NCBI GenBank assembly: GCA_030427245.1
Contig: JAUHXA010000067.1
Coordinates: 1 to 37,019 of the forward strand
Source of the DNA: Bacteroidia bacterium
GTDB lineage: Bacteria; Bacteroidota; Bacteroidia; Chitinophagales; UBA2359
Reading direction: 5' to 3'
Length of the DNA stretch: 37,019 bases
Below the pieces are notes generated by a model. It was not told the DNA's origin. It did no database searches and saw only the letters and a list, made by a program, of their open reading frames with translations. Both the position numbers and the translations under genes were made by a program. Numbering within the stretch: the first letter of the stretch is position 1; each line of letters opens with the position of its first letter. Positions 1 to 37,019 of the stretch are shown in pieces.

Positions 1-268
1 TCCGAACAGTATTTAAAAGGTCTTTGGCATTTGAAGGCAATATGTCCTTAACATCCAAAAGATGAATTCGAGAACTTAGGTTATTGTTATCTGGAAAAGC
101 CAACCAGTTTTCTTCAAACAAGAAATCTACCAATTTTTCGCAGAAAAGTCTGGTTTTGAACAACGTAGTAACAGGGTCTTTGTGAAGATTGTATTCGGCA
201 GATTTACCAATATTGAATAAAATGGGGTATTCCGTTTCTAAAAATCCAAAATTTGAATGGGTAGTCAT
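1..268 (-). CDS. N-terminal fragment of a DUF4145/HsdR-like protein (runs off left edge)
   Basis: An open frame starts at ATG 268 (minus strand) and continues without a stop to the window edge, giving 89 codons. The peptide begins MTTHSNFGFLETEYPILF and continues with NIGKSAEYNLHKDP and a TRLFCEKLVDFLF segment. This pattern (FxFLxxEyP near the N-terminus, then IGKxAE and a helix with CEKLVD) is what I know from DUF4145-type N-termini. These are often found at the start of type I restriction HsdR-like helicase subunits, and also on other proteins. The helicase and nuclease parts would lie outside the window, so restriction function is inference. A candidate -7 element lies at 411-419, about 140 bases upstream. 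The gene reads away from all other genes here. Confidence 0.5.
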   Translation of the reverse strand, partial: MTTHSNFGFLETEYPILFNIGKSAEYNLHKDPVTTLFKTRLFCEKLVDFLFEENWLAFPDNNNLSSRIHLLDVKDILPSNAKDLLNTVR

Positions 269-410
269 TTCTTAATTGTTTTGGTAGAATCTATGTACTG
301 GGTAAAAATAGTTTCTTTAGATAGCATAGATTTTTAGTGTTTTTATGGGTGGTTAGAGTACGAATCCTTTATTGAGTTTGTCATTGAAGGACAACACCTT
401 ATTTGATGTT

Positions 411-419
411 GTAAATATA
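411..419 (-). promoter_or_regulatory. Candidate -7 element (TATATTTAC) for the left-edge gene
   Basis: On the minus strand this reads TATATTTAC, close to the Bacteroidota TAnnTTTG consensus. The surrounding ~47 bases (409-455) closely resemble 1656-1703, which lies upstream of the SEC-C gene. The same nine bases also precede the tRNA at 1905-1913. No clear -33 TTTG sits at the ideal distance. Confidence 0.35.
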
Positions 420-525
420 GCATTTTACTTGGATAAATAAAACACAATAAAATTTGGCTTTCTTAAATTGAAAAATTCATTGTGGAGGAAGAACAGTAAG
501 GAAAAAGCGAGCTAAATATGCCATT

Positions 526-600
526 GTAGAGACGTTATATTGCACGTCTCAATACATTTGTGTGTATGGAATTGGAGACGTTTTGGTAAAACGTCTCTAC
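526..600. repeat. Double-hairpin palindromic element (GTAGAGACG type)
   Basis: Outer arms GTAGAGACGTT (526-536) and AACGTCTCTAC (590-600) are exact inverted complements. Inside, GAGACGT (529-535) pairs with ACGTCTC (544-550), and GAGACGTTTT pairs with AAAACGTCTC around a GGT loop in the right half. The element can therefore fold as one long cruciform or as two small hairpins. Similar GTAGAGACG palindromes are dispersed in many bacterial genomes as REP/MITE-like repeats. There is only one copy in this window. Confidence 0.7.
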
Positions 601-643
601 TATATCCGATAGGTAGGTTTATAGTGACGAAGTGAAAATTTTA

Positions 644-1609
644 TTAGGATTTCAAACAACATCGTTTATACTTTTTCCCACTCCCACATGGACAAGGCGC
701 ATTTCTCGACACTTTTTTCTCCTTCGTTACGGGTACAGATGCAATAGATTTTTGAATGACAGGAGGTAGAGTAGGTGATTTTTTGGGAGTATTTCTTTCT
801 TCATAGGCTTCATCATATTTCATTTTATAGCCATGCCAAGTCATAGCGTCCTCGTATCTGTCATAAATCGACGATTTTAATTTTCTCTTTTTTGATTTGT
901 ATTTTGGGTGGTTAATATCTTGCTCAATAGATTGGATATTTCCTGTAATACCATTAAAAATTGCTCCTTTATTGTATAAAGTTCTGATTTGTGGTAAAAA
1001 TTCTTTTGCTTGAAGACCAATCAAATCCACCACTATTGATGCAACGACCTCTCCATCCAATGCTTCATCATTGTCTTTCATTTCGATGAAGGCATTCAAT
1101 ACCGAACGAAACCAATCCCAAACCTCTTGTTTTCGCTCTGGGTGGTGCAATGCTATTTCCTTGGCAACATGAGAAGGAATAATTCTGAAAACCCAATAGC
1201 CAGGTTTCAACAAAACCTCTTTGAGTAAATCCAACCTATCTTTTCCAAGATAATAGTAGATTTCCCATAAATCTTCAGTAGCATAATCAGAAAACCAATA
1301 CCAACTGAAATCATCGTCTTGTTTTAATACTTCAAGAAGCGTGGGCAATGCTTCTGTGGCTTTCAATTCTGCCAATACCCACATAGCGTGCATATTGAAA
1401 GAGAGCCAATTATCTTCTTCATCAAACTCTCTAAAATACTTATCTCTTTGGATGCTATCCATAATTATCGTTTCCATATCCTCGATAAGTGTAGCACTAG
1501 GAAGTTGGAGTATCTGTTCGACCTTTTGTTTGGGAATCGATAAGTCGTGTTCGTAAAAGGCACGAACTTCTGGATGATTGAATTTGGGGAGGGTTATATC
1601 AATACTCAT
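644..1609 (-). CDS. SEC-C motif protein, DUF1186-like
   Basis: This 321-residue soluble protein ends with a classical SEC-C zinc motif: C306 and C308 followed by C317-C318 in the segment NAPCPCGSGKKYKRCC. The SEC-C motif, named for the SecA C-terminus, binds zinc and occurs on many unrelated proteins as an interaction tag. The preceding ~230 residues are helical, with AMWVLAELKATEALPTLLEV-like repeats and many Trp and acidic residues. They resemble DUF1186/HEAT-like proteins, whose function is unknown. The start at 1609 is supported by the conserved N-terminus and a -7-like element about 50 bases upstream. It is probably a single-gene unit. The SEC-C assignment is firm; DUF1186 is my recollection of the family pattern. 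Confidence 0.82.
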   Translation of the reverse strand: MSIDITLPKFNHPEVRAFYEHDLSIPKQKVEQILQLPSATLIEDMETIIMDSIQRDKYFREFDEEDNWLSFNMHAMWVLAELKATEALPTLLEVLKQDDDFSWYWFSDYATEDLWEIYYYLGKDRLDLLKEVLLKPGYWVFRIIPSHVAKEIALHHPERKQEVWDWFRSVLNAFIEMKDNDEALDGEVVASIVVDLIGLQAKEFLPQIRTLYNKGAIFNGITGNIQSIEQDINHPKYKSKKRKLKSSIYDRYEDAMTWHGYKMKYDEAYEERNTPKKSPTLPPVIQKSIASVPVTKEKKVSRNAPCPCGSGKKYKRCCLKS

Positions 1610-1657
1610 AATTTATAAATGTTTTGTTATTGCCAAATAAATTTTTTGCTCGCTCTT

Positions 1658-1666
1658 GTAAATATA
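1658..1666 (-). promoter_or_regulatory. Candidate -7 element for the SEC-C gene
   Basis: On the minus strand this reads TATATTTAC, about 50 bases before the ATG at 1609. It sits in a ~47-base block that closely matches the block upstream of the left-edge gene, including a shared AAATAAAACACAATAAA on the plus strand. Together these suggest two promoters of one type. Confidence 0.4.
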
Positions 1667-1814
1667 AAATTTTGCTGGGAGAAATAAAACACAATAAAAC
1701 ACAATAAAGCGCATCTGGAGAATTAAATACCGAATTTTCAATCTGAAACAACTTGTCGCAGAAATCAAAAAAACGCCATCCTTCCGAAAAAGAACAGCGT
1801 CTCTATTTGTTTTG

Positions 1815-1888
1815 TGGAGAATAGCGGAGTCGAACCGCTGACCTTTTGACTGCCAGTCAAACGCTCTAGCCAACTGAGCTAATCCCCC
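1815..1888 (-). tRNA. tRNA-Ala (anticodon GGC)
   Basis: The minus strand folds into a full cloverleaf. The acceptor is GGGGGAT pairing with ATTCTCC (two G-U pairs), with discriminator A. The D-arm is GCTC...GAGC. The anticodon arm is TTTGA-CTGGCAG-TCAAA and the T-arm is AGCGG-TTCGACT-CCGCT. The seven-base anticodon loop puts GGC at positions 34-36, reading GCC/GCT alanine codons. CCA is not encoded. A -7-like TATATTTAC lies 17 bases upstream of the 5' end. Confidence 0.95.
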
Positions 1889-1904
1889 AGCGTTTTTTGG
1901 TTGC

Positions 1905-1913
1905 GTAAATATA
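1905..1913 (-). promoter_or_regulatory. Candidate -7 element for tRNA-Ala
   Basis: TATATTTAC on the minus strand ends 17 bases before the tRNA 5' end. A TTG (minus strand; plus-strand CAA at 1933-1935) lies about 19 bases further upstream, fitting Bacteroidota -33/-7 spacing. Confidence 0.4.
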
Positions 1914-2093
1914 CAACTTTAGACATAATACACAACGAAAGTAGCTTAATTATTACTTCTTGAACCATTTTTTTCATTCAATAGTTCCCAAAGAAAAAGA
2001 TAACAAAATAGGTGGATTGATAAAACCAGATGTTTTATCATGAGCCTATTGCAAAGATAAGAGGGTTGAAACGACAACTCGTGTAAATTTTAT

Positions 2094-2101
2094 TATATTT
2101 G
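2094..2101 (+). promoter_or_regulatory. Candidate -7 element (TATATTTG) for the DUF6090 gene
   Basis: The octamer matches the Bacteroidota TAnnTTTG consensus exactly and lies about 95 bases before the ATG at 2195. No well-placed -33 TTTG was found, so confidence is limited. Confidence 0.4.
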
Positions 2102-2194
2102 TGAGGTATCAGAGGATCGGTAGGAGATGAGTTTTTCCCTATAAATGGATGGTACTCACTTTCTAAGACCAAGCGAAAAAAGTTGAACTGGAAA

Positions 2195-2965
2195 ATGCTA
2201 AAATTCTTTCGAAAAGTTAGACAAACATTGCTTACTGAAAATAAGTTCAGTAAATATCTGATTTATGCTATTGGAGAAATTGTACTTGTAGTGATTGGAA
2301 TTTTAATTGCTTTAAGCATCAATAACAATAATCAAAACAGGATAACCAAAGAGAAAGTACAAGTTTACCTAATGGGTTTGAAGGGGGAGTTCAATGCGAG
2401 CAAAATAAAATTGAAAAACTTGATGGAGGTAAACAAACTGAATTATGAAGGAGCAAAAAAAATAGCACAGTCCATAGATAACGACACAATGACTCTTACC
2501 GAACAGCAGTTTTCTGAATTGCTGTTCAATTCCTTTGCCTTTGAAATCGCTTTTAATCCCAACAATTCTCTTCTAAATGAGATGATTAGTTCTGGAAGTC
2601 TAAAGGATATTCCAAATTCTGAATTGAGAATACATCTAACCTCATGGGAATCAGTTGTTGAAAATATTCGCCAGCAAGAGAAAGGTCTTCGACAAGAACG
2701 AGAAAAAGTGCTTGACTTTTTTAGAACTAACGAAGGAAGTATAAGAACCATTTTTGACCTAACAGGAGTGTCGAACAGTGAAATAGGCTTACCGCACAGG
2801 GAAAACAACTCCAGCAATTTGAATCTATTGAAGTCTAAAGAATTTGAAAACAACATACTGTTGTTTATTCTTACAAGCATAAACACTGAATCCGTCCATT
2901 ACAAGCCTCTGATGGAAGAAATAGATACCATTCTAAAATGGATTGATGTTGCGATAAAAGAATAA
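2195..2965 (+). CDS. DUF6090 family membrane protein
   Basis: This 256-residue protein starts MLKFFRKVRQTLLTENKFS, then has one transmembrane segment (about residues 22-41, YAIGEIVLVVIGILIALSIN). The sequence FFRKxRQxLLxENKFSKYLIYAIGEIVLVVIGILIAL is the hallmark of the DUF6090 proteins that are abundant in Bacteroidota. Their function is unknown. The remaining ~210 residues are helical and predicted to face one side of the inner membrane. I place the start at ATG 2195 rather than the in-frame TTG at 2183, because family members start right at this motif. A terminator follows at 3001-3048, so it is probably transcribed alone. Confidence 0.85.
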   Translation: MLKFFRKVRQTLLTENKFSKYLIYAIGEIVLVVIGILIALSINNNNQNRITKEKVQVYLMGLKGEFNASKIKLKNLMEVNKLNYEGAKKIAQSIDNDTMTLTEQQFSELLFNSFAFEIAFNPNNSLLNEMISSGSLKDIPNSELRIHLTSWESVVENIRQQEKGLRQEREKVLDFFRTNEGSIRTIFDLTGVSNSEIGLPHRENNSSNLNLLKSKEFENNILLFILTSINTESVHYKPLMEEIDTILKWIDVAIKE

Positions 2966-3000
2966 AGGCAAAATAAAGAAGTTCAGGCTGTTCAGAAACC

Positions 3001-3048
3001 TTTGGCTATTTTATTGCTTCCACAAAAATTGCCAAAGAGTTATTTTTT
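3001..3048 (+). terminator. Rho-independent terminator after the DUF6090 gene
   Basis: Arms TTTGGCTATTTT (3001-3012) and AAAATTGCCAAA (3025-3036) form a 12-pair stem with one mismatch and a 12-base loop. A T-rich tract follows at 3041-3048. Confidence 0.6.
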
Positions 3049-3179
3049 AAAAAAAAAATCCACTTCAATGGAATAAATCCATTCTGAGCTTTGTCAAAAG
3101 GGGGAATCTTAATTGAAGAACCTACTTCAATTTTTGTTTTATTAACCATTTTACATATTTAAATTAAATTAACAACATC

Positions 3180-4019
3180 ATGAAAACTCAAGTTTCAAGA
3201 TTACTCGTCTTGTTGACGATGGTAATGACTGTATGCGTATTCACCGCCTGCGAAAAAGAAAGCAGCGAAGTTCTCAACTCCGACAAGGAAAGTATTGCGC
3301 TCAAAACAGCCGAAGATTTGACCGCTTCTGACAACCTTTTTGACGATATAAGTCTGCAAGTCGATGCACAAATAGAAGAAGCTTTTTCGAGTGGAAAAAC
3401 AGGTGAGGATGAATGTGTTACTCGCACATGGGAATTTGACAAAGGCACATTCCCCAACACCCTAACGATTGACTATGGCGAAGGCTGCACAGGTCCAAAT
3501 GGCAGAACCCGAAGCGGTAAAATCATCGTTCAACTTTCGGCTCAACCCTCCGAAACAGGAGCTACCAAAACGGTGACATTGGAGGATTTTTACATCAACG
3601 AAGCCCACATTGAAGGTACAAAAGTCACAACTAACAACGGACTTAACGACTCAGGGCAACCTACCATGACTCGTACCGTAAACGGCATGATTACCTTTGG
3701 AGATGGCAGCACTACTTCATGGTCGGTAAATCGAACGATTACCCAAACTGCAGGATTCAACACTTTTCGTCACTTAGACGATGAATTTTCTGTTGAAGGC
3801 AATGCAAGCGGAACCAACAGAAATGGAGTGACTTATACAGGAACGATTGTAGAACCCATCATCAAAAAAGCTTTTTGCCCTTGGGCAGTACAAGGATTGG
3901 TAGAGTTCAGTGTTGATGGCACGATTCGTACACTCGATTATGGAGTAGGAGATTGTGACCGATTTGCCACACTGACCAATGCGGAAGGTGAATCGAAGGA
4001 AATCAAACTTCCTCTGTAA
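3180..4019 (+). CDS. Surface lipoprotein of unknown function
   Basis: This 279-residue protein has a lipoprotein signal peptide: MKTQVSR, a hydrophobic core, then lipobox FTAC with the lipidated Cys at residue 24, followed by EKESSE. The mature part is beta-rich and polar. Segments include LTIDYGEGCTGPNGRTRSGKI, EGNASGTNRNGVTYTGTI and a C-terminal LDYGVGDCDRFATLTNAEG. This pattern (DYG-G-CTG-xGRxRxGKI ... DYGxGxCDxxAT) is a recurrent unnamed Bacteroidota lipoprotein family whose function I do not know. The four mature Cys outside the lipobox could form two disulfides. The gene is monocistronic, bounded by terminators on both sides. Confidence 0.75.
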   Translation: MKTQVSRLLVLLTMVMTVCVFTACEKESSEVLNSDKESIALKTAEDLTASDNLFDDISLQVDAQIEEAFSSGKTGEDECVTRTWEFDKGTFPNTLTIDYGEGCTGPNGRTRSGKIIVQLSAQPSETGATKTVTLEDFYINEAHIEGTKVTTNNGLNDSGQPTMTRTVNGMITFGDGSTTSWSVNRTITQTAGFNTFRHLDDEFSVEGNASGTNRNGVTYTGTIVEPIIKKAFCPWAVQGLVEFSVDGTIRTLDYGVGDCDRFATLTNAEGESKEIKLPL

Positions 4020-4047
4020 AGAATAGCACTACTAAAATGGCTAAAAG

Positions 4048-4085
4048 AAGGCGAGAAACATTGAAGTTTTTCGCCTTTTTTTTTT
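4048..4085 (+). terminator. Strong intrinsic terminator after the lipoprotein gene
   Basis: AAGGCGAGAAAC (4048-4059) pairs with GTTTTTCGCCTT (4066-4077) over 12 pairs with one G-T, around an ATTGAA loop. A run of about ten T follows, ending at 4085. Confidence 0.9.
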
Positions 4086-4158
4086 ATGTAAACTACAATC
4101 TCCCTCACTACAATTGCGTTATTCTCCAAACGCAATTCATTTACCAAACCAAATCATT

Positions 4159-4842
4159 ATGCAAAAGATACCTCGCTTTTTTGCAATAGGCTTTCTATTA
4201 CTCACCGCCTTCAATCTGTCCTTCACCCTACTTTCACCTCTTCCACAAAGTGCCAGTACCCAAATCGGTGTCGTCAGTGCCGACAAAATGAACATACTCT
4301 ACCTTGGAGTCGACAATCCCGTTTCGGTAGCCATTGCAGATGTTCCGATTGAAGAAACCAAAGTCAGTATTTCTGAAGGGACATTGACCGAAACCGATAG
4401 AAAAGGAACATTCCACGTTAAAGTAAATCGACCTGGCAAAGCAACAATTCGTGTAGAAGGCGTGACAAATCAAGGCAAAACAGTTTCTGCATCAATGGAT
4501 TTTCGGGTCAAACGAGTTGCCGACCCCGAAGCAAGATTAGGAGGGCGTTCAGGTGGCAGAATACCGATTGCCAAGTTCAAAGCCCAAAAAGGATTGACCA
4601 CAGAAATCCCTGATTTTGACTACGATTTCAGGTATCATATAATGAGTTTTGAAATCTCTACTTCCAAAACGGGAAACGACATCGCTTCTGCCATCAATCA
4701 AGGACCAATCTTCACTGAACAAGCTCTCCGAATCGTACAACAGGCAAATATTGGAGATATTATCCATTTCAATACCATTCGAGTAAGAGCTCCCGACGGA
4801 ACGACAAGAAAACTCCCTCCTCTTTCTTTCAAACTGTATTAA
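4159..4842 (+). CDS. Stand-alone GldM C-terminal-domain protein, copy 1
   Basis: This 227-residue exported protein starts MQKIPRFFAIGFLLL (signal peptide, about residues 1-34). It is followed by one region matching the C-terminal domains of GldM, the gliding/T9SS motor protein: SADKMNILYLGVDNPVSVAI, then FRVKRVADPEARLGG, then DFDYDFRYHIMSFEIS and DIIHFNTIRV. The N-terminal membrane helix and long periplasmic stalk of true GldM (over 500 residues) are absent, so this is not the motor subunit itself. It may bind T9SS periplasmic partners such as GldK/GldN-type proteins; that is inference. I chose ATG 4159 because residues upstream of it in the frame are not signal-like. It lies 10 bases from its paralogue and was probably made by tandem duplication. 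Confidence 0.8.
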   Translation: MQKIPRFFAIGFLLLTAFNLSFTLLSPLPQSASTQIGVVSADKMNILYLGVDNPVSVAIADVPIEETKVSISEGTLTETDRKGTFHVKVNRPGKATIRVEGVTNQGKTVSASMDFRVKRVADPEARLGGRSGGRIPIAKFKAQKGLTTEIPDFDYDFRYHIMSFEISTSKTGNDIASAINQGPIFTEQALRIVQQANIGDIIHFNTIRVRAPDGTTRKLPPLSFKLY

Positions 4843-4852
4843 AACCACTCCA

Positions 4853-5524
4853 ATGAAAAACACAATTCTAATTTTCACTTCAATATTTCTCCTACTCACC
4901 TCTTTTCACTTCAAAAAAGCTTCAAAGCAAGACATTGAAGTAAATGCTGTCATTAGTGCTGACAAAGTGAATGTTTTTTACATTGGGGTAGACAATCCGA
5001 TTTCGGTAGCGATTTCGGATGTTCCGATTGAAGAAACAAAGGTGAGTATTGACAAAGGAAGCATTACACCAAGAAATAAACAGGGTGAATACAATGTCCG
5101 TGTTTTTGAAACGGGAATAGTGACAGTTTTCTTGGAAGGAAAAGACAGACAAGGAAATAGGGTGGAAAGTTCGAGTGAGTTTCGAGTAAAAAGAGTGCCT
5201 GACCCTGTTGCTAAATTAGGTCGAAAATCAGGGCATCCTGTTGGTAACTACGACAACACGATAGGCAGAGGACTTTTAGCGGTATTACAAGATTTTGACT
5301 TTGATATTCGTTTTCAAGTAGTCTCCTATGAAGTACAATTTACTCGAAAAGGAATACAGGTAAAAACTTACTTCAATGAAGGCAGTCTGTTTTCGCCAGA
5401 GATTTTGAAAGTTTCCAATAATGCACTAGTTGGAGATATTTTTTACTTCGATAAAATATTAGTGATGGAATCCGATGGTTACACACATGAATTAACGCCT
5501 ATCTCCTTCCAAATCAAAGAATAA
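4853..5524 (+). CDS. Stand-alone GldM C-terminal-domain protein, copy 2
   Basis: This 223-residue protein has signal peptide MKNTILIFTSIFLLLTSFHF and the same GldM C-terminal signature as its upstream neighbour: SADKVNVFYIGVDNPISVAI, VPIEETKVSI, FRVKRVPDPVAKLGRKSG, QDFDFDIRFQVVSYEV and DIFYFDKILV. It is closer to canonical GldM wording (FYIGVDNPIS, VPDPVAKLG) than copy 1. Spacing of 10 bases to copy 1 indicates co-transcription. There is no N-terminal GldM part, so the role is unknown: perhaps a periplasmic decoy, adaptor or stabiliser of the T9SS ring. The paralogy between the two copies is obvious by eye; the function is inferred. Confidence 0.8.
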   Translation: MKNTILIFTSIFLLLTSFHFKKASKQDIEVNAVISADKVNVFYIGVDNPISVAISDVPIEETKVSIDKGSITPRNKQGEYNVRVFETGIVTVFLEGKDRQGNRVESSSEFRVKRVPDPVAKLGRKSGHPVGNYDNTIGRGLLAVLQDFDFDIRFQVVSYEVQFTRKGIQVKTYFNEGSLFSPEILKVSNNALVGDIFYFDKILVMESDGYTHELTPISFQIKE

Positions 5525-5542
5525 TTCAAGCCATAGTTCAAA

Positions 5543-5600
5543 ATGAAAAACACAACCTCTCCCACTTTTCACTTCAATACTCTGCTCCTACTCAAAGGAT
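5543..5600 (+). pseudogene. Relic of a third GldM-C gene start
   Basis: From ATG 5543 the sequence resembles the first ~50 bases of the copy-2 gene at 4853. Shared blocks are ATGAAAAACACAA, TTTTCACTTCAATA and CTCCTACTCA in the same order. The similarity stops near 5600, where hairpin repeats begin. The frame does not continue into a GldM domain, so it looks like a decayed duplicate. Confidence 0.5.
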
Positions 5601-5617
5601 TATTTAAACTACAATCT

Positions 5618-5708
5618 ATAGATAATTCCAAATAAGCCTTTAAATTTGGAGTTATCTACCAAAAAAGCATAGATAATTCCAAATAAACCCTTAAATTTGG
5701 AGTTATCT
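5618..5708. repeat. Two tandem 40-base hairpin repeats
   Basis: Two nearly identical 40-base copies (5618-5657 and 5669-5708) are separated by 11 bases. Each is itself an inverted repeat: GATAATTCCAAAT pairs with ATTTGGAGTTATC through a T-G pair. They sit between the convergent GldM-C and M1 peptidase genes. They could act as bidirectional transcription or mRNA-end structures, although no T-run follows. Confidence 0.75.
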
Positions 5709-5797
5709 TGCTTACTTCAATAGGTTCTTAATGATAGGTCGAAAAAAAGAAATCCAAAAAATAGAATATTTGCACTTGAACCTTAAGCTTGAATTTC

Positions 5798-8700
5798 CTA
5801 AAACGCCCCTCTCACCAATTTCACAGGATTCAATCCATCAATATCCAACAAAAAACTCACCCGTTGCAGCAGCTTAACATCGTTGATTTCCAACCGTTTT
5901 TTGAAGTCATCAGAGTAAATAAGGGGTAAATAAATTTCAAAAGCATCAGGAACAATCACCAAAGCCAAGCCACCTTCTACCAGCGTTTTTTCAGACCAAG
6001 GAATGAGGCTGCTGCTGTTTTTGCCATAACCCAAATTGAAGTAGGCTTTCACAGGAAGCTTGGATAAAAGAGTGCTTTTGAAGTTGGCTGCAAGTAGGTA
6101 TTCATTGGCGAACCCAACTGAACCCAAAGGGATTTTAAAGCCGCCATGCTGAACGGTCACTTGCTGCGAAAAGAAGCCGCTCGACTCGTTTCGTCCAAAC
6201 AAATAATCGTCGTACACAAAATCTCGTGTACCCGAATCGCTCATGGTCAAAACCACGCCAATAGCATCGTTTTTGAGGAAGTAACCACCAAAAAGTCGCA
6301 CGTCCAAACCATCTGTTTTGTCACCTTTGTAAGAAAGGCGGTAATTTACCTCTGCTGTTGCCAAATTGAAGTCTTTCGCCTGCTGCATTTGGACTTTGAA
6401 GCCGTAGGGGTGAATGCGTCTTTTGTCCTTCAATGAAAACGACAATTCGTTGATGTAGTAGGAATTGTTTTTCAATGCACGCTCGACATTGTAAAAAGCA
6501 GTGTCTTGTGTGAAAGACTCTCGGTTCATACTGATGTGTCGAAACTGCAATTGTTTTTCGACCGAACTTCGAGGCGTTTTGGGGCGAAAAGTCAAAGTGG
6601 CAGAAGGCACGAGTCGGAGGTATTGAATGTCTTCGTCAATTTGTTGAACCTCGGGCGGTGCAGATTCTTTAGGGAAAGCGGATAGGTTGGCTTCGGTGAA
6701 TCTTCGGGCATCCAAACCAAATGTGAGGCGTTTTGCCAAGCCTTTTTTGGGTAGAAGATGGTACTGAATGTTTGCCGTACCAACGATGTCCGAGGCATTG
6801 AGGCTAAACATGGGAGCTGCAAAATATTCCACCCGTTTGCGAGGAGCAAGGCTATTGTAAAACGCTGCCCCGAGCATCAATCCGTCATATTTGTTGAAGC
6901 CCAACATCGGTGTGTAAAAAATCTGTTTGTGGTTTTCGTCTTCGAGGCTACCAAAAAGTTTGAACTGAATGGGACGGTCTCTTTTGCCACCTTTGAAGCG
7001 GTAATTGTTGTTGCGACGGTTGATTTCTGGAATGTATCCGCCCGCATCAATCCGCAATTTGTCGTATTTCAAGGCAGGAAATTCTACTTTTCGAGTGCCT
7101 TTAAAGCCTTCGTACCAACGGGTCACAATGGCTGAATCGCCTTTGAAGGCTGTGAGGGAAAAAGGAGCTGCAATTTCTCCCGATTTGTTTTTCACTTCGA
7201 CTCGGTGAATGCGTTCTCCTGCATCGTTTTTGCCGTAGCGGTAAATATAGTTGGGTTTGTAGTCAATTGTTTTGGTAGTGTTCAGCAGTTCTTCAAAAAA
7301 CCAAGTGAAATCTTTACCTGATTCAGCCTCCAACAAAGTGCGAAAATCTTGGGTGTTGACGTGTTTGAATTCGTATAGTTGATAGAATTTTTGCATGATT
7401 CGGTCAAACTCGCTCTTTCCCAAATAACCTTCCAAATAACGCATTGCTAGAGCCGCTTTGCCGTAAATGATAGCCCCATAATTATCATTTGTCAATTTTT
7501 CAGAATGTAAAGTTATTGGCTGGTCTTTGGCTTGTCGGGCATAGAGCAAATACCAATAGTAGTTGTAGGGAGAAGCATAAAACTCCGAGAAGCCCAGATT
7601 ACTGCCCGCATTGTCGGCATTGACACTTGGCAAACTGTCGTAATTGCCCAATTTAGGATATTTTTCTTCCAGATAGCGAGCTTCGTAGTAAGAGTTCATG
7701 CCTTCGTCTATCCACGGCTCATCTCGCTCGTTGGAAGCCAAAATCGCTTGAAACCAATTGTGTCCCACTTCATGCACCAAAACGGACTCCAAATAGGTAT
7801 CGTCTCCTGCATAGCCGATCACCGTCACCATCGGATATTCCATACCACTGCCTGCCCCCAAACCGCCTTGAACACCAGTGACTTGTCCGTAGGGATAATC
7901 ACCCAAATGCTTAGAATAAAACAGAGTAGCACCGTTGATGTATTCCAAACTGTTTTTCCAGAGATTGGCTTCTTCATTGGTGAACATCGCCCAAGTAGTG
8001 ACTTTTCGACCAGAGTGAGGCAGTGTTATTTCGTCCTTCAATACATGATAGCGTTTGTCGGCAAACCATGCAAAATCATGCACGTTGTCCTGTATGTATT
8101 GCAGTGTTTTGTAGGTCGTGTCGGAGGCAGGAAAGCTGTCATCCCATAGCGAAAAGCTCTTTTTTGCAGCCGTTTCTTTGGCTTTTTGGGTGAGCCATTC
8201 GAGTTCCTCCTCGTTTTGAAGCATACCCGTAGCGCCGACTACATAGTTGGTGGGTAGGGTGATTTCTACATCAAATTTCCCGAACTCTGAGAAAAATTCA
8301 CCTTGGTCGAGATAAGGCATCGGATGCCAACCGTCTTGGTCATATACTGCTGGTTTAGGATACCATTGGGTGATTTGGTAAGCCTGCCCTTGATGCCCCA
8401 AACGAGAATAGGTGACGGGAATTTTGACCCGAAAAGGTGTACTGATAACAACCGTATCTTTAGGCAAAACGGGTTCTTTCAAAATCAGCTTCACAATGTC
8501 CTTGTGCTGCCTATCGGGTTCCCACTTCAATTTTTGGTCGTCCGCTTTGAACTTCAATTGGTCTATGAAGCCTCTATCTTTTTCGATGGAAAAGTAAAAA
8601 TCTGCATCTCCATTCTCCAAGAACTGTTTGGCAAATGCTGTCGACTGATTTTTGTAGGCATTGGGCCACAAGTGGAAATAGATAAAATCGAGGGTGTCGG

Positions 8701-8875
8701 GAGAATTATTGATATATTCTACTTCAATGCGTCCATCCAATTCGTGTTTTTTGTCGTTGAGAGTCACGTCAATTTCGTAGTTGACCCTTTGTTGCCAATC
8801 TTCGGATGATTGGGCATGAGATAAAAATGAACTGCAAAAAAATAGAATTATAAAAAGTAAGGTTGTTTGCTGCAT
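5798..8875 (-). CDS. Secreted M1-family zinc metallopeptidase with beta-rich C-terminal half
   Basis: This 1025-residue protein has signal peptide MQQTTLLFIILFFCSSFLSH, cleaved near AQS. The gluzincin motif is complete: H368-E369-V-G-H372, then exactly 18 residues, then E391 in WIDEGMNSYY. The exopeptidase-type motif appears as GAGSGMEYP (residues 341-348), corresponding to GAMEN. So this is a zinc aminopeptidase-like M1 enzyme acting outside the inner membrane. Residues from about 630 onward (FKLFGSLEDENHKQIFYTPM, then alternating short hydrophobic/aromatic strands to the end) look like outer-membrane beta-strands, so the catalytic part may be anchored at the outer membrane; this is inference. 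It lies 106 bases downstream of the anti-sigma-like gene on the same strand and could be the last gene of that unit. Confidence 0.85.
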   Translation of the reverse strand: MQQTTLLFIILFFCSSFLSHAQSSEDWQQRVNYEIDVTLNDKKHELDGRIEVEYINNSPDTLDFIYFHLWPNAYKNQSTAFAKQFLENGDADFYFSIEKDRGFIDQLKFKADDQKLKWEPDRQHKDIVKLILKEPVLPKDTVVISTPFRVKIPVTYSRLGHQGQAYQITQWYPKPAVYDQDGWHPMPYLDQGEFFSEFGKFDVEITLPTNYVVGATGMLQNEEELEWLTQKAKETAAKKSFSLWDDSFPASDTTYKTLQYIQDNVHDFAWFADKRYHVLKDEITLPHSGRKVTTWAMFTNEEANLWKNSLEYINGATLFYSKHLGDYPYGQVTGVQGGLGAGSGMEYPMVTVIGYAGDDTYLESVLVHEVGHNWFQAILASNERDEPWIDEGMNSYYEARYLEEKYPKLGNYDSLPSVNADNAGSNLGFSEFYASPYNYYWYLLYARQAKDQPITLHSEKLTNDNYGAIIYGKAALAMRYLEGYLGKSEFDRIMQKFYQLYEFKHVNTQDFRTLLEAESGKDFTWFFEELLNTTKTIDYKPNYIYRYGKNDAGERIHRVEVKNKSGEIAAPFSLTAFKGDSAIVTRWYEGFKGTRKVEFPALKYDKLRIDAGGYIPEINRRNNNYRFKGGKRDRPIQFKLFGSLEDENHKQIFYTPMLGFNKYDGLMLGAAFYNSLAPRKRVEYFAAPMFSLNASDIVGTANIQYHLLPKKGLAKRLTFGLDARRFTEANLSAFPKESAPPEVQQIDEDIQYLRLVPSATLTFRPKTPRSSVEKQLQFRHISMNRESFTQDTAFYNVERALKNNSYYINELSFSLKDKRRIHPYGFKVQMQQAKDFNLATAEVNYRLSYKGDKTDGLDVRLFGGYFLKNDAIGVVLTMSDSGTRDFVYDDYLFGRNESSGFFSQQVTVQHGGFKIPLGSVGFANEYLLAANFKSTLLSKLPVKAYFNLGYGKNSSSLIPWSEKTLVEGGLALVIVPDAFEIYLPLIYSDDFKKRLEINDVKLLQRVSFLLDIDGLNPVKLVRGAF

Positions 8876-8981
8876 TGTTGATGTTCATTGCTGTAAAGGC
8901 TTAGAGATTACACCTTTTTCGTTTCACTTCAAAGATGTCACCTCTTTTCCTTATCGTTTACTTGGTATCAAAACTGCAAAT

Positions 8982-9626
8982 TTAGTTAATTGCCATCAAA
9001 TCTTTTCTGATAAAAAACGAACCCATTGCCAAATCTTCTGCTGCTTTCAATTTCCAGTAATAGCGCCCTGCCTTCAAATCTTTAATATCAACTTCAAACT
9101 CTTGGGTATGAGTAGGAATCGTTTGTTCAATTAGGATAGTTTGTCGATTGTCTTCAATGCTAAATTGAAAATTTTGGTCAATGCGTTTTTTCAATTCAAA
9201 TTGTAAAAGGCCCTCTTTACAATCCAAACCATTTTTAGATTCAATTACTTCAATAGAATCACTTCGGCTGATACTCGCCAATATGGTTTCGTATTGGGGA
9301 ATAGGTAAGAAAGCCGCTGCTAATTGGTCTAAAAGCTCATTTCCTTTTTGCAATACCTTGTCTGTCAAATTCTTCAATGAGTTTGCTGAATTGTTTTTTG
9401 CAGTCCTTTCCGTTTGGAGTTGTTGTTCCAGATTTTGAAGGTTGGACAAGAACAATTCGTCACCTAAGCGATTCATGCTGTTCATAAACTTCTTGTGAAA
9501 GTTTACCTCTTGGGCAAAGTTTTCATCCTCTCGAAGCAATTGACCATATAGTTGTTGTTCTTTTGCAGTTAAAATTCCATCAATTTGGCGTTCTATCAAC
9601 TCTCTTTTTTGTTCATCACATAGCAT
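8982..9626 (-). CDS. Cysteine-free anti-sigma-like protein, module A
   Basis: This 214-residue soluble protein has no signal peptide or membrane helix. The N-terminus (KRELIERQIDGILTAKEQQL, then LLREDENFAQEVNFHKKF) follows the helical pattern of Bacteroidota anti-sigma N-termini (LIExYLxGxLsxEE...DPexxxEv), but without the zinc-binding His/Cys. The C-terminal ~110 residues (FLPIPQYETILASISRS ... GRYYWKLKAAEDLAMGSFFI) are a beta-rich domain shared with the paralogue at 29887-30507. The gene lies 33 bases after the ECF sigma gene and is probably co-transcribed with it, as expected for a sigma/anti-sigma pair. The anti-sigma role is inferred from position and N-terminus. It could also be an adaptor or CHAT substrate. 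Confidence 0.6.
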   Translation of the reverse strand: MLCDEQKRELIERQIDGILTAKEQQLYGQLLREDENFAQEVNFHKKFMNSMNRLGDELFLSNLQNLEQQLQTERTAKNNSANSLKNLTDKVLQKGNELLDQLAAAFLPIPQYETILASISRSDSIEVIESKNGLDCKEGLLQFELKKRIDQNFQFSIEDNRQTILIEQTIPTHTQEFEVDIKDLKAGRYYWKLKAAEDLAMGSFFIRKDLMAIN

Positions 9627-9659
9627 AATTTTTGTATTTATATTGGGTTAAGATTTTTA

Positions 9660-10238
9660 CTAACCAAACTTTTTCTCTACCAACTTTCTCAGACTCTTGA
9701 TACAGCGCCCCTTTTGAATACTGACTATATTGGCATTTTTATAGCCCATTTTTTGAGCAATAGTCGCTATTTTTTCCTGTTCATAATAAAAAAGGTACAA
9801 AATCGTGTAGCAGGGGTCGCTCATGTGCTTCAATGCTTTCAGTATAAAGGCTTCTTGTTGGTCTTTTGTCTTATCCCTAAAACTGGGAGTCACCACACTT
9901 TCTCCAATGTCGGGAACATCAGCCATGAAGTTTATCTTCACTTTTTTCTTACGCATCTGAGTGATGTATATTTTTTTACCGATGCTGAACAAATACCATT
10001 TCATAGAAGTGGTAAAATGCGTCAATTTTTCCGCTTTGATGTTTTTATACAAAGCCAATATACTTTCCTGAAAAACATCCAAAGCTTTCTCTTCGTCACA
10101 GTTGGTATTCCTTTTCAGCCACTCTACAAAGTCATCTCGATACGTTCTATAAATCATCTCAATAGCTTCTGTACTGCCCAATTTTATTTGAGCCAACCAC
10201 TCGTTTCTTTTCTGTTCGAGTTCAGATATTGCAGTCAT
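9660..10238 (-). CDS. ECF-type RNA polymerase sigma factor, module A
   Basis: This 192-residue protein shows region 2 (YRTYRDDFVEWLKRNTNCDE then KALDVFQESILALYKNI) and a C-terminal region 4 helix-turn-helix (EKIATIAQKMGYKNANIVSI, QKGRCIKSLRKLV). Size and two-domain layout fit ECF sigma factors. DVFQESI is the usual region 2 motif in Bacteroidota members. It sits between the TPR-CHAT gene (78 bases upstream) and the anti-sigma-like gene (33 bases downstream), all on the minus strand. A paralogue with the same partner lies at 30570-31136. Its target promoters are unknown. Confidence 0.85.
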   Translation of the reverse strand: MTAISELEQKRNEWLAQIKLGSTEAIEMIYRTYRDDFVEWLKRNTNCDEEKALDVFQESILALYKNIKAEKLTHFTTSMKWYLFSIGKKIYITQMRKKKVKINFMADVPDIGESVVTPSFRDKTKDQQEAFILKALKHMSDPCYTILYLFYYEQEKIATIAQKMGYKNANIVSIQKGRCIKSLRKLVEKKFG

Positions 10239-10316
10239 AAAAAATGCTCCGTTAATAATTAAGTCGTAAAATAGGGTAAAACATTAGCAGTTTTTCGAGG
10301 TTATTTTCATTTATTT

Positions 10317-13316
10317 TTATCCTTCGCCAATCAACACAAAGCCACACCAACTTTTCACCGTTGTATCTGCTTGCTTCAACAAGCGCAGTTTTGCCGTTCG
10401 CAATGCCAAAGCATAGTTTTGTTCTTCCTCCAAAATAGCTTCAAACAGATACTGCGTCAATTGACTGCTCGGTTTGTCGTATACTTTGAACAAAGTCGAA
10501 ATGATATTGGATGCACCCGAATACAAAAAACCTCGATGAAGTGCCATCATGCCTTCTCCTCTAACCAAACGCCCTACGCCACTATCGCAACTACTCAAAA
10601 CCACCAAATCGACAGATTTCAAATTCAGTTGATAAGTTTCTTCCATAGACAAAATACAGTCTTTGTTGGAAGCAGGAAGTAAGAAGCGAGAAGTAGGAGT
10701 TGAATCATCATGCGCTACCTCTTGCTTCTTACTCCCTGCATCTTGCTTCTCATCAAAAAACACCAACCCCGACAAAACCGTCTTTTCGTCGTTTACCAAG
10801 CCATGTGCTGCCACCAACAAGTAGCGGTAATGACTCGATGTCTGTTCAAAGCACTTTTTCGTTGCCGCTTCATGCAAGTAAGCTTTGGCGGTCAATCCTT
10901 TTTCTTCGAATAGCCGAGCAATGTTTTGCACTTCTATCTCCGAATAAGGTAGAGAAACCAATGAGTCGCCTTCTCTCATGACTTCGACATTTGCCTCGCT
11001 TTGATGGGTGATGTCATTGGAAAGTAGAGCATCGCCTGCGGGAGAACCATAAACAGGAGCAAAACCTCCAAAACTTTCTATGCAGTCATCTTGCTTCAAA
11101 GCAGCCTCTTTTTGATGCAAGTAGTGGAACAAACTGGCAGAATAATGGTAAGATACGGCTACATACTTTACCAAATACGCCAAGTCTGGATTAGAATGAA
11201 AAGCATTTTTGGGCTGATTTTTTCCTTGTGTTTTTGAAGGAATTGAGGATTTTTTTTGCCGAATGGAATAAGTGTTCGAGCTTCTTATCAAGGCTTCAAA
11301 AGGCAAATAATACAAAATGTTGTGGGGAATAATCAATAGGTGTTTCAGACTTGGCTCAAAATCCACCAAATCAATGAAGTAGTCTTCCACCGATTGCAGT
11401 AAAATTTTGTAGAGTTGAGTACCCAATATCACTTGTTTTTCAAAATCGTGGTGCTTGATGGATTGAAGGAAAGATTTTACCTTTTCGTCAAAATCTGCGG
11501 GCAAATCTTCTCTTACTATCTCAAAATCAGTTGCCGTCACTACAAAGATGGTTATTTCTTTTTCTCCCACAAAATAGTTCAACAGCACTTGGTTGTCGTT
11601 CAAAACAGATTGAAGCGCTGTCACCGTCACCGTTTGTGTATGGTACTTCAATTGAAAATATTCTGGATAGCGTTTTTTTAGTTCTTCCTTCAATTGAAGA
11701 TATGCCCGATGTGCTTCAAAAAAACTTTCCTGCCATTCCTCTAATTGCCGTTTTTCCGACTCGTCAAGTGTAGATTTGTCTTGCTTCAAATTTAGCTTTT
11801 GAATGTTCTTATCAAGCTGGGTAAGATGGGTTTGAAGTTCTTTTTCTTTTTCCAATAGCGTTGAAGAAATATTTGCGCTTGCCTTTGCCCCATTTTCTTG
11901 AATAGCATGCATCAGCACCCCTGCTTTCACGCTTTCGCAAAAATAGAACGCCCACTCATTGCCCTTTTTTCCCTTGATTTCCAGCAAATTTTCTTGAGCC
12001 TTCAAAGCCGCCTCCAATCCTTTCTCAAACAACTGCATATCCTGCACCGCCTGCTCTACTGAAAACTTGCTTTCGTCAAAATCATAACTCGTCCAGGCAT
12101 TGTTGTAGGTTTGACAAGCCAACAAATAGGTTTCAATGGCAAAGACCAAATCATGGCTTGCTCGTTCTGTTTCCAAAAAAGAGGAAAAAAACGCCTGCCC
12201 TTTTCCCTTCAAGGCTGTAATAGCATGATAAAGATTTGTAGAACGGACAGCAGGAGGCTGCAAGCTCAAATCGTGTTGAATGTCGCAGTTGGGATACAGG
12301 CTATTTAAGGCATTTTGATAAGACTGCTTTGCTGCGTCAAATGTACCTTTCTGCAAATACACCCTGCCCAAATTGTTGTACATCTGCCCGACCACAGGAT
12401 GTTTGTTTCCATAAAAAGAGAGGTACAACTCCAATGCTTGACTTAGATAAGAATGTGCTTCTTTCAACATTTTTCGCTCCAAATACACGTAGCCAATGTT
12501 TTGATAAGCAGACGCAACTACCACAGGTTCTTCTTTTGGATTTTGTGACTCCAATGCCAATTGAAAGTACTGTATGGCTTGGTCAAAATCGGCATCTGCT
12601 CTGGAGTGCATAGATTTCATGATGTAAATCACTCCAATGCGGATATAACTAATGGCTATGATTCGATGACTCGACGGATAGTGCTTCAAGACAAATTGAA
12701 GCGTTTTCTTTTGGTATTCAATAGCTTTTTGATAAGCTCCTTCTTCACCTGAGTAATAACGAGCGAGATGGGCATACGCCAAAAATCGGTAAAGGCTTTT
12801 GGGATGGTTTTCCGCAAGCGGCAATGCCAAAGACTTCTGCAAAAAAACCAAGGCTTGCTGCGTATCGTTTTGCTCCAAATAAAAATTACCCAATTGGGTA
12901 TATACCTCAGCCAACAGGTACAAGTTTGGTTGTGTAGTCGTCTGCAATAGCAAATCTAAGGCTTGGTGATAGGCATGAATGATGGCATCTGTATCTCCCT
13001 TAAAAGCCAATATCTTGGCACGACTAACGTATATATAGGCTCTGTAATCGCTGCTTTCCGCTAAGTCTTTGTAGAAGTCTTCTAGTTTTTGTAGCCATTC
13101 AATAGCGGCTTTTGCATCGCCTTGTGAGATGCAAAATTCCACTAAAAAACTTATGGCTTTTCCATACGAAGCCCATGCTTTGCTTTCTTCAAATTTTGCA
13201 GCCGCCTGCTCTGCCAACTGCAAAGAAATAGTTATATCCTTGTTCAGATAACTTTTCTCTGCCTCTGATAAATCCGCCTCAGCTTTTTTTAGACCTATAA
13301 TTTGTTCCTTATTCAT
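10317..13316 (-). CDS. TPR-CHAT caspase-like protein, module A
   Basis: This 999-residue cytoplasmic protein starts at ATG 13316 (an in-frame TTG at 13337 is less likely). Residues ~1-350 are tetratricopeptide repeats (for example TQLGNFYLEQNDTQQALVFL and NIGYVYLERKMLKEAHSYLS), followed by a helical linker. The C-terminal CHAT domain is of the caspase/separase-like clan CD type. The catalytic His is H838 in LLVAAHGLVND and the nucleophile C910 in VVLSSCDSGVG, followed by GEGMMALHRGFLYSGA. Both are intact, so protease activity is plausible. Between His and Cys a lysine/serine-rich insert (residues ~859-881) is encoded by a 25-bp inverted repeat. The gene lies upstream of an ECF sigma and an anti-sigma-like gene on the same strand. 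TPRs probably sense a partner; the substrate is unknown. Confidence 0.85.
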   Translation of the reverse strand: MNKEQIIGLKKAEADLSEAEKSYLNKDITISLQLAEQAAAKFEESKAWASYGKAISFLVEFCISQGDAKAAIEWLQKLEDFYKDLAESSDYRAYIYVSRAKILAFKGDTDAIIHAYHQALDLLLQTTTQPNLYLLAEVYTQLGNFYLEQNDTQQALVFLQKSLALPLAENHPKSLYRFLAYAHLARYYSGEEGAYQKAIEYQKKTLQFVLKHYPSSHRIIAISYIRIGVIYIMKSMHSRADADFDQAIQYFQLALESQNPKEEPVVVASAYQNIGYVYLERKMLKEAHSYLSQALELYLSFYGNKHPVVGQMYNNLGRVYLQKGTFDAAKQSYQNALNSLYPNCDIQHDLSLQPPAVRSTNLYHAITALKGKGQAFFSSFLETERASHDLVFAIETYLLACQTYNNAWTSYDFDESKFSVEQAVQDMQLFEKGLEAALKAQENLLEIKGKKGNEWAFYFCESVKAGVLMHAIQENGAKASANISSTLLEKEKELQTHLTQLDKNIQKLNLKQDKSTLDESEKRQLEEWQESFFEAHRAYLQLKEELKKRYPEYFQLKYHTQTVTVTALQSVLNDNQVLLNYFVGEKEITIFVVTATDFEIVREDLPADFDEKVKSFLQSIKHHDFEKQVILGTQLYKILLQSVEDYFIDLVDFEPSLKHLLIIPHNILYYLPFEALIRSSNTYSIRQKKSSIPSKTQGKNQPKNAFHSNPDLAYLVKYVAVSYHYSASLFHYLHQKEAALKQDDCIESFGGFAPVYGSPAGDALLSNDITHQSEANVEVMREGDSLVSLPYSEIEVQNIARLFEEKGLTAKAYLHEAATKKCFEQTSSHYRYLLVAAHGLVNDEKTVLSGLVFFDEKQDAGSKKQEVAHDDSTPTSRFLLPASNKDCILSMEETYQLNLKSVDLVVLSSCDSGVGRLVRGEGMMALHRGFLYSGASNIISTLFKVYDKPSSQLTQYLFEAILEEEQNYALALRTAKLRLLKQADTTVKSWCGFVLIGEG
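10672..10739. repeat. Inverted repeat inserted in-frame in the CHAT coding sequence
   Basis: Arms at 10672-10696 and 10715-10739 are imperfect 25-base inverted complements, rich in AAG/GAA (core AGTAAGAAGC) with an 18-base spacer. It lies between the codons for the catalytic His and Cys and encodes a polar insert (GSKKQEVAHDD...). Related AAG-rich sequences occur outside genes at 15577-15603 and 30544-30567, suggesting a dispersed repeat family. Confidence 0.7.
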
Positions 13317-13384
13317 TGAAAACAATCTTTTTACCAAACGAAGATAGAGAAAATTGAAGGAAAAATAGATTCACAAATAGGTTT

Positions 13385-13465
13385 CGGATACCTTACTGTA
13401 TAAGGTTGAAATGATACTTTGACATTTCAAACTACAAAAATAAATAGGGCAGGTATCCGATACCT
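13385..13465. promoter_or_regulatory. Cluster of short dyads, candidate operator upstream of CHAT module A
   Basis: AGGTATC-C-GATACCT (13451-13465) is a perfect seven-base dyad. ACCTTA-CTGTA-TAAGGT (13390-13406) is a second dyad. CGGATACC (13385-13392) is complementary to GGTATCCG (13452-13459). The cluster lies 70-150 bases before the CHAT start (minus strand), and a minus-strand -7-like TATTTTTG overlaps at 13435-13442. Regulator binding is inferred from symmetry only. Confidence 0.4.
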
Positions 13466-13620
13466 TTAATCAAACTTTCAAGTCTCATTTCAAAAAAAAA
13501 TGAAAAAAAACTTCAAAAAGCTGCTAATGTTTTGCCCAAAACAGCGACTGGTAATATGAACGCCCTTCATTACTATTTTTTCATAATATTGGTCTGCATA
13601 TTGACTGCTTATATAATTCA

Positions 13621-13700
13621 AACCCACCCCAACCCCTCCCAAGAGGGGATTTTCTCACTATGTACGAGATTCCCCTCTTGGGAGGGGGCAGGGGTGGGTT
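13621..13700. repeat. Long inverted repeat with 29-30 base arms
   Basis: Arms 13621-13649 and 13671-13700 are near-perfect inverted complements (AACCCACCCC ... AGAGGGGA versus TCCCCTCTTGGG ... GGGGTGGGTT) around a ~21-base loop. The C/G-rich arms stand out from the AT-rich surroundings. Elements of this wording are dispersed in many Bacteroidota genomes. It ends 51 bases before the beta-helix gene start, so it would form a strong hairpin in that leader. Confidence 0.85.
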
Positions 13701-13751
13701 ACGATATATTCCTGTTTAATACGAAGACCAAAAATAAGAAACACTTTTACC

Positions 13752-15443
13752 ATGCAGAAAAGCAACAACAACCAACAAATACCGTTATCCCCCTTCTTTT
13801 TTTCGATGATGCTATTCTTTTTATTGGCTGTCATCACTCCTTCAATCCATGCCCAAACCACCTATCACGTAAAACCCACAGGCAACGATGCCAATGATGG
13901 ACAGACTTGGGCAACCGCCTTTCAAACCCTGCAAACTGCTATCAATACGGCAAGTGCGGGGGATGCAATCTGGGTAGCCGAAGGAACATACCTTCCCACT
14001 GAAGATTCGGCAGGGAATACCAATCCTTCCGACGAACGCAATAAAGTATTTCATTTGAATGAGGACATAGAACTATTGGGCGGTTTTCCAAGCATTGGCA
14101 ATCCTACCATAGCAGACCGCAATTGGCAAATGCATTTGACGGTATTAGACGGAGAACTACAGGGAGATGCCAATAATGGCAACAATGCTTATACCATACT
14201 CTATCCCATCAATCGCACCAATGCCTGTACAATAGACGGTTTCACTATTCAAAATGCACAAGGTGTTAATGGCCAATCCCTTGAAAATGCACAAGGAGGA
14301 GGAATATTTCTGGAAGGGAGTAGTGCAACTGTGGTGAATTGCCGCTTTGTTAATATTGTTTCTATTATAGGCGGAGCAATTTATATTCGAAGTAGCCAAA
14401 ATGCTAGGTTTATCAATTGTGCTGTCTATAGAAATGTAGCGGAAGTAGGAGGAGCAGTATTTGGTAGAGAACATAGTACTGTTTTTACCAATTGCACTTT
14501 TTCTGGTAATGTAAGCTTGTTCTCCGATGGCATTTTTTCCTCATTTAGTCCCAGTCCTACCTTTACCAACTGTATTATCTGGGAAAATGATGGCACAATC
14601 ACTCAGCAAAATGGAGCAGATGCTTCTGTCAATTACAGCATCGTGCAAGGTGGGTGGACAGGTGCTGGCAGCAACAATCTCAATCAAGACCCTTTGTTTA
14701 TTGACCCGAACAGCAATAATTTTCGCATATCTGCTTGCTCACCCGCTATTGATGCAGGCGACAATACAGCCGACTTAGATGCAGGTGGCAGTGAGACGCA
14801 AACCATAAGCGACATTCTCTTTGATTTGGCACACAACGACCGTCAGGAAAATGGGACCATAGACATTGGCGCATTTGAGGATACAGGAAGTCTATTTTTG
14901 CAAGTCAATAGCCCAATTTGTTCGGGAGAGGAACTTCAATTGGGACCAGTAGCCAGTGACCAACTAAATTTTCAATGGTCTGGACCTCAGAATTTTACCA
15001 GTACCGAAGCCATGCCCACTATTCCCAATGTTTCGGAAGGTGCATCGGGTAACTACAATGTTACGGTAAGTGATGGATTGGGCTGTTCTGCTATAGGTGA
15101 ATTATCAGTAACTGTCAAAAGCTCGCCCGTGCCAAGCATTAGTGGTAAGACAGAATACTATGAATCCCAAAACAGCACTCTTTTAAATGCTGGGAATTGG
15201 TCGAGTTATAAATGGTCAAATGGTTTTACTACACAAACTATTGAAGCAGTAGAAGGTACATACACGGTGACGGTGACCAATACAAGCAACTGTACAGGCA
15301 TTGACCAAGTTTCTGTGATTCAGTTGAAGGATGTACCAACTCTCTCCCAATGGGGTTTGATTAATTTAGCTTTGTTATTGATGATTTGTGGTGTATTGGT
15401 CTTGATACAAGAAGAAAAAATGAATAAATGGAATTTGGTTTGA
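13752..15443 (+). CDS. Secreted right-handed beta-helix protein with Ig-like repeat and IPTL-type C-terminus
   Basis: This 563-residue protein has a signal peptide (hydrophobic FFFSMMLFFLLAVITPSIHA, cleaved near QTTYHV). Residues ~35-375 are a parallel beta-helix of the pectate-lyase fold: YHVKPTGNDANDGQTWATAF start, GGGIFLEGSSATVVNCRF and GGAIYIRSSQNARFINCAV rungs, ending in the typical TIDIGAFED. An SprB-like Ig/PKD segment follows, with one copy of the LNAGNWSSYKWSNG...GTYTVTVTN repeat shared with the kinase fusion and the giant adhesin. The end is VPTLSQWGLINLALLLM plus a hydrophobic stretch and basic tail, matching the IPTL-CTERM sorting signal rather than a T9SS domain. A surface polysaccharide-binding or adhesive role is likely; no catalytic residues were identified. 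Confidence 0.8.
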   Translation: MQKSNNNQQIPLSPFFFSMMLFFLLAVITPSIHAQTTYHVKPTGNDANDGQTWATAFQTLQTAINTASAGDAIWVAEGTYLPTEDSAGNTNPSDERNKVFHLNEDIELLGGFPSIGNPTIADRNWQMHLTVLDGELQGDANNGNNAYTILYPINRTNACTIDGFTIQNAQGVNGQSLENAQGGGIFLEGSSATVVNCRFVNIVSIIGGAIYIRSSQNARFINCAVYRNVAEVGGAVFGREHSTVFTNCTFSGNVSLFSDGIFSSFSPSPTFTNCIIWENDGTITQQNGADASVNYSIVQGGWTGAGSNNLNQDPLFIDPNSNNFRISACSPAIDAGDNTADLDAGGSETQTISDILFDLAHNDRQENGTIDIGAFEDTGSLFLQVNSPICSGEELQLGPVASDQLNFQWSGPQNFTSTEAMPTIPNVSEGASGNYNVTVSDGLGCSAIGELSVTVKSSPVPSISGKTEYYESQNSTLLNAGNWSSYKWSNGFTTQTIEAVEGTYTVTVTNTSNCTGIDQVSVIQLKDVPTLSQWGLINLALLLMICGVLVLIQEEKMNKWNLV

Positions 15444-15463
15444 AGTAACTGTAAAAATTGAAG

Positions 15464-15510
15464 CCCAAATTACTCTCATGTCTTTAGACTCTACACGCTC
15501 ATAATTTGGG
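15464..15510 (+). terminator. Possible hairpin terminator after the beta-helix gene
   Basis: CCCAAATTA (15464-15472) and TAATTTGGG (15502-15510) are exact inverted complements but with a 29-base loop and only a weak T-tract. This could be a terminator or another palindromic element. Confidence 0.35.
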
Positions 15511-15576
15511 TAATTCTATTGTGAAAACAATTATTTCCCTGGTTATGAATTTGATGGAAGAAGTGCCATTTTTTTA

Positions 15577-15603
15577 GAAAGCAGGAAGCAGAAAGTGAGA
15601 TTG
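15577..15603. repeat. AAG/GAA-rich dispersed repeat copy
   Basis: GAAAGCAGGAAGCAGAAAGT and following bases resemble the arm of the CHAT insert at 10672-10696 (GCAGGAAGTAAGAAGCGAGA). It lies in the gap between convergent genes. The similarity is short and purine-biased, so relatedness is tentative. Confidence 0.35.
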
Positions 15604-15636
15604 CTATTACATTCACATTCCTCTGTTATAAATAAA

Positions 15637-16449
15637 CTACCGATAACTAATCGCCGCTTCCTTGTGCAGGTTAATCATCTTGTCTTCAATGTCATGCACC
15701 ATTTCTATAAATCGAGGGTCACGCTTCACCGCACGGTTGCGCACCAAAGGTAGGTCGACATGGAGGCGGTGAATGATTTTGGAGGGCGTAGACTTCATGA
15801 TAAATATCTCGTCTGCTAGATACACCGCTTCTGAAATATCGTGGGTCACAAAAATAATGGTCGGATGGATTTCTGCCCAGATGTCTTTGAGCATGTTTTG
15901 CATTCGCAATCGGGTATTGATGTCCAAAGCTCCAAAGGGTTCGTCCATCAGCAAAATCTGCGGATTGACCATCAGACTCCGAGCTATCGCAACTCGCTGC
16001 AATTGTCCACCCGAAAGCGTTGGATATTGGGCATATTTTTCTTCATGCCCCGCCAAACCAACAGTTTTGATGATTTCTCTCGCTTTTTCTTCTCGTTCCT
16101 TGCGAGGTACGCCTTTGAACTTCAAGCCCAAAGCTACATTTTCGAGGACGGTCATCCACGGAAGTGAAGAGTATTTTTGAAAGACCATTCCAATGCGGTC
16201 TTGCTCCGTTCGAGGTTTTCCATTCAAAAAAACTTCTCCTTCGGTCGGTTTTTGCAGCCCTGCAATGTAGCGCAATATAGTGGACTTGCCGCAACCCGAC
16301 ACGCCCAATATACAGATGAACTGCCCTTGACCAGGCTTGTTTTCTATGAGCATATTGAAGTCTTTGATAATCCAATTTTGCCCGCCATCGTAGCTTTGCC
16401 CGATGTTTTTGAGTTCGATGATGTTTTCTTTTTCTGTGTCTTGGAACAT
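15637..16449 (-). CDS. ABC transporter ATPase of the nitrate/sulfonate/taurine type
   Basis: This 270-residue protein has all the nucleotide-binding motifs: Walker A GVSGCGKST (residues 49-57), Q-loop in VFQKYSSLPWMTVLEN, signature LSGGQ (145-149), Walker B ILLMDE with D169/E170, and switch H203 in VTHDISEAVYLADEIFIM. The wording after Walker B (PFGALDINTRLRMQNML) and the ending with the VTHDISEA loop are typical of the SsuB/TauB/NrtD group of importer ATPases. No permease or binding protein is adjacent: the next gene downstream (plus-strand beta-helix gene) is convergent, and the upstream gene is the LRR-nuclease protein. It is therefore an orphan ATPase here and the substrate cannot be named. 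Confidence 0.9.
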   Translation of the reverse strand: MFQDTEKENIIELKNIGQSYDGGQNWIIKDFNMLIENKPGQGQFICILGVSGCGKSTILRYIAGLQKPTEGEVFLNGKPRTEQDRIGMVFQKYSSLPWMTVLENVALGLKFKGVPRKEREEKAREIIKTVGLAGHEEKYAQYPTLSGGQLQRVAIARSLMVNPQILLMDEPFGALDINTRLRMQNMLKDIWAEIHPTIIFVTHDISEAVYLADEIFIMKSTPSKIIHRLHVDLPLVRNRAVKRDPRFIEMVHDIEDKMINLHKEAAISYR

Positions 16450-16481
16450 ATTTTAGGATGCTTTTGATGCTTGGTCGATGC

Positions 16482-18008
16482 TTAGTAGATATACATATTC
16501 AAAAATAGATGGTAAACTTCAACAATCTTACCATTCCGTTCATGCCTTGCCAACCCAATCTTCAAATCAGCTTTTTGACTAATTCCTGTCTCTTTAAAAT
16601 TCAATAGTGGATATAAATTACTATAACTGGGCTTGGTATTCAAATCATTGAGATATGATAGGTAATTTTCCCATAGTTTTGAAAACTTTTTTGCTTCTGC
16701 ATATACCACTACAAAATTGGTAGGATGCCCAGCCGTATCGTAGTTGTGAAGCAATTTATCCAAATGACTTCCTACAATGGTATTGTCAGTACCGCAAGAA
16801 TCCAAACGAAAGGCTTCAATAATGGAAACAGGTGTGCCGTTTTCTGAACGAACCAAAATATCCACTTCACCAGTGCCCAACTTTGAACGCCCACTTCTAC
16901 TTTGGTCGCTTACAGAATACTCTTTGTCTCGCAAAAAATCGGTAAATTCATCGTTGTGAAGGTCTTCCAGTTTTTTACTATACTTTCGTTCCATCATGCG
17001 AAGGGCTTTGTCTCGCAGGTCTAATAGTAATTGTTGCGGATTGAAGGAATTGGATTTTGCAGGGAGCGTTAAATCCAGAGTGATGGGTTTTTCTGAAAAA
17101 TTGAGAGTTAGCCTTCTCAAAAAGTCCAATTCATCTTTCAATCTGTGATTTTCCAATTGGGCAATTTTGTAGGCATTTTTGAAACGTCCAACCTCATTCT
17201 CCAACTTCAATCTCAAAATATCTCCCTCTACTCGAGTTACGCTTGAATCTACATTGAGTACCCAATCGTCCATTTTTGTACGGGTCAAATCTACATACTC
17301 TTCAAAATAATCCCGCATTTCATCTACTGTCACCTCATTTCTTCCATTTGTGACCAACATCAAAGCATCTTCTCCAACTCGTTCTACTTCAAAATGTATG
17401 TCTTTCTTTTTTGAGCCTTTTACATAATCCTTGAAGAATAAAAGATAATGTAAAACAGGCGTTTGAAGTTCTTTTTCGATTTGGAGGGAGAAGTATTTCT
17501 TGTTTTTAGTTGATTTTTTAGTAGGCAAGTTTAATATAAACTTTAAAAACCCAAGTGTCGTTTTCTCATATTCATCAAAATGAGAATTAAATAATCCGAA
17601 TGATTTTAATGAAGATAATATTGAATTTTTGGGAAAGGGGTTTTCACTTATATACAACTCTTTTAAACTTTTCATTTCAAATAGAAAAGAAGGTATATCT
17701 TCTAAGTGATTATTATGCAAAAAAATAACTTCAAGCTTTTTTAATTTTTCAATTGATGCAGGAATACTTTTTATACAATTGTATTGTAAGAATAAATCTT
17801 TGAGATTATAGAGATTCCTAATTGAAGAAGGGATTACCGAAATCTTATTGTTACTTAAATCAAGGTTTTGTAATTTCTTACATAGCAAAATTTTATGTGG
17901 AAATATTTCTAATTCTTGATTCCTTAACCTAATTATCAATAAATTTCCCAATTCTTCCTTAGAAAGCTTATTAAAGTCCTCTACACTACCTTCAAATTCT
18001 GTTCTCAT
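16482..18008 (-). CDS. Leucine-rich-repeat protein with C-terminal PD-(D/E)xK-like domain
   Basis: This 508-residue cytoplasmic protein carries about five leucine-rich repeats in residues ~20-135 (KLQNLDLSNNKISVIPSSI, NLKDLFLQYNCIKSIPASI, KLEVIFLHNNHLEDIPSFL). A middle domain follows (~165-240, FFKDYVKGSKKKDIHFEVER ... TVDEMRDYFEEYVDLT), with a coiled coil at ~260-300. The C-terminal part (~340-445) reads GRSKLGTGEVDILVRSENG then SIIEAFRLD. E381-x-D383 and E398 fit a PD-(D/E)xK nuclease-like core, but the expected lysine after E398 is R401. I recall the same C-terminal wording (GExDIxI...SIIEALKL) on sensor-effector proteins of Bacteroidota suspected to act in phage defence. The first half is visibly more AT-rich than the rest. 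Function is unproven. Confidence 0.65.
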   Translation of the reverse strand: MRTEFEGSVEDFNKLSKEELGNLLIIRLRNQELEIFPHKILLCKKLQNLDLSNNKISVIPSSIRNLYNLKDLFLQYNCIKSIPASIEKLKKLEVIFLHNNHLEDIPSFLFEMKSLKELYISENPFPKNSILSSLKSFGLFNSHFDEYEKTTLGFLKFILNLPTKKSTKNKKYFSLQIEKELQTPVLHYLLFFKDYVKGSKKKDIHFEVERVGEDALMLVTNGRNEVTVDEMRDYFEEYVDLTRTKMDDWVLNVDSSVTRVEGDILRLKLENEVGRFKNAYKIAQLENHRLKDELDFLRRLTLNFSEKPITLDLTLPAKSNSFNPQQLLLDLRDKALRMMERKYSKKLEDLHNDEFTDFLRDKEYSVSDQSRSGRSKLGTGEVDILVRSENGTPVSIIEAFRLDSCGTDNTIVGSHLDKLLHNYDTAGHPTNFVVVYAEAKKFSKLWENYLSYLNDLNTKPSYSNLYPLLNFKETGISQKADLKIGLARHERNGKIVEVYHLFLNMYIY

Positions 18009-18067
18009 GTACTTCCTTTTTTACTCCAAAATAATCCATTTTTTCCAATAAATCCAAATTCAATCTC

Positions 18068-18751
18068 CTATTCAGGCAAAAACTGCTCCAGCCCATCCCA
18101 AAACGACAACTCCAATTCAATGGCAGCCTCCGCCCCTTCTCGAATCAAATCTCGGTTTTCCTTGCTGTCCGCATAAGGCACTAAAATGTCAATCATTTCG
18201 GAGTAGTGTGCTTCGTCCAAGCTGATATGTACTGTCCAGAATTCGATGTCCTCGTCGGTCAGAAAATCGTATTTCGCCAAGCCGTTGGCAATGATGCTGT
18301 ATTCTTCGGAGGTGAAAAACTCCGTTCCAGGCCCCAATGCGCCCAAACTTTCGATGAAACTCCCATTGAGGCAGAGGTCGAATAAAGTAGTGACACAAGC
18401 CTGCGTTGAAGCCAAAGGTTGCGCTTTTTTTAGTTCATCCGCACTCACATCTAAGGCAGCAGCAAAATTGTTGTACAACATTCGGTGTGATTTCGACAAT
18501 TTGCCTTCGCCATGTTCTTCCCACAGGTTTTCGATGATGGGCATACGGGCTTCATCGTAGGGGATATTGGCAGCCGTTGCAGCGAGAAAACGGGGGAAAT
18601 AGTAGCAGTAAATGCTGTATTGTTTGGCGAAGTATTGCAGTTGAGGTTTGGTTAGTGAGGCATCTGCAATGCGTTGAAGAAAAGGATGTACCAAAATTTG
18701 GTCAATTCCTTCTCGAAGCGAACTTTCTAAGTTTTTGAAGTATTTAGTCAT
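18068..18751 (-). CDS. Heme-oxygenase-fold diiron redox enzyme (TenA/PqqC/CADD-like)
   Basis: This 227-residue soluble helical protein starts with HPFLQRIADASLTKPQLQYFA, the usual opening of TenA/PqqC-like proteins. Candidate metal ligands are E78/E79 and H89 (LWEEHGEGKLSKSH), E134 (SFIESLG) and the HxxxDxxH motif H175, D179, H182 (VHISLDEAHYSEM). That motif set characterises the HDO superfamily (UndA, BesC, SznF, CADD) rather than thiaminase TenA. Candidate roles include p-aminobenzoate formation as in CADD, or another oxidative cleavage; the sequence does not decide. It stands between the LRR protein (59 bases downstream) and a Crp/Fnr gene, all on the minus strand with no obvious shared pathway. 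Confidence 0.75.
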   Translation of the reverse strand: MTKYFKNLESSLREGIDQILVHPFLQRIADASLTKPQLQYFAKQYSIYCYYFPRFLAATAANIPYDEARMPIIENLWEEHGEGKLSKSHRMLYNNFAAALDVSADELKKAQPLASTQACVTTLFDLCLNGSFIESLGALGPGTEFFTSEEYSIIANGLAKYDFLTDEDIEFWTVHISLDEAHYSEMIDILVPYADSKENRDLIREGAEAAIELELSFWDGLEQFLPE

Positions 18752-18935
18752 TAATATTTGATTTTTAGGAATGTATCAAAAACAACTTCACAAAATCATC
18801 TGATATGAGGTTGGCTTTGACAGACATTTTTACTTTCATTCATGATTTGTATAGTAACAGAACTTGATTTTATTTGATATTGTTTTCTGAATGAGTCCCT
18901 TTATATTAGCTGACTCTTTGACAATGTATATCTAT

Positions 18936-18966
18936 AAAATCTTGACCAAATCAAGATTTTTTTATT
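18936..18966. terminator. Hairpin terminator overlapping the Crp/Fnr stop codon
   Basis: AAAATCTTGA (18936-18945) and TCAAGATTTT (18951-18960) form a perfect 10-pair stem with a CCAAA loop. On the minus strand the TGA stop of the Crp/Fnr gene lies in the stem, followed by a short T4 run. On the plus strand a longer T-run follows. It is the best terminator candidate for the Crp/Fnr gene. Confidence 0.6.
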
Positions 18967-19487
18967 CTCGACAAAGTTTCAGGAGTCATTCGGAGGTAAG
19001 AAGCAATGTATTTGAGTGGAATTTCCTGAAACAATTGAGGACTGCGCTTCAACACTCTTTGGTATCTTTTGAGAGGAGAAAAGGTCAGAATGTCTTTTTC
19101 TCGTTCCAACTGTTCGTAAATCAATTGCAACATACTCTGATGCCACAAATCCAAATTGACCGAATTTTGGTGAATCAGCTTCAAGTAGGCAGCCTTGGTG
19201 AGCATCTTGAGTTTGGTTTTCTTCAGTGCTTGTATGTATAACTCCGAAGCTTGGTCGGAAATAAAAGAATCCATTGCAGCAATAAAATTTCCTTGGTAAG
19301 CCAATCGAATAATCTGCTCTTCATACTCATCTTCAAAATAGATTCGCAAGCTACCACTTACCACATAATACAAATTGGTATCTGTACTGCCTCCAACTTT
19401 GAGGTAAGCCCCTCTGACCAATTTAATTTCCTTGTGCCAAAGGTCTGCCTCGTCCATTTTGTGCTTCAATTGTTCGATTGGATTCAT
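18951..19487 (-). CDS. Crp/Fnr family transcriptional regulator
   Basis: This 178-residue protein starts MNPIEQLKHKMDEADLW; I chose ATG 19487 over an upstream in-frame start because family members begin here. The N-terminal cyclic-nucleotide-binding-like beta-barrel is visible (FEDEYEEQIIRLAYQGNFIA, SGSLRIYF). The C-terminal helix-turn-helix reads RYQRVLKRSPQLFQEIPLKY then IASYLRMTPETLSRIKKS, the signature of a very common Bacteroidota Crp subgroup. The ligand is unknown; the canonical cAMP-binding arginine motif is not evident. It is transcribed divergently from the kinase fusion gene with 207 bases between them, so it could regulate either side. Confidence 0.9.
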   Translation of the reverse strand: MNPIEQLKHKMDEADLWHKEIKLVRGAYLKVGGSTDTNLYYVVSGSLRIYFEDEYEEQIIRLAYQGNFIAAMDSFISDQASELYIQALKKTKLKMLTKAAYLKLIHQNSVNLDLWHQSMLQLIYEQLEREKDILTFSPLKRYQRVLKRSPQLFQEIPLKYIASYLRMTPETLSRIKKS

Positions 19488-19694
19488 GACCCAAAAATAA
19501 ACAGAAATGATGTAATACACTTCTAATAAGAAAAGATTTTAGTACCTTTATTATCAAAGTGTTGGAGTTTAGGTTGTCGCTTATCTATTCTTAGTTGGTA
19601 CTGAATCGCAATAGTTTTGCGCTCAATTCTAAACATTTACTCAAAAAAACAATTATTTTTCTGATAGAAAATTATCAATATTCAAGTACTAATT

Positions 19695-22600
19695 ATGCAA
19701 ACCATCCCCCAACTCATTCAAGAACTCGAAGAACAATTGTCTCATGCCAAAGGAATAGCTAAAGGAGCTATATTGCTTGACTTGATGAGTCTATATGGTT
19801 CGAATAGACAACTTCAAAAGCTAGAGGAAGGAACGGAAGAACTCCTTAAATTAGCAGAAGAACACCAAGACATAGAATTGAAAATGGAAGTCATTCTGTT
19901 ATTTGTCAAAATCCATTATGCCAAAAATGAATTTGATAAAACTTATACTTTTTTTAATCAAATAAAATCTCTGAATGAAAAAGAAAACAATCGGAAAATA
20001 TGGCTGCAATACTACTTATTGAAGGCTGATATTGCACAAAAACAAGAACAATTTGAAGTTGCCCACGCACATCTTCAAGAAGCTCTTGCCTGTATTTCTC
20101 CTAAGGATATCTTGATGCAAGTCAAAATAAATCAGTTGTTGGGAATACAACAGACAATGAACAATAATTTAGAACAAGCATTTAGTTATTTTTTTAAAGG
20201 CTTAGAATGGGCGGAAAATGCAGAAAACAAAAGTTTTAAGCATTATACACAAACTATCGCGCTGCTTCTCAATATCACATCTCTTTACTCTCGAAAGTTA
20301 GAGGGTTTTGAAAACAGCGATAGTCTCTCTTATTACATGAATAAAGCACTCAAATTAGCTCTTGATATTCAATACAAACCTGCCATAATCGACTTACAGC
20401 TACAGTTTGCAGGTATAGAAACTCAATCAAAAAACTATGACAAAGCACTTGATTATTTGCATTCTGCTTTGAAGGTTGCCAAAACTTTTCAAAATCAATA
20501 CATTGTAACCTACTGTAATGACAGTATTGCTATAATGTACCAGAGGAAAGGGGAGTTTGACAAAGCCATTGATATGTTTCAATCTAACTTGGATTCAGCA
20601 TTGAAAATGAATAGCAAAGCCTTGATTATTTCTTCTTTCACCAATTTATCCAGATGTTTTTATAAACAGAAAAACCATTCATCTGCTCTGAAACACGCAG
20701 AAGAAGCCTTATCTGTTGCAGAAGAATTAAACATTGAAGTCAGTTGTTTGCCTCTCTACAAACTCATGGCTTCTCTTCACAAAGAATTGGGCAATATAGA
20801 CGAAGCATTTCATTTTATTCAAAAGCATATGGATTTGAAAGATGAAATGTACACCGCCGAAAAGGAGAAAAGCATCGTAGAAATGCAAACTCGCTACGAA
20901 ACCGAAAAAAAGGAGCAAGAAGCCGAACAACTGAGAGTATTGGAGCAGGTTAAAAGTCGTTTCTTTTCCCAAATCACCCACGAATTTCGTACCCCTTTGA
21001 CGCTCATTTTAGGGCCTGTTCAACAGCTATTGCAGCACCCAAAAATCCAATCAGACTCCGAACTTCAAAACCGTCTCACCTTAGTAGAACGCAATGGTGA
21101 ACGCCTTTCCAATTTGGTCAATCAACTACTTGACCTATCCAAATTGGAGTCGGGTAAAATGACTATTCAAAAAAAGCATGGCGATGTAATAGCTTTCGCA
21201 AAAGCAATTGTTACCAACTTTCAAACACTTACACAGCAGCAAAACATTCACCTGCATTTTGAGACTTCCATCCTTCAATTGACTGCAAATTTTGATGTCG
21301 ACAAGCTCGAAAAAATCCTCTACAATCTTCTTTCCAATGCTTTCAAATTCACGCCTTCTAATGGTGAAATTACCCTTGAACTGCAAACCCAACAAAGCAT
21401 AAAAGAAAAACATACCAACCTGAAAATCACACTAAAAGACACAGGCAAAGGGATTGCAGCTGCCCAACTCCCCCACATTTTCGACCGCTTTTACCAAGCC
21501 GACAACAGTAATATTCGAGAAGTAGAAGGTTCGGGAGTGGGTTTGTCTTTGGTCAAAGAGTTGATAGAATTGCAGGGCGGCAGCATTGAAGTAAAATCTG
21601 AAATAAATGTGGGAACAACTTTTATCTGCAATTTGCCTCTCGAACTTTCGGAAGTCCACCAAATCATTTCTATTGCAGAAAAAACACCTGCTCCAAGTTC
21701 TTCTGTCAAAACCTTACATACAAAATTGAAGGATGCTTCTTCAAATAAGCAGAAAACAAAAGCAACTACAAAAAACAAGGGTAAAAACATTGAAAACGAA
21801 AATCCCGTTCCCATCATAAGAGGCATTCTAAAATACTGCGCCTCCGACCATTTCACCACTTTAGATGCGGGAAACTGGGCGAGCTACCAATGGTCAAATG
21901 GCGAAACAAGCCGAATCATTGAAGCCAACGCAGGCACTTACACCGTCACGGTCACCAACTCCAATGATTGCACAGGAACAGATGAAGTCACCGTCACCGA
22001 AAACGCCAATCCAGTTCCTGTCATTACAGGCGACTTCGCTTATTGCAGAGGACGACAAGCGACCTTAGATGCAGGAGTTTGGGAGACTTATGCTTGGTCA
22101 AATGGTGAAACAGTTCAGAGTTTTTCGACGACTTCAATAGGCGTTTACACTGTCACCATCACCAATCAAGAAGGCTGCACAGGCACTGCAATGGCAGAAG
22201 TGAGTGCAACACCTTGTTTGGCAGAAGCAGGAATATTGACAACCAACCAAAACACGATTTGTGCAGGCGAAGCATTGGAGGTCAGCAGTACAGGAAACCA
22301 AACAGACACCAATTACCGACACTATTTCTTTGTCTATTCACAAGACAATTTAGGAAACACATTATACCAAAAGAGCAGCATAGCTAATTATGGAACAGGA
22401 ACGGCAACAGCGAGTTTTGGAGGTTTATCAGCAGGTGATTATTTGGTTTGTTCCTACAACGAATGTAAAGATTGCCTGCCCAATCCTTCACCAGTTATTT
22501 TCACCACACCAATGAATGACATCTACCAAACAGGTACGATTCAAGATGGCTGTTTCGATATCGAATGTGTAGAAGTGAGCGTACCCGAAGCCTTTGAACC

Positions 22601-23474
22601 CCATGCCTCAGGCACAGGAATTGTAGCCGCAAACAATGCCGCAGGACAAACCATATTTGTTGCCGAAGTATGTGGAGGAACGATGCCTTACAGCATTGAA
22701 TTTGAATCCGCAGGAGGATTTGTGACTGTAAATGACTATCCTTCTCCGGTGGCAGGTTGTCTCAAATACCAAGTTTTGTATGTGCCAGAGGCAGAATGGA
22801 CATTGACCGTCACCGATGCAAACGGCTGCCACAACGAAACGGTGGTATTCACCAACGAAGGCTTGATAGAGGAATCACCCCTTCAAATCGTGAGCCATGA
22901 AATAGGTGCTGAGTCCTGTTCTGGTTATGCGGATGGTTCTATTAGCATAACAGTAGAAGGGGGAAGTGACGACTGCAATGAATACACTTACGAATGGTCA
23001 GGACCCAATAGTTTCGTTTCAACTGTTTGGGGAGCAGTGACAGGAAATGAGGTGACGGGTTTGGCATCGGGCAAATATGATGTCACCGTAACGGACTGTG
23101 AAGGAACAACCACAACCTTAGAGGATATAAATGTGACCCGCAAAACTCGTGGAAGAGGCAGAGGTCGAGGAGGCTGCAAAACGATAGATGGCGAAAACCC
23201 AATAGAAAATAGCGTGTTGGGAGTATATCCGAATCCATTTGGAGCGCAAACTTCCATTGAGTTTAGCCTATCCGAATCCTCCAAAGTGTGGCTGTCGGTC
23301 TATTCGGTCGATGGACGCAAAGTTGTGGAGTTATTGAAGGGGGAAGAGATAGAAGGCGAACTGTTGCAGCGCATGGATTTTGACGCAGAGCAGCTACAAG
23401 AGGGTTTGTATATTTTGGAAATGCGAACCGAATCTGGTGAGCGTTTTTATCAGAAATTGATGGTGAATAAATAA
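19695..23474 (+). CDS. TPR histidine kinase fused to adhesin repeats and a T9SS sorting domain
   Basis: This 1259-residue frame has three parts. Residues ~1-400 are TPRs (for example YDKALDYLHSALKVAKTF). Residues ~415-655 are a complete kinase: phospho-acceptor H429 in SQITHEFRTPL, N-box N544/N548 in LYNLLSNAFKF, G1 box D582-T-G-K-G, F-box HIFDRFYQ, G2 box G612-S-G-V-G. After a Lys/Ser/Thr linker, residues ~703-840 hold two SprB-like repeats (LDAGNWASYQWSNGE..., GTYTVTVTN). Further Ig-like regions and a type A T9SS sorting domain follow at ~1175-1259 (VYPNPFGAQTSIEF ... LYILEMRTESGERFYQKLMV). There is no signal peptide or membrane helix, so the C-terminal half cannot use T9SS as it stands. 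Relatives often carry receiver and AraC-type domains where the adhesin part begins, which suggests a replacement fusion. Confidence 0.85.
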   Translation: MQTIPQLIQELEEQLSHAKGIAKGAILLDLMSLYGSNRQLQKLEEGTEELLKLAEEHQDIELKMEVILLFVKIHYAKNEFDKTYTFFNQIKSLNEKENNRKIWLQYYLLKADIAQKQEQFEVAHAHLQEALACISPKDILMQVKINQLLGIQQTMNNNLEQAFSYFFKGLEWAENAENKSFKHYTQTIALLLNITSLYSRKLEGFENSDSLSYYMNKALKLALDIQYKPAIIDLQLQFAGIETQSKNYDKALDYLHSALKVAKTFQNQYIVTYCNDSIAIMYQRKGEFDKAIDMFQSNLDSALKMNSKALIISSFTNLSRCFYKQKNHSSALKHAEEALSVAEELNIEVSCLPLYKLMASLHKELGNIDEAFHFIQKHMDLKDEMYTAEKEKSIVEMQTRYETEKKEQEAEQLRVLEQVKSRFFSQITHEFRTPLTLILGPVQQLLQHPKIQSDSELQNRLTLVERNGERLSNLVNQLLDLSKLESGKMTIQKKHGDVIAFAKAIVTNFQTLTQQQNIHLHFETSILQLTANFDVDKLEKILYNLLSNAFKFTPSNGEITLELQTQQSIKEKHTNLKITLKDTGKGIAAAQLPHIFDRFYQADNSNIREVEGSGVGLSLVKELIELQGGSIEVKSEINVGTTFICNLPLELSEVHQIISIAEKTPAPSSSVKTLHTKLKDASSNKQKTKATTKNKGKNIENENPVPIIRGILKYCASDHFTTLDAGNWASYQWSNGETSRIIEANAGTYTVTVTNSNDCTGTDEVTVTENANPVPVITGDFAYCRGRQATLDAGVWETYAWSNGETVQSFSTTSIGVYTVTITNQEGCTGTAMAEVSATPCLAEAGILTTNQNTICAGEALEVSSTGNQTDTNYRHYFFVYSQDNLGNTLYQKSSIANYGTGTATASFGGLSAGDYLVCSYNECKDCLPNPSPVIFTTPMNDIYQTGTIQDGCFDIECVEVSVPEAFEPHASGTGIVAANNAAGQTIFVAEVCGGTMPYSIEFESAGGFVTVNDYPSPVAGCLKYQVLYVPEAEWTLTVTDANGCHNETVVFTNEGLIEESPLQIVSHEIGAESCSGYADGSISITVEGGSDDCNEYTYEWSGPNSFVSTVWGAVTGNEVTGLASGKYDVTVTDCEGTTTTLEDINVTRKTRGRGRGRGGCKTIDGENPIENSVLGVYPNPFGAQTSIEFSLSESSKVWLSVYSVDGRKVVELLKGEEIEGELLQRMDFDAEQLQEGLYILEMRTESGERFYQKLMVNK

Positions 23475-23558
23475 GAATTCAGGCATCAGAAATCTCGATA
23501 TATTTTAACCAAAAAATAAGCTATCAAGTCTGGGGGGATTTGATAAAGGTAAAAACAG

Positions 23559-23587
23559 CCCAAGTATTTTCGGATACTTGGGTTTTT
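23559..23587 (+). terminator. Intrinsic terminator after the kinase fusion gene
   Basis: CCCAAGTAT (23559-23567) pairs perfectly with ATACTTGGG (23574-23582) around a TTTCGG loop, followed by TTTTTCTTTTT. Confidence 0.88.
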
Positions 23588-23713
23588 CTTTTTCCCCAAA
23601 TAAATTTACGTATGTTTTAAATCCCTATTAAAAAAATATCCATTAATATCCAACAATATTTTATCTTTACCTTCACACCACTCAAGCCCTCAACTTAAAA
23701 TAATACAGTTCAG

Positions 23714-26700
23714 ATGTCTATAGATACTCAAATAATAGCTCCACCATTAAGTCTCGACCAAGCCAAAACTATCCTTTCTGAAGGTAAAACTGCTGCTGCT
23801 GAAAAAGACTATGATAAGGCGATAGAATTGTTTGGTAAGGTGATTGAAGTTTTTGAAGTGCAGGAAGAATGGGAGGCTTTTATGGAGGCATCTTATGAGT
23901 TGCTTAGAGCTTACAAAAATGATTTTTTTTTTACAGAATTCTACGAAGCATTTGAAAAAGTGATTGACATTCATGAAGAAAAATGCCCTCGATTATTTAC
24001 TTGGAAAGCTCGACTGTATAGAGAAAAGGGGGAGATTCTTTATTTATCGGGTAGGTCAGAAGATGCACTTCAATGTTTTCATATAGGGCAGCAAATATTG
24101 GAGGAAAATCAAATAGAGAATGAGTTTCTGATTTACATTTTATTCTATCAGGTAGGATGTTATAGTGGATTGGGCGATTTTGAAAAAGCTACTCAACTTT
24201 GGAGTAGAGCCGCTGAATTATTGAAGGAAGAGAAAGAAGCCTCAGATGATTTAAGGGCGGAGTTTCATTATAAGAAAGGAGGGATGGAACAGAATCTGGG
24301 CAATCACGATTTAGCACATCAGCATTATCAAAAAGCCTATGAGTTATATTCGTCAGAAAATGAACTTAAAAAAGCTCTCTGCCAAATTCATATTGGATTC
24401 AAATATCACCAGAGAGCAGGAGGAGGTCGTCAAGTTTTGGACTACTTCAAAAGCATCGCCAAACCGCACAAAGATTCTACGGATAAGAGAAGTAAATTCC
24501 AGCTCGCAAATGTGTATATATACATTGGATTTATCTACGCAAATACTGGAGAATTTCAACAAGCCCTCAATTACTATGAAAGTGTGTTGGCATTGTTAGA
24601 GGGAATAAGTGAGCAGTTGTGTTCTGCTAGAATGAATATCTATTTTATTTTGGGGCAGTTATTCGCCAAAAAACAAGGTTCAGACAAGGCGTTTGACTAT
24701 TACAATCGGGCATTGACAATAGGAGAACAAATATTTACTATTGAAAATCAACAACACGCAAAGATTCATAGTGGGCTGGAGCATCTGTATCAAATCCAAG
24801 GTGATTTTGATAAAGCACTCTATCACGCAAATAAGACCTTGCTGATTTTTCAACGCATACTGGGCGTAAATCATACGCATACAGCCGTTGCTCAATGGAA
24901 AGTTGGTTGGAACTTGACGCTGAAAGGTGACTTATTGGAGGGCTTACAATACCTCTACCGTGCATTGGCTATTCTCAAAAACGAATCAGGAGACACACAT
25001 CAAGATATCAATATAGTATATTCCTATATTGGGAGGAACTTTTATTGGCAAGGTAAATTTCAAGAAGCACTGGAGTACTTTCAATTATCATTCATAGCCA
25101 GCATATCGGATTACAATACAACAGAAATCTATCATTTGCCTACCATCGAACAACTTCCACTCATAAATTATTTAGAGATAATCTATACCCTACGTCAAAA
25201 AGCAAAAACGCTCCATAGTTATTTTCATGTGCTAAAAACCTCCAATCCCATCAAGGCAACAAAAACCATACAGGCAGCATTTGACACTTGTCGCCTTTTT
25301 ATAGACTATCAATACAAACTCCAAAGGGAAATAAAAGCAGAAATCTCTAAACTAATCATCTTAGATGAATTACCAGAGACATGTGAAGAAGGCATTGATA
25401 TTTGTTTGACACTCGCAAACCATACAGAAAACGATTCCATTTTATTAGAAGCATTCAATTTGCAGGAGCAATCGAAATCACTTGTATTGCGCTATTCTAT
25501 GCAGGACAATGAGGCGAAATTGCAGACGACTATTGACCCCAAATTGTTAGAGCAGGAGCAAGTACTCAGAAACCAAATAGAAAGCATCCAGCAAAACATA
25601 CAGAAAAAAGAAGCCAAGACAACGCTCAATAAAAAAGAAGACCAGAGACTAAAGGCATCTAAGCAAGAATATTTCAATGCCTTCCAAGCACACCAGACAC
25701 TCATCGAACAATTCGAGCGAGATTACCCCAAATACCACCAACTCAAATACAACCTTCAAACCGTTTCGGTCACAGACCTCCAAAAGAGTCTGGATGAAGA
25801 TACAGTCGTAGTCAGTTACTTTATTGGCGGAGAAAAAGGCTATATTTTCGCTGTCACCTACGACGAATACGAAGTCATTCCCTTTGACCTACCCAAAGAT
25901 TTCGACCAACAAATCCAAGACTATTTAGACAGCATACAAGCCCAAAACATCACCGATTTTATTCCCCAATCCCACACCTTGTATTTCTTGTTAATCGAAC
26001 CCATCAGCTATTTGGTATTTGACCCCTTTGCAGGAACTCCCAAAAACGTGGTTATTCTGCCAAGTGCATCGCTCAATTACCTCCCTTTTGAAACCCTCAT
26101 CCGAGAAATTCCCTACACTGCCCAGCCCGCTTTTCACCAACTCGATTATCTCCTCCAACACTGCCATATTCAATACCACTATTCCGCAACCTTGTATCAT
26201 CAGTCCTTGCAGAAAAACGCACAAGAGGCATCTATTTTGCCTTCAATAAAAAATCCAGCTTCCGTTGATTTTCTCGGATTTGCTCCCGTTTATACCAGCG
26301 ACAAAGCAGCCACACAAGAAGCCTTGCGAGGATTAGCAGAAGATTACAGCCGTTGGGCAACACGCTCTGATGCCCTACAAGACGGCACACTTGCGCCACT
26401 TCCTTTTTCCGAAAAAGAAGTAGAAAACATTGAAGAATTGTTTACCCAAAAAGGATTGAAAGGACAAAGTTGTTTGTACGATACAGCCACCAAAGAGCAC
26501 TTCAAAACCATGGCCTCCAATGCCAAATACCTACACATTGCAGCGCATGGACTGACCAATGATGAATACCCCAAATTGTCTGGCATCGTATTTCACCCCA
26601 ACGAAGAAGCTACCGAAATTCACGACAGCGTTTTGTCGATGGGCGAAATGTATCAACTCCAATTGCAGGCAGATTTGGTCGTTTTGAGCAGTTGCGAAAG

Positions 26701-26959
26701 CGGCATCGGCAAACTGGCGAAAGGAGAGGGGATGATGGCCATCAATCGGGGATTCCTCTATGCAGGCGCAAAAAACGTGATTTACACCCTTTTCAAAGTT
26801 CTCGACAAACCAAGCAGCGAACTGTGTGAGGCTTTATTTGCCGAGATATTGGAGGGGAAAACCTATACGGAGGCATTGCGCTTGGCAAAATTGCGCTTGA
26901 TTCAACGGGCGGATGTGGATCCTAAATCTTGGAGTGGATTTGTCTTATTGGGAGCTTAA
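23714..26959 (+). CDS. TPR-CHAT caspase-like protein, module B
   Basis: This 1081-residue cytoplasmic protein begins MSIDTQIIAPPLSLDQAK. TPR units fill residues ~10-470 (YDKAIELFGKVIEVFEVQEE, FQQALNYYESVLALLEG, FDKALYHANKTLLIFQRILG). A helical linker with coiled coil (~600-700) follows, then the CHAT domain with H945 in LHIAAHGLTND and C994 in VVLSSCESGIG, followed by KGEGMMAINRGFLYAGAKNV. Both catalytic residues are intact. It is paralogous over its whole length to the module A protein. Downstream lie a crystallin-like gene and a truncated copy of this gene, then convergent anti-sigma-like and sigma genes. Known TPR-CHAT proteins such as Csx29 are proteases gated by partner binding; the gate and substrate here are unknown. 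Confidence 0.87.
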   Translation: MSIDTQIIAPPLSLDQAKTILSEGKTAAAEKDYDKAIELFGKVIEVFEVQEEWEAFMEASYELLRAYKNDFFFTEFYEAFEKVIDIHEEKCPRLFTWKARLYREKGEILYLSGRSEDALQCFHIGQQILEENQIENEFLIYILFYQVGCYSGLGDFEKATQLWSRAAELLKEEKEASDDLRAEFHYKKGGMEQNLGNHDLAHQHYQKAYELYSSENELKKALCQIHIGFKYHQRAGGGRQVLDYFKSIAKPHKDSTDKRSKFQLANVYIYIGFIYANTGEFQQALNYYESVLALLEGISEQLCSARMNIYFILGQLFAKKQGSDKAFDYYNRALTIGEQIFTIENQQHAKIHSGLEHLYQIQGDFDKALYHANKTLLIFQRILGVNHTHTAVAQWKVGWNLTLKGDLLEGLQYLYRALAILKNESGDTHQDINIVYSYIGRNFYWQGKFQEALEYFQLSFIASISDYNTTEIYHLPTIEQLPLINYLEIIYTLRQKAKTLHSYFHVLKTSNPIKATKTIQAAFDTCRLFIDYQYKLQREIKAEISKLIILDELPETCEEGIDICLTLANHTENDSILLEAFNLQEQSKSLVLRYSMQDNEAKLQTTIDPKLLEQEQVLRNQIESIQQNIQKKEAKTTLNKKEDQRLKASKQEYFNAFQAHQTLIEQFERDYPKYHQLKYNLQTVSVTDLQKSLDEDTVVVSYFIGGEKGYIFAVTYDEYEVIPFDLPKDFDQQIQDYLDSIQAQNITDFIPQSHTLYFLLIEPISYLVFDPFAGTPKNVVILPSASLNYLPFETLIREIPYTAQPAFHQLDYLLQHCHIQYHYSATLYHQSLQKNAQEASILPSIKNPASVDFLGFAPVYTSDKAATQEALRGLAEDYSRWATRSDALQDGTLAPLPFSEKEVENIEELFTQKGLKGQSCLYDTATKEHFKTMASNAKYLHIAAHGLTNDEYPKLSGIVFHPNEEATEIHDSVLSMGEMYQLQLQADLVVLSSCESGIGKLAKGEGMMAINRGFLYAGAKNVIYTLFKVLDKPSSELCEALFAEILEGKTYTEALRLAKLRLIQRADVDPKSWSGFVLLGA

Positions 26960-27479
26960 ATGCAAATCATTTATCTGAAAACTTCCCTCTCTCCTCTTAA
27001 ATCCATCTAAATATTCACCATTTTACATTTTCTTCATTTCTGACATCCCGAGAAATCGGAACAAGATCTTATATTCGCTTTTCTCATTGCGAATTATCAA
27101 TGCTTTAAATCTTTCAACGAGATAGCAGAATATACATTCTGTGGTGTTTTGCAAAAAATGTCAAGAACCAAAAATATTTTTTTCAAAGAAAAATACATTG
27201 AGCACTCAACTTATTTAAATTTTGAAAATCAACGTGTTAACAGCAATTCTCCTCTCGTTTTTATTTTTCATCCTAACAAAATCAATATTTTTTTTCAAAA
27301 GAATCCCTCTCCCTGTTCACAAACTCCAATAAAAGGCTACTAAAGGTAAAACAAAGGGTTCAAAACATCTGATGCCTATTTCTAAATCGAATTTACACAG
27401 CCTTTATATAACAATACTTTTTGAAAAAACAAGCCCCATAATTCTATGGGAATTTTATAACCATAAATTACTATACATT
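26960..27479. other. Intergenic region and long leader of the crystallin-like gene
   Basis: This 520-base stretch has no supported gene. It contains small hairpins (CCGAGAAATCGG near 27048; ATTCGC...GCGAAT near 27074-27095) and the 90-base shared element at 27261-27350. Open frames at about 27149 and 27372 have no family resemblance upstream of ATG 27480. Confidence 0.55.
27261..27350 (+). promoter_or_regulatory. Shared 5' element, copy 1 (upstream of the crystallin-like gene)
   Basis: Ungapped, it matches 31261-31350 at about 70 of 90 positions, including a 20-base identical core TGTTCACAAACTCCAATAAA at 27314-27333 (31314-31333 in the other copy). It lies 166 bases (core start) before ATG 27480. 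An AT-rich block followed by a conserved core suggests a promoter or operator common to both genes. The neighbouring ECF sigma is a natural candidate to read it, by inference. Confidence 0.6.
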
Positions 27480-29243
27480 ATGTCTAAAAAAAAGTATAAT
27501 GACCCGACGACATCACATTGGTTGAGTTGTTTTGAAAATGACAAATTCAAAGGACACTATGCCAAATATCCACTTTATGGAAGTGTTCTCGAAGTAAATG
27601 ACCTCAGAGGAGTACCTTACTCAGATGACAATCAGAATCAATGGATGAGTCAAGGGGGAACATATAATTCACTAAAGCTTCCTCCCTCTACATGGGTGAT
27701 GGTCTATGACAAAGCCAATTATTATGGACAATGTCGCCTTTTTGGTAGTAGTGTCATGGATTTGGATGAGATAGGACGCTCTACCGATGGCTATCCTTAT
27801 AAAGACGGAAGCCCTCATTTCAACAAAAACTGGCAAAATACAATCGAAAGTTTTAGGGTATTTAGTCATCGCCCACTCGGTGCAGATAGCATCGTCAAGA
27901 ACTTTATTAGAATTTATCAAAATTTGAATACAGGTAAATCTGCTATTGAGTATAACAGTACTGCGAACCATCGTTATATAAAAACTTATACTCAAAATGT
28001 TGAGTATAGAATTTATTATCCTCGTGTATTGCAGACAGGAAATACATTGAGGATTAACTTTGATGTGCGTCAAATCAAATATGGCAAGAATAATGTAGCA
28101 TCAATCAAATTCGGCATGGATGCCAGAACAGGTGCCTACACTGGTGAAATGTCTGTAAAATATACAATTGGTGATTTATCTCTCCCCAAATGGATCATTC
28201 CTGTTGCGGAAAAAGTAGTAGAAGATGCCATTGACGATGCAGTAATTGCGATGATAGATGCAGCAGAAGAAGAAGCAACGGATGGAGAAGCAACACCTTA
28301 CTTGATAGAGGAAGATGGAGAAATTGAATCAGTGGAAAGAACATTTTGGGACGAAATAGGAAATCCTATGATGTCTAAAGCAGTTAGTTTTGCAGGAGAC
28401 CATATCAACCAGGCTGTTGCTGAAGTAGCTAAGTTATTAGAACAAGGAGGCTTAACCTATTTACCCTCCGTTGCCAGACATGCCATACAGCGAGCAACTT
28501 ATGCTTGTATGAAAGAAATTAACGACAATGCAAGACCTTCCCCTTCTATTTATTTGGATTATACCAAATTGCAGAGTAAGGATGTGTTCAATATTGATTT
28601 TGATACCAACTCTGTGCATGATAATGAGTTTATCAAGTTTTATGAGTACAGTCGTTGGTACAGACTCTACAAACCCGACTACAGCCCAGGCTATTTACAG
28701 ATGGGGATGTTTTGTTCTTGCAATTTAGATTCTTTGAATGATGACGATGATAAAGATGGAAGCAAAAACGATCATTTAGCATTGGACTTGGCTTATGGAA
28801 TGGATACAACATTGTGGTCTATTCAAGGGACCATTTACGATCATGCAGCTCCTAATTCTGACGACGACTACACTTCTCCAAATTCAGGTGTGGTTGCCTT
28901 TGAGAAAGACGATGATGGCAACAAAGCAGTCTTGTGGATTACCCCTGATAAAGAGGTCGTACACCTAAATAGCCTGACCACTGGAGATCCCTATTACACA
29001 ACACAACTACACAATCTTTTGAGCGGCGACCCAACGGCTCACCTCTATCTTATCAATATCTATCGTTATATCATGAAAAGCCAAATTAGAAGCAATTCTC
29101 ATTATGGGGCAAGTTATGACGGTCTTTTAATTAAATTAGCAGATGTTTCTGCCAACACAGCAGGAATGATAGGAAGCTCAGTAAAATGTGGAAGACCCTA
29201 TGAAGCCATAACGATTTATGAGAATGGTCCCTTCGGGAAATAA
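27480..29243 (+). CDS. Beta/gamma-crystallin-like protein of unknown function
   Basis: This 587-residue protein starts MSKKKYNDPTTSHWLSCFEN, has no signal peptide, and has three visible parts. Residues ~12-125 read as two Greek-key motifs of a beta/gamma-crystallin domain (CFENDKFKGHYAKYPLYGSV and VYDKANYYGQCRLFGSS, then FNKNWQNTIESFRVF), a fold that often binds calcium. Residues ~230-370 are helical and acidic (EDAIDDAVIAMIDAAEEEAT). The C-terminal part has a DDDDKDGSKND stretch and a beta-rich end (VVHLNSLTTGDPYY ... YENGPFGK). I do not recognise the rest. It lies between a TPR-CHAT gene and a CHAT fragment and shares its 5' element with the giant adhesin gene, so it could be an effector or a CHAT substrate. 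I chose ATG 27480 because residues upstream of it look non-coding. Confidence 0.65.
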   Translation: MSKKKYNDPTTSHWLSCFENDKFKGHYAKYPLYGSVLEVNDLRGVPYSDDNQNQWMSQGGTYNSLKLPPSTWVMVYDKANYYGQCRLFGSSVMDLDEIGRSTDGYPYKDGSPHFNKNWQNTIESFRVFSHRPLGADSIVKNFIRIYQNLNTGKSAIEYNSTANHRYIKTYTQNVEYRIYYPRVLQTGNTLRINFDVRQIKYGKNNVASIKFGMDARTGAYTGEMSVKYTIGDLSLPKWIIPVAEKVVEDAIDDAVIAMIDAAEEEATDGEATPYLIEEDGEIESVERTFWDEIGNPMMSKAVSFAGDHINQAVAEVAKLLEQGGLTYLPSVARHAIQRATYACMKEINDNARPSPSIYLDYTKLQSKDVFNIDFDTNSVHDNEFIKFYEYSRWYRLYKPDYSPGYLQMGMFCSCNLDSLNDDDDKDGSKNDHLALDLAYGMDTTLWSIQGTIYDHAAPNSDDDYTSPNSGVVAFEKDDDGNKAVLWITPDKEVVHLNSLTTGDPYYTTQLHNLLSGDPTAHLYLINIYRYIMKSQIRSNSHYGASYDGLLIKLADVSANTAGMIGSSVKCGRPYEAITIYENGPFGK

Positions 29244-29331
29244 AGCCAGGTCGATTTTTTAATAAGCTGTTTTTCATTAAGCCCTGACAAGATGAAAAAG
29301 AAGTTATTAGACCAGCAATAAATTTATTTAT

Positions 29332-29377
29332 CAGCAGCAGTCAACTTATCTATAAGGTATTTTGGCTGCTGTTTTTT
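29332..29377 (+). terminator. Intrinsic terminator after the crystallin-like gene
   Basis: CAGCAGC (29332-29338) pairs with GCTGCTG (29365-29371), with a small inner stem CTTA/TAAG in the loop, followed by TTTTTT (29372-29377). Confidence 0.65.
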
Positions 29378-29463
29378 ATGGAATCAATCAAAGAATATTT
29401 AATAATGCTCTATCTTTACCCTCCCACCATTTCAAGGCTTCAAGTTTAAATGATACATTTCAG

Positions 29464-29886
29464 ATGTCTAAAGATAGAATGACCAATGATGAATATCCCA
29501 AATTATCTGGCATCGTATTTCACCCCAACGAAGAAGCTACCGAAATTCACGACAGCGTTTTGTCGATGGGCGAAATGTATCAACTCCAATTGCAGGCAGA
29601 TTTGGTCGTTTTGAGCAGTTGCGAAAGCGGCATCGGCAAACTGGCGAAAGGAGAGGGGATGATGGCCATCAATCGGGGATTCCTCTATGCAGGCGCAAAG
29701 AATGTGATTTACACCCTTTTCAAAGTTCTCGACAAACCAAGCAGCGAACTATGTGAGGCTTTATTTGCCGAGATATTGGAGGGCAAAACCTATACGGAGG
29801 CATTGCGCTTGGCAAAATTGCGCTTGATTCAACGAACAGATGTAGATCCTAAATCTTGGAGTGGGTTTGTATTGTTGGGGGCATGA
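29464..29886 (+). pseudogene. Truncated CHAT copy (Cys kept, His lost)
   Basis: A 140-residue open frame starts at ATG 29464 (MSKDRMTNDEYPKLSG) and is a deletion derivative of the 23714 gene. Its upstream ~65 bases resemble the 5' region of that gene, with TATCTTTACC and TTCAGATGTCTA shared in order. After four codons it jumps to the part just behind the catalytic His of the full gene. From there to the end it is about 96% identical in DNA, with a 194-base run (29506-29699) without any difference. C53 in SSCESGIG corresponds to C994, but no His remains, so it cannot be a standard CHAT protease. It may be a pseudogene or a small dominant-negative/decoy protein; codons stay intact and it ends with its own TGA. 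Confidence 0.8.
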
Positions 29887-30507
29887 TTACGAACGCCCCA
29901 CAAAAAACATCCCGATTACCGTTTCTCGTTCACCAATCATTTTCCAATAATAGCGACCAGGCACAAAATCCTTTAGATTTACAGCAAACTGTTTTGTTCC
30001 TTGTTCCAAAATTTGTTCTTCAACAAGCTCTTGCTGATTATTCTCAATCACAAAATTTTGTTTCTTAGGCAGAGGTTTTTCAAAGCCAAAAACCAATTCT
30101 TCCTCTGCGTCCAAACCATTCTCTGGAGCTATCAATCCCGCAGCAGTACTCCTACTCGCTTGAAAAAGAGCCGCTTCATAATTCGGGACAGGCAAGAAAA
30201 ACTGACTCAACTCGTCAATCGCCCCATTCACCTTGTTCGTCAGTGATTTCCATTTCTCCTTCAAAGAGGACTGCTTCAATTTCTCCTGCTTCAATTGCCA
30301 ATTCTGCTCCATTTCCTGCAATTCCATCTTGAAGCGTTCGTCACCGAACAAGACAGCACCACCATACAAATCCTCATAAAAAACAATTTGTTCTTCAATC
30401 GCAGGTTCATTTTCACGGAGTTGAGTTAGCAATCTAAGATCTTTTTCAGACAATGTTCCCAGAACATAGTCCTCTACCAATTTTATTTTTTCATTTTCTG
30501 TCATCAT
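29887..30507 (-). CDS. Cysteine-free anti-sigma-like protein, module B
   Basis: This 206-residue soluble paralogue of the 8982-9626 product starts at ATG 30507 (MMTENEKIKLVEDYVLGTLS); a TTG start at 30531 is less likely. The N-terminus follows the LVEDYxLGxLSxxD pattern of anti-sigma N-termini and has no His/Cys zinc ligands. The C-terminal domain matches the module A partner closely: FLPVPNYEAALFQASRS, NGLDAEEELVF and PGRYYWKMIGERETVIGMFF. The gene follows the ECF sigma gene by 62 bases. Its stop codon (29887-29889) directly abuts the stop of the convergent CHAT fragment. The anti-sigma role is inferred from gene order and N-terminal wording; binding to the CHAT TPRs is equally possible. Confidence 0.62.
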   Translation of the reverse strand: MMTENEKIKLVEDYVLGTLSEKDLRLLTQLRENEPAIEEQIVFYEDLYGGAVLFGDERFKMELQEMEQNWQLKQEKLKQSSLKEKWKSLTNKVNGAIDELSQFFLPVPNYEAALFQASRSTAAGLIAPENGLDAEEELVFGFEKPLPKKQNFVIENNQQELVEEQILEQGTKQFAVNLKDFVPGRYYWKMIGERETVIGMFFVGRS

Positions 30508-30543
30508 GGGATGAATAATTTTAGTCAGCAAAATTCACAAAGT

Positions 30544-30567
30544 CTCGCTTCTTTCTTCTTACTTCTC
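30544..30567. repeat. AAG-rich dispersed repeat copy between sigma and anti-sigma-like genes
   Basis: The minus strand reads GAGAAGTAAGAAGAAAGAAG, sharing GAAGTAAGAAG with the element inserted in the CHAT gene at 10672-10696. It fills most of the gap just after the sigma stop codon. Confidence 0.4.
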
Positions 30568-30569
30568 AA

Positions 30570-31136
30570 TTAAATATCAGCTCGCTTAAATTCTTTCAGC
30601 ATCTGCTTTTGCAGGGCCTTGATACATCTTTTTTTCTGTGTCCTTACAACCTCTGGGCTTTTATAATTCAAGTTTGTTTGAATCGATTCAATAGAATATT
30701 GGCGGTAAAAGAAGAGGTATAAAATGCGTTGACAAGGATGCTGCATTTGCTTCAACAAATCAGCAATCATCTTTTTTCTATCTATTGACTGCAAGTTACC
30801 TTCCGCCCCCATTTCTGAAGATTCCATAAACTCCAAAGGAGCGTCAGATGTAGTTTGTTTACGTTTACGCAGTCGCAACAAAAAAAGATTTTTACCAATC
30901 CCAAAAAGATAGGTTTTCAACTGACTCTTTATGTTTTGCAGCTTTCCCGCCTTTGCATTCTTATACAAAACAATAATGCTATCCTGAAAAATATCTATCG
31001 CCTCCTCTTCACTGCAATTGTGTTTTTGAAGTATCCAATTCACAAAAGAAGGTCTAAATTCCTCATACAACACATTGACCGCCTCCCTTTTTCCAGCTTT
31101 GAAGGCCGATAGCCAATTGTTGAAGTCCTCTATCAT
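30570..31136 (-). CDS. ECF-type RNA polymerase sigma factor, module B
   Basis: This 188-residue protein has region 2 (VLYEEFRPSFVNWILQKHNC, EEEAIDIFQDSIIVLYKNAK) and a region 4 helix-turn-helix (SIESIQTNLNYKSPEVVRTQ, KKRCIKALQKQM). It is collinear with the module A sigma (shared FQ[DE]SI...LYKN, KxYLFxIGKxxFLxxxRKRK-type linker, and KxRCIKxL at the end). It is transcribed with the anti-sigma-like gene. Upstream, the 264-base divergent region leads into the giant adhesin gene, and the shared 90-base element lies inside that region. Autoregulation and control of the adhesin and crystallin-like genes are plausible but not shown. Confidence 0.85.
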   Translation of the reverse strand: MIEDFNNWLSAFKAGKREAVNVLYEEFRPSFVNWILQKHNCSEEEAIDIFQDSIIVLYKNAKAGKLQNIKSQLKTYLFGIGKNLFLLRLRKRKQTTSDAPLEFMESSEMGAEGNLQSIDRKKMIADLLKQMQHPCQRILYLFFYRQYSIESIQTNLNYKSPEVVRTQKKRCIKALQKQMLKEFKRADI

Positions 31137-31260
31137 ATTTGTACCATTTTTAGCGTAAATGTGAACATCTAATCACAAAAAAAAAGATTTTTTCTTTATT
31201 GTAGAAATAAAATCTTTATTAAGTGTTGAAATGAAGTGTTTTAATTGAAAAAATCTTATT

Positions 31261-31350
31261 TTATTTTTTACCTCAACGAAATTAATATTTTTTTAAAAAA
31301 AATCCCCCCTCTCTGTTCACAAACTCCAATAAAGTGATACTAAAAGGTAC
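31261..31350 (+). promoter_or_regulatory. Shared 5' element, copy 2 (upstream of the giant adhesin)
   Basis: This is the counterpart of 27261-27350, with the identical 20-base core at 31314-31333, 86 bases before ATG 31400. The two copies lie exactly 4000 bases apart in the same orientation and flank the crystallin-like, CHAT-fragment, anti-sigma-like and sigma genes. Confidence 0.6.
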
Positions 31351-31399
31351 ACAACTAAACTACAAGTCCAAATTACAATTATTAAAAACAAGGTGTACC

Positions 31400-34300
31400 A
31401 TGCAAAACAACAACAACAACAACAATTTAAAACTTTTCACTCATTTACTTTCTTTATTTTTGGCACTAAGCCTACTCTTGCCCATCAGCGTATTGGGACA
31501 AAATAGTGATGAAATCACGATTGAAGGCCCTTTCTGCAATGGTTGCGACGATCCCAAAGGCAACGATGCTTTAGGCTGTTTTGGAACAGTTAGCATCATA
31601 CAAGGAATTGATGTGTCAAGTATGACGAGTCCTTTTTGGGTTAATTCCATAGATTTCAATCAAGAAAGCCTTAATACAGCACCCAATGTCACAGTAAACC
31701 TCTTCTGTGGAACTGCAGATACAGTACTGTACACTCCTAAATATACGCCTCTCTATTCAGAAGTCTTTTCAACCCAATCCTCAAACGATGGAAAGTGCGT
31801 CACCTTCGAGTTGACCACCCCTCCTGTAATTAACCCTGCATGTGGAACAATCCTATGGGTAGAGTTCAAAACAAATAATGCGAAAAGAGTCGTAGCTACC
31901 CCTAAAAACTGCAATGGCAAGATTGCAACTGGACAAGAGACCTACATTCGGGCTTCTTCATGTGGTGAGAGTACTCCTGTAACATTCAAAAAAGCAGGAT
32001 ACGCAAGAAGTGCAGGTTTTGCCATCAATGTCACTAAGTTGTTGAGCTTCGAAGGCTTAGAATATTGTGCTTCAGAAGAAAAGACGACTTTAAGTGCAGT
32101 AGGAGATTTCACAAGCTACTTGTGGTCAAATGGTGCAACAACTCAAGCGATTGAAGCAACGGCAGGCACTTACGAGCTTACTGTCACCAATTCCGAAGGA
32201 CTCATAATAGCAGACCAAGTCACTGTCGTAGAAAACGACAATCCCATCCCAACCGTTACAGGCGAATTAGACTACTGCAATGGCGGCAACACCACCTTAG
32301 ATGCAGGCACTTGGAACAGCTATCTTTGGTCCAACAATGCCACCACCCAGATCATTGAAGCCACAGCAGGTACCTACACCGTCACCGTCACCAACGAAAA
32401 TGGATGTACAGGGACAGACGAGGTCACAGTAATCGAAGATAACCCAACTCCCGTCATCCAGACCTCATCCCCCCCAGACTTCCAAGAAATCCTAAAAATA
32501 CAGGCAAGCGATAAGCAGGCACAGGACGTATTTGGCTATAGTGTCTCGATTTCCGGAAACCATGCCATCGTTGGCGCACGTGGGGAAGATACAGGAGGTT
32601 CTCTTGCAGGGGCGGCCTATATTTTTGCAAAAGACCCAAGCGGCACGAATTGGGTCTTTGTCAAAAAAATACTGGCAAGCGATGCGGAGGCAGGGGATGA
32701 ATTTGGCCATAGTGTCTCGATTTCTGGAAACCATGCCATCGTTGGCGCACATAGGGAAGATACAGGTGGTACTAATGCAGGGGCAACCTATGTTTTTGCA
32801 AAAGACGAGGGCGGCACCAACAACTGGGGAGAAATCAAAAAAATACTGGCAAGCGATGCGGAGGCAGTTGACGAATTTGGCAGGAGTGTCTCGATTTCTG
32901 GAAACCATGCCATCGTTGGGGCACCTTTAGAAGATACAGGTAGTCCTTCTGCAGGGGCGGCCTATATTTTTGCAAAAGACGAGGGCGGCAGCAATAACTG
33001 GGGAGAGGTCAAAAAAATACAGGCAAGCGATAAACAGTTTCTTGACATACTTGGCTGGAGTGTCTCGATTTCTGGAAACCATGCCATCGTTGGGGCTACG
33101 GGGGAAGGTACAGTAGTTGGTTCTAATGTAGGGGCGGCCTATGTTTTTGCAAAAGACAAAGGCGGCATTGACAACTGGGGGCAGGTCAAAAAAATACTGG
33201 CAAGCGATGCGGAGGCAAATGACAAATTTGGCTGGAGTGTCTCGATTTCTGGAAACCATGCCATCGTTGGGGCTAAGGAGGAAGGTACAGGTGGTTCTGA
33301 GGCAGGGGCGGCCTATGTTTTTAAAAAAGACAAAGGAGGCACGGACAACTGGGGAGAGGTCAAAAAAATACTGGCAAGCGATAAACAGGCAGGTGACCAG
33401 TTTGGCGAGAGTGTCTCGATTTCTGGAAACCTTGCAATCGTTGGGGCATCATATGCGGAAACTTCTGCTATAGCGGAAAGTTCTGGTATAGGGGTGGCAT
33501 ATGTTTTTGCAAAAGACGAGGGCGGCACCAACAACTGGGGAGAAATCAAAAAAATACTGCCAAGCGATAAACAGGCAGCTGACAGGTTTGGCGAGAGTGT
33601 TGCTATTTCTGGAAACCTTGCCATCGTTGGGGTACCTCTCGAAGATACAGGTGGTACTAATGTAGGGGCGGCTTACCTGTTCCAAACCGATTTCAGTTAC
33701 TGTGCAGCTGATGGGGGGCTGGTTTTAGATGCAGGGGCATGGTCGGAATACGAATGGTCCAACGGTGAGGACACCCAGATCATTGAAGCCACAGCAGGTA
33801 CCTACACCGTCACCGTCACCAACGAAAATGGATGTACGGGTACAGATGAAGTTACTGTCGTAGAAAACGCCAATCCAGAACCCAGTATCACAGGTGATTT
33901 GGACTACTGCAATGGCGGCAGCACCACCTTAGATGCAGGCACCTGGGACAGCTATCTTTGGTCCAACAATGCCACCACCCAGATCATTGAAGCCACAGCA
34001 GGTACCTATACCGTCACCGTCACCGATGGCAATGGATGTACAGGGACAGACGAGGTCACAGTAATCGAAGATAACCCAACTCCCGTCATCCAGCCCTCAT
34101 CCATCTCAGACTTCCAAGAAATCCTAAAAATACAGGCCAGCGATGCGGAGGCAGGGGACGAGTTTGGCTATAGTGTCTCGATTTCCGGAAACCTTGCCAT
34201 CGTCGGGGCACGACGGGAATATACAGGTGTTACTTATGTAGGGGCGGCTTATATTTTTGAAAAAGAACCAAGCAGCACCAACTGGGTCTTTGTCAAAAAA

Positions 34301-37019
34301 ATACAGGCAAGCGATAAAGAATCATATGACGCTTTTGGCGGTAGTGTCTCGATTTCAGGAAGCCATGCCATCGTTGGGGCTGCGGGGGAAGGTACAGGTG
34401 GTGATGCCGCAGGAGCGGCGTATATTTTTGAAAAAGACAGGGGCGGCACCGACAACTGGGGAGAGGTCAAAAAAATACAGGCAAGCGATAAGCAGGCAGC
34501 CGACTTCTTTGGCATTAGTGTCTCCATTTCTGGAAACCTTACAATCGTTGGGGCGTTTTTAGAAGGTACAGGTGCCTCCTATGCAGGAGCAGCGTATATT
34601 TTTGCAAAAGACAAGGGCGGCACCGACAACTGGGGAGAAGTCAAAAAAATACAGGCAAGCGATAAGCAGGCAAATAACTGGTTTGGCAGGAGTGTCTCCA
34701 TTTCTGGAAACCATACTATCGTCGGGGCACCTTATGATATTACAGCTGGTTCTGGTGCTGGAACATCAGGAGCGGCGTATATTTTTGCAAAAGACAAGGG
34801 CGGAACCGACAACTGGGGAGAGGTCAAAAAGATTGAGGCAAGCGATGCAGGAGCGGGTGACCGGTTTGGCTTTAGTGTCTCGATTTCAGGAAACCATGCA
34901 ATCGTCGGGGCAAGTTTAGAGGATACAGGTGGTTCTTCTGCAGGGGCAGCTTATATTTTTGAAAAGGACGAAGGCGGCACTGACAATTGGGGAGAAGTCG
35001 AAAAAATATTGGCAAGCGATGCGGAGGAAGATGACAAATTTGGCAGCAGTGTCTCCATTTCAGGAAACCTTGCCATCGTTGGGGCTGATGGGGAAGATAC
35101 AGGTGGCACTGATGCAGGGGCAGCGTATATTTTTGCAAAAGACAAGGGCGGCACCGGCAACTGGGGGGAGATCCAAAAAATACAGGCCAGTGATAAGGAA
35201 GAAGATGACCTCTTTGGCATTAGTGTCTCCATTTCTGGAAACCTTGCCATCGTTGGGGTACCTCTCGAAGGTACAGGTGGTACTAGTGTAGGGGCGGCTT
35301 ACCTGTTCCAAGCCGATTTCAGTTACTGTGCAGCTGATGGGGGGCTGGTTTTAGATGCAGGGGCATGGTCGGAATACGAATGGTCTAACGGTGAGGACAC
35401 CCAGATCATTGAAGCCACAGCAGGTACCTACACCGTCACCGTCACCAACGAAAACGGGTGTATAGGAACAGATGAGGTTACTGTCGTAGAAAACGCCAAC
35501 CCAGTACCCAACATTACGGGCGATTTGACCTACTGTGCTTCTGATCTTACCACCACCTTAAATGCAGGTTCTGGGGCAAGTTATTTGTGGTCGAATGGGG
35601 AAGACAGCCGAATCATTGAGGTAGGGGAAGGAACTTACACGGTCACTGTAACCAACAACAAAGGATGTACAGGAACAGACCAAGTAACAGTGGTAGAAAA
35701 CAACAATCCAAACCCTTCCATTTCGGGGGATTTGACCTACTGCGCTTCTGAGCTTACCACCACCTTAAATGCAGGTTCTGGGGCAAGTTATTTGTGGTCG
35801 AATGGGGAAGACAGCCGAATCATTGAGGTAGGGGAAGGAACTTACACGGTCACTGTAACCAACAACAAAGGATGTACAGGAACAGACCAAGTAACAGTGG
35901 TAGAAAACGCCAATCCAATACCCAACATCACAGGTGATTTGGAATATTGTGCTTCGGATTTGACCACTACATTAGATGCAGGTACTTGGAGTTCTTATTT
36001 GTGGTCGAATGACGAAGAGACGCAAACCGTTGATGTAGGCGCAGGAACTTACACCGTTACGGTCACGGACAACAAAGGATGTACAGGAACAGACCAAGTC
36101 ACCGTAGTAGAAAACAACAATCCAAACCCTTCCATTTCGGGCGATTTGACCTACTGCGCTTCTGATCTTACCACCACCTTAAATGCAGGTTCTGGGGCAA
36201 GCTATTTGTGGTCGAATGGTGAAGACAGCCGAATCATTGAGGTAGGTGAAGGTACTTACACGGTCACTGTGACCAACAACAAAGGATGTACAGGAACAGA
36301 CCAAGTAACAGTGGTAGAAAACAACAATCCAAATCCTTCCATTTCGGGGGATTTGACCTACTGCGCTTCTGAGCTTACCACCACCTTAAATGCAGGTTCT
36401 GGGGCAAGTTATTTGTGGTCGAATGGTGAAGACAGCCGAATCATTGAGGTAGGCGAAGGTACTTACACCGTCACTGTGACCAACAACAAAGGATGTACAG
36501 GAACAGACCAAGTCACCGTAGTAGAAAACAACAATCCAAACCCTTCCATTTCGGGGGATTTGACCTACTGCGCTTCTGAGCTTACCACCACCTTAAATGC
36601 AGGTTCTGGGGCAAGTTATTTGTGGTCGAATGGGGAAGACAGCCGAATCATTGAGGTAGGGGAAGGAACTTACACGGTCACTGTAACCAACAACAAAGGA
36701 TGTACAGGAACAGACCAAGTAACAGTGGTAGAAAACGCCAATCCAATACCCAACATCACAGGTGATTTGGAATATTGTGCTTCGGATTTGACCACTACAT
36801 TAGATGCAGGTACTTGGAGTTCTTATTTGTGGTCGAATGACGAAGAGACTCAAACCGTTGATGTAGGTGCAGGAACTTACACGGTCACTGTGACCAACAA
36901 CAAAGGATGTACAGGAACAGACCAAGTAACAGTGGTAGAAAACGCCAATCCAATACCCAACATCACAGGTGATTTGGAATACTGTGCTTCCGACCTCACT
37001 ACTACATTGGATGCAGATA
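31400..37019 (+). CDS. Giant secreted adhesin, partial (FG-GAP propellers and SprB-like repeats)
   Basis: One frame is open from ATG 31400 to the window edge (about 1873 codons, no stop). It begins MQNNNNNNNLKLFTHLLSLF, a signal peptide cleaved near VLGQ. Residues ~35-225 are a Cys-rich head. SprB-like repeats follow (LDAGTWNSYLWSNNATTQII, GTYTVTVTNENGCTGTDEVT), then FG-GAP propeller 1 (~363-763), more repeats, FG-GAP propeller 2 (~907-1303), one more repeat, and from residue ~1374 a tandem array of 69-residue units. Blades read KILASDAEAGDEFGHSVSIS then GNHAIVGA and AGAAYIFAKD, as in integrin-alpha-like FG-GAP repeats. Such proteins are exported by T9SS; the sorting domain would be beyond the edge. 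The gene is divergent from the sigma gene and preceded by the shared 5' element. Confidence 0.88.
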   Translation, partial: MQNNNNNNNLKLFTHLLSLFLALSLLLPISVLGQNSDEITIEGPFCNGCDDPKGNDALGCFGTVSIIQGIDVSSMTSPFWVNSIDFNQESLNTAPNVTVNLFCGTADTVLYTPKYTPLYSEVFSTQSSNDGKCVTFELTTPPVINPACGTILWVEFKTNNAKRVVATPKNCNGKIATGQETYIRASSCGESTPVTFKKAGYARSAGFAINVTKLLSFEGLEYCASEEKTTLSAVGDFTSYLWSNGATTQAIEATAGTYELTVTNSEGLIIADQVTVVENDNPIPTVTGELDYCNGGNTTLDAGTWNSYLWSNNATTQIIEATAGTYTVTVTNENGCTGTDEVTVIEDNPTPVIQTSSPPDFQEILKIQASDKQAQDVFGYSVSISGNHAIVGARGEDTGGSLAGAAYIFAKDPSGTNWVFVKKILASDAEAGDEFGHSVSISGNHAIVGAHREDTGGTNAGATYVFAKDEGGTNNWGEIKKILASDAEAVDEFGRSVSISGNHAIVGAPLEDTGSPSAGAAYIFAKDEGGSNNWGEVKKIQASDKQFLDILGWSVSISGNHAIVGATGEGTVVGSNVGAAYVFAKDKGGIDNWGQVKKILASDAEANDKFGWSVSISGNHAIVGAKEEGTGGSEAGAAYVFKKDKGGTDNWGEVKKILASDKQAGDQFGESVSISGNLAIVGASYAETSAIAESSGIGVAYVFAKDEGGTNNWGEIKKILPSDKQAADRFGESVAISGNLAIVGVPLEDTGGTNVGAAYLFQTDFSYCAADGGLVLDAGAWSEYEWSNGEDTQIIEATAGTYTVTVTNENGCTGTDEVTVVENANPEPSITGDLDYCNGGSTTLDAGTWDSYLWSNNATTQIIEATAGTYTVTVTDGNGCTGTDEVTVIEDNPTPVIQPSSISDFQEILKIQASDAEAGDEFGYSVSISGNLAIVGARREYTGVTYVGAAYIFEKEPSSTNWVFVKKIQASDKESYDAFGGSVSISGSHAIVGAAGEGTGGDAAGAAYIFEKDRGGTDNWGEVKKIQASDKQAADFFGISVSISGNLTIVGAFLEGTGASYAGAAYIFAKDKGGTDNWGEVKKIQASDKQANNWFGRSVSISGNHTIVGAPYDITAGSGAGTSGAAYIFAKDKGGTDNWGEVKKIEASDAGAGDRFGFSVSISGNHAIVGASLEDTGGSSAGAAYIFEKDEGGTDNWGEVEKILASDAEEDDKFGSSVSISGNLAIVGADGEDTGGTDAGAAYIFAKDKGGTGNWGEIQKIQASDKEEDDLFGISVSISGNLAIVGVPLEGTGGTSVGAAYLFQADFSYCAADGGLVLDAGAWSEYEWSNGEDTQIIEATAGTYTVTVTNENGCIGTDEVTVVENANPVPNITGDLTYCASDLTTTLNAGSGASYLWSNGEDSRIIEVGEGTYTVTVTNNKGCTGTDQVTVVENNNPNPSISGDLTYCASELTTTLNAGSGASYLWSNGEDSRIIEVGEGTYTVTVTNNKGCTGTDQVTVVENANPIPNITGDLEYCASDLTTTLDAGTWSSYLWSNDEETQTVDVGAGTYTVTVTDNKGCTGTDQVTVVENNNPNPSISGDLTYCASDLTTTLNAGSGASYLWSNGEDSRIIEVGEGTYTVTVTNNKGCTGTDQVTVVENNNPNPSISGDLTYCASELTTTLNAGSGASYLWSNGEDSRIIEVGEGTYTVTVTNNKGCTGTDQVTVVENNNPNPSISGDLTYCASELTTTLNAGSGASYLWSNGEDSRIIEVGEGTYTVTVTNNKGCTGTDQVTVVENANPIPNITGDLEYCASDLTTTLDAGTWSSYLWSNDEETQTVDVGAGTYTVTVTNNKGCTGTDQVTVVENANPIPNITGDLEYCASDLTTTLDAD
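32490..33690 (+). repeat. FG-GAP propeller 1, seven blades
   Basis: Seven blade starts (ASDxxxxDxFGxSVSISGN) are recognised near 32499, 32669, 32845, 33017, 33193, 33367 and 33553, spaced 170-186 bases apart. Seven blades make one closed beta-propeller. Confidence 0.85.
34120..35310 (+). repeat. FG-GAP propeller 2, seven blades
   Basis: Blade starts lie near 34128, 34300, 34474, 34647, 34830, 35005 and 35179, again exactly seven, with the same signatures as propeller 1. Confidence 0.85.
35519..37019 (+). repeat. Exact-period 207-bp tandem repeats (69-residue units)
   Basis: Unit starts (GGx-GAT-TTG) fall at 35519, 35726, 35933, 36140, 36347, 36554, 36761 and 36968, all exactly 207 bases apart, with the last cut by the edge. 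Each encodes LTYCASDLTTTLNAGSGASY...GTYTVTVTNNKGCTGTDQVT. Two unit types occur: one with LTYC/SGASYLWSNGED and one with LEYC/TWSSYLWSNDEE. DNA identity between units of a type is very high. Confidence 0.92.

Follow-up and report, generated by a model that had tools for sequence, protein, structure and literature searches.

In systems of the RseA/DegS type, the cutting of a membrane anti-sigma factor frees an ECF sigma factor. Few CHAT proteins appear to have a known substrate. In type III-E CASP, the TPR-CHAT protein Csx29 cleaves Csx30, a protein of 565 residues whose N-terminal domain binds CASP-sigma, and in the available part of that report Csx29 required no particular residue of its substrate in order to cut (PMC10028731). 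CalpL-CalpT-CalpS, as far as the accessible portion of its description goes, is a type III CRISPR SAVED-Lon system whose protease cleaves an anti-sigma factor (PMC11417357). ECF54 sigma factors have a CHAT protein, subtilase or carboxypeptidase in their genetic context, and the sections of the source at hand propose control by proteolysis and describe the group as working without an anti-sigma factor (PMC8999054).

Here, a stretch of 37,019 nucleotides from a Bacteroidia bacterium (assembly GCA_030427245.1, contig JAUHXA010000067.1), called the window throughout, was analysed. An original prediction had placed a TPR-CHAT protein, an ECF sigma factor and an anti-sigma-like protein head to tail and read them as a stand-alone switch in which CHAT cleaves the sigma inhibitor. 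The trio itself (module A) was confirmed, with all three genes in that order on the minus strand, and its interpretation as a proteolytic sigma switch was partly supported. The genes of module A and of a second set in the window (module B) are as follows:

10317..13316, minus strand: TPR-CHAT protein, candidate protease (H838, C910), 999 aa; PF12770 and TPR families, dyad columns, translation
9660..10238, minus strand: ECF sigma factor, 192 aa; TIGR02937 over cut-off, fold matches to SigW, AlgU and RpoE chains
8982..9626, minus strand: candidate anti-sigma factor, soluble, 214 aa; anti-sigma domain at the N-terminus, then a long helix, a linker containing R121 and a DUF3244-like Ig domain
23714..26959, plus strand: module B TPR-CHAT protein, 1081 aa; PF12770 E 4e-48
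29362..29886, plus strand: partial CHAT copy of module B; 409 bp match the 3' end of that module's CHAT gene at 96.1% identity
29887..30504, minus strand: module B inhibitor, 205 aa from ATG; same family as the 214-aa protein
30570..31136, minus strand: module B ECF sigma factor, 188 aa

The CHAT protein of module A matched PF12770 (E 1.2e-46) along with TPR families in a Pfam scan. Its start was taken as the ATG giving 999 aa; the mechanical open reading frame begins at a TTG seven codons earlier, and H838 and C910 are H845 and C917 in that 1006-aa reading. Family and structure scans used 10317-13313, i.e. the protein without its first Met. The intact His/Cys pair that had been proposed was borne out by the CHAT alignment, where both residues fall on the dyad columns; of 110 aligned CHAT proteins, 107 have H and C in these columns, and the remaining three (L116, L129 and L134) have gaps or X. 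The dyad columns also aligned with those of the CHAT chain 8d9h_E, in a weak match (E 0.093). Three loci (L170, L172 and L194) sharing contigs with L107, L109 and L110 were dropped from the dyad, topology, promoter-motif, two-block-word and linker-Arg counts, and from the deduplicated sigma-selected counts.

The window sigma factor reached 51.4 bits for TIGR02937, whose cut-off is 42.9 bits, and was below cut-off for the Pfam models of sigma regions 2 and 4. The identity of the 214-aa protein was drawn from profiles and fold, with no family convincingly matched in Pfam, NCBIfam or PADLOC. The N-terminal part of the inhibitor profile matches and aligns with membrane proteins directly adjoining ECF sigma factors, and on this sequence evidence the N-terminus of the 214-aa protein is assigned to a zinc-free anti-sigma domain family, which I take to be the 'class I' anti-sigma by name; no zinc-binding anti-sigma motif was apparent in its sequence. 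The C-terminus is a DUF3244-like Ig domain, DUF3244 being the best Pfam signal, below cut-off. By hydropathy the protein lacks any strong transmembrane stretch (mean over 19 residues at most 1.11), as expected for the soluble protein that had been proposed, but the description of this protein as cysteine-free was wrong, as it carries C3 and C136. A search of PDB sequences with the inhibitor profile (E up to 1) returned no Csx30 or anti-sigma chain, the presence of Csx30 in that set being unconfirmed.

Structure prediction with AlphaFold2 ordered the long helix of the 214-aa protein only when sigma was present in the chain. Inhibitor residues 47-96 had block pLDDT values of 92-96 in a read-through sigma-linker-inhibitor chain, whereas for the inhibitor alone the blocks closest to this range (residues 41-100) had 61-88, and pTM was 0.69 for the fused chain vs 0.54; the fused chain tethers the two proteins, and its alignment input was made of paired rows. 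Of the 24 in-frame loci, 22 were used (L181 and L191 were left out). A joint alignment (A5) in which the inhibitor rows were unpaired was discarded because these rows were misplaced onto sigma. The linker of the fused model had pLDDT <50 at chain residues 312-336, where the alignment was shallow. Among 61 soluble inhibitors, 44 had Arg at one linker column, in a stretch with few other basic residues. Six of the seven listed chains from anti-sigma complexes matched the sigma part of the fused model with TMt 0.43-0.49 (BldN-RsbN 0.49), 5uxx with only 0.37, and RNA-polymerase-bound ECF chains with 0.32-0.39; by E-value, the best sigma match was an RNA-polymerase chain, 6dv9. The 214-aa protein is, from its sequence and the models, a strong candidate for the anti-sigma factor of the adjoining ECF sigma, and the label 'anti-sigma-like' stood up on both the domain family found beside ECF sigma factors and the model confidence, which went up with sigma.

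CHAT genes were linked to sigma-inhibitor pairs more often than by chance. In the window's own genome, a CHAT gene lay within 5 kb of 10 of 19 inhibitor-paired sigma genes vs 4 of 54 other ECF sigma genes (Fisher 8.4e-5). Among relatives, 16 of 40 inhibitor-type proteins (one of which, L144, is a membrane-type protein) were within 5 kb of a CHAT vs 1.06 expected, and sigma relatives picked by sigma sequence alone had a CHAT gene within 2 kb in 45 of 76 cases. At sigma-selected loci with 5 kb of downstream sequence, 12 of 52 were without a CHAT within 5 kb (L179 was unscored in this survey). Co-occurrence, for which a survey of genomes had been suggested, thus recurred, and because linkage was conserved, the lack of it in relatives that was to count against the original prediction was not what was found. 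It is very improbable that these neighbours are functionally unrelated, with numerous CHAT genes falling beside sigma pairs by chance or in gene-rich islands: the 45 CHAT places in this one genome and the many sigma pairs without a nearby CHAT (here 9 of 19 had none within 5 kb) would be in keeping with it, but not the excess over other ECF sigma factors in the same genome and over expectation in relatives, nor the recurrence of the trio in loci from five classes. Most of the 45 CHAT places had no inhibitor-paired sigma within 5 kb, and with 45 such places and 19 sigma factors with an adjoining inhibitor in the genome, action in trans is possible. A set of 20 loci with only the N-terminal domain was tried as a CHAT-free control and found unfit, because half of them (10) have a CHAT gene within the stretch examined.

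The linked trios came in two matched layouts, with a membrane anti-sigma beside a secreted CHAT, or a soluble anti-sigma beside a cytosolic CHAT. The membrane-type trio occurs, for example, in Roseivirga and Chryseolinea. By a fixed rule, 64 of 66 trios were concordant and 47 of 66 had a membrane-spanning anti-sigma, the window protein being soluble instead; a parallel scoring had hand-set labels for L083, L137, L248 and L222, the incomplete L116 and L129 were left out of trio scoring, and three inhibitors of uncertain topology were left out of the Fisher test on topology. In this genome, 4 of 33 CHAT proteins were scored as secreted, and these include both that are linked to a membrane inhibitor (L074 and L091); another of the four, L088, seems to have a start extended in error. 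The 64/66 concordance rests on few independent events: the sigma tree gave three supported independent pairs (median p 0.25), and the CHAT tree two supported pairs, for which the mean outcome was one in agreement and one without difference. In both layouts CHAT would be placed where the C-terminal side of the inhibitor could be cut, and the topology match fits CHAT acting on the inhibitor. Linkage and topology are equally compatible with CHAT binding the inhibitor without cutting, in which case the TPR part would pull the anti-sigma off and any proteolysis would be aimed elsewhere. TPRs are typical binding repeats, and all five membrane-type inhibitors scanned have them too. I nevertheless regard binding alone as unlikely, since it has no need of a dyad that is intact in 107 of 110 CHAT proteins, and cleavage by a TPR-CHAT protein is demonstrated in the Csx29 system, in the part of the report available (PMC10028731).

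The genes of module A form an operon-like row that starts with CHAT, followed by sigma after 78 bp and the 214-aa protein after a further 33 bp. Among linked pairs, this same-direction order was a minority found only in the window, L115, L122 and L159; most commonly, CHAT and inhibitor faced each other (37/46 membrane-type and 8/19 soluble-type rows, duplicates removed). Sharing a row with sigma would also suit CHAT as an output, with sigma controlling the CHAT gene, the CHAT product hitting some other target (a cell-death effector, for example) and regulation of the inhibitor being of another kind, and so would the upstream sequence common to three CHAT genes in one locus (L087). However, CHAT as the first gene of the row would be made before sigma. 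The motif GTTAC-N15..18-CATTA had 39 matches in the loci examined, lying before 14 sigma genes, 3 other genes and 0 CHAT genes, and the 7-mer GGGTTAC was found upstream of 22/163 sigma, 8/887 other and 0/110 CHAT genes. A motif that stands before sigma genes and never before CHAT genes fits CHAT as input, not output, in the membrane form; the output reading, which also leaves the topology match unexplained, is therefore rather improbable. GGTTAC-N16-CATTAA had 52 matches in 16 genomes vs 15 for the reversed control. Two-block words common to sigma and neighbour genes (63/1033 pairs vs 36/1033 at spacing 16) were over-represented at all spacings between 14 and 18, so that spacing 16 was not singled out. 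A shared promoter was sought for module A and none was found. For module B, a GTTCAC-type sequence is a candidate promoter before the genes next to its sigma gene. The apparent targets in sister loci are secreted proteins.

The absence of a CRISPR component, as had been proposed, was upheld for the window: no Cas family was found among 21 window proteins with Pfam, and seven window proteins gave only chance-level Cas models with NCBIfam and PADLOC, namely Cas3a2 (E 0.035) and Cas5 (E 0.042) for the 214-aa protein. In the same genome, a RAMP family occurred at three places on contigs C163 and C70, with open frames of 313, 313 and 469 aa, and none of the 45 CHAT places was on these contigs. 'Stand-alone' holds in that no Cas effector was found alongside; what did not stand is the isolation it implies, as module A is one local copy of a family. 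In one paralogue, CHAT is joined to a STAND ATPase that carries WD40 repeats, a layout familiar from defence proteins. This fusion, together with the mechanistic likeness to the partly available Csx29-Csx30-CASP-sigma account (PMC10028731), could point to a defence module triggered by phage infection and not by an ordinary stress signal. Such a role is highly unlikely, given that the module proteins had no convincing PADLOC match (only weak TPR models), that the 214-aa protein had zero matches in plasmid and phage records, and that the apparent targets in sister loci are secreted proteins.

I consider it fairly probable that module A is a cytosolic proteolytic sigma switch in which CHAT cuts the inhibitor. 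In the resting state, the ECF sigma factor would be kept inactive by the anti-sigma domain at the N-terminus of the 214-aa protein. Once the TPR part of CHAT detects a signal or partner, the caspase-like CHAT domain would become active and cut the 214-aa protein between its anti-sigma and Ig domains. The Arg121 loop would be the likeliest site, a prediction that may be wrong because, in the available part of the Csx29 report, no substrate residue was essential (PMC10028731). Damage to the inhibitor would release sigma, which would transcribe genes that, judging by sister loci, may include its own operon and neighbours, several of them for secreted proteins.

Similar gene sets recur in Bacteroidota with no CRISPR effector alongside. 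Whether they form a general non-CRISPR kit, with two matched layouts (CHAT and inhibitor both cytosolic, or CHAT and the C-terminal part of the inhibitor periplasmic), exchangeable sensors (TPR or, in one paralogue, STAND-WD40) and copies that each switch mainly neighbouring secreted-protein genes, is a more tentative proposal that I would place somewhat short of probable; type III-E would then be a recruited member of an older logic. For a large subset of CHAT proteins, the anti-sigma-like neighbour offers a specific candidate as substrate. If the switch is real, caspase-like proteolysis would be a mainstream bacterial transcription switch beyond one CRISPR subtype, and there would be a plausible background outside CRISPR for the type III-E case.

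In the openly licensed literature, outside of which most subscription papers lie, no report of a Bacteroidota CHAT-sigma-anti-sigma trio was found. The geometry of RseA/DegS would suit the membrane-type relatives, in which an anti-sigma domain, a transmembrane stretch and TPRs stand beside a secreted CHAT, whereas the window inhibitor is soluble and its candidate protease caspase-like. By context and by the available part of its description, ECF54 resembles module A in having a CHAT-domain protein nearby and differs from it in that module A has an anti-sigma candidate directly downstream of sigma (PMC8999054). CalpL-CalpT-CalpS, in the portion of its report at hand, likewise combines a protease with an anti-sigma and an ECF sigma, but relies on a Lon protease with a SAVED sensor in place of TPR-CHAT (PMC11417357); the window CHAT had no SAVED or Lon match, with only CHAT and TPR families above the Pfam cut-off. 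The closest known system to module A is Csx29-Csx30-CASP-sigma. Unlike in type III-E CASP, the surroundings of module A showed neither Cas7-11 nor any other CRISPR effector, and in place of the 565 residues of Csx30 its inhibitor has 214 aa, with a predicted anti-sigma domain and a DUF3244-like Ig domain. As far as the accessible part of the report describes it, both encode together a TPR-CHAT protein with a His/Cys dyad, an ECF sigma factor and an inhibitor, and the sigma-binding N-terminal domain of Csx30 has its counterpart in the predicted anti-sigma domain of module A (PMC10028731).

The three genes of module A, the trio under study, lie head to tail as the original prediction had it, on the minus strand and separated by intergenic gaps of 78 and 33 bp:

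10317-13316, minus strand: CHAT gene, with a CHAT domain (E 1.2e-46) preceded by TPRs
9660-10238, minus strand: sigma gene, over the ECF superfamily cut-off
8982-9626, minus strand: gene of the 214-aa anti-sigma candidate, no family over cut-off

A Pfam scan gave a weak DUF3244 signal, below cut-off, at the C-terminus of the 214-aa protein. This protein had been described as cysteine-free, which turned out to be wrong, as two cysteines are present; no zinc-binding motif is apparent in its sequence.

The trio of CHAT protein, anti-sigma candidate (hereafter the inhibitor) and sigma is real and conserved. The 7.58-Mb source genome holds 45 CHAT places, which looks like a large expansion, along with 73 ECF sigma matches. 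The module A sigma itself has 16 matches there, and the 214-aa protein has 20 with E no higher than 1, of which 15 fall below 1e-3. ECF sigmas with an inhibitor-matching place within 1.2 kb were counted as inhibitor-paired (19/73). A CHAT lay within 5 kb of 10 of these 19 vs 4 of the 54 other ECF sigmas (Fisher 8.4e-5), and within 10 kb the counts were 12/19 vs 7/54; at most 5.8% of the genome lies within 5 kb of a CHAT. Nine of the 19 had no CHAT within 5 kb, and two of the four other CHAT-near sigmas (loci L074 and L091) each have a membrane inhibitor.

Linkage in relatives, which had been named as a test of the cassette, was also found. Forty genomes were searched, the source genome included, and matched the inhibitor profile in 30 cases (partial matches counted) and CHAT in 25. 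Of the 40 top inhibitor matches in other genomes, 16 had a CHAT within 5 kb, where CHAT counts and genome sizes predict 1.06; the 16 may be an underestimate because several contigs are short. I also scanned named species with the sigma alignment, taking the best 80 loci of 212 relatives regardless of CHAT: a CHAT was present within 2 kb in 45 of the 76 loci scored, and in 38 of the 52 having at least 5 kb of downstream sequence, while 12 of these 52 had none within 5 kb. CHAT-bearing loci span Cytophagia, Saprospiria, Chitinophagia, Flavobacteriia and Bacteroidia.

Residues ~1-75 of the 214-aa protein align with membrane anti-sigmas. Modelled alone (mean pLDDT 85.3, pTM 0.54), the protein is helical as far as residue 118, after which comes a beta sandwich that matches the DUF3244 Ig-like structures 4g5a, 3sd2 and 3d33. 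Sigma and inhibitor happen to share one frame, so that a read-through chain could be folded as a single chain, using an alignment of 22 relatives read likewise plus 15 sigma-only rows. Here, inhibitor residues 47-96 reached per-block pLDDT values of 92-96 vs 61-88 in the nearest blocks of the inhibitor alone, and the joint chain had a pTM of 0.69. Structure matches of this model included the sigma chains of the AlgU-MucA, SigW-RsiW, RpoE-RseA and BldN-RsbN complexes, although by E-value an RNA polymerase-bound sigma ranked first. The joint-chain model supports binding of sigma by the inhibitor, short of proof, as the tether and the paired rows bias towards an interface.

Two layouts of the trio were apparent. 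In most loci of named species the inhibitor shares the N-terminal domain of the window protein, followed by a transmembrane stretch near residue 85, with TPRs in all five membrane-type inhibitors scanned for families, and the CHAT beside it has a signal-like N-terminus and/or a C-terminal membrane stretch. Window-type trios combine a soluble inhibitor with a CHAT having neither feature. When topology was assigned by a fixed rule on hydropathy, inhibitor and CHAT agreed in 64 of 66 trios (46 membrane and secreted, 18 soluble and cytosolic; L222 and L238 discordant), and a similar table gave 63/65 concordant (Fisher 7e-14), its rows being related to one another. The CHAT tree groups all soluble-linked rows but L150 in a single supported clade and shows just three changes in all, while on the sigma tree the inhibitor and CHAT traits change six times each, and only three supported independent pairs were found, nearly always concordant (median p 0.25). 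Of 33 CHATs of the source genome, four were scored as secreted, one of them probably through a start error; L074 and L091, the two membrane-linked CHATs, both belong to these four. The topology match across trios is thus suggestive, short of proof. A separate arrangement was seen at 8745-11990 of L072 (contig C129), where the gene divergent from a sigma-inhibitor pair encodes a CHAT domain, whose His75 and Cys111 make a plausible dyad, joined to an nSTAND1 ATPase and a WD40 region; this is a possible sensor swap.

The candidate catalytic columns (H838 and C910 in module A) are His and Cys in 107 of 110 aligned CHATs. Searched against the PDB, the CHAT profile matched a 991-aa CHAT protein, 8rot (E 1e-7), on which a literature search found no publication, and weakly the CHAT chain 8d9h_E (E 0.093), the Craspase protein; the dyad aligns onto His and Cys in both. 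In soluble inhibitors, column 121 of the loop between the helices and the Ig domain is Arg in 44/61 and basic in 75%, vs at most 25% basic in the flanking columns 114-120 and 122-124, making this Arg a candidate cut site for CHAT.

Module B, the second such set in the window, spans 23.7-31.1 kb and comprises a CHAT gene, a 623-aa gene, a copy of the CHAT 3' end (409 bp, 96.1% identity; 26547-26955 vs 29474-29882), and an inhibitor and sigma facing that copy, which adjoins the inhibitor. Because relatives most commonly have CHAT and inhibitor facing each other, module B looks like a facing trio into which a gene was inserted. Recurrent recombination of CHAT ends is hinted at by the 3'-end copy together with a partial CHAT ORF in L081 and, in L106, a sigma-like N-terminus that runs into a CHAT end. 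Elsewhere in the window, a single open frame at 19695-23474 combines TPR, histidine kinase and ATPase domains with repeat-like regions and a secretion sorting tail, and is either an odd chimera or a fused gene pair; two tandem genes at 4114-5524 have C-terminal GldM domains (type IX secretion/gliding) without the remainder of GldM; and at 32485-37018 tandem repeats of ~174 and ~207 bp lie within an FG-GAP/PKD gene that runs off the contig.

Sequence common to sigma and neighbour genes at sister loci suggests local regulons. In fetched membrane-type loci, GTTAC-N15..18-CATTA precedes 14 sigma genes, no CHAT genes and three others; this last group includes the divergent neighbours of L226 and L190, the latter encoding a subtilase that has a sorting tail. 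The closest paralogue of the window sigma, on contig C12 (L067), is preceded by GTTAAC-N16-CAACTA, and four of its neighbours, including lectin-like, tectonin-like and IPTL-CTERM proteins, by GTTAAC or GCTAGC, N16 and CAATAA; a related pattern searched genome-wide at up to three mismatches returned three of the C12 places and one on C143. These five genes may form a local regulon. In module B, GTTCAC-N17-TAC was found at three places, a result weak by itself, as 6 of 100 shuffles reach three matches:

27315: promoter-like repeat before the 623-aa gene
31315: promoter-like repeat before the FG-GAP gene
31166, minus strand: promoter-like repeat before sigma B

A longer word common to the 623-aa and FG-GAP gene upstreams occurs nowhere else in the genome (up to three mismatches). 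The same kind of search found no promoter-like sequence common to the module A sigma and its neighbours.

No CRISPR component was found beside the cassette: the Pfam scan returned no Cas protein among the 21 window proteins scanned, and the three RAMP-family places of the genome are all on contigs without a CHAT place. The reading that best accounts for the trio is a switch outside CRISPR made up of CHAT, anti-sigma and sigma, with a putative proteolytic step. The closest working model is Csx29-Csx30-CASP-sigma (PMC10028731), and it is in the effector that module A departs from this type III-E CASP system.
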